Of a stretch of 64,000 nucleotides of DNA, positions 1 through 64,000 are shown in pieces; the stretch's first letter is position 1, and each line of letters starts with the position of its first letter. Position numbers and translations under genes: made by a program. The notes under the pieces were generated by a model. It was not told the DNA's origin. It made no database searches and saw nothing but the letters and a program-made list of their open reading frames with translations. Origin of the DNA: Thunnus maccoyii (Eukaryota > Chordata > Actinopteri > Scombriformes > Scombridae); the NCBI RefSeq assembly GCF_910596095.1, contig NC_056550.1, positions 7,464,501-7,528,500 on the forward strand, written 5' to 3'.

Positions 1-653
1 TTATTTAGGAACAAACTCTTAACTCTTCAATCTGACTTACTTAATCAGACAGAACAGAAGAGGCAAAAACAGGGCGAATGAGAGAACATGGAGAGGGTGA
101 TTACATAGGAAAAAAATGTGAAATGGCACATTTTTTCACGCTCCCTCCAATGTTTTGTTCTCCCTCAGCTCATCTCTAAAGTCATATTTCTGCTGTTCTC
201 CTTGCGTACATCCCCCTCTCTTTACCTCCATGTAAGTTTGGTACTTTTCCTTTTTATCACTCCCTCTCATGCAGCCAATAATCTGTGGTGGTCATTCACC
301 TTCTCAGCCTTCCCACTCTTTCCGGTGCAACTAAATATCTAGTTCTTGAATTATGTCATGAATGCACTTTAGAGGGCCAGAAGCATGTTTTTGTTAGCGG
401 TGGACTGTGCCAGAGTCTCCGATAAATGACCACGAAATGAAAACAGAAGAGAGTGAAAAACAGGGTGGGAGATTCCCAACGGGGCTGAGTGCAATGGTTG
501 TGACTAACAGGGTGCACCTGCAAAGCACATCTGGGCTTGAACTGAAGAGAGAGGTCATACAAGAGGAGGAGGTGACACTGTATCAGAGACAAAAAGGCCA
601 ATTCAGATGAAGCATTTAGGAGGAAGGGTGACATTGGAGGTAAAGCTGTGAGA

Positions 654-691
<38 letters not shown>

Positions 692-1635
692 GTGCGTGTG
701 GTAGAAGTGCAGCATGTGGATGAAAGAAGGAGCAATGGCAGGAAAGAATTAGCATTTGGTGGGAGTAAACAGAGGGAATCAATGTAGACGTGAGGAAGTG
801 AAGGAAAGAGCATGAATTTCACAATGAGGGCATGACCACAAATATGTAAACCATCAAAATAATGTCTCTAAAAACACTAAAGATACATCCTAACCTATTT
901 GAGCTGGCTTGTACTTCCTTCAGTGGTTAAGCAGGTGTACCTCAGTCTGCTCTGTGGTTTAGTCGGTCAGAGCGGACGAAACACAGACACACACTAATCC
1001 AACAACAACTCCCAAATAAGTTGCCATACCAGGCCCTTAACTGGAAAGTCCTAATATTTTTGCTGCTAATTTTACGGCTCATTTTCTTCAGTGATTCATT
1101 TTTTGATTTCAATCTGAAAACAGTAGATGCATTAAGGAGTGAGTGACTCAGATCAAGTCTCTGAAAACATCTAGTGATGTAATCTCGTTCCCTGGCTCTG
1201 CCGGTCCGTCGGATGGTGGGGGATGCAGCCAGACAGGATGAAGGACAGACATTTCTCAGGACTGTTCTCCTTGTCTGAGCCTCTGATGGCCACTGTTGTC
1301 CCGCAGCTGTGAATTTTGCCATATGAATGTCAACAAAACTTTGTGTAGATTTATGAGTGCTGCATACCAGTGGTGTCCCGCAGCACACATGGATCTTCAA
1401 GTCTGTTTTTCCTTTTAATTATGGATTGATTTTGAAATCTAAGTATGTGGGATTTGCATGCAACGAAAAACATCAAAAAGAGTTCAATCATACACTGTCT
1501 TATGATCTTTCATTTCAGAAGGTCAACTGAAAAGAAAAGAAAAAGAGAAATCCATTTGCGTCAGTTCTTCTGGCATCTGTCAGGGGTCATCATCGATTAA
1601 CAAAATCCAGGGAGCACATGCAGTAGAGGTATTAT
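1..1635. other. gene-free stretch, left edge
   Basis: No open frame here shows a recognisable domain or a convincing exon with splice sites. The stretch is AT-rich, with one GATA-type microsatellite near 653-691. It may be intergenic or part of an intron of a gene lying to the left. Confidence 0.5.
653..691. repeat. (TAGA)n microsatellite
   Basis: About nine tandem copies of the tetranucleotide TAGA are read directly. The short frames covering it on the minus strand encode repeated isoleucine-tyrosine-leucine-serine units and are artefacts of the repeat. Confidence 0.95.
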
Positions 1636-2386
1636 GGGTGTGCCCAAATACAAATACGTTATTGCGCAAAGCACAAATAGTGTTTTTTTTTTTTACAAAT
1701 ATTTGTTTCAATAAAATATTTTAAAAATTATTTGTTTTCAGGAAAAAACAAAACATGTCAAATACCAGCGTGCAGGTCGGTTACATCGCTGTCTCAGGCT
1801 CTCTTCTCTGCTCCGCTGTTACGTCTATCAGCAGGTCTCAACGAGGGGAGTCACATCCACCTGCTACATGACACACAGTTCCTAATGTGGACATCAGTCC
1901 TGGAGTTGGAGGTGTTCCCCAAAGATAAAGCTGAGCTACTGACCATAACCTGTTGTTCCCCTTCTCCTTTCCACAAAGTTAGGTTGTAAAAAATAGGCAA
2001 TAAATGAAAAGTGAAAAGCACTAATCGCCTTCAAAGTTCTTCCCTACACATTACACGGTGTGCTGTCTCTGTGTTATGGGTGCATAAATAGGTAGAGGTC
2101 TGTCTGCAATGAGGCGATGAATAAAGTTTTAGCTCAGTAGTCAGTGCTGTCGTCTATGATCTGGGAGACTCCAGTTTGAGACCCTGTGTGGGGACCTCCT
2201 TCATAAGGTAGTTTATTAATGAACACTTATTGGAACATTTTAATTTTCTAAAATTAAAAGTGTAATAAAAACAAAAACAGCATTTTAAGCCTCATTCCAC
2301 TTTTATTCAAATACAAATACTAATACAAATAATTTTGCTGCCTCAACAAATACAGATACAAATACTGGGCTCTCTGCACATCCCTG
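1636..2386. mobile_element. hAT-like non-autonomous DNA transposon
   Basis: The left end reads GGGTGTGCCCAAATACAAAT. The right end, read on the other strand, is CAGGGATGTGCAGAGAGCCC followed by AGTATTTGTATCTGTATTTG. The two ends therefore form imperfect inverted repeats (GTGC...CCC plus the TATTTGTAT motif). Fish hAT-family elements typically have a CAGGG start and TATTTGTAT-rich subterminal sequence. No transposase frame survives. The interior includes a tRNA-like segment near 2130-2183. Exact ends and target-site duplication were not resolved. Confidence 0.5.
2125..2200 (+). other. tRNA-like segment inside the hAT-like element
   Basis: TAGCTCAGTAG at 2130-2140 fits the Pol III A box (TRGYNNARNNG). 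GTTTGAGAC at 2174-2182 resembles a degenerate B box (GGTTCGANTCC), with tRNA-like spacing. A full cloverleaf cannot be drawn with confidence, so this is a tRNA-derived relic (SINE head or captured tRNA), not a tRNA gene. Confidence 0.4.
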
Positions 2387-2757
2387 TGGTGAATAAGGAT
2401 CATCTACCACTTGTTTTATCAGGTTCAACCTAACTGCTCTACCACCTATCAGCTCTGCCTCGATGCCTATCCAACACTATGTGCCGCAGAAATTTAGATA
2501 TATGGAGGACAAAAACATTACTGAAACATTTTCCATTGGCATTGACTTGAACTATGTTGTTGTCAGGTAGCATTGCAACCCCCATGTAGAAGGAAGGGAA
2601 CTCAAAGCACTAATGCATTGTGCTTATGTGAAAAGGCATCAGTGGAAAACTTAAAGGCATAAAAAGTGCTATTGAAGAGCAAGACTGACCTCTGAAGCAA
2701 GTTGCAGGAATACATAGTGTTGGTTTTAAGTTGTTCTTCAAGAAAATCTGCAGAGGT
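2387..2757. other. spacer without recognised features
   Basis: AT-rich single-copy-looking sequence between two transposon-like elements. No gene is supported. Confidence 0.4.
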
Positions 2758-5581
2758 TTAAAGGAATAGTTTGACATTTTGGGAAATACAGAAATTGATA
2801 CTGCTCTCATGTCTGTACATTAAATATGTAGCTTAGCTTAGCATAAAGACTGGAAATAGGGAAACAGGCAGCCTGGCTCTGTTCAAAGATAACATCTGAA
2901 TAACTGCACCTCTAAAGCTCACTAATTAACACGTTTAATCTCGTTTGTTTGTAATCCATACAAAAAGTGAAATGTAAAAATCACTCCTTCTTAAACAATC
3001 TTTATGATAAACTAAGCTAAGCTAGAATAAGCTAAGCTAGCTAAGCCAAAATAGCCTAACCACTGGTTTGCCAACTCTCATGCTTATGGCATGTGACACA
3101 CGCTTTCACCTTAAGTCTCACACTCTCACGCTGCCCAAACTCTTCTCATGCCAAAACACTGCAACACCAACAGAGATGAACAGGCGAATGGTCAAAGTCT
3201 TCTTGGTATAGAGTGACAGTTAAACCAAGTGAATTATTTTTACAGTTATACGCAGGGTTGTAGTTGAGACTAAACGCATGTAAACGCTGTTTCCCCACCT
3301 CTCAAATTTTGAAATAGTGTTTACACAAACTTCCCATCACTTTACAGCTGTTGGTGGCTCAGTCAGACCGGTTACCTACCACAGTTTCTGTTGTAACTTC
3401 TAGGAGTGCTTGCTTTTTCTGTTTGAACATTGTATCCTCGTATGAGACATGGAGACATCTGTTACTGTTAACAGGGAGCGACCAATAATCCACCACTCAC
3501 CCGTGCTACGCAAACAAACAAATCCTCCATGCTGAAGCTTGCAGGCAGACTAGAGCTGCTTTCATAGTACAGAATGAATCAGAGTTCAGAGGATCATATA
3601 TGACACTAACTGACATGTGCACCATTGAATAATAATGTCAGACAAAGGACCACAAAGTAAGTAGCTAGCAAAAACTCCTCAGCAAAAAGTGGAGCTTAAG
3701 TTTTTTAAATTGACATTAGTGTTGTTTTAACCATCTAGTTTATCTTGTGTTGCTGCTTTAGCCCACTTTACAGTAATTTTAATGTAACATTAGCTTGATT
3801 GCTTGGATATCTTAACTGCTGCTGCATTCCCACTGTGTGTTGTTTGTTCACTGTAATTAACACCATAGAAGTTAAATTTATGCTTTATGCTCACTGAGAT
3901 TTTTAAAGGAAGGCTTTTTACATTTTCAGAGTAAAGGAATCAGGAAAGAGGAGACAGAATCGAGGAAGAATTGCAAGATGTGACGGTGCTGAAAGACACC
4001 ATTACAAACAAGGAGAAAGAACTGATTCAAGATTAAAGAAAAAGTTTAAGGGAGAGAGGCAGCCCAGGCATCAGGTGATGGAGAGACATAAACAAAGTCA
4101 AAGCAGGAAATCTGGTAAGGAACTTACAGCTGTATCTAGATGAATTGCTGTTCTGTTAAATATTTTTAAAGGCACAATCTGTTATCCAAATATAAACTTA
4201 AGGGCATCCCCACTAACAAAAGTCAAAGCACAAGATTGAAACCTGCTCTAAAATGACTTACAGAGCTCTTAATACAGGTACTAACACAACAACTCTATTA
4301 ACATGGTGTTTTCTTTAGCTGTTAAAATGTTGTTGACCTCAGCAACTGAACTTTAGTGTTGGTCATGGTGGGGAAAATGATGTTAACCATGCTAGGTCTG
4401 TTAAACATAAGTGCGCCCAAGAAGCCACAAAGAACACATTAACCGTCCATCAATTACAGCAGGGCAGGCAGTACAGGCACCTGCTGATTAGATCTCTGGA
4501 GCTGAGTGAGGAAACCCTTTTCATAATATAAAAATTATGGTCAGGAGGGGTCCCAGAAAATCTCCCGTATGCCCAATGTTGACCGGTATGAGGGAACAAG
4601 GAGAAGTAAAAGATAACATTTTAAGTTGATGACAACTATGCTTTTTACTTGCAACAAAACCTTTGCAAATAAAAAGCCAATAAGTACTTCATGCTTTATG
4701 CTGCTTTGCCTGTAGTGTCCCATCCACCACCAGTATGTTTTACACAACCACAGTGTGGTGGCTAGGCTAATACTGGACCAATAAGCGGTATCAATAATGA
4801 TCTCTAATTATGATAATGCAGCCAATACCCATAATTCACAGGGACTGCAACAACACACTACAAATATAACATGAAGAAAGTCAAGGAGATGTTTGCCTCT
4901 GTTCATCCCTGTATTAAGCTAAGCCTATTTTTAATTCAGATTGCATTGGCTACATTACATATTGTACGTCATGGGATGACAAATTAGTAGGCAGATTTAC
5001 TTACTGGTTAGTGTGGCTGTCCGTCCTGCCAGTGTGGCATCCATAAAAAAATAGTGAAGGACACTGATGTATATGACGTATTTGGCTGACTGAATGAGTG
5101 TGTGTCCATGCATATATTCAGCTCTCTCTCTCTGTGTGTGTGTGTGTAAACCCTTGTTATTGTTATTTTTTAACTGGAGAACATTCAATAAAATGTTGTA
5201 GTTTCAATATGGGAAACAACAAGACTTTCATTAATGAATGAACCTGTGTGCTCTTTATTGGGTTAGCGTGTGTCTAATATTGTGAAATTGTGAATATTTC
5301 CCTGAGTGAAAGTCCTGGGGTGGTGTAGTCAGGCTGTATCTTTAAATCTTAGACCTAAGCTCCCGCTCTCCTCACATATGCAAACTATGCACAGTTTTAA
5401 ATCCTGATGGTGAATTGAGTCCAAATATGTGCACATGAATAAGTCATTTGCACGTATGTGATTAAGTGATTAAGCCCATCAAAATCTCACTCCAGCCAGG
5501 TACACAAAGTTGGCAACCCTGCTAACTGGCTGCTGGCTCAAGCTAAATATTTACAATACAGATGTAAGTGTATTCCTTTAA
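2758..5581. mobile_element. TTAA-flanked fish DNA transposon, interrupted
   Basis: The left end is TTAAAGGAATAGTTTGACAT. It continues into motifs typical of a very common percomorph repeat (TTTTGGGAAATAC, TTAGCTTAGCATAAAGACTGG, GGCAGCCTGGCTCTGT). The right end at about 5521-5581 is the same kind of sequence inverted: it ends ATTCCTTTAA and on the other strand contains GAGCCAGCAGCCAGTTAGC. TTAA at both edges suggests a piggyBac-like target site, although class assignment is inference. About 2.5 kb of foreign-looking sequence separates the two ends. Confidence 0.55.
3060..5520. mobile_element. second element nested in the TTAA-flanked repeat
   Basis: The left boundary reads GGTTTGCCAACTCTCATGCT and continues with TCTCACACTCTCACGC. 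The right boundary, on the other strand, reads GCAGGGTTGCCAACTTTGTG. A shared TTGCCAACT core in inverted orientation at both ends suggests terminal inverted repeats of a hAT-like fish element. The inside has only short broken frames. At about 2.5 kb it could be a decayed or internally deleted copy. No transposase motif was recognised. Confidence 0.4.
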
Positions 5582-6937
5582 ATATCTTTTTTTAATTCAT
5601 GCACATTTGCAACTTGCTCATCAAAGTTAAATCTGCATTAACTGATTTTTTTTGGCCAGTTGGGGCAGCAGAAAGAAGTTGTGAACACAACACTGACATA
5701 CAGTATCACTTTTTAATTTGATATAATACACTTTTACTACAAACAGTTTCTTATTTACACAGCCAGCAGTTACAGAGCAACATTGTCGTTCATTTGGAGT
5801 CATGCTTCTGTTCACCTGGTGAGTCTAAGTCCAATAGTCACTCTCTTTTAGCTCTGTTTTTGTTTAGGCTGCTAAATGCTCCACAAAGCAGGTAGTGTAC
5901 AGTGGGTTTTTAAAGCATTTTCTCTGAAAACAGCTGCCACGACACTATCAGAGCGGTGAGAGTGAACCAAAACAGTAAAGTTGCAAAAAAAGCTCTGTAA
6001 AGCTCTGTAAAGCTGAGGGGAGCTGCAGAGTCAGGTGGCAATTCTCTGTAGGTTCATTACTAGAAGTGACATCTTTGACACTGTCAATGTTGTTACATTG
6101 TAAATATTAAAAATATTGATTATGACCATATTCATATTCTTTAAATGTAACAATTGGACATGCTATGCTAACCAATGCTGTTGTTACAGAACAGCTTCTA
6201 CTCTGGCAGTCATTTAAGTAATGTCGCTAATCCCTGCTGTTACATGATTGAGTAGAAATATATTTGGATTGTTCCATTGGAAAGCAGACTAAATCCATGT
6301 TTAGAGGTGGATTTCAACTCTTGAACCACAAATGACTCATATGTATACACCCTGGTTGTCTCCTTTTCTCCAGACTCAGCAAAGATTGTGTTCCACTCGT
6401 TGTTCCAAGAGGAATCCTGTTTATTTAACACCTCATATTCGCATCGACAAACCTTCAAACTGTCAGCAGGAGCGGTGCTGAGGATAAGAGAGACAGCTGG
6501 CTGAATGCTGTCAAAGACAAACTGCCTCGTAGCTACAGTGTCTCACCTCTTTCCCTTTCGTCTCCTGTAATCTTTTGCTTCTACAGCCAACCTGTTATTA
6601 CAGAGAGATCACATAAGTACATATAATTCTAATTAGGAAATAGTTTGCTTTCATATGAGAGAATAGCATCAGGTTGAGTCCTGCATAATTTTGGATTTAA
6701 TCTTCAGTGAGGGATCGGTTTCACAAGATTGTCCTACATTCATTTGTAGCCCACGCACAGAACATCCAAATAAACTTTTATGCGTACTTCTCACTGTGTG
6801 TCTTGGAAGTGTTAGTGTTTTTTTGTTTTTTTTTACTTTGTGTCCATGTGGCAAAAGAATGTGCTTGGCTTCAGCTTGTGAGCTGTTAAATTTTTAGCAC
6901 AGAATTAATTATTTAAGTATCGTATGTCTTCAATGTG
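5582..6937. other. gene-free stretch
   Basis: No supported exon. A short tandem repeat of the unit AAAGCTCTGT lies near 5987-6014. The frame at 6240-6458 on the minus strand has no recognisable domain and no splice context. Confidence 0.4.
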
Positions 6938-6938
6938 T

Positions 6939-8607
6939 CTATAGGGAATGTGAAGATTCGTGCACACACTGCATTGCATGTTGGGATGGGGGCGCCATAT
7001 TGGGAGGAACGTGCCCTGTTCCCTGCCTGTGCCTGCTACGGTGCTATGATGGTTGCCTGCTTACCTTTTTCTTTTGTTTGGCTAAAAAATTGGTTAAATA
7101 GTTTAAAAGTTACAAATCACTTGAAGCTCATGAACAGTTTTGCCGTGGCTGGGTGCAAGATCTACTAATTCACACGCCGGCAAACTGCAAGAGCACAGTC
7201 ATACTCACAAAGGTAACACTCCTCTTTTTGGCTCAATTATTAAATCAGACAAAATACAAAACTTACTAGACAGTTAAAGGACAGACAGCGATGAAACATC
7301 TGTTCAGCATAAAGAACAATAATTATCTGAACTTAAATTAAGTTTACTGTGAAGTGACAATAACAATTATACAGAACCAAGGAGGAAAGTTAGTTATCTT
7401 TTGTATTTCAGTGGTCAAATATACTTATACATTGAGCTCAAACTGATCTATATACAATTAATTTACATATGTGATTGTATTTACAGAAGCAGCCTGTGCC
7501 ATAGCCTCTGTACAGTGCAGGAGATGAAGACACCTCCAGCCTGGACAGTAGACCCTCTAATGTTCATGTCCACTCTGCCAGTCTTTGAAAGAAATCATAA
7601 ACATTAATATTTTGTAATGTACTTGTTCCTAATGTACTTGTTACACCACATCAGAATTGTATAGAATAAAACTTTATTTTACAAAAGGAGCATGTGAAGG
7701 TTTACACTAATATACAGCAGCCACAGCTCAACCCCTGGATGCTTCTGTCTGAAACTAATGAACAAGCTGATGCTCCCATCAAAACATCAACACAGGCACC
7801 ATCAGGCTGTCTCTCCTGGCTGTGCAGACTGAGAGGATAATACTTATCAAGGCAATGGTTGGTGGATGTCCTGCATCAAGGTTCTGTCTCTTCAGGCGTC
7901 CCATATCGCTGCTGTGGTCTTCATCACTCACTGTGATGCAGCTCTGCCCCTCGCTGCAGGCTGTGGACCTGTTGATGGACACAAGTATAACACAAGATGT
8001 TTCTAAGTTTAAATATTACATTGACGGATGTGAATTGAGAGTAAACTGCTGGACATAAAAAATGTAACGTTACAGTGAGACGTGTATTGGTTACTAACAA
8101 GCGGTTACTAACAGCAGACTGATAGCTGATTGCTAAATAAAGCAGGGACTGGCTAATGCTAAATCTTAGCTAGTTAGCTTGAGTGTGTTACAGGTTCAGA
8201 ATGAATCTCTGAGTCAAAACTGATGCAACATATTTATTCACAGGGGTTACCTGTGCAAAACATATTTAAAACAGTAGTCAGCATGTTATTCATATCATGA
8301 TGGCGTTAGCTCAGCTTGCATCAGCTCTACTATTTCTGAACTGTGAACTTCACTGTATAACTTCAGTTTACAGCCTTGCTTTAAACTTCTCAATGGACTT
8401 CACTTACTTTAAGCATCCTGTACAAAATGCTATAAATACCTACATGTTTAAGCTGCAGAACACACTTTGATGCAGGAATGTTTTAAAAGTAACCGACTCA
8501 TAGCTCCACCTCACCAACGGAAAGGCAGCGGGATTCTCACGATCCTCACATCATGGCGCACACCCAAAATTCAACATGGTGCTGACGTTGACTTCACGTT
8601 CTCTATA
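6939..8607 (+). mobile_element. DNA transposon relic, possibly P/THAP type
   Basis: The two ends form imperfect inverted repeats about 100 bp long. The left has TATAGGGAATGTGAAG, then TGTTGGGATGGGGGCGCCAT, then GAGGAACGTG. The right, on the minus strand, has TATAGAGAACGTGAAG, then TGTTGAATTTTGGGTGTGCG, then GAGGATCGTG, in the same order. A short frame at 7130-7168 ends with SFAVAGCKIY, which resembles the start of a THAP zinc finger (first Cys position mutated, AVAGC retained). P elements and THAP9 begin with a THAP domain. A second frame at 7779-7982 on the minus strand looks protein-like but was not identified. The inverted repeats are seen; the family is a guess. Confidence 0.4.
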
Positions 8608-10084
8608 ATCGGGGTTAACTTAGGAGATGTTTCTAAATCATAGACGCTGTGTGTGGGTGTGTTTGTGTGTTTACCATTCTGTTGCTGCATAGCTCAGTAT
8701 AATCTGCCTTTATTCCTCATAAGAGCACTATCCAACTTCTTGTTTAATGTGCTGTTTACTTTGGTGTCCCATTGCTGTTGTGCGGAGCCAACTCTAACAA
8801 ACTGACCTGACCTGACCAGCACCCACCTACTTTGTCAGGAATCTCACACACACATTCATATACATAATGGCCCAGCATCATTCACAAACACAAACAAGCA
8901 ATCAAAGACAGCGGCTCCGCTCATGAGGGCAGGTGATTGCAATAATATGAAAGCACACAATGTCAGAGACCTCTGCCTTCTGCAATCTGCTGCGGAGGAA
9001 TTTCTCTCGACAAAGATCCCCACAGTGATTGTTATGCATGACCACAAACACACTAACTGCAACAATCTGCTCATCTTTAAATAAGAATCGCCTACTCTCT
9101 CACTTTCTTCTCCTCTCTTTTTTCATCTTTGTCTGTTCCCTCTCCTTCCCTTTTAGCAAAGTCTCATTCCATACTTCCATCTTTCTTATCATCCCTCCAT
9201 TTTTCCACTGTTGCTCTGCTTGCTTTTCTCTTGGCTATGTATTCCTGCTAATTATCCAAAGCCCAAATCCAAAGTCTTGGACTCTACATTGGCTCTTTTT
9301 GGGATTCTAAACATAAACTTTACAGCTGGACTTCATGCTGACCATGCACAGCTAGATGAAGTATACAACTATGTATATATGACTGTAAACATACGAGTGC
9401 ATATATGGATATTGTGAGCTTTAGTTTATAACTACCTTACTTAAAGGCTGTGATCTGTCCTAAAGCCTTTGTAATTTCGCTCTCTCACATCATCACTCTT
9501 CTTGGTGTTTGATCTTTTTCTTTTCCTCTGAACTTTCAGCTTGTCATTCACATTTGAGTGCATGTTCTAGTTATATACCTTTTACTTCATCCTTTCTTAC
9601 CACCTCTCCATACCGTCCATAATGATGTAACGACAACTTTTGTCTCTCTCTCTCTCTCTGTCTGTTGCCCTCTCTCTTCATCTTTCTCTCTATCTTTTCT
9701 GTCTGTCTCTCTCCCTTTGTGGTTGTCAAAAGCGGTCAGCGTAATCACATGTATGCGACCACAAACACAACAGGCCAAGCAGTGAGCAAACACCTCGTCT
9801 GCAACTGACTAGTGACACGCAGGCAGCCAGTGGCACGGAGTGACGGGAGAGCCGCGGGGGCCTAGCAGTTGCACCCTACAACCCTTTCAGCTTCTTTCAG
9901 ATTCATATTCTCTCAGCTGTCATCTTATTTTAGGGTAACACACTCTCAGAGAAAAAAAGGTACAACCTCGTCAGAAGGGCTGTATCCCCGAATGACCGAG
10001 TCCAGACATGTAATGATATGTATCTTTCTATAACTGTGAGTTATGAGTAACTCATTCCTCACCAGTAAGTTATAGATAAGATAA
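8608..10084. other. gene-free stretch with CT-rich tracts
   Basis: Contains a (CT)n-rich pyrimidine tract around 9640-9720 and no supported exon. Open frames here are low-complexity Ser/Leu-rich artefacts. Confidence 0.4.
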
Positions 10085-10375
10085 GGGACTAAGATGAGAA
10101 CACACACGCACACATGCAGTCGTTCTTTCATCACTTCAGAGGACATTACATTGACTGATGTGATTTCCTGTAGACCTACCCTAACCATAACTTGCCTAAT
10201 CCTTACCCTTACATTAACCTTAACCTAACCTTAACTTAATCTTAAATTAAGTCTTCATTCTAAAATGTAACGATTTACATTATGGAGACTTGCTTTTTAT
10301 CCCCAAATGGGTGGAGAGTCCCCACAATGTGACTGTGTACACAGATGTCCCCACAACATGAGTAGTACAAATACT
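10085..10375 (+). repeat. dispersed teleost repeat with CCTAACC-rich core
   Basis: The layout is CACACACGCACACA, GGACATTACATTGACT, TTTCCTGTAGACCTACCCTA, a run of degenerate CTAACCTTA units, ACATTATGGAGACTTGC, and GTCCCCACAATGTGACTGTG. I recognise this order of motifs as a widespread fish repeat from memory. The CTAACC units resemble telomeric repeat but are degenerate. Confidence 0.6.
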
Positions 10376-12334
10376 CCCAAAGAGTTGGACTTTCATACCA
10401 TGTCTAATCAAAGTGTTACATTCTTGAACTCTTGTAGCAGTACAAATGACTCCCTCAACAGTACATCTACAGTTATGAGAGCCAAACCCTTCATACAAAG
10501 GCTTTTGGATAACTCTGGACATCATCATTTTCCTCTGATTAATATATGTTTACTCAGCTGCTCCCAGCACAACAGTGCAGACAAGGCAAACAGATGGTCA
10601 GTGTGGGTGCTGGATGAGCTTTTACACATACAAACTTGATAAGCTGATTGTAGCCCATATTAAGGTTTTGTTGCTGTGAGTTTGTTTTGCCTGCCCCCTA
10701 GTGGTCAAAATTAAGTGGGTGTAGCTTTAAGATAGAGACTTGATATTACTGTTGACCAGATATAATAGCATAAACCAGACTGTATACCTTTTATGTCATA
10801 AACTAAATCAATCAGAGGTTTGCACAGTGGGATATAACATGTCATGATCTGCAACAGTGTGTATTGGTATAACTACAGCAATTATGCATTAGCTCAGGTT
10901 TTAGCAGAAGAGCCTCTAGCCACTGCACCTAAAGCCAAGATAATATTGTGAGGATTGGAAGTCCGTACACAAGGAGTGCTGCCCACAAACCGCTTACTTT
11001 ATTTATAGCTGACTCTGCTATGCACGAAGGATGTGTGTGATGCTGAGCTGCCTTCAGATATACAGTGTTGCGTGAAACCCCAGTGATCTGTCCTCTTGCA
11101 CCCTCTCTGCCACAGGGATTGACTACAAATTTAAGTAGAGGTTTTCACCTGTTTCAGATGGCTGCAACGCTGAATCACCGGGCTCTGCAGAGTGAAGCTC
11201 ATCTGCCCCCTGCAGGTGTAATAGAGCGATTACCATTCATATGGAATATGAAGGCCATACTATATCAGGGTGTTTCCTTCATTTTTATTCTTTGGCCTCT
11301 CTGTATCTCTGCCTCTCCTGCTTATGGTCGAGGCTTTCTTGCCAATGCTGCAATTCCTCACTTAAAGCTTCATTTCCTGTTTACTTACCCCCTCCTCTCT
11401 CCTCTCTCCTCTCTCCCCTCCTCTCCTCTCCCACCAAAGCAAATTAAATACAACACGTTTCCCTTAAAGTAAGATAGACACAATACTAATGAACATGAGA
11501 AGTCTCCATTTTGGACGCATTTGGGCTTTTCCGCTCATTTTCAAACAACATACTGTATGAATAGCTATATTCATGTGAGTCTTACATATACTTTAGTTCC
11601 CACAATTAGCTATATGAAAGCATCTTCTCATGAATCCTCTTTTGAGACCATTCCTCTGAGTTTTTCCATGTCTCTGGACTTTTATGCTATTAAGTTCGAT
11701 GAGAGCCTTACTGTAAGTCTGTCTCTCTGGAGCTTTCCTGACCTCTCCCTGACTGCCTGAGAGCCGCCAGCTAAGACTAGTAATGAGATATTAGTCCTGA
11801 CAGTGGTAACAGGGGAGGGTGGAAAGTGCTATTCCCTCATCTCTCCTCCTCTTTTCTCTCCTCGCCAAGCACCATCTGAAGATATAACTCCCGTCACTCT
11901 TGCAGAGAGCTGTAGCATCTCTTCTTTAACCCCCCTGGTTCTCTCTTACTCTTATATTCTAAGATCTATTGTCTTTCTCTCTTACTCTCCCATTGTCTCT
12001 CCTTTCTCTCTGGTTATCTGTGGGACCTCTTTCTCACACCATCTTTTTTTTGCTGTTGTGTGTCTGCACATTGTAGCAGTGTGAGTGGGTGAGGGACTAA
12101 AGTGAAACTTCCACCTTGGATCTGCATGCCTACAGCTGGGATTTGGTTGCAGAGGAGGAAGTTCACTGTATGAACACAGTATGTTAAATAGCTCAATAAT
12201 TATGTCAAATAAATGTCCCCTTGGATATATTGACCTTGAATTCTTCCTGCTGTTTTAATAAAAAGACATTGCACAGGATAGATGGCCTGATGTAAAATCT
12301 TTTGGCATGTGTCACTATTTTATTTATTCAAACA
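10376..12334. other. gene-free stretch
   Basis: No exon or domain recognised. Contains a CTCCTCTCTC-type pyrimidine tract near 11390-11440. Frames at 10307-10639 and 11065-11472 are unsupported. Confidence 0.4.
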
Positions 12335-12975
12335 GGTTTTGTCACCAGCCACGCTAGCAGCATGGTTGTATGGATGGAAATGTAGGGCTTTCAGAAATAT
12401 CTCAACAATTATTGAATGGATTGCCATGAAATTCTGTACGGACATTCATGATCATTGGAGGGTGATGCCTATTGAATTTGGTGATCGCCTGATTTTCCCT
12501 ATAGTGACACCATGAAGTTGAGATTTTTGTGTTTTTAGTGACATGTCTTGACCACTGTTGGATGCATTGCCATGTGAATTGGTAGATATCCATCCTTCCC
12601 AGAGGATGAACCCTAATGACTTTGGTGATCCCTGACTTTCCAACTATTCAATGGATTGCCCAGAAATTTGGAACTGATATTCATCTTCCCCTAAGGATGA
12701 ATGTTTATAATTTTGGTGATCCCCTAAATTCTCTATCTTTATCTAGTGCTGTCATCAAGTCAAAGTTTCTATTTGTCCAATACTTTGATTTATGATGAAA
12801 TATCTACAAAACTAATGAAATTCCTAACAGCCTCAGCTGCACTTTGTGTTTAGTGCTAATTAGCAAGTGTTAGCATACTAAGCTACAATGGTTACCATGG
12901 TAAACATTATACCTGCTTAACATCAGCATGTTAGCATTGTCTTTGTGAACAAAGCATGCTGTTAGCTTTCAGGTC
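12335..12975 (+). repeat. dispersed teleost repeat with internal periodic units
   Basis: Internal units recur at roughly 85-120 bp: ATGGATTGCCATGAAATT, GGATGCATTGCCATG and ATGGATTGCCCAGAAATT, each followed by an ATTCAT/ATCCAT...GGATGA block and then TTTGGTGATC. The 3' part has GCACTTTGTGTTTAGTGCTA and TTAGCATGCT-like units. It matches my memory of a high-copy percomorph repeat; class unknown. A related copy in the opposite orientation lies at about 27540-27700. Confidence 0.65.
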
Positions 12976-15900
12976 ATATCACTGCAATACTGTCAGAGGT
13001 GTAGTGTGGCTGCTGGTTAATATCAGGTTTTCAGATAGAAAAATACTTTTATTTCTCAATTGCGTAATCCACAAGGGGAATTAGCTCAAGTAGGTTTGAT
13101 AAAGTCTCCATTTCATATCTAGCATTGTGTTGTGCAAAGCAGATCCTTTTGTTGAGATGAAGAAACACCTTCAGGGATATGAGTCCAAGTGTGCTCTCTG
13201 AAGTCACTGAGTTTGTTTTCTTGCCTGTTTCTTTCCTGTTTTAAAATGCTCTGCATGGTGTAGAATTTATTATCACACAGCCACTCACAACTTATAGGAT
13301 CTATAATGTATATTCCTCGGCCTGCTGGGTTTTAATGATTGCCTAAAAGCAGCAATCACAGCATCACATTGTTACAGACTCTGTTAAGTATTAATGAGTA
13401 CATTACTGTGCTGTGGGCTGGAAATGGGATGTTTAGCTAGCCAAGGTTGAATCCTGCCTTCACATACACACACACAAGTAAATAATGAAGCTGAACAGAT
13501 TGTGAATTTATGGGCTTCAGTTGAAGACAAAACATATAAATTGATCTCATTAGTGGTATATCAAGTGATGTGGCAAAAACAGGCACTGTAAGCCATCCAA
13601 ATGCGTGCATGATGTTAAAAGCTCTTCGGATGTGTAGCAGGAAAAATAAGCAATTATCCTACTTAATTAGTGTTCATGCTAAACATATACGGCATTGACA
13701 GTCCAGTAATGAAACAGACCTAGAATATCATCTTACTCATTATTTTTTTCCTGCTTATTTTTTATCCAGTAAATATGTGGCTGTTGGAAATTAAACATTT
13801 TTTTAATCATTCCTTTTCATTCCAATCCAGCAATGAATGCAATATTTATGAGGCCTGTAGGCAAACAGAAAACACAGGAAACATGTGTACAATGTAAAAT
13901 TAAAGGGAGCAGAGATGCAGAGAGTTGCAGGAAAGCTCCAGTCACACTGTGTATGATATGAGAATGACACATGACTGCATGCGTGACACTGCTGAATGTA
14001 AAATCACATCACATCAACTCAAAGGACTACTTTCCCCTCAGTGCGACTGTGTTTTATCATGCTAGTGCGCAAAGACTCTGAGGGACGCCTCTGAGCACTT
14101 GCTACACTGAATAACATTTTGCTTTCTCATTTCTCCTTCATTCCACTCACTCTCTTTCTTCAATCTTTCATCTCTTTTTTTTCCCCCCTCCATACAGACA
14201 CTCTAAACCCATTCTCTATCTGTCTCGCCCTTTTGCACCCACCTCTGCTATTTCTTTTGGCTGCCTCACAATTTTTCTAGCAGTGTGGTGGCCTGATTTG
14301 CAGGCAGTGTTGCAACTCTGCTTGAGATTTGTGTGATATGATATGCAGGCAGTGAGGAATCTAATTACAGTGAAAGCAATCATTCTCCTGATGTGTTATG
14401 CATACCAACACACAGAGACACATTAATCCCTCAACATGTAAATTCTCCCTCGGTAGAATGTGTGTTTACTGACATGACTGTACTGTACGAGCCTATATGA
14501 GTGTGTATTATGTGTGCATGTGTGTATGGTATTGTGTATTTCTGTTTCTGGGTTGCATTAGTGTCATCAGCCTCCATTAATTGGTGGTAATGGTTTTTCC
14601 ATTGCTTTCGAGCCTGGATGAGCGTCATCCACCTCCGCTATGCTGTCCTGTGCCATGACAACGTCAGGCTCTCTGATTTGGTGATATCCAATTAGTCTCT
14701 CCCTCTGAGGAGAAACCGCTCACCGCTCCAATCTAATAAGTGTCCTCCCTTAATACCAATGGAAGCCTTAAAGCCCAGATTACAGCTCCAGCTCCTACCT
14801 GCCCCTCCTCTTTCAAATCTACTGTACCTCACTTTCACTGTTTTATTCTCCTGAGCTCTCTGTCTTTCTGGACCTTTCGCTGTTGCTCTACACCCACTCC
14901 GTGTAGTTGGCTCGACTTCTATCACTACGTGGGCATCCCAAAGTGTGAAGGGAGAGCTTTTTGCTTTTCAGGAGGATGAAAAAAAACAAATGCTTCCCAT
15001 GTCAGGTCAAGTGTATTTTCAGTCCATGACGTGATTATCTTTCTGCAGGGTTCAGAACAAATTTGGGCCCTTTTTGATTCTGACACCTCATGGTGAAGTT
15101 GTACCATGCGTACCATTCTCAGCATTGCACATAAATGGGGTCTTATGTATGTGTCTAAGAAAGCAGATGAAATAACACTCATTCTTTATGGGGTTAAATC
15201 CTAAAAAAAATGCAAAGTAGTTGAGCTGAGCTGATTGATGAAATCATTGGATGCTCTTTGGGAAAAAAAAAACATTGTTTCATCATGGATTCATTGCTGC
15301 AAGATAAGCTATTTAAGTGAGCTGGAGGAAGACAGCATTTATCCAAACAGGTTTTGATATTTGTTAAGACCATATATCTGTCCACTCCTCCAACTATCTT
15401 CCTTCCTGCTCTGATTTCTGAATCCTCTTTAAACAAAGAGGAGGGCAGGGTATGCATTGCTTTCCGCTTTGCTCTCTGTTAGTTTATCTTTCTGAAACTT
15501 TCCTGGATTCTCTGTGGTCATCCACCTCACCCTGTCTGATCTCTCTTCACTTTCCAAGCCCTCCTCTGTCTCATGTTTTTGTAAACTGGTTTGCAGTTTG
15601 TGTGCAGGGAATTTTATCCGTAGCAAGGTTTTTCTGCCTGTTCTACACCAGCAACTTTAATTTGTTCACTGTTTAATATTTTGTTATCTGCCAGACTGAA
15701 TTCTTCTGTTTTCACTTGACCAGCATTTGTGTTCAGGTGGAGTAAGCTACTTGCTTTCTCAGATAGCACGTAGGCAAAGTGTAGTTATAAATGTGAAACT
15801 ACTGTCTGTTGTGAAAAAATTGATTTGTTACATTATATAACAACACATCTGTGCATGCACACCATTACTGCAAAAAAGAAAATATGAAATTCAATTTATT

Positions 15901-17104
15901 TACAGCCTGCATTCTCCTGACTTAAACTGTAATATGAGAGATTACACTTTCAATGCCTATTTCCAAGGATTTCATCAAATTTCAAAAACATAAACATAAC
16001 TATTATATAGTTATAAAGGCCTCCTTCTTCCCAGACTTAGCCTAATGTTTTGTTCCCCAGCAACAACTATAATGTAAAAATAAATCAAATAAATGTTATT
16101 AAAACTATGAAAAAACTATAATTACAATAAGAAGTACTCTGTTTACCTGTTAATAATACCCTGTAATTATTTTAAAAATACTTACAGAGTAATCTATTTC
16201 TAAGTCCCTTCTAAACACAAAGGTGCCGTACCCTTGTTACTTTACCTTTTCTGTACAATTTTCTTATCTTATTTTATTGATACTCTATATATACTGAATA
16301 ATTACACTGTAATTTGTGGGCTGTAGTCTAAAGTAAATAACTAAAGTAGTATAAATCTGAGGGGTTCTGATAAACAAATCTGTTTCCAGTTTTTGGACTT
16401 TTTCTCTAATCTTTGATGATTTTTGGTGAAATATTGGATCATTTGAACATTTATTGAAATGAAACTATGTGAGAAGTTTAGAGGGAAAAAAACTATTTGG
16501 TGGAGCTGTTAACAACTCATAGACTTCTGAAATGTGACCCTGACTACACACTGCTTTTTGTGAGATGTCAAAAAGCAAAAAGGTTGGAAACCACTGGTGG
16601 CTTACAAGACACTAGACAATAATAACCAGGATGGCCACATGACAGATCATGATGTACAGTTCCACAAATTCAAAAAGGGAACATTTCGGAACATTTAGTC
16701 TACATGGAAGAAATGTCCTGTTATAATGGATACAGTGTTCTCTGTCTCAGCAGCCAAGCCTCTCCTGTAAATCTTGCTAGAGCAAAAATTTCCATATTAA
16801 AAAGTTACCTCAACATATCAGCTTCAGACAACCAGGACAAGTCAGGATTTTCAATTGAATCTTTTCAAACAAACAATTCCTCAAGTCACTGTACAAAGGA
16901 CACTGAAATACAAAATGAAATTCATCCTCAACAACAACAAGATCACAAAAAACACAGAAATGTTGCTCCTCAGGAATACCTTTATATCTGCCTACCTCAA
17001 TTGCCAGAAGTAAAGCACCATTTCTTAACTGAGCACACAGAGACTTTCGCCTTCTCTTTAGATTTAATTTTATATATGGTTCCCTATAGTAATCGCCTTT
17101 GATT
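12976..17104. other. gene-free stretch
   Basis: AT-rich sequence with a short (CA)n near 13465. The 132-codon frame at 16704-17102 has Gln-, Asn- and Ser-rich content with no recognised motif and no splice or promoter context, so it is not called. Nothing else was recognised. Confidence 0.4.
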
Positions 17105-17300
17105 TGAATATAGTTTCTAAGTCAAATAAGTGTAAAATAAATGTAGTGGAGTAGAAAGTACAATATTTCCCTCTGAAATGTAGTGGAGTGGAAGTATAAA
17201 GTAGTATGAAATGGAAGTACTCAAGTAAAGTACAAGTACTTCAAGTATTGTACATAAGTACACTACTTGAGTAAATGTACTTAGTGATTTTCCACCACTT
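17105..17300 (+). repeat. dispersed teleost repeat (AAGTACTT-rich)
   Basis: Sequence rich in AGTAC and AAGTAC units with GTACAATATTTCCCTCTGAA, AAATGTAGTGGAGT and a terminal TTCCACCACTTTGCAAGG. I recognise it as one of the commonest short repeats of fish genomes. It shows self-complementary AGTACTT units that can fold back. Confidence 0.65.
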
Positions 17301-20300
17301 TGCAAGGTACCTCTGTTTAAAAAGAAAGAGAAAGAAAACTATCCACATCGCTGCTATTTCTCTACTCTGTCTATAATTTCTGATTCATCTAACATCAGAG
17401 CAAAGGTCACATCTGCATCTGTTTTCTCCGCTGTGCTCGCCGCCTCTCTACACTTCTTAAAGTTTATGTATCCATGTTCAACTTCAGCCATTAATATTCT
17501 TTGCCTTCATGAAGATTGAAACCAGTCATTCTCTGTGTCAGATCTCACTCATATGGCCTACACAGACAGGAAATCTTTACATTTTTTGCAAACAATCAAT
17601 GTTTATTCTCCTGTTTTGTATTCAGACTTTGCCATTATGGCTGCAGAACAGCTAAGTTGTCCACTGCCTTCCTTCCTTTGAACATTGTTTTCATTCTTGC
17701 CTCAAATGAAATATGGCATATTAATAATTGCACACCCACATGCTTGCTGCTGCACACAGCTTGCCTCAGTCTGTGAGGTGAAAAATAACAGGATTTATGG
17801 CAGGGGGAACCTTGCTATGACAACTCCCTCAGTGAATAGGAGACTGCAACAAATTTTAGTTTCAGTGTATTGATGGATGAGACATTTGTGTCTCGACATG
17901 ACACCTCAGAGCAGAAATTATATTGAAATCCTTTGCTCAGGTGAAGGCTCAGCATTGACTTACTAAGAGCTCATTTCTTTCCTATGTGGAAATATAGCTC
18001 TTCATGTATTCATAATAATGGACTTTATCAAAAGTCGTGTGAGTGTCAAAGAGAGGGACTGAAAGGGAGTTTTGCCATTTAAAATAATAGCTTGATAAAG
18101 CTGTAATCTGAAAATTTTGATTCTAATCTGACAAATTTGATGAAAGAAATAAAATCATGGAAGGAATGAAAATACAAACGATGCTCTGCAAAGGAGGAAC
18201 ACCAGGCTCAAACAGCTCCTGAAAATGTTTTAAGAAACGTCTCATGACAACAAACATCGTAAGCCTACGAAATGAGATTCAGGTCAATCTGCTGTTCACA
18301 GAATTCAACCCAGTGTCAATTAGTCCAGCTCGCTGGCTTCTTAAAGTCTTACATAATACTGACACACAAAGGAAAATCCACAGCTTGCCTGGAAGAAAAG
18401 CAAAGTCAGAAAAAGATTTAGGCAATGAACAATGAAAAAGACAAATCATCAGTTTATTACTGCAATAAAAATGTGTTGATGTTTGCTGAAAATGGCCTCA
18501 ACAGTCAACATAGAGAAGGTGACAATGATAACTTTAACCATTTTGCAAGGCGAGCTGGTAAAACAACAGCAAAGATTTGTGAAACAGTACATCAGTCAAT
18601 ATGCTAACAAATCAACACTATATGAAGACACAAAAACATTATCTAAATGCTTCTTTATGAGCAGAAAGATACTCGGAAATTGGAATATGGAATTGGAAAT
18701 ATACACTATATACAAAAAAATGCTGTTAATCAAATAGAAAGAAGATGAATATATTTACTACAGGCAAATCCACATAAAAAAAAAAAATTAGCTAGTTGCC
18801 ATGAAAGTAAAGATTTAGGCTAAAACTGAAGGGATTTTGCACTTCAAAGCTTAAAGGAGCGTGGCAGATAGGAAATGGAAATGCAGAATATGTTTGCATG
18901 AATGAGAAAAGTCATTAGTTGCATTTGAAATGAATTTCTGTAAGCTGTGCCATGGAATTTCATTTCTAAAGGGAGAGGAGAGTTCTGTATACTGACTGAA
19001 CGGGAGTTAAAATGGCTTATGTAAAATACAAAGCAGGGATGTTCAGATTTTAATATCTAATTTGAATGCAGCAACAAAAACAACAGTCATTTCTTTATGA
19101 ATAATATATCTATGTAGCACATCTGAAAAGTGCTTCTGAATGAAGAGATGTAAAAGAAGTGGCACTTGATATAGATCAGGAAAACAACAAGGTACACAAT
19201 ATAAAATAGAATAAATAGAAGATACCAGCGTCAAGGTCACAGCAAATGGAAAAAACAAAACAGATCAGGCAGATCAAGTAGAATACCAGACATGGTGACG
19301 CAATGATAAGTAAAAACAAATACAGAGATGCTTTAAAAAACTTCACAAGAAGAAGAGATGTTTGTGTCACTTGTATGCATGAGTGTGCAGCACTAAAGTC
19401 AGAGGTCAGTATTGTTGTCAATTCCTCGGGTCAGCCAGTGTTCAAATGGGATTAGGAAGTATCCATTAGGAATGAGGCTGTACATGATGTGCTGTGGGTC
19501 GCTCTGAACACGCTCTACTGTCAACACCAATACTGGTCCACCACTATGTGACCTCATATTCACCAGTAAACCAGACAGTCTGAGCTCTTTGCCCCTCTTC
19601 ATATGGGGCAGACAAGTTATGACATGTTAGGTGTGTGTGGTTCATTAGCAACATTATAACTTACATCATAGCTATGCATATTTAAAATTATATTTAAGCT
19701 GAACTCTATCTTTAGAGCATCAAACAATCATCCTTTGAAGATTTGACAGGTTTTCGCGTCGGAAAAGGTATCAAAACTTCCATTAAAATCACTTCTTCCA
19801 AACAATCTTACTTTCTCTGTCTAAATACACTGCTTCTGGTGGAAGTCGTGCCTTTCACCGTGTTTTTGCAGAAATATGAGTGTTTAGAATATACATGAAT
19901 TAAATTGAATTATCTCGTTTAGTAGAGTTATTAAGACCATTTCCTCTACTCTACTATAACCACAAAAATCAGACCACACTATAGGAAGTCATTATTTGGC
20001 CCTCCAAAACAGCTGGGAATACAGTTAATATTTCAGCCTCAGTGTATGCAGAGAAGAGTAAAGTCTAATAGAGAGCTGACTGGAAGCTGAGTGAATAAAA
20101 TGTTAATGTGTTTAGTGCCTTTAAAAAAAAATACTTCAAACAGTTTGTGCTTATGGTCACATTTTCCTATTTTTGGGGAGATGTCCCAGACTGTCTTTTT
20201 AAATAAGGTTAGAACATATTTAAACATATAAATTAGTCTTGGACATAAAGCATGAGTTCTGAGTCCTGAGTGACAGTAGAGACTGTGGTTTAGTCCTGTC

Positions 20301-23040
20301 TGGACCCTTTTGATTAAAAAAAAAGTAGTGTGTTCATGTGCCATGAATAGTCACTCATGGTCTAGTTGAGCTGTTTAAAGGGGTGGGAAGCAAACCTCCA
20401 TACATGCCACAGATCATACTGTATGTATGCCTGCACTGTATATATATGCCGCTTCTCAGGGCAGAGAGCTGGGACATAAATGGTTTCCTCTGTGCACACA
20501 CACTGGAATTCATAAGGTTCATGAAAGAACAGATTTGTCTGTCGATGTCCAACTTTTTACACACTGTTAATTTGACAAGTTAAACTTATTACGCACACAC
20601 ACACACACACACATACTGTACATACAGTGCGTCATATTGCTGCCCTGGTGCTATTTTTCAATACGTCCCTACGTTAATCTAATTAGCAGCCTAAGTATTA
20701 GCGTGTTTGTGTGCAGACAGAGGAAGGGTCGGCTCGAAGATTGACACATTGACCTACAATCTAGAGATGTCAACACTGCACAGGGTTCCTGCACAGGTCA
20801 GCCCAGTTATTTGTTATCACCTTCAATAAAGGAGTAATGATGTTCCTGCATAATTTAAAGAGGAAGAGGCCACAGATAAACAGGCTTAGATGAATTACCT
20901 GTGCTTACAGCAGCATTTCTGGAAAGTTCCCATCACGCAGAGCACACACACCATGAATTGATGAGAAAACTGACCTGACTGATTTGACACAGTGTCAAAA
21001 GTCTGCGTCATACTTCACTGTCTGCATTTTTACTGACATGCTTGCACTACACACACATCAGATGTCTTGATATTTCCAGCACTCGCAGATTTGTGATATG
21101 ATGACGATTATACATGCCCGGTGCTCACAGTGGTTCCCAACCTGTCTAGACTGAGAATCCAGAGATTACATTTCACATATAGCTGTATTGCAGTCTGTGT
21201 TGTTAAAGAGGCCAGCTCCTTCCTATGTCCACCCTACATACTGTTAAAGAGGCTTAGACATTTTCCTGTCCTCTTTTAAGGACAGAAGCCCGACCTCTTA
21301 AAAATTGCCCTCGAAACCTCAGCAACCTCAATGCACAGGATATGATTAACCCCGATTCCAAACCAACATGTGAAATAATTAGTAATTCAGTCACTTTTGC
21401 AAAAGATATATAGCTTTTCATTCCAAAAGGCTGCCTTCATTTCATTATTGCTCTAAAAACATAGATAACTCTAGTTCACACTTATGGCCATTGCTTCCAT
21501 TTTTACATGAATTAATCAGTTGTAGAGAATATATTAAGGATATATTTTTAATAATTGTAACTAATAATTACAGCCTATTTATTGATATTAATGCTAAATA
21601 AATTGTTAATTTGGTTACCTATTTTTGTAAGTTCATTCATCATCACTTTCATGTTTTAGCTCTAGCAGCATATACAGTATGTCTGTAGTTTGAAGTGTTT
21701 GTCATCTTGGCTTAGTCTCCCTTGAAAAGATGTAAAATATATCTGAAAAAGAACATATACTGCATATATAAGATAAAAACTGCATATAGATCCTATAGAG
21801 TGACACACTTCCAAACAGGCTAATCCAGGATCCTCCATTTAGATCAACGCTTTCCACGCACACAGGCCAAATCATGAAGACTAAACCTTATGTCATTAGT
21901 CTGACACTAGTTTAGATAAAGAGTTCTGAGGTTGTTATTTGATTGTTTTCCTCATGTAGGATTTCATGTAAATGATGAAAATGATGACAGGTGAAGCTCC
22001 CGCAAGGCACATTTTAATATTGTCCTAAAGCCTAAAGCCATTTTACCTCTTTTGTTGCTTTAACACTGGCTATAAAACTATAAATACTCGTACATGATGA
22101 TTCTCAGTCACCAGGTCCAAGGGGGAAGCACTATCTAGTAGAACTATGTGGAAACATGAAGTCGAAGGCAACTGGACCTGCTGTTTGTTCCGTTTGAAGA
22201 CTGAAACATAGCAAAACATAGTCAAGACCAAACACCAGGTCCAGCTGACTTTCTACATACTGCATGTGAGCGGTGTTTTCTTACCACTGGCCCTCCTGCA
22301 TTGTCTGTATCTCTCTCACTGTGAGGGTGTCAAACCCATGCTGTAAGGCTAAATTAAATTAATTTGGAGGACATCCATGGAAAATGAGATTAATTTAAAA
22401 ATAAAAGTGAAAGCAAAAATGTGATGTTTGAAATTGCCTTAGTTTTGAGGCTTCAAATGCAATGCAATCCAGTTCCAATTATAAAAATCAGTGGTACCTC
22501 ACCTCTCTTACTTAAACCCACATTCTTAATGTCGTTTGTCACGTCATGTCTCTTCTTCTGTGTCTTTAAAACACTTCAGGAAGAAGAAGCAAATTTTATT
22601 GAGGTTTTTTTTTTTATCAAATTCACATGAAACTATATTTCACATTTCACAAATGTAATAATGTTTCTCAAGGGATGTTTGCAATATTGTTGAAATAATG
22701 TAATTTCTGTCAACAAAAGAAGTGAACAACATCCCACATGTAAACCCAGCAACTCACATGGACATGAAACGCGACCAGCGGGTTGTCCTCTCATGACAAT
22801 GCTAAATACAGGCGTGCTGAGGTTTAGAGGGATAAGCCTGATAAAATCCTTTCAGATTGATCTTTGACACTGTCTACCCAGTTGGCCGCAACACGTCCCT
22901 GCTTTGGCAGGTAGGGAGGGCAGCAGCAGATGGGGCAAACGAGGAGACAGTGGGTGGTGGTGGGGGGGGGGAGATGCTGGCCTGGTGGAGAAGTTTGGCT
23001 GACCTTTTCCAGTGACCACATGACTGGAAAGAGGAGGATG
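17301..23040. other. gene-free stretch upstream of the PDE6 gamma gene
   Basis: AT-rich intergenic-looking sequence. A (CA)n tract lies at 20594-20613. Small frames at 18244-18737 and 22421-22630 lack domains. No exon was recognised. Its right end holds the likely upstream control region of the PDE6 gamma gene. Confidence 0.4.
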
Positions 23041-23043
23041 TAG

Positions 23044-23067
23044 GGATTAGAGATCAGGATATAAAAG
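23044..23067 (+). promoter_or_regulatory. core promoter of PDE6 gamma: CRX/OTX site and TATA box
   Basis: TATAAAAG at 23060-23067 is a good TATA box. GGATTA at 23044-23049 is the reverse complement of TAATCC, the consensus for the photoreceptor homeodomain factors CRX and OTX2, and lies 10 bp upstream. Transcription would start about 25-30 bp after the TATA box, near 23090, which leaves a short non-coding exon ending at a good donor at 23164. This arrangement fits photoreceptor-specific expression. Confidence 0.7.
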
Positions 23068-23089
23068 CACAACACAGACACAACAACAT

Positions 23090-23163
23090 CGCAACCTCAA
23101 CGAGAAGAAGAAAGAGAAGAGAAGCAGCTGAGATCTGCAGCCTCTTGGGATATCTGACAACAG
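23090..23163 (+). other. PDE6 gamma non-coding exon 1
   Basis: The exon lies between the TATA box and a consensus donor (CAACAG then GTGAGA, GT at 23164-23165). It contains no ATG. The start is approximate, placed from the TATA distance. It would splice to the acceptor at 24712-24713 just before the initiator codon, across a 1.55-kb intron rich in CRX-like sites. Confidence 0.6.
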
Positions 23164-24078
23164 GTGAGAATGAACTCTACTGCTGCGACTACTTAGCTTA
23201 ATAACTCTTCTGGATTTATTAATGAAACTAATGGAATTTACAGTTACTACAGCTACTGCTACTACATTTTTATAATGTTGATCATGAATTGGTAATTATA
23301 ACTATTTGTGGATTGGTTATAGATAAAGAGAGTCATGGCAGCACTGAACTAGTTGATAATTGACAGAGGATGCAACAATTCAGATGGGGATGACTTTGAC
23401 TTTGATGATGAGGATAGCTTTAATTCAGCTCTGCAATTGTGCCTTTCTCACTAAAACTGTAAACTAATATAAGAAACAGCATGAATGACACGAGAAAGGA
23501 GTTTCTACACAATCTTGACTTATGAAAGTACAGTAGTGACCATCAAGTGAAAAAAGAAAAGGACAGGAATAACTGAAAAAACTATGACATTTCTCTAGCA
23601 AAGTGGTTTTATGTTGCAATTCAAATATCTGAAAATTGAATGTTGAAGTGCAGATGTGGTTAAAGTAAACTATGCAGGATTTTCTTAAAAAACCAATGTA
23701 TAGGCTCATACAAAAGTAATGAAATAGTTAAAAAAACAAACGAAGAAAGAGTCTTACTAGAAGACATGAATAGAAATTTAAAGAGGAGAACAGGTGTGAG
23801 TAAAGCAGTGTAAAGAGGATTGACTTTAAGGGGAACAGTCACAGCAACAGATGGTACAGCTAATAACGTGCTGAGCAGCATCTCTACAGAGCAGCTCTGG
23901 AGCAGCTTCCCTTTCCTTCCCTTCCCAGCTCCCTACATATGAGAGCAGGAGGAGAGTCTCTGAGATCATATCCACACGCCATGTAGATCTGCTGTCGCTG
24001 ATGCAGATAGCGCATATCTTTGAGTTACATAACGTGCCCTACTGGGATGTTTTCCACCTCTGTCAAATTGCCTTAACA

Positions 24079-24598
24079 GGATTACCAGTGTCAGCCGTCA
24101 GAGGAAGGGGGATGAGACATTAGAGCTCAAGGTGGATACTGCTTAAACTCAGGTTGATGAAGACAACAGGGACAGATTTATTTTGTTATGACGCCGAAGA
24201 GAGCCCATGCGCTGAAAACAACTCTGTGACATGTTGTGTCTGTTTTGATCCAGCACTGAACGACTTCAAGAGATGTGTCTTGAACAGGATTAAATGAGTG
24301 TAGGCATTCACTGACAGTGTTACTGCGCGAGTTAATCATTCAGTAATTAGTATTTTAAAGTTTGATTATCTAAACTATCAAATGTCAGCAGTTGGTTGGG
24401 ATTCTAAAATGAAGACCTCATGAAAAAGTTTGAGGTTAAAAATAGAGGATTGTCTCATGGCACATGGCATCCCTGTTGTTCAAGAAGGCTAATTAGTCCA
24501 CTGCGGATCAGAGTGGGATTAGAGCTAATCTGGCTGTTTAACCTAATCTGCATAATCTCCACTGATTAGCACTGGGATAGGGAGGGGTAACAGGATTA
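24079..24598 (+). promoter_or_regulatory. intronic cluster of CRX/OTX-like motifs
   Basis: Within intron 1 of the PDE6 gamma gene, GGATTA (TAATCC on the other strand) occurs at 24079, 24287, 24516 and 24593. TAATCT occurs at 24526, 24544 and 24553. The last 83 bp (24516-24598) alone hold two GGATTA and three TAATCT. These are the preferred K50-homeodomain sites bound by CRX and OTX2. An intronic photoreceptor enhancer is an inference from motif density. Confidence 0.45.
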
Positions 24599-24728
24599 GC
24601 AGAGGGCAGCGGAGAGAGGGGTAAAGGACGAAAGAGGAGAGGGCAAAGGAAACTGTAAGATCCAGCTACGATCTCTGAGGTCACATTTTCATGAAATGTC
24701 TTCTTCCTTCTAGAGATCTTCAGCAGAA

Positions 24729-25104
24729 ATGAACGCCAGCCCCCCTGCAGGAAGCGCCCTGGCCCCTGGTGGATCAACTGGCCCCACCACACCCAAGAAG
24801 GGACCACCCAAGTTCAAGCAGAGGCAGACCCGTACATTCAAGAGCAAGGCCCCCAAACCAGGCCAGAAGGGGTAAAAACAAATTTCTATTATACTCAAAT
24901 GTGACCTGCAAATGCAATGAATCAAATCAGCTCATAAAATAGGACCACGACCGCTGACCTCTTTGTTTTCTCTTTCTCTACTCCAGCTTTGGTGACGACA
25001 TCCCCGGAATGGAGGGTCTTGGCACAGACATCACAGTGGTGTGCCCATGGGAAGCTTTCGGCGACATGGAGCTCAGCGACTTGGCCAAATACGGCATCAT
25101 TTAA
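24729..25104 (+). CDS. pde6h: retinal cGMP phosphodiesterase 6 inhibitory gamma subunit (cone-like)
   Basis: Two coding exons, 24729-24871 and 24987-25104 (acceptor CTCCAG, donor GGGGTAAAA, phase 2), encode 86 residues. The family runs 83 (cone, PDE6H) to 87 (rod, PDE6G). The protein blocks the PDE6 catalytic subunits in photoreceptor outer segments until transducin alpha removes it. Visible features are a TTPKKG phosphorylation region (residues 20-25), the basic [11 protein letters not shown] segment (25-35), the [16 protein letters not shown] block (49-64), CPWEAF (67-72) and the inhibitory C-terminus AKYGII (81-86). The N-terminus is short and lacks the rod-type central insert. The GPTTP motif and [10 protein letters not shown] tail look cone-like, so PDE6H is preferred over PDE6G, but this rests on memory. 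The first ATG after the acceptor is used. Confidence 0.9.
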
Positions 25105-25850
25105 ACCTGCTGCCTCCTGCCTTCCTTGCCTGCCTGCACCTCTCCTCTCTCTAATCCTCTCCATCCTGCCTTCTCTCCATCTCCAGCTTGGCACGCCGTG
25201 ATAAGGCTGCCGGCAAACCCCCTAATGCCCTCTCGTCATCTACCTCATGCTTTTCTCCACTGAGTGGACAGAAAGTATACTAATGTTCTTATTTTTATAT
25301 TATATTATATGATACTGATTGCAGTATATATACTTGAAATGATATGACGAGAAACATAACTCCACACACCTTATTCCCTTTACTTTCATCCACCTACAGT
25401 AGTCCTCTCCTGACCTCTCTCCCCATTTTGACTCCCCTCTCTTCCCTTTGCCTCTCCTAATCCACGGCAATGGACGCAAGCAAAACACTAGTTAATACTA
25501 GCTTGTATTTGCTTCTAGCTGTCTATTAAAATGTAAATATTTTGTTTTCAGTTTTGAACCTTTTTACCTTGTCTTCCATCTTACCTTTTTTACTTCCTTT
25601 CTCTTTTTTGCATTGTATTTCAGACCTTGTGCACAAGGTTATTGTAAACACCAAGGGATGCAAGGAGAGTGCATGAATATGCTGTGTTGGTGAAAACTAC
25701 AATGCACTTTCACATAATCATGGAGAAGGAACTCCCTTTATTCCCGCTCCCTTTATTCTCTGTCTCCTTGCTGCTATCTTAACCCACAGAAAATGTACTG
25801 TGAACCAGTATGTCCTGATAGTTGCAATAAATGTGTTTATTTTTAGTACT
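25105..25850 (+). other. PDE6 gamma 3' untranslated region
   Basis: Pyrimidine-rich sequence follows the stop codon, and an AATAAA signal at 25826-25831 precedes a T-rich downstream region. The 3' UTR is about 740 nt, long relative to the 258-nt reading frame. Confidence 0.6.
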
Positions 25851-25891
25851 CATGCTGTCTCGTTCTGTTTTATTCTGGAACGCCTAATAAA
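25826..25891 (+). terminator. two polyadenylation signals of PDE6 gamma
   Basis: AATAAA occurs at 25826-25831 and again at 25886-25891. The first is followed by GTGTTTATTTTT and then TGTCTCGTTCTGTTTTATT, a typical GU/U-rich downstream element. Either or both may be used. Confidence 0.6.
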
Positions 25892-27534
25892 AGCTGCAAA
25901 AAACATGTCAGGCTTTGTATAAATCTCAAGTAAAAACACATCTTGATAACACTAATTACAACTTCAGATGAGACATGAACATTTTTAGACAATAATGTTT
26001 TCCATCTACATCATCCAGCAGTCTGAACCTTTCCTCTAACCTCTAACTCTCTTAATGTTTTCTGAGTGCAAATAATAATAATTACAGCTAATTTTAAGGC
26101 TTCCTGAAATCATCACACTCCCACACGGCTCTTTGTTGGAAAAAGCAAAACAAATCAGGGTAATTGCTGATGCAAATGTCATCTAACAAGAAACTTTGTT
26201 CTTTTTCATCACACAAGAAATGATCTTTTAAGTTTTATAGATACTGTATAATATAATCCCTTGCAAAAAATGAATATATCCTATATATTATATTTCAAGG
26301 TTGAGGTGGTTTCTTCAGCACATCACTCAGTGGGAAAGATGCCTAATCATTTTCATTGAATGCAAAGGTGTTGACAGCTACCTTGAAGGCTGTAGCTCTT
26401 TCCAAAGATGTTGTTTCAGGCATACAGCAGGAGAAACGGTGATGCGCCATTAAATTATTGAACCAATCTTGACCTAAAAAAGTAGGCTATAATTCATTCT
26501 ATCAAGGTGCTGTCCTAAACTAGACACCTTAGAGATAAGTTAGCCTTTGCTGATTTACTGATTCATGTAATTTCCTGCGAACCCTACCTGCTAAACCCTT
26601 CTCGTTTCAATTGTTGGGGACAGGAGTGTTGTTTCTTTCTGCCAATTCCAAGTAAGGCCATGAACTGGTCAGCCAGCTTCTTGACATGGTCTGCAAGCTC
26701 CTTCTCCACCTCCTCTGTGAAGACCATCTTTGTTTCTGTTGCTCCACTGCCTGTTCGAATTGGTCAAATGAAGTCAATATCTTTCAATGTTACAGTCTTT
26801 TTAGTGCCAAAGTCCCTCATTTTGTTACTATACTTCCACCACAGCTCAACAGGGAAACACTATGAAGAAACACAAAGAGGGAATTTGATGCTAAAAAGAA
26901 TGTAAATGTGGCAGATATCCACTTGATATGACTAACTCAGACTGCTGGAGCCTCAGATAAGCTTCGGATAAACTTTTAAATGCATTTTTGCACAAAATAA
27001 CTGTGTGGACACACTGTGGATTTTGGTCCCCATCACTTACATTGAAAGCACATTTGAAGGGGATCTTTTAACAGCAAGTATGAACAGGACGAATGATTAC
27101 AGCGAGGAAAACCTCTTTCACTGTTCATACAGGCACTGTTTTAAGACAGACTTGAAAAATTGCGAACCTATCTTTTAAGTTGAACCACTGGCTCAGTGTA
27201 AAGTGAAGTAAAGTGTAAAGTGTAAGTTGTATTATACATGTTTTTAGACCTGGATAAATTTGTACTGACATTACAGTCATTGTACCTGACATGCAGAAAA
27301 TTTGGCACAAGCAAAAAACAGGTTTTGATGTAAAAACAACACAACTTATCATTTCTCTAATGTGCTTCTCTCCATCACGGCCAGATAGACATGATGGTTG
27401 CTTCCTGAATTTATGGTCACATGACAAAACATATGCACGGTTGCCTAGATGCAGGGGGTGGGTCAACATATCCACTGGCTCATCTTACCCCACTCTCCCT
27501 ACATTTTGATCTGATGCTGTCATTAGATGAAACA
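25892..27534. other. intergenic stretch
   Basis: No supported exon. The frames at 26660-26905 and 27125-27475 have no splice context or recognised domain. Lies between the PDE6 gamma polyadenylation site and a dispersed repeat. Confidence 0.4.
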
Positions 27535-27700
27535 TGAAGGGATCATCAAAGTTATAGTGTTGTAATTCACCCTGAGGGGGACATGAATGTCTCTACCAAA
27601 TATCATTACAACTCGTGAGAAATTTCACTCAAAATCACAAATGTCAGCCTCAGGGTGGTGCTACAGGAAAAGTCAGGAGATAACCAAAGTCAGTATGATT
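27535..27700 (-). repeat. dispersed repeat, opposite orientation to the copy at 12335
   Basis: The motifs CACCCTGAGGGGGACATGAA, GTCTCTACCAAATATCATTA, TTTCACTCAAAATCACAAAT, GTCAGCCTCAGGGTGGTGCT and GAGATAACCAAAGTCAGTAT match the reverse complement of the unit seen at 12335-12975 (GGTGATC, ACCATGAAGTTGAGATTTTT, ATTGCCATGAAATT). Only one to two units are present. Confidence 0.55.
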
Positions 27701-28652
27701 CATACGGTGGGAAACATGGCTTACAGTGGAAAATTTTGGAAACTTGTTTGATATATCACTGGATAAATGAAAACTTTGCTAGCTTGGCTAAAAGGGACCA
27801 AAAAAAGGAAATAGGTTGTAAAAATTAAGATCTTAAACCGCAACATTCACCAGAGAACCACTGCCACATAGCTTCTGTCAACATCCTTCAACACCTTTGT
27901 CCATCAACAACTTTTCCCACACACATGGGTTGCTATGGTTTCTCTTTCAAAATAAAGACTCGCTATCAGCACCTAGTGACTGAAAAATGTTTCCATGTTT
28001 TCCATTTCAGCCTAACCAAATGACGGTGACGGGAAAACAACACGGGATTGCTTTGAGACACTTAAAATAAATGATGACATGTTTGAATTCCTCTGGTATT
28101 AAGTAACACAACAGGGAGGCTTTAGTACTTTTGTACGTTGCCACATACTGTACAATACACCCACATCTGCACACATTATGCTCCTGCAACAAACAGGCTT
28201 GATAGTTGAAAAGATTAAGCTCCCTCCCTGTGAGTTTTACACTATAAGAGTGTATTTAGAGTTGAAGAGTGAGATTCAACCGAACACACCCTATAAGCTC
28301 TACCTGCACAGGCATGAGTTGAGGTATTACATATGGGCTTGCACAACAGTTGAAAGCACTCTGTATTCTTGACGAAACTCTCCCTGCAGCTAACTCCATC
28401 ACTTTAAAATGTTGTTGCTGTGATTTCCAGTAACTAAGGTGACGGCTGGTCCTTGTTCTGTATCCTGGTGAGACTGGGATGAGTCAGTTGGACTCACCTT
28501 AATTAACTCCCTCACAAAACTGTCAGCCTCTCAAACTTGATACAGACACTCCGGTTACTCCAGGTAGCGTGAGCATGTTATCTTTACATGGGATTCAAAT
28601 TCTGATGGGAATTAGATTCAAAACTAGGGAGGAGTGAACTCTCTCTCCCTGG

Positions 28653-28655
<3 letters not shown>
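27701..28655. other. intergenic stretch upstream of the GPRC5 gene
   Basis: No exon recognised. It ends at a long (TG)n tract close to the likely GPRC5 promoter region. Confidence 0.4.

Positions 28656-28717
<62 letters not shown>
28656..28717 (+). repeat. (TG)n microsatellite
   Basis: About 30 uninterrupted TG units, read directly. It lies about 300 bp upstream of the probable non-coding exon 1 of the GPRC5 gene, so it may be in its promoter region. Long TG/CA tracts can adopt Z-DNA. Confidence 0.95.
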
Positions 28718-28719
<2 letters not shown>

Positions 28720-28979
28720 AATGTGTATCATCACCTCCAGGTGTGTGAGCCCCACCTGTAGTCAGAGGGAGGGACACAGGGAGAGAGAGGGAGAGAGACA
28801 GGAGGGGGCCGGGAGGAAAGTATGAGTAGGGGAGCAGGTTTCTGTGCTGTTGCCCAACCTGTTGATGCCAGTGGCTTCAGACTCCCAGTGGCTTCAGACC
28901 TCACAGGCTCCACCACTTCCCTCTTTTCCTCATCTTGCACTCTTCCTGTTACCTTGGGCCGGCAGAGATATGAGCACAT

Positions 28980-29108
28980 CCTCTAGATAGGAGGTACATG
29001 GCTAAACACTAACCTAGCACCAACAGAGAGTTTGTTGCCACATTTTCAACCAAACTTCAAATCAAGACTTTTGGAGAATCTGAATTGGGACATCCCAAAG
29101 GATAAAAG
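28980..29108 (+). other. probable GPRC5 non-coding exon 1 (start approximate)
   Basis: A strong donor (GATAAAAG then GTAAGTGTG, GT at 29109-29110) lies 919 nt before the acceptor at 30026-30027 that opens the first coding exon. No TATA box was identified, so the left boundary is arbitrary. Confidence 0.4.
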
Positions 29109-30099
29109 GTAAGTGTGTTTTTATTAAGGTTTGGTCAGGCTGGGGACACTTTAATAGTTGAACTCATAGATAAAGACATCACCAAATATGTAAAGCTGTT
29201 TTCTTTATAATACTGAATAAGATCTATGGAATTTATAGTGTCTGCATTTTGTGTAATCAGTTGTCTAATAACTGCTATTATAATTGGCTAATAGCGCTTC
29301 TACTTTTAAACAAGTAAGGTCATAATCATTTTCAGTGCCTTATATTCAAACTAGCTGATCAAATCTTTCTGGCCATTGTTTTCCAAATCTTTTTCCCACT
29401 GTATGATTTTCTGACCAACTATAGCCCGCAAATAAAGGCCAATGTCAGGGAAAAGTTGAGTCCCTGGGTCATATTTATCCAGCGATAAACCCAGTAAAAG
29501 GTCAGCTTTGAATCTCTGACACTCAAACAAAGGCTTTGTTATGGGCTTGGAGGAAGTGACAGTCAGCTATCAGGAGTGAATATCTGTCACGGCGTGTCTC
29601 CTGCACTGTACAGTATAATAACCCCCCCATGTGTCTGTGTCTCTGTCTGTCTCCATGTTTCACCGCAGCTTTACGAGCTGATGCAGCGGAGTAGTTACCT
29701 TTCATGTCTGCAGCTCTCTGCCTCTGTCCCAACTTCACCTTCATGTTGCAGTTTTTTTTTTTCCTCCAGTTGTAGCCCTTGCTCACACACACACACACAC
29801 ACACCTCTTTGCCTTGTTCTGGCATGTTTATGCGCTTCCTCCACTCTCCTCTGTTCATTCTCGCTGTCAAACCTCTCTCCCCTTTTTCTTCTCCACGCCG
29901 TGACCTTCATGTTGTTTTGTCTTCCATTTCATCTTACTTATTTTGCACCGTCAGTCCATACGATGTGTTTAGGAAAACTTGTGCTCGGCTAACATACATG
30001 TGAAATGTTTTGTGCTGTTTGTTTCAGGAGAGAAAAATCCGCCATATCAAAGGACAGTTTGATAAAAGGAAAGACTGAATCCTCTTGTGGATTACTAAA

Positions 30100-32531
30100 A
30101 TGAATTTGGCCTTTTCATCCGAGAGGCACAAATCCCTTTTCCCCCTCCTCCTCCTCTTCTACGTCCCTCTCACCTGTCTATGCCAGTCCAGCAACAGCAG
30201 CACAGTCAGTCCCGCAACCACTTCCTCTACTTTTTCAAATGTTATGCCCCGGATGGCTGTGCCAGGCTGCGGGGCAGGACTAGACCCCGTCTATACGTAC
30301 CTGTGTGACCGCCAAGCAGCATGGGGCATTGTCCTGGAGACCCTGGCCTCCTCAGGCTTCCTGTTCAGCATGATTCTCCTGGTGGGCCTGCTGCTCTGGT
30401 CCCTGTGGATCTCTATCTCGTCAAGGCACCAGCGCAGCAGCATCGGAGGCACGGTGGCCTGCATGTCCATGTTCTTGTTGGCCACAGGTGGGATCTTTGC
30501 CATCACCTTCTCCTTCATCATCCGTCTCACCCCTCAGACCTGCCCTACCAGGATCTTCCTCTTCGGCGTGCTCTTCTCCCTGGCCTTCTCCTGCCTGCTG
30601 GCTCGCTGTCTCGCTCTGCTGGGCTTCGCAGCTGCCCGGGGCTGGGGGGAGCCTGCCGTGGCCCTGGGGCTCTTCACCGTGCAGGTGATCATCTCTACAG
30701 AGTGGCTGATCCTCATACTTGTCAGGGATAAGAAACCTTGTGAGTACAGCCAGGAGGAGTTTGTCATGCTGCAGATCTATGTGATGTGCCTCTTGGCTAT
30801 CAGCTTGATCCTCTCCCTGCACTTCCTGTGTCGCTCCTGCTTCACATACAGCTACAACTACACAGGGCGAGCCCGGCAGCATGGCCGCACTCAGGCCACG
30901 CTGCTCTGCCTCACACTGCTGTTCTCCGCCTGCATCTGGGTGGTGTGGATCACAATGCTCATCAAAGGAAACGCTGAATTGGGCCATCGGCCACAATGGG
31001 ACGACCCGGTGATCAGCATCGCCTTGGTAATCAATGGCTGGGTGTTGCTGATGGGGCACGGGTTGTGTCAGGTGGCCTTCCTCTGCAGGGGGGAGGCTAG
31101 GTCCAAAGATATCCCCCTGAGCTTCGCCGGCTGGACCAGCCCCAGTGCTGATATCCCAGGACTGGGCAGCCAGAAGGAGGGAAAAGAAAATGGAAGCTTT
31201 GAGAATGATGGCGAGAACAGGAGAGGTGAGAAGCTGTCCTCATTAACCAAAAACTGAGTGGGGCCTCATTGAAAGGGAGTGAATTATGTTTAGGGGTGAA
31301 GCTAAATGTGGGTGGACAGAGAATATTTAAATTATCAATTAATCTGCTGATTATTGCCTCAATTATCATTTTGGTCTATAAAATGTCATAACATAGGGAA
31401 AAAATCACAATTTCCCAGAAGGCAAGGTGACATTTTATTCCGACCAATAGTTCAAAGATATTCAGTTTACTATCATAGAGGACAAACCAGGCTGAACCAT
31501 TGAATTTTTTTTTGGCACTTTTTCTTAAAAAATGACTTCATTCTTAAAATAGTTGCAGATTGATTTTCTGTTGATCAACTAATTGTTGCTGCTCTAAAAA
31601 TAATAATAATACCTCATGGGAGAAATTCTTAAAGTCATTTAATTAATGATATCATATGTAAATACCACTACAGTGATGGCTCTCAGGTTGATGTCAACTG
31701 GTTGCATTGGTCAGGTCTGAGAATTAACACTTTGAAATATGTGCTTAAACAACATGAGTGAACTAACACATTATCAAATCATCTCTACACAAACTATAAG
31801 TCTGGAAATTATGACAACATATACTAAACAAGACAAACTGTACCGACAAACAGGGAACAGGGGGTCTCGGGTTAAGAGTAATCAGCAGGGATATATGATG
31901 GACATGTAACCTAATAGGAGTAGAGCAGTTTTTTACAGCTCCTGTACAAATAGTAATACAGCTAAAATCTATCAATCCTGGTAATTATGGTTGAGTCTGG
32001 CCAGCAATCCCAGATTCACAGAATGACATTCTTTATGTTGAAATATAACTGCCAGTCAAAATGAATATGGAGCGTGTGTCCAACGATACAAAATGAATTC
32101 CGCTATCAGTCGGCTCGGCTCTCACTGTGGGCTTTTATGATGAACAGTATATAATGAGCTGATAATTAGCTAATTGTATCATGTGTCTCCCTCCAGGCAG
32201 GAGGACTGAGACAGCCCTGCGATCACCCTACGAGTCTGGATTCTCCATGACAGTGAGTAATAAAGCATTAGGATTAACAATCTGACTTCACATAGTCTGT
32301 AATTAAACGCTGTGACCTTTTGCTAGTGGAGGCAATTATGGCTAAGTCATATTGTAAGGTTAATGAAAGCATGGTTTATCATAGGCTTTAATCGCACTGA
32401 CATGATGAATGTGTGATTCTATGTATCTATGTGTGTTTCAGGAAATTGACCCTGACAAAGATTACACCATTCCTCGTCCTCAGACCACCAACTACAGGGA
32501 GCCTTACGATGAATATTATGGACACGATTAA
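30100..32531 (+). CDS. GPRC5-family (RAIG) orphan seven-transmembrane receptor
   Basis: Three coding exons, 30100-31225, 32197-32252 and 32442-32531, with consensus splice sites and matching phases, encode 423 residues. A signal peptide (1 to about 28, LLLLF...TCLC) precedes a Ser/Thr-rich linker with an NSS glycosylation site. Seven hydrophobic segments lie near 76-103, 118-142, 151-177, 184-208, 222-246, 265-288 and 303-328. Family landmarks are LCD..AWGIVLE (68-80), FLFGVLFS..FSCLLA (153-168), STEWLIL (199-205), IWVVWITML (279-287) and PQWDDPV (298-304). The receptor lacks the big class C ligand domain, as usual for GPRC5. The tail ends in Tyr-rich EPYDEYYGHD. The QWDDPV block and the IP-R tail resemble GPRC5D/GPRC5A more than B or C. 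Reading through the first donor would end after about ten extra residues at 31257. Subtype is unsettled. Confidence 0.88.
31325..31605 (+). repeat. dispersed teleost repeat in GPRC5 intron
   Basis: The motifs ATCAATTAATCTGCTGATTA, TTTGGTCTATAAAATGTC, CAAAGATATTCAGTTTACT and TTGATCAACTAATTGTTGCT, ending in GCTCTAAAAATAAT, are those of a common fish repeat. It sits in the intron between the first two coding exons. A second copy in the same orientation lies at about 58340-58600. Confidence 0.65.
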
Positions 32532-32564
32532 ATATCACACTGATTTTACTGTCTGGTGTTTTAC

Positions 32565-32627
32565 TCACACACTCACACACACACACACACACACACGCAC
32601 ACACACATATACACATACACACACACT
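32565..32627 (+). repeat. (CA)n microsatellite in the GPRC5 3' UTR
   Basis: Interrupted CA repeat starting about 34 nt after the GPRC5 stop codon, so it is probably transcribed in the 3' UTR. Confidence 0.9.
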
Positions 32628-32659
32628 GAATATACCAAAGCCAAAGCTGAGGGTGACCC

Positions 32660-35600
32660 AACTCATGCACTAATCTGTACTTAAAGTACTTGGCACAAAA
32701 ATGTTTTTTTATGTTTCATTTTCTTGTGCAAATGTAAATATGTTTTGTTTAGTTTTATAAGACATTTTAAATCTGCCAGTAGGATGTGAAATGCTCTTAA
32801 AAAGAAGAAAGAAATTTTAAAAAAAGACTCAGCAGTATGATTCATCTGCTTGAGTTTCATCATCGAGGCTGGATGGGTTCAGATAGTCCGGCTTTCTTCT
32901 AGTGGGAAATACACATCATAAATGCTTAGTGGAAGTGTGTCTGTAAGATGGTGTGTGGTGTGCACATTGTGTGTTGCTCTGAGATGGTATGTAATAGCCC
33001 TGAGGTGATGGAGGAGGCGTGAAACTGTCACTCTGAAGGTGCCAAACAACTGAGCAGAGCAGAGCAGAGGCATCTGTGAACAGTAGAGAGGAGGGATGAA
33101 AGGAGAGCAGAGGAGAGGAAGAGGAGATGAGATGAGACAAGACGGGAGGAGGATACGACAGGAGACCTGTCAGCACTGTGGGAGGCTTGTGCCATCGCTG
33201 ATTAACATCTTCATATTCAAAGTGACATTACAGTCGCTGGGCTCTGCTGTGGCGCAAACAGGGGATGTGTTCTTTGTGCAGAGAAAGATACGAGGTCTTC
33301 AAACAAAGTATGCCTCTTTTCAATAACACGTATCCTAATGATTTTTTTTTTTATTACACATGCTGTAAAGTGTTATCAATTAAAGGTTTATCTGTATATA
33401 AAAGCTTGGATTTGTTTGTCTCTTTAAGCTCAACCTCTTCTTCTCACTCTCATAATCTGCGCAGATGGCACACCAAAGGCCAATTACTCTCTCAACCGGA
33501 ATCAGTGCCATAGCTGCAGGCACCCATTGCATACTGGAGGATTAACCCCACACAGATCAGACTGGTAGTACCATATATACACCACCAGGGGGCAATGTCT
33601 AGGCATACCAGGTAGACCGACCTGCTCTGGGTGGAGGAGGAAAAACTCATTGGAAGTGAAAGTTTTTCAAGAAATCCAGTGCCTGACTAAAGAAATGAGT
33701 GTTTTAGCAGTAGTAGCAGCAGTACCTTACATATAACATTCATTGACCGTTGTATTATAGTCTAAAATAAGTAACATTAACTGAATTTTATAAACTTCAG
33801 TCATTTATAGTCTGATGATTCAGTTTGTGATGGCCTGTTGTGAACTTATTGTTCTCCCACAGAGAACTGTAGTGACTCTGCCATCCACAAAGGTCAATTC
33901 CTCACTTCAACGGACGCAATCTTCACACATTCCCTCTTATCAGACGGCCCTCAATCTATTCTTCCAATTAGCCCAACTTCAATTACTCAGAGAGAGCATC
34001 CCATTAAATTGGCAATTGGCCTCTTGTGCATTAGTGCAATTAGCAGGGATATGAGGTTTCCCGCCACATCCAACCCATTTACGGCCATTAACTCCTGATG
34101 CAATTAAAGATTGTTCCAGATTGTTCCCCCTTGGCAGCAATAAAAAAGAAAGTTGGGAGATGGCAGCAGCAAATGTAGGAAGGGTTTATCGCGAGCTATC
34201 TGGAGGAACAAAAGTCAAGAGTTGACGCCAGCGCAACCCAGCCGAGCAGTATTAATGTTGCCTCTATCCATCGTCTGACTCACACAAGCTAATGCACCAT
34301 TGAGAGGGAAAAATTGCAACATGCCTCTTAGCTCTCATACCACCTTTAATCAAAAACAGTTCCTCCTTCTTTTGGTGTAGGGTTTTGTACTATTTAAAGC
34401 AATCTCTCTCCTGATTGCATAAGCCAAACACTGCAAAGAAAACGATAAGAATGAGACAATCATGGAAAGGAAATAACATAATGGCTACCAGCTACAAAAT
34501 CAAGAAACATATCAGGGCATGTGCTCTATCACCTCTTGATCACCATTACGTATGAGAGCTTGGGCCCTCATACAATGTGAAACCTCACTCAGGTAATAAG
34601 TATTCAAAGACCAGTGTAAAAACCAAACAGTTTATTTATTATATACATTCAATAATAATGAATGAATAATGAATAAACAAGGCAGACACAAGGATGGCAA
34701 AATAAAACATTGTGAGAAAAATCAACGTCACTTATTGAAAAAAAAAATCACTTGGATAAAATGAGCTTTTAAGAGCATGTGACATTAAAAAAAAAAAAAA
34801 TCCACATGCAATTCAAACCCATTTATTCAATCCCTGTACAAAAACTCCCACTGGGTTGACTTGAGCACAGTGCAGGGAGTCGGAGTCAGAGTTCAGACAG
34901 GCCAACAGCTGAGGATAAAACTTTGGCTTCTGTGTTATTCCAGCACACCTCTGTGGTTTTAGTTTTAGTTTTTTGCAGCTTTCAAAATACTCCAATTAGA
35001 GACAAAACAAGCCAAAGCAGCCCGCAGCATTCGCTGCAGCTGCACCACAGTCGCTGCTCGGTAACGATTACGCCGTCTCCACGCAAGCTTTTGCCAACTG
35101 GATGAGTGAGGTGGAGATGTTGCTGAAGGAGCATCTCTGTGGGCAGGTTCATTATACTCTGTACCAGGCGACCGCTGCCAGGTTGATGATGTTTTTTGTG
35201 CCTAAACAGCAGCTTCATCTCTGTGGAGAAACTTCTTTTTTTTCCCCCACAGAACAGCTTAAGGCCAAATTGTCATTGGATTGGTCGTCAATGCTATCAC
35301 TTTATGAGTTTTACTTTCATTATCAAAGAAAACCACAGGGGGTCAGACATACCAAATTAAACTTAACACATCTGATATGACTGGTGATTACCACGACGAC
35401 CACAGAGGCACAGAGCAGAGATAACCCAGATTATTGAAGCGGACCGAAATCGGCTGCGTCCGCTTGCTTCTCCCCTCCCCACCCAGACACTTTCTCCTGG
35501 ACCTTTACTGAGATTCCTCGCCACTCGTGTCACTTCGCATCACATAACCCTCTCCGCCAAAGTTCTCTCTACCTCCTCCTGCTACATAAACACTCTCCCA

Positions 35601-36200
35601 TCCTCCACCCAATCTTCCCTCTCCAGCACTATGATTTGAATTCATGCACAAATGAAAAGATTCTCTGACACCCTTCCTCTCTCTTTCTCTCTCTCTCTCT
35701 CTCTCACATAAGCATGCATAGCAACACTTCTGATAATACTTGTAAGGAATTAATAAGACAAAAAAAAGAGGTAATGCTCGTCAAAAATACTCATTGGACC
35801 TACTGCACACACTTTTCACAATCATACAAAACATTATTACCCCTCCTCACACTGTCCGCTCCGCCCTGAGCGCACTGTACCCCCTGAAAATAAACAAGAC
35901 AGCGGGGGACGTTGTTATCCTGTCAGCTAATGATTAATGGCTCAGCTTCTCACCTTCACCGTCACCACCACAATGTCCCTCGACTAACCACCCACACACA
36001 CACACACAGTTTAATTGTTCAAAAGGTGGCCACTGCTGGGCCACAGGGCCCTTTCAACATTGTGTGGACGTTAACTTTGCCTGTAATTTGGCCTTACTGG
36101 CAATTCAAAACATCCTCTCCTGTCCACCTCTGTCTTTCTGCATATCCCTCATGACTCCATCTGCTCTGATTTCCCTTGTCTGCAGCAAACACCACTGCAT
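32660..36200. other. GPRC5 3' UTR remainder and intergenic region
   Basis: No further exon. No clear AATAAA was found for GPRC5 close to its stop. Contains a (CT)n tract at about 35681-35704, a (CA)n near 35992 and a possible conserved non-coding block near 33880-34180. Confidence 0.4.
33880..34180. promoter_or_regulatory. candidate non-coding regulatory block
   Basis: Unlike its surroundings this block is low in simple repeats and dense in homeodomain cores: CCAATTAGCC, TCAATTACTC, CATTAAATTGGCAATTGGCC, GCATTAGTGCAATTAGCAGG, GGCCATTAACTCC and GCAATTAAAG. It has no long reading frame with coding character. The enhancer role is inference from motif content only. Confidence 0.25.
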
Positions 36201-38242
36201 CTACTACAGCGTGTTCATGTGTTAACCAAAAAAAAAGAAAAAAAAAAAGAACAATAAATTAGTGTGTTGACCGAATTCAATTTAACAGGGTCGTCTTGTT
36301 TGTAGGTCGCAATTCCCAAATTGTTGCAACCTTTAAAAAACGTCTATCTTTTTGTAGACACTGTGGCAATGACATTTCCCAGGATGCTGTTGCAACACTG
36401 TACTGTTTCAAACAAGAGAAACAAAACAGCTTTAACCCACAAATAAAGAAATATAACATTAAGTAAAGGCAAAAAAAAAAAAAAAAATCAACCACAAAAA
36501 TAAGAAATACATCAGGACCAAAAATGTGCTTTCTTCAGAAAAATCTTTGGAACCAAAAAGGCAAATAATAGCAATAAAAACATAGTGAGAGTATATGGAG
36601 ATGTAATACATAGGACAGAGATTTAAATTGCTTGCTAGTCTTTGTACGACGCCTTCAAACACACCGGTAAGGAGAACTTTAAAAAGTATTCAGACCGAAC
36701 AATCCCAGAGAGCATGATGGACTTAAAATTACAAAAATGACGTGGACAGCAGAGTTCCCAACTAGTAACAGTGTATGTGCTGTCCTGTCACGCTGAAAAT
36801 AACGAACATAATAGAAAACTGTCAGCTGCTTTGCCCACTAGAATGAATCTTAGGATACTTCAAGACACCGTTACATGACTGCGATCTCTTTGTTTTAATG
36901 TATTCTAATCTGGGCTGTTCTGCTGGGATCTACTGTTCTGCTGAGTTGAGATCAGACACCGTTTCCATGCACGGAGCAGCTCTGCCTAGAAGCCTGTAGG
37001 CATAAATATCTCAATTGGCCAGGAGGGATTCCCATTCGGCTTGACTGGCAGATGATTGGTTTCCCATGTGGGCGTTTCCGAGTTCAAATCCGCTTTTCTA
37101 AATCTAGTTCATCTGTGTTTTATGGTTCTTTGTCCATTTGACCCGTTCATTCACTGCAGCTGGAATGTCTGACTGTCGAGGAGATAAAAAGAAGTGAGTC
37201 CTTCTTAGGAAGAAGCACTATGAGCAGATAAGGAACTAACATCAAGGATGAGCTTTAGGGGGGGGAGGCGCACTGAATTCTCAAAATGGACATACAGGGA
37301 CAGTTCAAGGATGAAATGAGTAAACTGATTCATCTTAGTGTTGCAATTAGAGTAAGAAATGGAATATATGTGGACCAGCAATAAGGACAGTGTGAAATTA
37401 ACGGACAGTTTCAACACGTCCACGTTATATATATTTCTATGCAGCTTCTTATCAATGGCAGCAAAACAGAATAAGATTAAACAAAAACTGAGGTAATGCA
37501 GAAAAAAACAAGTTGCTTGTTTCCTTTTCTTTGTCATTTTCACACTTTTTTTGAATGATCTTTTAAAAACATTTGTGTTTTTCTTGTGTTTCCTCTTACA
37601 CTTGGGAGAAGATGTGAAATGGAAAATGACCAAAAAAAACAAAACAGGAAAAAAAAACAAAACAAAAAAAAAAAAACAGAGGCTTTTCCCATGCCGTGTT
37701 GTTCATAGTCTGTTATTACCGAGACAACAGTGGTTTCTGTCAGTCAGACGCTCCCAAGTTCCCTCCTCCGGCTGAATGTTCAGTATGCCATCTTTACAAA
37801 AGAACAACAATAATTCCTACATCTTGTATATTGAGCAGTCCGAGTTTGATTCGTTTTTTTCGTTATTACAGCACAATGCTAAACCATAGGGACGTCTCTG
37901 CTGTGGAGGGCTTTACGTCAATGTAGTGTTTAAAAACATAAGTACCTTTTTTTTTTTTTTTTTTTACTAGTAACGCTGTGCTGTGGCAGTTCTATCATCG
38001 TGTGCAGGCCAACACTAAAGGAAAATGGAGAGGAAACTGTATACTGAGTGCTCAATGTAAGTGTGTGTATATAGGTCTGATTAGGTCTTACAGGGCAGTG
38101 GATATACTGTAAGTTCAAAAAAGGTTTGTAGTGTGCAGGATCACACAGGAACAGCAGTCTCTCTCCTCCCGGGTCCCATAGTGTTTCTAAAAAGGTAACC
38201 GTCCTGAAATTGTGCCCCGTAGTTCAAAACAGCAGGCTCCGG

Positions 38243-38276
<34 letters not shown>

Positions 38277-38526
38277 ATGTGGGAGACACTCCTGGCAGTT
38301 TTTTCATTGTATCCACGTCAGTGACAGACAGACGAGTACAGAAACAGAGTTTTGAGTTGATGATGTGGCAATGACCTCTCTCGCCACCAAAAAAAGAAAC
38401 AACAAAACACATGAGTTGTCACTATAGTTCGCCTGCAGAAAAAATGGAGGGGAGCTCCCGTCAAACAAAGAGCTTGAAAAAGGGGTTTTGGAGCGATGTG
38501 AAATTCCTTGGATGTGATTTGCAGCT
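36200..38526 (-). other. RBFOX 3' untranslated region (left limit uncertain)
   Basis: This lies downstream of the RBFOX stop codon on the minus strand. It carries long A runs on the transcript strand (T runs at 37947-37965 and 38244-38275). No minus-strand AATAAA was found near 36200; a possible ATTAAA (TTTAAT on +) is at 36894-36899. RBFOX genes usually have long 3' UTRs, so extension further left is possible. Confidence 0.35.
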
Positions 38527-41244
38527 TTAGTAAGGAGCAAACCGACTGTATCCCGCCCGGTATAAACTGGCCTGAAAGAGAAAAGAAAGACAACACAGTC
38601 ATATACTGGAAATAATGAAGTTACAGCAGCATACAAATGTGTTTAAGAATTATGTTGCATTCTGGTATTGCAGTACATCTATAAAATGTCTACATTTAGT
38701 TATACTACAAACCCACAAATGATATATTTATTCTTTTTCAGTCTTTTCAGTTTAATAGTTAATAAGCTCCACGACGAACACAAAAAAGAATTTAACATGA
38801 GCACACACTGTTCAGTCCTCCTCCTCTACTTTGTCTTCTGTCCTCTCAAAAAAAAAAAAAAAAAAAACAGACTACTTATGTAACGTTAACTGCCCTCTTT
38901 AGAAATTCAACAATCTAATATTCCACTCTGGTTGTTTTGTAGAGCTAGAGTCAGTTTTCTCACCATGGCTCCCACTCCGTAAGCAGCAGCAGCTGGAGCT
39001 AAAGCGTGGTATGGATCTGTAGTGTACACCCGGCCGTAACTAGCAACACAAACACAACACACAAGACATGATTTGAGTTTTAAGAAAGTTGTTTTTGTTT
39101 GTGGATTTTTATATGCAGCTGGCACTCCTCTCCTGCTCTAGAAGACACATTTAAAGAAGAAAATGTTTTGAATTAACTATCAGAGTTGAGATGCTTTCAT
39201 ATATTCAATTTATTAAGAATTCAGAATCACTTAATGGCATCATGCTGCCAGTCAGGTACATTTTACACAGCACGTTATCTTCTCCTAAAAACACATTTTC
39301 ATGTTTGAGAGTATTTCTGGCTTTATCTGCTTGCATCCATAAACGCTGAGCCTCTGATGTTCTGTTGTACAGTGAGGTGTGTCTGTGTGTGTGTGTGTGT
39401 GTACGTGTGCGTCTCTGTTTGTTCATGTGTGTCCTGGGTTGAACTCACCTGTCACTGTAGGCTGCAGCTGCGGCGGTTGCTCCGGTTACGGCCGCGGGCT
39501 GGGCGTAGCGATAGGCAGCGGCGGCAGCGGCAGCAGCAGGGTAGCCTCCCTGGAGACACACACACACACACACACACAACATAGCTAACTCACATGCCTT
39601 TGAGGAAGACGGTGGGGTAAGGTGTGTAAATGAGGGGGGGGTTGGGTGGGGGCACATATACAACATACTGACATTTAATTTTAAGAATTCTTCATATATA
39701 TATATATATTTATAGAGGGATCCAAAAGTCTGAGATCACTTTCTGGAAAGTGGTTTCAGAGTTCTGGACCCCTCTATATATTTCCTGGCATTTACTGGAC
39801 GTATACCCCAACTTATATATCATATATATATACACATTTACAACTGAAATACAGTATGTGTCAGTATATTGCATTTCCGTATGGGGAAAGGGGGAAGTGG
39901 TGTGCTGTTGGATGTGGGACAAAAGTGCTTTAACAGTGAGACGGAGAGGAAATTGGACTGTCGAGAATGAGTTAGATTGTATTATTACGACTACGGGAGA
40001 GAAGGGGAGGTAAAAACAGTGGAAGACAAAATGTTCACACAGTTGAGGTCATATAGAAACCTCATTGTCTCATCAGAGCAGAAGATTCAAGTAATGAACA
40101 GATATGTCAAAAAGAACACCTACAGTAGTTCGAGGACACTAGTAGAGATGTATTTATGACAAAAACAGCTTTTCTTAAATTATTATTCGTGTTCTTTCAC
40201 ATGGATTCGGGAGACAGACCAAAGAAAACAGAAAGGTAGACAGGAAATAAAAAGTCACACACACAAACACACCCACGCGAGCCTATACTGACACTAAAAA
40301 AAAAAAAAAAAAAAATCCCTCTCACTGAGACTGCATGCAAATTACATTTCAAACTTACTGAAAAACACAACACCTATGTATTTGGACCTGATCAGAACAG
40401 AGCAAAGCACACAACAGAACAGAAAACCCCCAGCATTCTCCCAGACGCCTGCAATACACGGAGCGGAGGCGGAGGGGGGGCGGGACAGGAAAAAAAAAAA
40501 AACGGGGTTATTAGGGAGAGAGCAAGGCTTTCTGGGTGAGTGTAGGAAGTGGGAGAAGAGGAGGGGGGGGGAAGGAGGGCAGTAATACAGTATGTCTGCA
40601 TGCAGCAGCTGATCAGCACATGCTTCAATAATCATCCCGGGAGGGGTCGGATCAGGGTGGTTAATTCAGGAAGAGACCATGTTCTCCGTTTTAACTTGAG
40701 ACTTCAGAGCATCTCACACCCCAGGCTAACATTGCTGTGAAATCGTAGCCTCCAATTTTAAAAGGAATGATGCTTAAAAAAAAAAGCTCCTTTTTGATGT
40801 TTTTTTGCCGACAAGAGAACAAATTAAGGATTGGTATAATTTTGCTTCAAAACTAGCCAACCACACAAAAGAGACCAGGTTCTCTTTTGAACAAACTGGT
40901 GGGGAAAAAAAATACACACTTAATACAATTTAGTAGTTTAGTAAACAAACAAACAAACCCCTTCCCCACAATCAAGAAAAGTGCACATTTCAGTGAGTTA
41001 GTAGAAAAATAAAGCAAAATTCAAAGCAGTGGTCAATAATTTTTTTTTTTTTTGAACAACTAAAAGATGTTCCAGATCAGATCAGAAGATGATTCATAAG
41101 ATCAGAGCAGGTAGTAGAGTAAAACAATGCACACTGTGGGTTTAGGTGTTGAATTGACCCTACCTGAGGCAATCTGGGACTAAGGACTGAGTCCTGAAAC
41201 ACTAGTCTATAGAGAGAACAGAAACAACCGTTGTCAACCTGGAT

Positions 41245-41276
<32 letters not shown>

Positions 41277-43969
41277 GCATACTCTCACACACTGACGCAC
41301 GCTGCCGCATACGCCCACAGAGCAGCCTTTGTAGTGGTGTGTTAGAGACCCTCTATCCTATCATTAACATTTCACAGCTCTATTTATTCTATTTTTAAAT
41401 CAATACAACTTATTTTGACCCGAGCTGTTTGTATAATGAGGGCTGTTTTTTTTTTGTTTTTTTTGCCGCGACAAAAAAGAATCCTGAGGCAAAAACTACT
41501 CTGTATCATGATGGTTCATGTGTTAATTTGTAACCAGCGGTGCTTCTTCATCGTGGGCTCATTCACCTGTTATGCAGGCAGCTCTGTGCAGCGCATGACT
41601 GGACGCACATGCAGAATCACCCCCAGAGAAGAAGAGCAGGAGAAAGCCGTGAGAAAAGAGGGACAGAGGGTGTGTTGGTGGGAGGTGAGTTTACTTACAT
41701 ATAAGTCTGCGGCTCCGTAAAACCCATCCTGATACACCACACTGAGAGAGGAAGAAAATGCAGAGAAAGAGAGGAGGAGGAGGAGGAGGAGGAGGAGTGG
41801 GAAGGCATGGGGAGATAGAAGGAAGGGGGAGGAGGGGGGATGGTGTAGTGGAGGGGGTGCAAATGGAGTGGTGCACAGTCCCAAAACCAGAGTGGATGAA
41901 GGTCAACACAAAGCAAAAAGAAAAAAGGAAGAGAGAGAGAGAGAGAGAGAAAAAGAGATACAGTAGTTATTTCACACCCATGCAGCATGCAGAGGAAATA
42001 CAACTCCATCTAAGCTCCACAACTGCGACCAAAAACATCCAGCACCGTTATGCATAACAATAGACTCATGGGGCTAATAGATAAAGTTCATTGACTAGAA
42101 CTGAACTGAAATGAAACCATAAAGCGCTATTGTTCCCCAGCTACAAGAAAATCAAGGCAGTAAAGTCCACTTTTAATAGATCATTTGATGAGGAAATGGT
42201 GTATGAGAGGTGCAGCTTTTATTGGCTTTTTAAAGCCGTCGGTGGAGCAGAGATGGAGAGGGGATTTCCTGCAGCCCCCAATTTTATCTTATTTTGCTTA
42301 ATTTGAATGTCATCATAGTAAGCAGCCATACGGCAATTAAGCAATCGATTCTGCTTTGGTCTGAATATTCTAGCAGTCACGACCCCATTAGCCAATCATC
42401 ACAGCACAGCAACAACATGCACAGTACACATACCGAGAGGACAAAAAAAACACAGTAAACATGAAGAATTGTAGCAGATCTGTGAGCAGGGTGACTGCTA
42501 ATGCATGATGACTGAATCTGCTGTGTGTGTGTGTGTGTTTATGCAAATCTACTGATGGCACTATCTGTGTGTTTATTCAAATGAACCTTCAATGGGTGCA
42601 ATCCTATCAGCGTGTTATACTCCAGTGAATAGCTTGTGAACCGACTGACAATGTGCCAGTTGGACTGCTGAAGAGAGTGAAGTGTGAATAATGTTTGAGC
42701 ATGAGAGCTGTATGAGCACAGCTGTATTAAACAGAGACCTGGTCAAATAGAATTTGGAAAAATGCTTCTGAAAATAGCTCTGACGAGGTGATGCTCAACA
42801 GATTTACTGATTTTACCTTAGATCTGCAAATAGATCTGGGACGGCTATGAAGCACGTGAAGTCGTTCGGTTTATCTTTCTTACCCAGGGTAGGCAGGGAT
42901 GGCAGGCTGAGGCACAGCCGCCCGCACGGCGCTGTAGACGGGCCGGCCTCGGCCCCTGAGGTGGGCACCACGAAACGCTGCCGCTGCTGTGGTGGCTGCT
43001 GCTGCTGCTGAAGGGTAGGGGAACCCTGGGACTGGAGGAGGAGGAAGAGGAGAAAGAATAGAGGCAAGGAGGAGATGGGGAATAAAAAAATTTAAGGAAG
43101 GAGGTGGAAAAAAATGAAAGAAAGATGGGGTGACAGAAGATTTAGATGCAGGCAGGGAAAAGACAATGTGAATAGAAACAATAGGGAGCGGCCCGGGAAG
43201 AATGTAAGAAGAAAAGAAAGAGCAAAGAGAGAAGGGAATAATACAACTATAGCCTTCAGGGCTTGATATCAATAAAAAGTGTCTGACAGGAGAAATGCAG
43301 GGCAAGCAGTGCTTTCATATAAATTAAAGACTGGAATGTGACTCAAATTTAAAGCAGGCTGTGGAGACTGTGTTTAGTTCAGGTGAAGGAGGTGGAGAGT
43401 GGTCTTACCTGCGTAGAGCTCTGGTCCATACACGGCCCCCACCATAGGACTCAACTTCCACCCCGCTGACAGTCACAGAGAGATGGGGGGGGGGGGGGGG
43501 GGGTTCATTAATAAGGGCAGTTTACCAAGAGCATTAACTCCTACAGTATATGTCTACTGCACTTGAACATACTGTAGCATGCTGTTGTTATATATCCAAA
43601 CTTCACTCCACCATCACTACAACAATCTCACATTAAAATAAATGATGTGCAAACATTCTAGCAACATCATACCTCATTATGTCTGCATGTTTACAATATA
43701 GTATGAGAAATAAAGAATCAGCCCGTCAGCTGTTAAGAAAGGTCCCCTGCTAATTTCAGACGGTATTCAAGCGGAGCCGTGTTTCTTTCAGCCTGCTTCT
43801 GCTGAGGCTGTTCAACAGAGTTCTACCTTGGTTTCATAAGACAGACTGACTGTGACTCACTCAAAACTACACTGGAAATTGTGATGGAAACAAACAGCAT
43901 CACCAGTATGACCTGAGCAGATACAGCAGGTCAACAAATGGTCTAATTGCTTCATAATGGAACACAGAA

Positions 43970-44000
<31 letters not shown>

Positions 44001-47000
44001 ATATCTACAACACTGCAGCAGCAAGCGGGGCGGTTTTTGTGTTCCAGACTAAATTAACATTACAATTCATGTATTTTCACACATTATGAAGGTAATTTAA
44101 CTTTTTTTTTTCAACGCACAGTTTTTTCAATTCACAGTATTTCAATTTTTACTGAAGTCATTCAAAGGTATCTGAAACCTACACAACACTGAAGTACATT
44201 TTTAAGTTAACATTCAAGTTGATGATAAAGAAAACTGCACTGCATTCACAAATGCAGGAATTCTATTAGCTTAAACTCATAACAGGTATTCACTGATAAA
44301 TTGCTTCAGCTCCACAAGCTTCAACAAACAAACTGAATAAATACATTCTGCTTACTTCATCTAAAAATAGACCGGAGGGGACTGACGTCAGATTCTCAAA
44401 GCACACTCCTTCACTCTTATCTATATTTTGATTTGATAAAGCTGATGTGCTATTTTGTTACATAATCCTGTTATAGGAAGATGATTATTGTAAAGACACC
44501 TTTGTTGGTTTCATCCCTTGAAATTAGTCAACCTGCAAAATATTCTACTCTCAACTGTCGAATGAATCTGAAAAAAAAAGTAAAACTCAACTAAACTGAA
44601 ATTGGTTCGCTGACGTCTTTACACAATGTGGTCTGCAACAGAGGTGAGAACGATAAAGTGTGGCTGCATTATGTATTTAACCCTGCCTACCACTGCCTCT
44701 CCCTGTGTACCCATGCTGTTTGCCTTATTAGTGTGTGTCAGTGTGGCTGTTACCATAAGGCAGTGTGCTGAGAGCCTCTCCGTTAGGGTAGGGGCTGACC
44801 ATTTTCTTGTTAGTCATCACCCTGGCAGTGGCGTTATTCACCTGGGGATGGAGGAACAGGCGGTCAAAGACACAAACACAACAATTCAACAGAGGAAACT
44901 AAAATAGCACATAGACCCAAGACCAAGGCTTATTATATATGCATGTATGTGTGTGTGTGTGTGTGTATGTGTGTGTGTGTGTTTATTTTTACAGTGGAAT
45001 TACATTTAAATTGCCTGCTGCTATGTGCTGGTATTATGCTTGTCTCCATTTTTTGTACATACTGGAGCATATCTGAGGTGGATAATATTATTTTCTGTGT
45101 AGATGTACTGTTACTGGTTCATTAAAAAGGAGAGTAGTGGTGTCATTTAGAGTTATGGCCCACTTACTTGTGTCAACATCTAGTTTACATTTTCTCCAAT
45201 CATTCTAAAATTCATGCCCTATGTAATTAGTCTGTAACCTAACTTGTTTTTATTGTTACAAGGCACGCAGGTGGCCATGTTTGTGTGCAAAAGTGGGCGG
45301 GGGTTTTTGAGTCATCATGCAATTAAAAGCGAGTTGCCCAGTAAAGATTTGGTGATTCATTGTGGAGAGAGAGAGAGATATAAGGGCTGCCATGGGTGAA
45401 ATTGGTTATATTGCTACTGTGCCTACACAGAGAGGCGGGGGTTGGGGCACAGCCTTTTTTTTTTTTTTTTTTTTCATTTTTGGCATGCACAGGTGTGGAT
45501 TTTGTTTAGGTGTGTGTGTGTGCTGGCTGACATTTCAGTCTAATGCTTAGGCCTTTCAATCCAAGATGGCTGATAATCTCCTCTCTGAGCTTCAAAGGCT
45601 CACACTCCGGTCCCTTGATCTATCCTCATCTTCCTTTGATGGGCTTTAAGAGAAGGAGATTGTAGCTTTCTGTAATAACCCATACTGTCCAAGTGTGCAT
45701 TTGAAGCCCTGCATCTGACTGTGTGGCAAGCTAAAGATTAATGACCTTTTGGTTGGATGAGGGGAGAGTGTGTGCATGTGTGACAAAGAAGAGACAGACT
45801 GAGGAATGAGGGTGCTTGTGTGCGCATACACGCTGCACTCTCATTTAGAAGACCATTAATGCCTCCACTGCCATTCGCGTTGCCTCTCAGAACATGACTC
45901 AGTGAATCATGTTCTTCATCTGCCGGGATTCATTCAAATGGAAATGAGGTTTACCTCATTTTTCTCTCATTGCAAATGACAAGGTCAGTAGCAAATGATT
46001 CAATTAGCCTAGCCTGGCTAGCTATCTGACGCAACTGTCCGCGGGTGTCTGAGTGGAGACATTTTGAAATGTAAATCAAGTTAATGAATCAAATTAATGT
46101 CAAATTGTTTGTATCACAGTGAAATTTTGTCCAGACTTGTGAGCAGGTTTATGTTGACTAGTAACAGTTGATGATAACAAAGGGTTTAGCCTATGCTAGC
46201 AGTGGGCAGTACGTGTGTGTGTGTGTGTACAGTATATATATCTGTGTTTGTGTCATGCGCAATTAATGAAATTGGGTTGACAGGAAGACATGCAAATCAA
46301 CAGAGACCAATATGGAAGGCAAATCTCAAAGGGTTAATGATTAATAAAACCTTCAGCCTTTCTCATCCCACTTTTGCCCTCCCAATCCAGCCTGAACAAC
46401 AGACCCGGACAAAATGAAGTCACATTTCCATATGAAACCAAACTTGTGGGGTTTACATACCTAAAAAGAAATATTCAAAAAAAAATATATATACAAAGGA
46501 GAGGGAGAGAAAGAGGGGGTGCAAAAACATTTGTTTGACAAAATTAATAATCATATAACACAGAAATTACACGCAGCCAAATATGGGCGCATCACATGAC
46601 CAAGAGTGAGTAACAAACCAAAAAAAGTAAAAAATTCAGCCAATCAGCAAGCGTCGGATGCAGCATAGAGACCAATCAAAACAATCGCAGCACTCCCACA
46701 TCAAACACATAAGAGACAAAGATGGGACGAGATAAGTTAAGAGGAAGGGATGCAGGTGAGAAGTAAAGAGACAGAGCCAGTCCATGTACAAAAACAGTAG
46801 AACATAAAGATGGAATGAAGAGAAAGAGAAAAAAAGGGAGAAAGTTTTACATGAGCAACACACACACACACAAAAAAAAAAACTAATAACAATTACTGTT
46901 TAAAACAAAAACATATATACCAAGGTGCATCATTCAAATAAAGCAATTAGATTTGGTGACCATTCTCCTGAAAATCTCATTATATGTGGTGGGTTGAGGA

Positions 47001-47060
47001 ACAGAGCACCAAAGGATGGAGGGAACAGAGAGAGAGAAAGAAAGAAAGAAGGAAAGAGAG

Positions 47061-47092
<32 letters not shown>

Positions 47093-50000
47093 AGCAATCC
47101 TCATTCCCAAAAAAGGAGAGAAATAAAATGAACATGAGACACTATGCCAGGCATTAGAACTGTGTGTCACAAACTAAGACCAGTACACTATGACTATGAC
47201 TACTACTACGACTACTAATACACAGACAATCCACTACAAGGAAACCAAACCAAAAAGAGGAAAACAAAATGGCAGCATAATAAGAGACCCAAAAAAACAG
47301 CAAGGTAAACCCCATATCGGTTTAGAGATGCATATGGTTACACAACACTGGCTGATTTGATAAGTTCTTCCTAAACACATTTTTTATTTTTACATAAATT
47401 AGCAAAAGATCCCCAATGAAAAGTTCCAGTTTCATTTAACAATACTGCAAATGAAGATAAAAACTGTTATTGCTAGTCTAGGTATGTACATTTGGTCAGT
47501 TTTTGTCTAAGAAGTCAAGTCCTTTAACTGTCTCATCCTAAATCTGCAGTCACATGAAATGTGTCCAATTGACTCGTATTTGTCAAACTATGCTAAAAGC
47601 AGACAGGCTCAATAAAAAATGAAGAAATTCAAAACCAGAGCGGCGTTATATTGCCCTGCAGCTCGGGGTCTGCATTCACTCAAAGCAAAATCGTAGGCAG
47701 CATAAGGGAGCAAAGCTTCATATCATTTCTGTTGATTTTTTTATTAATCAAGAAAATGAGTACTACATACATTAAGTCCAAATGGAGAATTAATCAGATG
47801 GATTGTGGATAGCTGTGTCATTGCATAGAGGAGGGTGATTACATTCGGTCATTCCCAGTGAGGTGTTAATGACATGGTGGAGGGTGGGGTGGGGTGGGGA
47901 GGGGAGAGGGGGGGGGGGGCAGGGGGGGGAAAAATATTACCGCTGAAAGATCCAATCTGTTGAAGGTGCTGTGTCCGTCTGTCTGTGTGCCTGTGATACT
48001 GTGCGTGTTGTAGCTAAATATAAAATACTAATATTGCAGCTTCACAATATACTGTAAATAATACAGTATATAGTACTAAATGCCCATTTCAGGGGTGGGG
48101 TGGGGAGGGGGATCAGTTCAGTGATAGATGTTTGTACACAACTTACCGTTGCCGTAGAAACAGCGAGTGGTTACCGTGGAGACTGACAACAACACAAAGA
48201 AGTCGTCAGGGAAACAGAAAAAATATAATAAATAAAGGAACAAATAATCCTAGTAACAAAAGAAACCTAAATGTCCCCCCCATCTTCCCCCAAAATAAAA
48301 AAACCTGATAGCAGCAGTGTTACAGCTCAGGACAGAATATAAGAGAAAGAAAGAAAGAAGGGAGGAAGGAAAGGGAGAGAGGATGCGAGCTCTCAATGCT
48401 TTAACAGAGCTCGGAGCATCATTACAACAATCAGACCAGTGACAGGAAGAGTATTCGGTGCTCTAGAGTACAAAAGACTTGATACAGGAGAATGGAGATA
48501 TGGGGGCAACCTTGCCTTAACCCAAACACTAGCCTATTGAATGCACAGTGAAGGACTGGAACACCTCCAAGGAAAAGTCAGAAGAGCAGATACAAATGCA
48601 CACCACCCTCCATCATAAGAGCAGAATAGCAAAAGGTTGGTTTAACGCTGTCTGGGTCTGTTACAGTCAAAAGGACAAGTGGAGGTATTTTGGTTAGATG
48701 TTACGAGAGAGGACTCATTCTGGTGTGGTTAAAGTTAGGCCACAAGGGAAGAGAGTGTATTTGGAAATTGGGCAGAATGGCTATAATTTCCAGTTTTTAA
48801 CCAGTCACCACAAAAGAACATACTAAAGGCAATAGTCAAACGATGAAAGTAAGACAAAACAAACTAAATGATAAAAATGGAAACACAATAAGGCAGTCAG
48901 ATAATGAAAAAAAAGAGAGTATTAGAGTTAGAAAAACAGCTGTAGTTTAATTTCAAATAAACACAAAATGACAGAAAAACAAACTTGACTGGCAACGAGA
49001 GAATGAAGGGGTAAAGGAGGAGAAAGAATGGAGCCGACACAGAAAGAAAGACAGAGGGTTGGAAAGGGCAAAGTACAAACTCTCTTTCCCCTTTTCTTTC
49101 AACCATCTCTACATTTTCACTCATGTACAGAAGCAAACACACACATGGATACTCGCACATTTCATTCATTGGATCTTTTCTGGGGCAAATCATGCAGTAA
49201 CAGAAAGTTTCAGTAACAAAACAGGACCGGTCAAATCCAAAGCTGGGGGGGGGGGGGGGGGGGGGGGGGAGGGAGACTGGGACACAAGGAGCTGGTAAGC
49301 CTTCACCTCAGGCCGTCGCCAATCCGACAACTCACAATCAAGTTCTTATCAAATCTAACTTCCTCCAAATAGGAATAAAACTAGTGAATAAAATCCTCAA
49401 ACAGGCTGATAATGTTTATGGGAATGGCTGCTATAACGTCCAGGCCGAAGTGAGCTGAAGGCCAACTGTGTCCCGCTGAGGAGAGCGTGGCGCCGCGGCA
49501 GCACTGGTTGGTGAGTGTGCATGGTCAAGCATGCACAACCACAGGCACGACTTCTTCTCATCCATTTCACCACACACATCCATGCAATGATGATCTGTTC
49601 TCACTAGCCGCCCCACCTTTGATGAGACTAAGGCATGCAGAGCTTCACCACTTGTGACAGCGCGCGTACACACACGCACACACACACACACATACACACC
49701 TCAGCTATTCTGCGCTGTTGTGTTCAAATGTCTGACTAAAACTCTGCGCTGCGGAGGAGCCGTCACTTTCCATAACACTCCGGTCACACAGATCTACCAC
49801 AAACGCACAACTTTAGAGCAAGAGTTAGTGAATGGGAGTGTAAAGGGTTCGGCATGGTCTCTGTACCTATCCACGCACCCTCTCCTGTGGCCGTGTGCAC
49901 ACTGCCTGCACACACAGATGTGTATATTTCTAGGACAGCAGAAAGCTACCTAGAAGGTCTATGTAAAACTAATGTCGGTAAACGTGCAGATTCCTTTGTA

Positions 50001-53000
50001 TAAAGCTGATTTTTTTGCACGGATTAAATTAAAAAAACACATGTAGACACCTTCATCTTGACAGTCTGGCTCCCATCTCCCATAGATGAAACAATGAAAC
50101 TATCAATATTATAATTTAGCCAGCGTACATCTTCATGTTTTGCATATTTCCTTCAGTGGACACTCAAAACAAATGGAGAAACAGGTGGGGACCAGGCCAC
50201 AATCATCAGAGCCATGTGGGATCTGCACACCAGCCGTAACTTCAGGATTTTGTGATCAAGGTTTGAGGCGAATGAGACCATGCAGGGACCCTAATCCACT
50301 CTCTGAACAGCCAGTAATTGCAGCATACTGTAAGAATACTGTAAGAATCACATATGTGACTTAATGGTTTTGGAGGGATTTTCAGTTGTTAGCTTTGTCC
50401 CCACAGTCGAATGACATTTATGAGTGTAGACTGTTTAAACTGTTACGTTAGGGCGTACAAACAGTCACAGACGCAGCCATGGATGGGTGGAGATGCACTG
50501 AGGTGTGTATGTTTGTGAGTGCATACTAAAGATACACACGGTCACACCTATATATAGGCCTATAGGACTCTATAGTCTATATATAGAATGAATGGTGATG
50601 AGATGAGTTCACAGAGAAGCAGGTAGAGACAAAGTGAATTGTAGTTGGGCCACTTACATGGATACATTGGAAGCGCACAGGAAACTGACTTCTTCAAAGC
50701 GCAGAGTTTTATTCCAGACAAAGAGAGGTACAGTATAACTTTAAGCACAACAATTCTCTATCTATTTCATATAGGCTACATACATGCACACTATGGGCAA
50801 CTAAGCTACGAGTATAACTACTGACTAACAACCCATTGGCATGCACCAACAATAAGAAATGTCAGCACTGGAGTTACATACAGCATATGTTTATAAATCA
50901 TTCAGTCAAAAATCATTCTAAAAAACGAAGAATTCAGCTATTCAGCCCTATTTTGCAATGAGCGCAAAAAGACTATGAGGCACTGATTTCATGCTAACTG
51001 AACAAGTAAAGGAAGTTAACAGTCCCATCACCAAAACTAACTTAACAAAACAGCTGTACAGAATAAACATGCAAGAAAAAACATCCAACTGTCTGTAGTA
51101 CAGCCTCAGTTAGGCTTCCATATCAAAATACTAACCATGCACACTTAGGCTACATCAACTAAACTCATGCCAGTGGATAGCAGTGAACTGCAGAGTCACA
51201 CACGATAAATATTAAATATTTAATAATATAGAACCATGGTACACAGTAGGCCTATATTTCAGAGTTTCTGAATTTTAAATATATGATTACTCTAATTATT
51301 TTTTGCTATCTTCATTTCCGATAACATAGTTCAACAAACTCTGAAATGATATGACCAATTAAAGGGATAGTTACTGCTGCAACATCTGTGAGACAGGAGA
51401 ACTGCCAGATAGCATTGCCTCAAATAGAAATGTTCGGCCCCTTTCTCCTCAGTCGAAAGAATGCGTAAACACAAATCCATGATTTGTCCTGCGCCAGACT
51501 TTTGTCTCTTCAGGCCCATGCACCATAAACAGACAGAGAGAGAAACACTCTACAGACTCCTGCTGCTGGCCCACCATGCGGCTGATACATGACTCTCTAC
51601 AGCCCGACACCACTACTCGAGTACATGCAGAGTGACAACTGAAAAAGAAAGACAAACGGCTCGCTGATTAATAAAAGTGACCGACATCATGCAAAACTTT
51701 GGGCAGAAACACAGAATCGGGTTAAAGCAATGCCAGGGACAACACAGGTCGTTGACTGATGCAGGTTAAATTGGCTCCATCAGTATCCATTCAGCTTGCT
51801 GATTGACTGAAGGTGGAGGTGGTGGAGAGAGTATGTTGCACCAGTGGATGCAGGTGGCTGTCTTTCATTCCTGACCACACTGCAGGAGAACTGAGAGTAC
51901 AGAACTAAAAAAAGGGTCCAGCCAGCCTCATCCATCATGCAGGGACTGACTCTCACACACCCACCCACACACACACACACACATATACACCATAAGGAAA
52001 TCACCACAGTAAGCCCATGCAGAAAACCTGGCTTACAGTGGCTTGGGTCAAGAGATCCAAAAATGGACAACCGGCTGATTGAAACCCCAATTAAAATAAA
52101 GAAGAAAAACTGCTTTTAAAAAAAAAAAATCAGCACATGCTTCAGTTAAAAACAAACACAATATTCAATCAAATCAAAATAAATTAACCTGAACGCACAT
52201 TGACTTTACATTAAATCTCAAGCGTACAGCTCTTTGGTAAGAATCCAGACTTCCATAAAGTGAACATGCGTCAGTGTTGCTGTGATTCCCAGCATGCTAC
52301 TGTTGCACCAGGAGCCATAAGCTTGTCACAACCACTTAGCCACAGCACCGGGAGAGAGGAACACAGAAGGATTTCTACACTAGGGAAGAAAATAAGAGCA
52401 TCTGACAGCAATCTGCCATGCATCATCCTTTCACTGCGTTCCTCTCGTGCCCTCCGGTGCCGACTACACAGACATCATTCCAATTGTTGCAGAAAAAAAA
52501 ATTGTAATATCAGTGTGGCTGCTAGTTGCACATCAGTGGAGGAAAAAAAAAAAAAAAAAGGTGAAGAGGCACAACAGCTTAATGTGAAAACAATGCTGCA
52601 GAGGAAAAGTACCCAGCATGCCTTATGTATTGTTCTTGCACCCCCAGTCATTCCCACCACAGAGACAACAAGAAAAAAAGGAGCAAACAAGTCGTTTTAA
52701 ATTGAAAAATTAAACACATATTGCAGAGGACCAGGGAGGAGTGGGATACCAGTGGGCTGCATCAGAGCATATCACTAAAGGGAGGATGGGAGCTAGCTAG
52801 CAGTCAGTGATCAAGCAGAATTACGATGTGAGCACAGAAAGAAGACAGAAGAGAGGACGGAGAGAGAGAGAGACAGAGAGGAAAATTACCTCAATCTTAC
52901 GACCTTCCACCAGTGTGCCGTGGAGCTTTTCCCTGGCTTTCTCTGCGTCTGCGCTGTTCTCAAATGTCACAAAGCCAAAACCCTGTGGTACACAGCAGAG

Positions 53001-54285
53001 GTTAAAGAGGTTGATGGTGATTGAGGGGCACATCATGAGGGATTGTGGAGAGCGAGAGGAGAATCTGTGAATTCGAGGCCAGTACAGCATTCTGACATTG
53101 TTTAATAGATGATGTAGTTGCAGAACAATTGATTCCCTCGTGTGGCGAGCTGGTACCGCGTCACAAAGCGTCACATTTACACAGGGAAATTATACATAGT
53201 GGGAATTTACCGTCAACACATGGGATGCAAAAATGGCACTTACCTTTGAACCCCTCTCATTGAAAATAATCTCTACATCCAGAATCTTCCCAAATTGCTG
53301 AAAATAAATATGAGGAAAGAAATTAGCAAACACATATAAGCAAAGAAAGCAATTACGTAACATCTTTGAGTTATTCTTGGTTTGGCTTTACTGCAAAATC
53401 AAAAGCTTCTGACACTGAAGTACAACTGCTTCGCACTAGGGGTCACTATTATACAAAAGACAACTTTCAACATGTCAGTGTGTTTCTTTCCATCCCTTTG
53501 CCTTGAACTCTGCTCTGTCCCCTTTTTTTTTTTTTTTTTTTTTTTAACGCTCACTTTGTCGCTCATGCTAACACACTGACACACATAGCCAACTGCCCCC
53601 TCAAGCATCGAGAGAACACCCATGAGTGTCTTTCCCTTTGTGCGAGTTGGACTCTTTTGTCTGTATCTACACCCCACCCCTACCTAGTGAGTTGGCCCCT
53701 CCGCGAAGAACCCGGGGTGTCTAGACTGATTTATTGATCCTGTTAAAAATGAGGCCCCACAACATTCCCAAACTTCTTACCCCAAACATCTGCCTGAGAT
53801 CTGGGTCCCGGAAACGGAAGGGGATGTTTGAGACGTGGAGGCGTTTGGGGGTTCCTTTAGCCTCTGCGGAGTCTCCTGCAGAGCCTCCTGGTCCTACACC
53901 TCCTGTACCACACTGTACACCCGCCTCACCCTGGGACGTCTCCTCTGTCTTTCCCTGTGTTGCGCAAAGAGAAAAGAATACGTTTTATTCCACATATACC
54001 ATTACCACTTACAACTCAATATCCTAGAAGAACCAGTTAACTAAACTACCAGTAAAGGCTTCATCACCACGCTGTGCTTACATTGTTGTTGTTGTTGGTG
54101 GTAGCAGTGGTGGCTCCATTAGCACCAGCCCCTACCTCTGCTGTACCTTGGCCCCCAGCACCAAACATGGCCGCAGGGCCAAACTCCGTCCCCGGTAGCC
54201 CGTTTTGAGGAGGGGGTGGAGGAGGGAACGCTGTAAAGGGTGGGGCCACCAAGCCCTCCTGTCCTCCTGTTGAATCCTGAGAGCC
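38527..54285 (-). CDS. rbfox2: RBFOX2-type RNA-binding splicing regulator (5' end incomplete)
   Basis: Eleven exons, all with GT-AG sites and matching phases, read from high to low: 54285-54082, 53954-53781, 53297-53244, 52982-52890, 44841-44754, 43465-43409, 43031-42884, 41741-41699, 39549-39449, 39039-38964 and 38571-38527. They give 360 codons plus stop. The protein binds UGCAUG in pre-mRNA to control exon choice in the nucleus. The N-terminal region is Pro- and Gly-rich (PPPPPPQNG). The single RRM starts at [20 protein letters not shown] and includes RNP1 [10 protein letters not shown]. The Ala/Tyr-rich C-terminal region has [14 protein letters not shown] and ends [39 protein letters not shown] and [11 protein letters not shown] match RBFOX2 better than RBFOX1 or 3. 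The N-terminal start is not in these exons; a donor at the right window edge may belong to the preceding exon. RBFOX1-like paralogues of fish remain possible. Confidence 0.9.
39556..39580. repeat. (CA)n microsatellite next to the RBFOX GGYP exon
   Basis: Direct CA repeat a few bases upstream of the acceptor of the 39549-39449 exon. On the transcript strand it is a (TG)n tract directly before CTCCAG. A (GT)n tract of similar length lies at about 39380-39404, 45 nt beyond the donor of the same exon, so the exon is flanked by complementary repeats. Confidence 0.85.
39711..39778. repeat. snap-back inverted repeat with 4-nt loop
   Basis: Arms 39711-39742 and 39747-39778 pair at about 27 of 32 positions around the loop CTGG, flanked by AT repeats. 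Both arms end TATAGAGGG(A/G)TCCA. It lies in the RBFOX intron between the M43-type exon and the GGYP exon. Likely a MITE or foldback remnant; a pre-miRNA cannot be excluded. Confidence 0.6.
41164..41206 (-). CDS. rbfox2: RBFOX M43-type (muscle) alternative exon, diverged
   Basis: Exactly 43 nt between an acceptor (CTCTATAG) and a donor (CTCAG then GTAGGG), with the same entry and exit phase as the neighbouring B40-type exon. It encodes [14 protein letters not shown]. The mammalian muscle exon encodes VVYQEPVYGNKLLQ: Val2, Gln4, Val7, Leu12 and Gln14 are identical, and Tyr3 to Phe, Glu5 to Asp and Lys11 to Arg are conservative. Size, phase, position and pattern all match, but the divergence is high. 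It should be mutually exclusive with the upstream exon. Confidence 0.6.
41244..41272. repeat. (CA)n microsatellite
   Basis: CA repeat in the intron between the B40-type and M43-type exons, about 40 nt upstream of the M43-type acceptor. It reads (TG)n in the transcript. Confidence 0.9.
41699..41741 (-). CDS. rbfox2: RBFOX B40-type (brain) alternative exon
   Basis: A 43-nt exon encoding [14 protein letters not shown]. In mammals the neural form of this exon is 40 nt and encodes [13 protein letters not shown]; this one has one extra alanine codon, so phase is kept. TGCATG lies 86 nt downstream (41608-41613), and two more lie about 240 nt upstream (41979 and 41986). Confidence 0.85.
42885..43030 (-). 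CDS. rbfox2: RBFOX Ala/Arg-rich exon body
   Basis: The exon spans 43031-42884. It encodes [20 protein letters not shown], then [20 protein letters not shown], then QPAIPAYP. The RGRGR motif and flanking tyrosines are the family's C-terminal hallmark. The intron before it is only 377 nt, and no exon for the family's optional ASSFQADVSL-type insert was found in it. Confidence 0.9.
43485..43503. repeat. homopolymer G/C tract at a splice acceptor
   Basis: A run of about 19 G on the + strand is a C run in the RBFOX transcript, 20-38 nt before the acceptor of the 43465-43409 exon, where it forms the polypyrimidine tract. Confidence 0.9.
43972..43996. repeat. (CA)n microsatellite
   Basis: CA repeat in the RBFOX intron between 43465 and 44754. 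Confidence 0.9.
44754..44841 (-). CDS. rbfox2: RBFOX VNNATAR exon, extended form
   Basis: Encodes [20 protein letters not shown] then GEALSTLPY before a donor ATG then GTAACA. Family members normally join PYxNG directly to WKLxPVVG. Here the place where the usual donor would fall (AACG then GAGAGG) has no GT, so the frame runs on for 27 nt, in phase. The exon joins the next one to read [15 protein letters not shown]. Confidence 0.75.
44945..44982. repeat. (GT)n microsatellite
   Basis: GT repeat with a TATG interruption, about 100 nt upstream (in transcript terms) of the VNNATAR exon acceptor. It is a (CA)n tract in the transcript. Confidence 0.9.
44985..48146 (-). other. RBFOX intron, left part
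   Basis: Part of the 8-kb intron between 52890 and 44841. It holds a T run at about 45457-45474, (AG)-rich tracts at about 47025-47095, and sparse TGCATG sites (45484 and 46289 on the transcript strand). No exon recognised. Confidence 0.5.
47876..48112 (+). repeat. G-rich tracts (quadruplex-prone)
   Basis: GGGGTGGGGTGGGGAGGGG at about 47885-47903 is followed by long G runs to 47929, and a second GGGGTGGGGAGGGGG block lies near 48096. Four or more G4 runs are in register on the non-transcribed strand of RBFOX. Confidence 0.8.
48147..48182 (-). other. candidate 36-nt cryptic or poison exon
   Basis: Between the RRM exon and the VNNATAR exon, a minus-strand segment is bounded by TTGTTGTCAG and a near-perfect donor (CAACG then GTAAGTTG). 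Spliced in phase 0, it would read three codons and then TAA, truncating the protein just after the RRM. There is no evidence beyond the splice motifs. Confidence 0.2.
49191..52422 (-). promoter_or_regulatory. rbfox2: cluster of 15 intronic UGCAUG (RBFOX-binding) sites
   Basis: CATGCA on the + strand (TGCATG in the transcript) starts at 49191, 49530, 49581, 49634, 50279, 50783, 50840, 51068, 51136, 51517, 51624, 51688, 51936, 52016 and 52417. The opposite-strand motif was seen once in the same span (49518). Chance expectation is about one per 4 kb per strand. The cluster begins about 470 nt downstream of the 93-nt RRM exon, where RBFOX binding would normally promote inclusion. Confidence 0.7.
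49245..49269 (+). repeat. homopolymer G tract
   Basis: About 25 consecutive G on the + strand inside the RBFOX intron, next to the left end of the TGCATG cluster. The length in the assembly is likely unreliable. Confidence 0.85.
52890..52982 (-). CDS. rbfox2: RBFOX 93-nt RRM exon
   Basis: This exon encodes 31 residues, from [10 protein letters not shown] to VEGRKIE, which include RNP1. The length of 93 nt is the family's conserved size. In mammals the equivalent exon is skipped under control of RBFOX itself, which gives a protein unable to bind RNA. The intron that follows here carries a dense cluster of UGCAUG sites. Confidence 0.92.
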
Positions 54286-54899
54286 CTGCGGGAGCGGGGA
54301 GGGGCGAGGAGGGAGAGGAAAGAAGAGAAGGAGACAGCTTAGCATACATACTCAGTAAGCCTTTCACAGTGGCTGTAGCGTCCTGATGAAAGCAGAATGA
54401 AAGGGTTAAAATCCTGCCTATTTAATTTCTCTCTCTCCTTCACCACTCAGTCACTCTCCTATTCCCTCTCTGCCACACTCTCCCCCTCCCTCTACCTCCA
54501 TATCTCTGACAGGCATGTGTTTTCAGTCAGCCGACCATGAAATATTTACAGCAAACACATCCATTATTAAGAGTCAGAAAATTCGATACACAGTTTGAGA
54601 TACAAAGATGCTTATAGGATGGATGGACGGACACGCAGAAAAATAAATACTAACCGTGACATGTTAACCATGACGTATTTACAGCTACTGGTGTATTGTG
54701 TGAATACCTGTTCCTGGATTTTTGGATTTCGTTTAGAGGCCATCTATAATTCAGATTAAATGTGTATCAGCCGGGACGTTGTTGCCTCAGGTACTATTTT
54801 CTCTGCACTGTTACAACTGTATCAGCGGTGGTATCATCTACAGATTCTTTATAGCTGTGCTGCTGCTCCAGCCCATACTCCTTATCTTATATGTGTGTG

Positions 54900-54938
<39 letters not shown>

Positions 54939-56875
54939 GTGTGTATGTGTGTAGTGACTCTGCAATATTGCTTGCTTTAATCATTTCACCCACACTGAAG
55001 GACATCTTGGACTAAGTTTCACAAAATCCATTTCCAGTAAAGAGAGAGAGAGAAAAAGAAAGGGTGAGACAATGGATGGACAAGGAGATGCAGGATGAGT
55101 GGAGAAGCTGAAAGAGAAAGAAGGAGGCCAGTGCGTGTGGGGGGGGGGGGTCAGGGCTGCTTCTTCCACACCAGGCCAAGCAGGATGACACACAGCATCC
55201 AACACCATTAACCACTGGCCTGGTCTCTGCCATGGGCTGGATCTGGGCTGGGTGACGCCTAGAGACACCAAGTCTCCAGACAGCCTTTTTAATTAGACGG
55301 AGTAACTAAGATGCGTTGCCGCAAAGCAAATGAGCTCTGTCCCTCTCCCTCTCCCTGTCTCTCTAATCCTATAGCTTGACTGCTCACTGTTCTTCTGCAT
55401 TGACAGCCACGCTGGCTGTTAACAGCCAGCTGAGGCTTGAATGCCCATCTGCAAGACAGACGGCTTCTGGGGCCTGGGCCCAACTAGGCATCAGAGATGG
55501 CTGCGTAATCCAAAAACAGGACAGAAAAATCTGTGAGATTCGTCCTCTGCCACTCTCATTGTGGTAAGGCTGAATGTATGTTAGGAAAGAATGTGTGAAA
55601 GCTGATTTTGTTTTACATCTGCTATGGTTTCTGTCACCTAGCGATAAAAAAAATGGAACCACCGAAAACCTCAAGACGAGGAGCCATTAAAATTCATTGG
55701 TTAGGATTTAGCTTACCCTGGGAAGGTTATATCAAAGCCTGAGTGTGCTTGTTATGGCATGTGAGCCTATAAACATGCAGTAGCTTGTACTCAGCCACTA
55801 AAGGGTGTGTCCTATAGGCATATCCCTGCCCAGGGATGAGTCACACACCCCAAAAACACTCAGCAGAGGTAAAAAAAAAAAAAAAAAAAGGGAGAGAGTG
55901 ACAAAAGAATAAGATTATGATTAGATAAAGAGGGAATTTGGTCTAATCATGCTTTAACAGGAGTGTTTATCTACATTCACCTTTTTTAGCTTTTAATGTC
56001 TTACTGAGAGAGAGAGCTGGTCAGTGAGTGTGTCTCCCAGAGCTGAGATATTTCATTTGCAGGCTTGTCATATGATAAACTCTGATCATCTAGTGTTTTT
56101 CCAGAGACTTCTTCAGGGCAACAAAGAAGCAGCTCATTGTTTATCAAAGCAAAGTTAGAATTTATGCTTACTCTGTCGTTCCATGGCTCTTAGCTAAATA
56201 AAGCAATACCAAGCTTAGCCTGGATATCATTAAACAAAGCTCCACATCAAACCACAAAATCATTAATGAGAAGAAATATTCAAAAGGTGTTATAATAATC
56301 ACATTTATTTGAGGGTTTGTCGTGATTTAGCTGACCAAGTATAAAAAGAAAATGAATCATGGAAGAACTAATAATCAGATAGGCGAATGGCAGCTTGCAG
56401 TGGATTAAGATCAGAAGTGAAAGCAGAACAACCACACAGGCATTCCTGACCCGCTGACTGAGGAGCAGCACTGCCCTACATGGCAGCATCATATGGTCAA
56501 AAGTAGAGAGGACGAGGAGAGGAGAGCGAGGAAAGAAGAAATAATGGAAAAAAGAAAAGGGGGGCTCGACAGGAGGGCAAAGGGGATTATGGAAAATAAT
56601 GACACGCTCTATTAGCGTTGTGTCTGTTCTCGACATAAACTTCCACACTGCATTTTGACATTGTGAGATAAGATACAGAATTGGCTGAGTCTATGATACA
56701 CAAGAATAAAAAGTGTATGCTTATCATTAAAACTGCATGAAAAGCAATCTGAGCAGAGCTGACAACAGAGTAGATCAGGTATCAACAGACATGTTTTCTA
56801 ATATTACAAAAAGAAAAGGACCATCTGGAGTAGGACCTATTCATCCATGCTGTTTCACTCTCACCTCATGCGCGC

Positions 56876-56905
56876 ACACATACACACACACACACGCACA
56901 CGCAC

Positions 56906-56938
<33 letters not shown>
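56876..56938. repeat. (CA)n microsatellite, interrupted
   Basis: CA repeat with CG and TA interruptions, read directly. Confidence 0.9.
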
Positions 56939-58339
56939 GCAGAAGCACAGTTGTGTTACCTGAGACACCATATGTTTTTCCACACACGGAGAAGAAGAGG
57001 GGGAGAAGAAGCCTTTTCACGGCAAAACCTTTCAAGCGTGCGTCTATGTCTGCTGACTTTAGCCTAACCAGCCCAAGTGAAGCACACACTAGCCGCAGAA
57101 ACACAGACTGAGTGGCCGAGTGGTGATGCTACTGAAACTGTAAGTTTACTCATCAATCACACAAACTCATGACCATTTGTCTATCCTAACTATCTACTGT
57201 CTGCAAAGTTGCCTGGCTGAAATACTCTTTACAGCTTCTTCTCCCTCTGCAATCCGTCTCTTTTCTTTTCCAGTGGTTGGAGAAGTATGCCTCCGTTCAC
57301 CCCCCCTCCTTTTTCCCCTTCCCTATTCGTTCTTGCCTGCCACGCTTGATGAAAGCCAGAGGGAGATTTTTTTTTTTTTTTTTTCTCTTTTAAAACCACC
57401 GACACCCGCCCCTCAAGTCACTCAAAACCTCTGCTGCACTGTGATGTCCATCAAAGCGCAGGCCACTGCCCATCTCCTTATACGGCTGCCTGTGTCTCCT
57501 TCCTGCCAATCAGATTACGCTAAACTTGTCCCTGAGAGGTACATCAGTAGTTAACTGGTTCAGAGGACACGTGGATGTTTATGTGGCAAGAATAATAACT
57601 TAACAGAGAACTTAGTTGAAGCTCTTACTGTACACTGTATTTAGTACACAATTTCATACTAGCAACAGTTATTTCTTAAAATTTAACAAAGTAAAAGCTT
57701 TTCCCTAAAATCACAAATATATGTGTCGTCATGCAACATCAGGGATCTTATAATGAGCTTTAATTTAATATAATGTAATTTAATTTAAACTACAGGGTAA
57801 CACAATGCTGTCTGTCAGTGTCAGCAGCTCTGTGACTGCTGAGATCTGTGACATACAGCTCGTCTGTTTTTGACTGTTCTGATCAGCATCAGCATCAGCA
57901 TCATTATCATAATCACACTGACAGCTCTTTCTCTCACACTCTGACTCACCTTGGGCAGGACAAGATGGCCTAAATATATATATTAGATATGTATATGTAT
58001 ATAGATATAGATAGATATATTCCCCTGCTAAATTCATGCTGGTTTCAGTTTTTGTTTCTTTTGATAAACTACAACACAGCAAAGTATGTTTTTAATGAAG
58101 TTGAATAATTAAAAATAAAACAGATGATAGGTTGAGTATTCAGTAGCGACTTGGCTTGCATGTGCAATTACAGTTGTAACAGTATAACTAAAGTACAGCA
58201 ACACTCACAAGGCTGTCGTCAGTTTCCTGGTTTTACTAGATGGCTACTAATAAAGAGCGACAGGGCAGAGAGAAGGGGAAGACATGTAAGCACAGTCACA
58301 AGACAGATTCAAATTGAGAACGCTGCATCCCTAGAAAGT

Positions 58340-58600
58340 CATAATTATTCTCTTTTGTCTATAAATATCAGAAAACGGTTTAAAATGTCCGTTATAATTT
58401 CCCACACAGCCCACAGCAGACATCTTTAAATGTCTTATTTAGTCCAACAACAAACAAAACTTAAATATTCCGTTGACTTTCATACATGACCATAAAAGAA
58501 TCAAATCATCACATTTGAGAAGGTGGAACGATTATTCGATTGTCAAAACAGCTGCTGGTTAATTTTCTGTTGATCAATAAATCACTGCAGCTCTGCTACA
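58340..58600 (+). repeat. dispersed teleost repeat, second copy
   Basis: TTTGTCTATAAATATCAGAA, CCACACAGCCCACAGCAGAC, ATTATTCGATTGTCAAAACA, GTTGATCAATAAATCACTGC and a final AGCTCTGCTACAAT follow the same order as the copy at 31325-31605 in the GPRC5 gene. Confidence 0.6.
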
Positions 58601-59229
58601 ATATTTCAACAAAATGAACTTAGTGCAAACATACTTATCCTCAGCCTGTCTGCATGATAAATGACGCATGATGTTTCGTGAGTCAGAAGTATGACTACAT
58701 CTGTAGCACTGATGTACTCACCATCTTCCAAATGATGATTATTTCTCAACTTTTTTTGTGTCACTGCAACTCTTATATCATCACAGACTGACATTTACAC
58801 TTATGGGATTTCCCTGACCTTTAATCTACCCTGATTTACTACAGAATGCAGTCAAGTAGAACAAGCTTTTAACCCTACTGCCAAGAATCCTTAACACCAA
58901 TACTACAGACAGCAAGGATCACTGAAAATCTGCAGACCAAGCCAGTGCAGCATCTGTATGCGTTAATATGCTTTCCACACCGTCACTTCAAACTGTTTTA
59001 TTCCATCCACGAGAAAAAATCTTGCATTACTAATTCTGAGTGGATGCAGCGAGATGGGGAATTTGTACACTGGCGACAGAAAAAGTTTAAATGAAACTAG
59101 AAATACTGCCTTGAGGTTCGATGCCTCTGTCCGACTGCTCAAGTTGGAGTCTACATCCATGTCTGTCCAGACTCATAATATTTGTAGTGAGGACTTTGAA
59201 GGAATTTAATAAAATCACCACAGTTTCAA

Positions 59230-59690
59230 GGTGAGCACCCAAGATTAGTGTCACCAATTCAGTATCCGACCAAATGTGAAATAATCTCCACTTCTGTTCC
59301 TGAGTTATGGTGTTGAATAATGGCCAGAAAAGTGTTTTTGCAGAACATTATGTCACAGTGAGGTTGACCTTTGACCTTTTGGATATAAAAATATCATCAC
59401 TTCATCATTTCATCCTATTAGACATGTATGAAACTTTGTCATAATTAGCGTATGAATTCTTGAGTTATGGCCAAAATGTGTTTTGTGAGGTCACAGTGAT
59501 GTTTGACCACCAAATTCTAATCAGTTCATCCTTGAGTCCAAGTGGACGTTAGTGCTAAATTCAAAGAAATTCCCTCAAGGCCTTCCTAAGATATCGTGTT
59601 CACAAAAATGGGATGGACGGACAGACAACCGAAAAACATAATGCCTATGGTTATAGGTGTCGCCGGCGCGGAGGCACAAAAACGCAGTGG
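59230..59690 (+). repeat. dispersed teleost repeat with internal periodicity
   Basis: Repeated blocks of GAGTTATGGxxxxxAAxxTG, GTCACAGTGA and TTTGACC recur about 120 bp apart. They are followed by AATCAGTTCATCCTTGAGTC, CAAGTGGACGT, AATTCCCTCAAGGCC, AAGATATCGTGTTCAC, a GGACGGACAGACAACCGAAA block and GTCGCCGGCGCGGAGGC. I recognise the order from other fish genomes. Confidence 0.65.
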
Positions 59691-60329
59691 CACTGACTTA
59701 CTGCTGCAGTCTAAGCTAGTGTACAGTGTTACACTGCTGTTTATCATGCAGGAGCAGGTAAGCTAGGAGATACTGCATACATTTAGGGCTCTGCTGCATC
59801 GCATCTGTGCATCACATCACTTGCAATGCGCCTCTGTGTGTATATGTATGTATGTGTGCTTTGGTGCGATGCGCAGACTGTTTTCACACCTCAACCTACT
59901 GCACACAGCCTTGGGCAGAGGCAGTTAGAGCAGCATTAGTGGTGGACAATATCATCATGGCTATATGTGCAGTGGGAGAACAGTTAACCCTGAGGTGAAG
60001 CAGTGTCAAACAGTGCATTAGGCCACCAATACTGCACACTCTGCACTTTGGTTTACTGCTAAATCTATGGTAACAGCTTAGAGTGGGTTTGTGCTGTAGT
60101 GAGATGGGTGGTGGTTGTGACCTCCTTGACATTATCTGTCACTTTCTAATGTGAGATTTGCAACGCAGAGGAATAACCATAATCCCACAGGATTCCTATG
60201 CTAAACAAGGCTAAATATGCGGTGAACTTGAGATGCATGTGTACACCTTACACAGCAAAACACACATACACTTGTCAGTGTGTTATGACAGTGAAGTTGC
60301 ACAGTTCTGTCAATTTTTCATATGTGTGC

Positions 60330-60645
60330 AGCTATTCTCCCACAAACAGACGTGTCCACAGAGACCTGAGAGTAACACAATTCTTCTTCCTGTGGACGCC
60401 TTCCGGTCCAATTGTCGGCTTACGTGATTGGCCACCGCAGCATAACGTTGGGTTGCGTTTCAGCAAAAGTTGATTCTGGATCAACTTCTTACTCGACAGC
60501 CGCTGCGGCTTTTTGCAGCACCCCATGCAGTCCCCACTCCCACCGTGGGGACTGCTAAATGTACTACACCCTTTCAAATGAATGGAAGGACTGCCGTTTT
60601 TCATGAATTGTTGCACTTGGTGTGAATGCAGCCTAACACTGTGCA
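60330..60645. mobile_element. possible MITE remnant
   Basis: A block of distinct base composition with a palindromic TTGATTCTGGATCAA centre, a GTCCCCACTCCCACCGTGGGGAC stem region and an end reading TTGGTGTGAATGCAGCCTAA, typical of fish short DNA elements. Boundaries were not defined. Confidence 0.25.
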
Positions 60646-62292
60646 GGTAGGTTAGAGGAATGATGCAACACCTCTGGACATCTACAAATACACACAGAGA
60701 GATAAGAATGTTTTCACACAGCAAATTAAACTGACATTTTTAAACTGTGTAAGAATAAGAATATGACATGCTCAGTGCTCTGTTGTTTGACAAGAATAAT
60801 AAGTGACCTCCACCACTTGCCAGGTAGTCATTGTTATGCATATTTAAAATGACAGGCTATCCCCCCATACAGCTATGGACTGTTAATACCTGATGTTAAG
60901 CAGAGCACAGACATCCAGTGTAATAATCAGTTTCAGCACAGACAGGACAGCGGAGTCTGTTCACTAATTCACCTGCTTCTGCTGCATGTGTTTGTTGACA
61001 TCAGCCTGATATCTGAGGACAGCTGGCCAGCTAGTGTTAGCTAATGACTGAACAAAGTGATCAGTCCACTCTCATGGCTTCACCTCTCTAGACAATGCCA
61101 CATCAACAAACACAAACAAAGAGTGCAGATCAGTGGGAAGAATATTTTTTCAGTCTATCCTTTTAGGGATTGCCAGAGCGAGCTAGCCACTTGGAGTCTG
61201 GAGACATCCTGAGTCATGGCAGTTCTGTAAACTGTGGCAGGTGTGCACTGTTTATAGGACTATTTAGAGTCAAGAATGCTAATATAGTCAGAAATCGACC
61301 TTTTGTGGTGTTACAATAACTACATTTATACTATGTTGTCATGGACAAAACGCTGTCTAGCGTGCCCTTTGCTATAGCAAATAAGACATACTTACTGACT
61401 GCAAAATGGCAACAGTGGTAACTTTAATGTTGACATCAAGCAAGACTTGACTAAACGCCAACTCTTATCCACAGTGAATGCTATAGAGACCTGTCACCCA
61501 AAATAGAGAGCAGTGCCATAAATTTTACAGAGGACACGGTGACTGATGGTGTGTCACCTTTAAAGTGCATTCCCACATGGAACTAACCCCCCCCCCCCTC
61601 CCCCGCCCGCCCGCCCTGACACCCTTCGAGTTACAACCGTCATCCTGCATTTGGCATCATTCTCTTTGAAGAGGAATATTGTGTTTAGCTTACAGCTGCT
61701 CTAGCCTGCGGGGGAGTGAAATAGAGGAGGGGAAACGGGAGAAACAGAGAAGAAACACATGACAAAGGGAAAAAAAATTGAGAGAAGGAAAGCTCGTGTG
61801 TGAAAGAGAGACTATTAACTGAGATTTAAGAGGTCTTGGGGGGAGGTTCTACCTGTGGTTGACTGACCAATCAACTCCAACACAGCAGAAGCTTAGGAGC
61901 AGTCTGCGTGATTATTATGTGCATCACCATATCATCTTACATGCACAGTACTGCAGTATAGATCTGCATTTATGGTCAATCTGTCTTAGTCAATGCACTT
62001 GAGCCAACCCTGCTCCTGACCATTGCTTACTGCTTGGCTTTGGTGTGAAGTGGTGAACATGCATTTCTACAACAACTATAGGGTGAGGGTATACAATTTT
62101 TATCTTATTGCTATAATCTAACAATAGATATTGGTCTTGACTTGTATCCTCTCACCCGTAATGTCTCTATTGATGTCAGCTGTTGCAACTTTTCAGGTGC
62201 TAACCAAATAAAGACAAATATTCAACAAAGCTACAACAGTAGTTCCTGTTGAACCTTCAATATAAACACTGCAGCAGTGTTTTTCAGTGTGT

Positions 62293-62805
62293 GTCAGCAG
62301 TGTGTTTCCCCTATATTCATTCTGCAGCAGCGGTGCGCCACTGCAGAATTATGAGCGCCGCTGGTAAAATTTCACAGGATCGTTAATATCAATGGGCCTC
62401 TAATAATTTTCACTCGCACATTGTGCAAGCATGATAGCACCCTACGTTATCGTGGAATTGTTGTGAGTCATCAACTAATGGATCAAATCCCAGAATCCTC
62501 CCTCTCCTCATTTTTCATAGGATATCTACGTGCAAGGCACTGTCAGTAGCATAGCTCCTTTAAGGAATAGGGCAGTGCGTAATGTGTGTGTGTGTGTAGC
62601 GAGCGCGTGGTTGAGCGACAGTGAGAGCACAAGCAGCAGAAAAATGACAGTGAATGCGAGCGCAGCAGAGGAAAAGGTTAGCAGTAAGTTGTCAATCTGG
62701 CAGGAAATGTACAGTACAGGCTACAGTGTGTCAGTTAATACATGCTGCAGCTTTCCCTCCCTCCCCGGCCGCCCCAAAGCAGTCAACCTAGGGAAAACAG
62801 TGCTG
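62293..62805. mobile_element. short non-autonomous hAT-like element
   Basis: The left end CAGCAGTGTGTTTCCCCTA (62295) pairs with the right end, which on the minus strand reads CAGCACTGTTTTCCCTAGG. Candidate 8-bp target duplications CAGTGTGT (62285-62292) and CAGTGAGT (62806-62813) flank it. The GTGTTTCCC start is typical of fish hAT elements. The interior is GC-rich with no transposase. Confidence 0.55.
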
Positions 62806-63018
62806 CAGTGAGTACTGTTCTTAAAAGTGCTCACATGTCTTTATGAAATATACAGATTAGGCTATGAATGGGTCAAATGAAGGTAGCGAGTATGTGTGAA
62901 AGTGGTATCTCTTATGGCAAAGGTGCAGCAGCGTATTGCTTAATAGTAACTGTTTGTCGAAGACTTTGTTGTGCCATAGGAGAGGGGGAAGTAGAAAAAC
63001 ACACCTAGCAACAACTGG

Positions 63019-63077
63019 TGTGTGTGCGTGTGTGTGTGTTTGTGTGTGTATGTGTGTGTCTGTGTGTGTGTGTGTGC
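63019..63077 (+). repeat. (TG)n microsatellite
   Basis: Interrupted TG repeat, read directly. Confidence 0.9.
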
Positions 63078-63987
63078 GCCCACACAACAACTGTGCCTTG
63101 GCACCTGTCTCCTTCAATCGAGGGACAGATGAAGTTTAAACTGCACGGACAGCTTAGATGACAACGTTGACTCGCTTGACAAAATCTCAGCTTCAACCCT
63201 CTCTGCACATGACATTACATGACACATGCACGCATATAGTTATGAAATATAACATGACACTCTGTGCGGGCAGCATGGCGAGAGCATGCATTACCCACTG
63301 TACATGCATGTCAACACAGGCAATGAGAGCAGAGGTTGAAATGTACCAAATGCAAATGTACCTCTTGGCCCCACCCCCCAGGGCCCAGAGGAACCCACGA
63401 CCAGAGAGCAGGACATGCTAGAACAGAGCCGGAGAGCAGCTCTCGTCCTCAGGCTGTCTGTCAGCTAAAGTAGCACAGACACGCCCACCATATGCTAAGA
63501 GCAGTCTAGCACACAACATCAACTGTATAAACATTATATGCTACAGCGCTAAGTAACTATTTTAATACAGTCGCAACCGTGTAATTCTGCAATTCTTGCA
63601 CGAGCATAAAATATGAATGAAGACAAGGGAAAAAAAAATGTTGCTTATTTACAGCGTGGTAATAAGCCTTGATTTCTTCCAAAAGAATCACTTAGGTGCA
63701 AAGAGTTAAAAAGTGAAGGGAGCAGAGCTGCAGGGACAAGCCCTGCTGTTAGCCTGAGACCCTGCCAACTATCTGACAAAGGCCTCACCTGAGCCAAGAC
63801 ACAGCACAGCCAAACAGGCCATACCATAAACAGCACACTAATGACTTATTTTCATCAAGCCAAACTAAACTGATGAAAAAAAAATCATTAATGATCTCTC
63901 TTGTTTTCCCTTGTTCTGATCTTGCAATTATCAACATATGCACACGGTTGTTTATAGAAAGAGGCTCTACTTGAGAAGTGAACTTAC

Positions 63988-64000
63988 CGGTAGCATTGCA
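63988..64000 (-). other. rbfox2: possible upstream RBFOX exon, cut by the window edge
   Basis: On the minus strand, GCAATGCTACCG is followed by GTAAGTTC, a strong donor. If spliced to the exon at 54285, which opens in phase 0, the ATG would be in frame and read Met-Leu-Pro before GSQDSTGG. It may be an alternative first coding exon or just chance. Confidence 0.35.

Follow-up and report, generated by a model that had tools for sequence, protein, structure and literature searches.

An rbfox2-type gene of Thunnus maccoyii carries, in the intron that follows its 93-nt RRM exon, an array of 15 TGCATG motifs on the transcript strand, and both the excess and the strand bias of this array are real and beyond chance. 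Approximately 1 kb past the array, the same intron holds an exon-like unit with an in-frame stop codon, which is conserved in the closest paralog, on C2. We give about even chances to a model in which the array tunes splicing between the RRM exon and the putative stop exon, with a net negative feedback on rbfox2. The window analyzed, i.e. the whole stretch of 64 kb, contains all features listed in Table 1 except the C2 counterpart.

Table 1. Positions of the exons, motif clusters and conserved elements discussed in the text
Feature	Position	Strand	Remarks
54-nt RRM exon	53244..53297	-	tblastn and splice sites
Intron upstream of the 93-nt RRM exon, 261 nt	52983..53243	-	GCATG 0 and 0 on the two strands over 300 nt before the exon
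93-nt RRM exon	52890..52982	-	weak 5' splice site: PWM 3.1; U1 duplex -6.7 kcal/mol
TGCATG array	49191..52422	-	15 on transcript strand, 1 on the other
Main cluster	50783..52621	-	17 GCATG including 10 TGCATG; definition of PMC12435732
Second cluster	49191..49638	-	4 sites; definition of PMC12435732
Second exon-like unit, 64 nt	51575..51638	-	in-frame TAG; inside the array; no match in the C2 intron
Block 1, conserved with the C2 intron	48093..48240	-	74%, E 2.6e-21; found twice in the genome
Exon-like unit, 36 nt	48147..48182	-	in-frame TAA (SPR*) if spliced after the RRM exon
C2 counterpart of the exon-like unit, 48 nt	C2:38015552-38015599		in-frame SPR*
Block 2, conserved with the C2 intron	46560..46709	-	72%, E 1.7e-17
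Next coding exon, 88 nt	44754..44841	-	translation ends LPY

The TGCATG array and its surroundings

The host gene lies on the minus strand, which is thus the transcript strand, and its RRM is identical to PDB 4zka at 82 of 85 positions. The 93-nt exon encodes the second half of the RRM and is in frame, i.e. skipping keeps the frame open. The initial annotation, made from the sequence alone, had placed the motif cluster in the RBFOX gene's own intron, after this exon; gene setting, counts and coordinates all proved exact. The array begins 468 nt and ends 3694 nt downstream of the last base of the exon, with 14 of the 15 copies more than 500 nt away from it. Using the looser motif GCATG, the array region has 21 sites on the transcript strand and 6 on the other.

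The expectation of about 0.8 TGCATG given by that annotation was not borne out. The dinucleotide-preserving shuffles that it had proposed as a check give about 2.5 (n = 1000, mean 2.46, sd 1.57), and the largest shuffled count was 9, against the 15 observed. Markov models of order 1 and 2, fitted either to the region or to the full intron, never gave 15 or more copies in 2000 runs each, and the same holds for an order-3 model fitted to the intron. When an order-3 model was fitted to the array, and had thereby learned the motif, 8 of 2000 runs reached that number. The top count in 3.2 kb was 11 on either strand of 300 simulated 64-kb windows, and 6 in 40 strand-regions, sampled as 20 random 10-kb pieces of this genome. 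Each non-palindromic hexamer was scored in the 3.2-kb segment where it does best; 19 reached at least 12 copies with at most 2 on the opposite strand, and the 18 besides TGCATG consist of only one or two kinds of letter. As the edges of the array are set by the motif itself, its density is somewhat overstated; a fixed bin, 48001-52000, has TGCATG at 13:1. Strand density elsewhere in the gene had been named as a possible refutation, and no comparable bias was found there (9:6 in 53900-64000, 6:4 in 38530-44766 and 3:2 in the remainder of the array's intron). The strand ratio of the array differs from that of the remaining gene within the window (Fisher, p = 0.018) and from that of the remaining window (p = 0.003). 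The copies sit in unrelated flanks (identity 0.257 vs 0.259 at random positions), and the 18 one-mismatch neighbor hexamers of TGCATG are strand-balanced (27 vs 28 in total); an origin of the array as a decayed repeat was therefore rejected.

Regarding RNA structure, the TGCATG sites are predicted to have a lower accessibility (0.28) than 120 randomly chosen positions (0.42), and no RNA bridge between the RRM exon and the array was found, the best helix scoring 28 compared with 27-36 in 12 simulated controls. Rfam gave 0 matches within the window.

The transcript strand of the array is rich in the GU-rich pentamers of hnRNP M (45.2/kb vs 10.2 antisense; 28.5 vs 9.3 with (TG)n tracts masked), an enrichment over five other stretches of the same strand (21.9-36.1/kb). 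The poly-G pentamers of hnRNP H are not enriched in the array (2.5/kb vs 3.2-6.4/kb elsewhere), and the poly-U pentamers of hnRNP C, at 23.5/kb, compare with 19.2-77.1/kb in other stretches. Deep intronic (T)GCATG clusters within LASR motifs were described by Tomassoni-Ardori 2025 (PMC12435732), where RBFOX action on TrkB needs such clusters, defined as at least 4 (T)GCATG in 500 nt and then extended. The array contains clusters of this density on the transcript strand and shares the GU-rich surroundings; it differs in lying within an RBFOX gene's own intron, in starting less than 500 nt from the exon, and in having no poly-G pentamer enrichment and copies in unrelated flanks. Further clusters of 4-5 (T)GCATG lie at 62741-63418 and, on the opposite strand, at 383-834 and 49519-49856.

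The exon-like unit and the C2 duplicate

The initial annotation did not mention the stop-carrying unit past the array. Aligning the intron with that of C2, simple repeats masked, gave two stretches at E 1e-4 or better, and the unit lies in block 1. Its splice-site cores are identical in the window and C2, the in-frame TAA is common to both, and identical runs of 25 and 21 nt extend across the 3' and 5' sites, respectively. The conservation is centered on AG, a pyrimidine-rich tract and GTAAGT in transcript orientation. Both unit lengths are multiples of three, and in C2 the unit has a weak 3' site (1.7). Units as strong as the one in the window are rare: counting both strands, the 64 kb hold 4, among them the real 54-nt exon, by strength thresholds that were picked after the unit was known. 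A DNA search of the genome for the conserved unit matched the window and C2 only, and none of the other rbfox genes. Block 2 has no 3' site of at least 5 and no 5' site of at least 3.

The same intron of C2 has GCATG at 13:2 (3880 of ~3911 nt counted; expected 4.3, Poisson P 5e-4; binomial strand test 0.007). This count alone is within the range seen in the genome, because a random 5-kb tile also held 13 GCATG, the top among 80 5-kb strand tiles (the top among 200 2-kb tiles was 8). The C2 sites do not align with those of the window, and the TGCATG excess of C2 is not significant (4:1, expected 1.8, P 0.12). In both duplicates, GCATG sites lie downstream of the RRM exon and upstream of the stop unit. 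Past the unit, the nearest GCATG is 1853 nt away in the window, and C2 has four at 250-512 nt.

In the other four rbfox genes, motifs were counted over the 1.5 kb that directly follow the 93-nt exon. GCATG stands there at 2:0 (C18:0.76), 5:5 (C18:26.3), 4:2 (C20) and 0:0 (C10); TGCATG reaches 4:3 at C18:26.3 (P 0.006) and 3:1 on C20 (P 0.04), neither clearly strand-biased. The 7tm_3 gene at 30 kb was considered as a shared neighbor marking a whole-genome duplication and was rejected in this role: of its 4 relatives, the one on C2 is separated from the rbfox gene there by 6.7 Mb, and the age of the rbfox2 duplicate is therefore unproven. A search for relatives in viral contigs gave 600 pattern matches, none confirmed.

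The splice sites of the RRM exon differ among the paralogs. Neither strand of the window gene has GCATG at the splice sites of the 93-nt exon or in the 300 nt upstream, and C2 likewise has no Fox motifs at these splice sites; in the rbfox1-type paralog at C18:0.76, TGCATG motifs start at, or adjacent to, -36, -8 and +2. The Fox-binding elements studied by Damianov and Black in 2010 reportedly lie at the splice sites of the RRM exon. We regard it as unlikely that, in the rbfox2 duplicates, a splice-site-blocking autoregulation whose motifs are kept in rbfox1 has given way to a distal array paired with a conserved in-frame stop exon, and that density rather than single sites maintains the array, the bias staying while sites turn over; the fact that random tiles equal the GCATG count of C2 makes it less likely.

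Proposed feedback and alternative readings

Mammalian Fox genes are regulated through the RRM exon (Damianov and Black 2010, as described in PMC3126832), a 93-nt in-frame exon with RBFOX motifs in the flanking intron. The window gene shares this exon and setting; it differs in having no splice-site motifs and a candidate array far downstream. According to PMC3126832 (Dredge and Jensen 2011), the intron behind the RRM exon of mammalian Rbfox2 also holds an NMD exon, 6*, and in mammalian cells RBFOX3 causes both exon 6 skipping and exon 6* inclusion. Exon 6*, conserved in mammals and birds, is 71-74 nt long and shifts the frame, so that translation stops in exon 7. The candidate unit, conserved between the two duplicates, is likened to it by position and premature stop, and differs in its 36/48 nt and in-frame TAA. 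The titles and abstract openings surveyed in the open-licence literature mention neither a stop exon nor an array for rbfox2 of fish.

In the reading that we prefer, the array would be a platform for RBFOX proteins on the rbfox2 pre-mRNA, perhaps with the LASR partner hnRNP M, placed between the skippable RRM exon and the candidate stop-codon cassette exon. Bound RBFOX would feed back on the choice between the two exons. Inclusion of the stop exon would expose the mRNA to decay and truncate the protein: the C-terminal domain would be lost and translation would end right behind the RRM, or within it if the RRM exon were also skipped; skipping of the RRM exon alone would yield a protein without half of the RRM. 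The net effect is taken to be negative feedback because of the mammalian exon 6* result. Several observations were counted against this: by the usual position rule, an upstream array would repress the stop exon; the sites are predicted to be less open, the C2 3' site is weak and hnRNP H motifs are not enriched; the unit differs from exon 6* in length and kind of stop; and the C2 TGCATG excess is not significant, with a random tile equaling its GCATG count. Steady RBFOX levels matter for splicing in brain, heart and muscle. If the feedback is true, a single genome has two duplicates in which an RBFOX site bias and a stop exon are maintained in one intron while the sites turn over, array-level selection becomes testable by ordinary comparative genomics, and a compact minigene (<9 kb for the window, ~4 kb for C2) could tell whether distal RBFOX arrays activate or repress.

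A positive switch, in which the array promotes the upstream RRM exon and represses the downstream stop exon, RBFOX thereby favoring productive splicing of its own transcript, is a tentative and rather doubtful alternative. It agrees with the site arrangement in both duplicates, with the weak 5' site of the RRM exon, with the rule that downstream sites favor inclusion and upstream sites skipping (quoted in PMC8455679), and with the Ptbp1 poison exon, whose inclusion is favored by downstream RBFOX sites (PMC4801060). The mammalian response to RBFOX3 runs the opposite way (PMC3126832), C2 has four GCATG close downstream of its stop exon, and nearly all TGCATG lie beyond 500 nt from the RRM exon, where we judge the position rule less certain.

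The conserved unit could also be a DNA element rather than an exon, with the array acting on something else. We hold this to be improbable: its half-sites, which we take to resemble RFX motifs, and the presence of conserved but non-exon-like sequence in block 2 speak for it, whereas the conservation centers on splice signals and a shared in-frame stop.

Less can be said for RBFOX-dependent RRM-exon skipping alone, with no role for the conserved unit, which we consider quite improbable. The initial annotation had read the array in this way, and the in-frame skippable exon and strand-specific excess on which it built both stand. Mammalian regulation acts via the same exon (PMC3126832), and the Rbfox2 93 exon ranks 9 in a genome-wide list of RBFOX targets (as cited in PMC5577181). 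The skipping role itself was not supported: the sites are far downstream, on the side that usually promotes inclusion (PMC8455679), the exon has no motifs at or just upstream of its splice sites, unlike the rbfox1-type paralog, and a candidate stop exon is conserved in the same intron. Finally, that the array is a chance or compositional product of a TG-rich transcript strand is very improbable: GTGTG stands at 32:3 and the array-trained model can reach 15, but the low-order models, hexamer ranking, neighbor hexamers and random genome regions are all contrary, as is, weakly, the C2 duplicate.

The second exon-like unit, which has a strong 3' site and a TGCATG 52 nt downstream, was also considered and is now held less likely, having no match in the C2 intron.

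One-sided TGCATG run behind the RRM exon

The 8.05-kb intron directly after the 93-nt RRM exon carries an array of 15 TGCATG motifs on the minus (transcript) strand and one on the plus strand, the same figures as in the initial annotation, whose placement after that exon likewise holds (468–3694 nt from it). The expectation of 0.8 offered there presumes equal bases; with local dinucleotides it becomes 2.46. The proposed dinucleotide-preserving shuffle gave a maximum of 9 TGCATG in 1000 shuffles. Simulated order-1 and order-2 models reached at least 15 copies in 0/2000 runs, and an order-3 model did so in 8/2000 runs when trained on the array and in 0/2000 when trained on the whole intron. The maximum per 3.2 kb was 11 among 300 simulated windows; across 40 strand-regions, taken from 20 random 10-kb stretches of this genome, it was 6. 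The whole window holds 75 TGCATG on both strands together. Nineteen hexamers show a comparable one-sided run, TGCATG being the sole one with more than two different letters. Its 18 one-mismatch neighbours sum to 27 on the transcript strand versus 28 on the opposite strand, and the flanks of the array copies are no more similar than those of random positions.

GCATG is absent from both strands of the 300 nt upstream of the RRM exon. Following the GCATG cluster definition of PMC12435732, three clusters were called on the transcript strand and two of four sites on the opposite strand, one of these within the array. Small (T)GCATG clusters carry little weight because they also occur at 62741–63418 and on the opposite strand. 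The array counts as a deep (T)GCATG cluster by number, and shows the reported enrichments only in part: hnRNP M pentamers reach 45.2/kb on the transcript strand versus 10.2 antisense, and hnRNP H pentamers in the array are not dense (2.5/kb). Close to its distal end lies a run of about 29 G (C on the transcript), which a high-scoring 3′ site adjoins.

Features of the window, with positions and strands
Feature	Position	Strand	Remarks
RRM exon	52890–52982	−	93 nt
TGCATG array	49191–52422	−
GCATG cluster	50783–52621	−	17 sites
GCATG cluster	49191–49638	−	4 sites
GCATG cluster	62741–63418	−	5 sites
G run	49245–49273	+
3′ site	49242
Conserved block	48093–48240	−	74%, E 2.6e-21
Exon-like unit	48147–48182	−	36 nt; 3′ site 4.6, 5′ site 6.2
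Second block	46560–46709	−	72%, E 1.7e-17
Exon after array intron	44754–44841	−	88 nt
43-nt exon	41699–41741	−
TGCATG around it	41608, 41979, 41986 (41608–41991)	−
7tm_3 reading frame	30079–31254	+	392 aa

Paralogs and a conserved exon-like unit

A protein search of the tuna's own genome (782 Mb, 54 contigs) returned 34 matches at E ≤ 0.001. Six rbfox genes were read from these: the window gene, its closest paralog at C2:38.0 (C2), C18:0.76, C18:26.3, C20:27.9 and C10:15.1; the remaining weaker matches are presumably other RRM proteins. In the C2 intron (3880 of about 3911 nt counted), GCATG occurs 13:2 (transcript:opposite strand; expected 4.3, P 5e-4) and TGCATG 4:1 (expected 1.8, P 0.12). 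These counts back the array weakly, because the highest GCATG count among 80 random 5-kb strand tiles was likewise 13. In about 1.5 kb downstream of the 93-nt exon, the four other genes have GCATG at 2:0, 5:5, 4:2 and 0:0. The C18:0.76 gene (L040, C18:761274–764375), which we take to be rbfox1-like, carries TGCATG at −36, −8 and +2 of this exon, overlapping both splice sites, as in the mammalian layout; no TGCATG occupies these positions in the window gene or in C2.

Once simple repeats are masked, the window and C2 introns align in two blocks at E ≤ 1e-4; these blocks had also aligned without masking. Genome searches with each block matched only these two introns. The first contains the exon-like unit, whose C2 counterpart is 48 nt long (3′ site 1.7, 5′ site 6.2), with 25 identical nt spanning the 3′ site and 21 spanning the 5′ site. 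Spliced in silico behind the RRM exon, either unit yields SPR and then TAA. At thresholds chosen post hoc (≥4 for the 3′ site, ≥6 for the 5′ site), there are four units in 64 kb on both strands, one a known exon, and 0.3% of 148-nt transcript-strand frames contain one. Even before the paralog came to light, this unit had headed a ranking of the intron's four candidates. In the second block GATTGG appears twice, and clear splice sites are lacking.

Possible autoregulation of rbfox2

According to PMC3126832, RBFOX3 in mammalian cells causes skipping of Rbfox2 exon 6 and inclusion of the stop-inducing exon 6* of intron 6, and the exon 6*-containing mRNA is an NMD target; PMC5577181 describes the rat brain −93/+73 isoform as the same. 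In the window, RRM exon, RBFOX array and putative stop exon follow the same type of layout, and array and stop exon may work like known RBFOX autoregulation. The function we favour, at roughly even chances, is negative feedback on rbfox2, in which RBFOX would bind the array, the stop exon would be spliced in and the mRNA would decay. The position rule, as quoted in PMC8455679, speaks against negative feedback for both the RRM exon and the stop exon; therefore a positive switch remains a candidate, albeit a less probable one. The window case is kept apart from the splice-site type of RBFOX autoregulation because a tested feature of that type is absent. Nor do we call the unit an ortholog of exon 6*, since length and frame differ.

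Window gene and neighbouring locus

Using RBFOX stretches as tblastn queries, together with splice sites, ten minus-strand exons were mapped from the RRM start to the protein end, a span that begins downstream of the N-terminal exons and of the 5′ edge of the first of the ten. They form a single open frame ending in SRFAPY, with Pfam matches to RRM_1 and Fox-1_C, and the RRM matches RBFOX1 4zka at 82/85 positions. The gene is presumably rbfox2, judging by its C-terminal sequence. At 88 nt, the exon that follows the array intron exceeds its 61-nt mammalian counterpart by 27 nt, and the C2 gene has a comparable extension. Three TGCATG surround the 43-nt exon, similar to the RBFOX-regulated 40/43-nt exon. 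On the plus strand, the reading frame matching Pfam 7tm_3, which we assume to encode a GPRC5-like receptor, has four relatives elsewhere in the genome.
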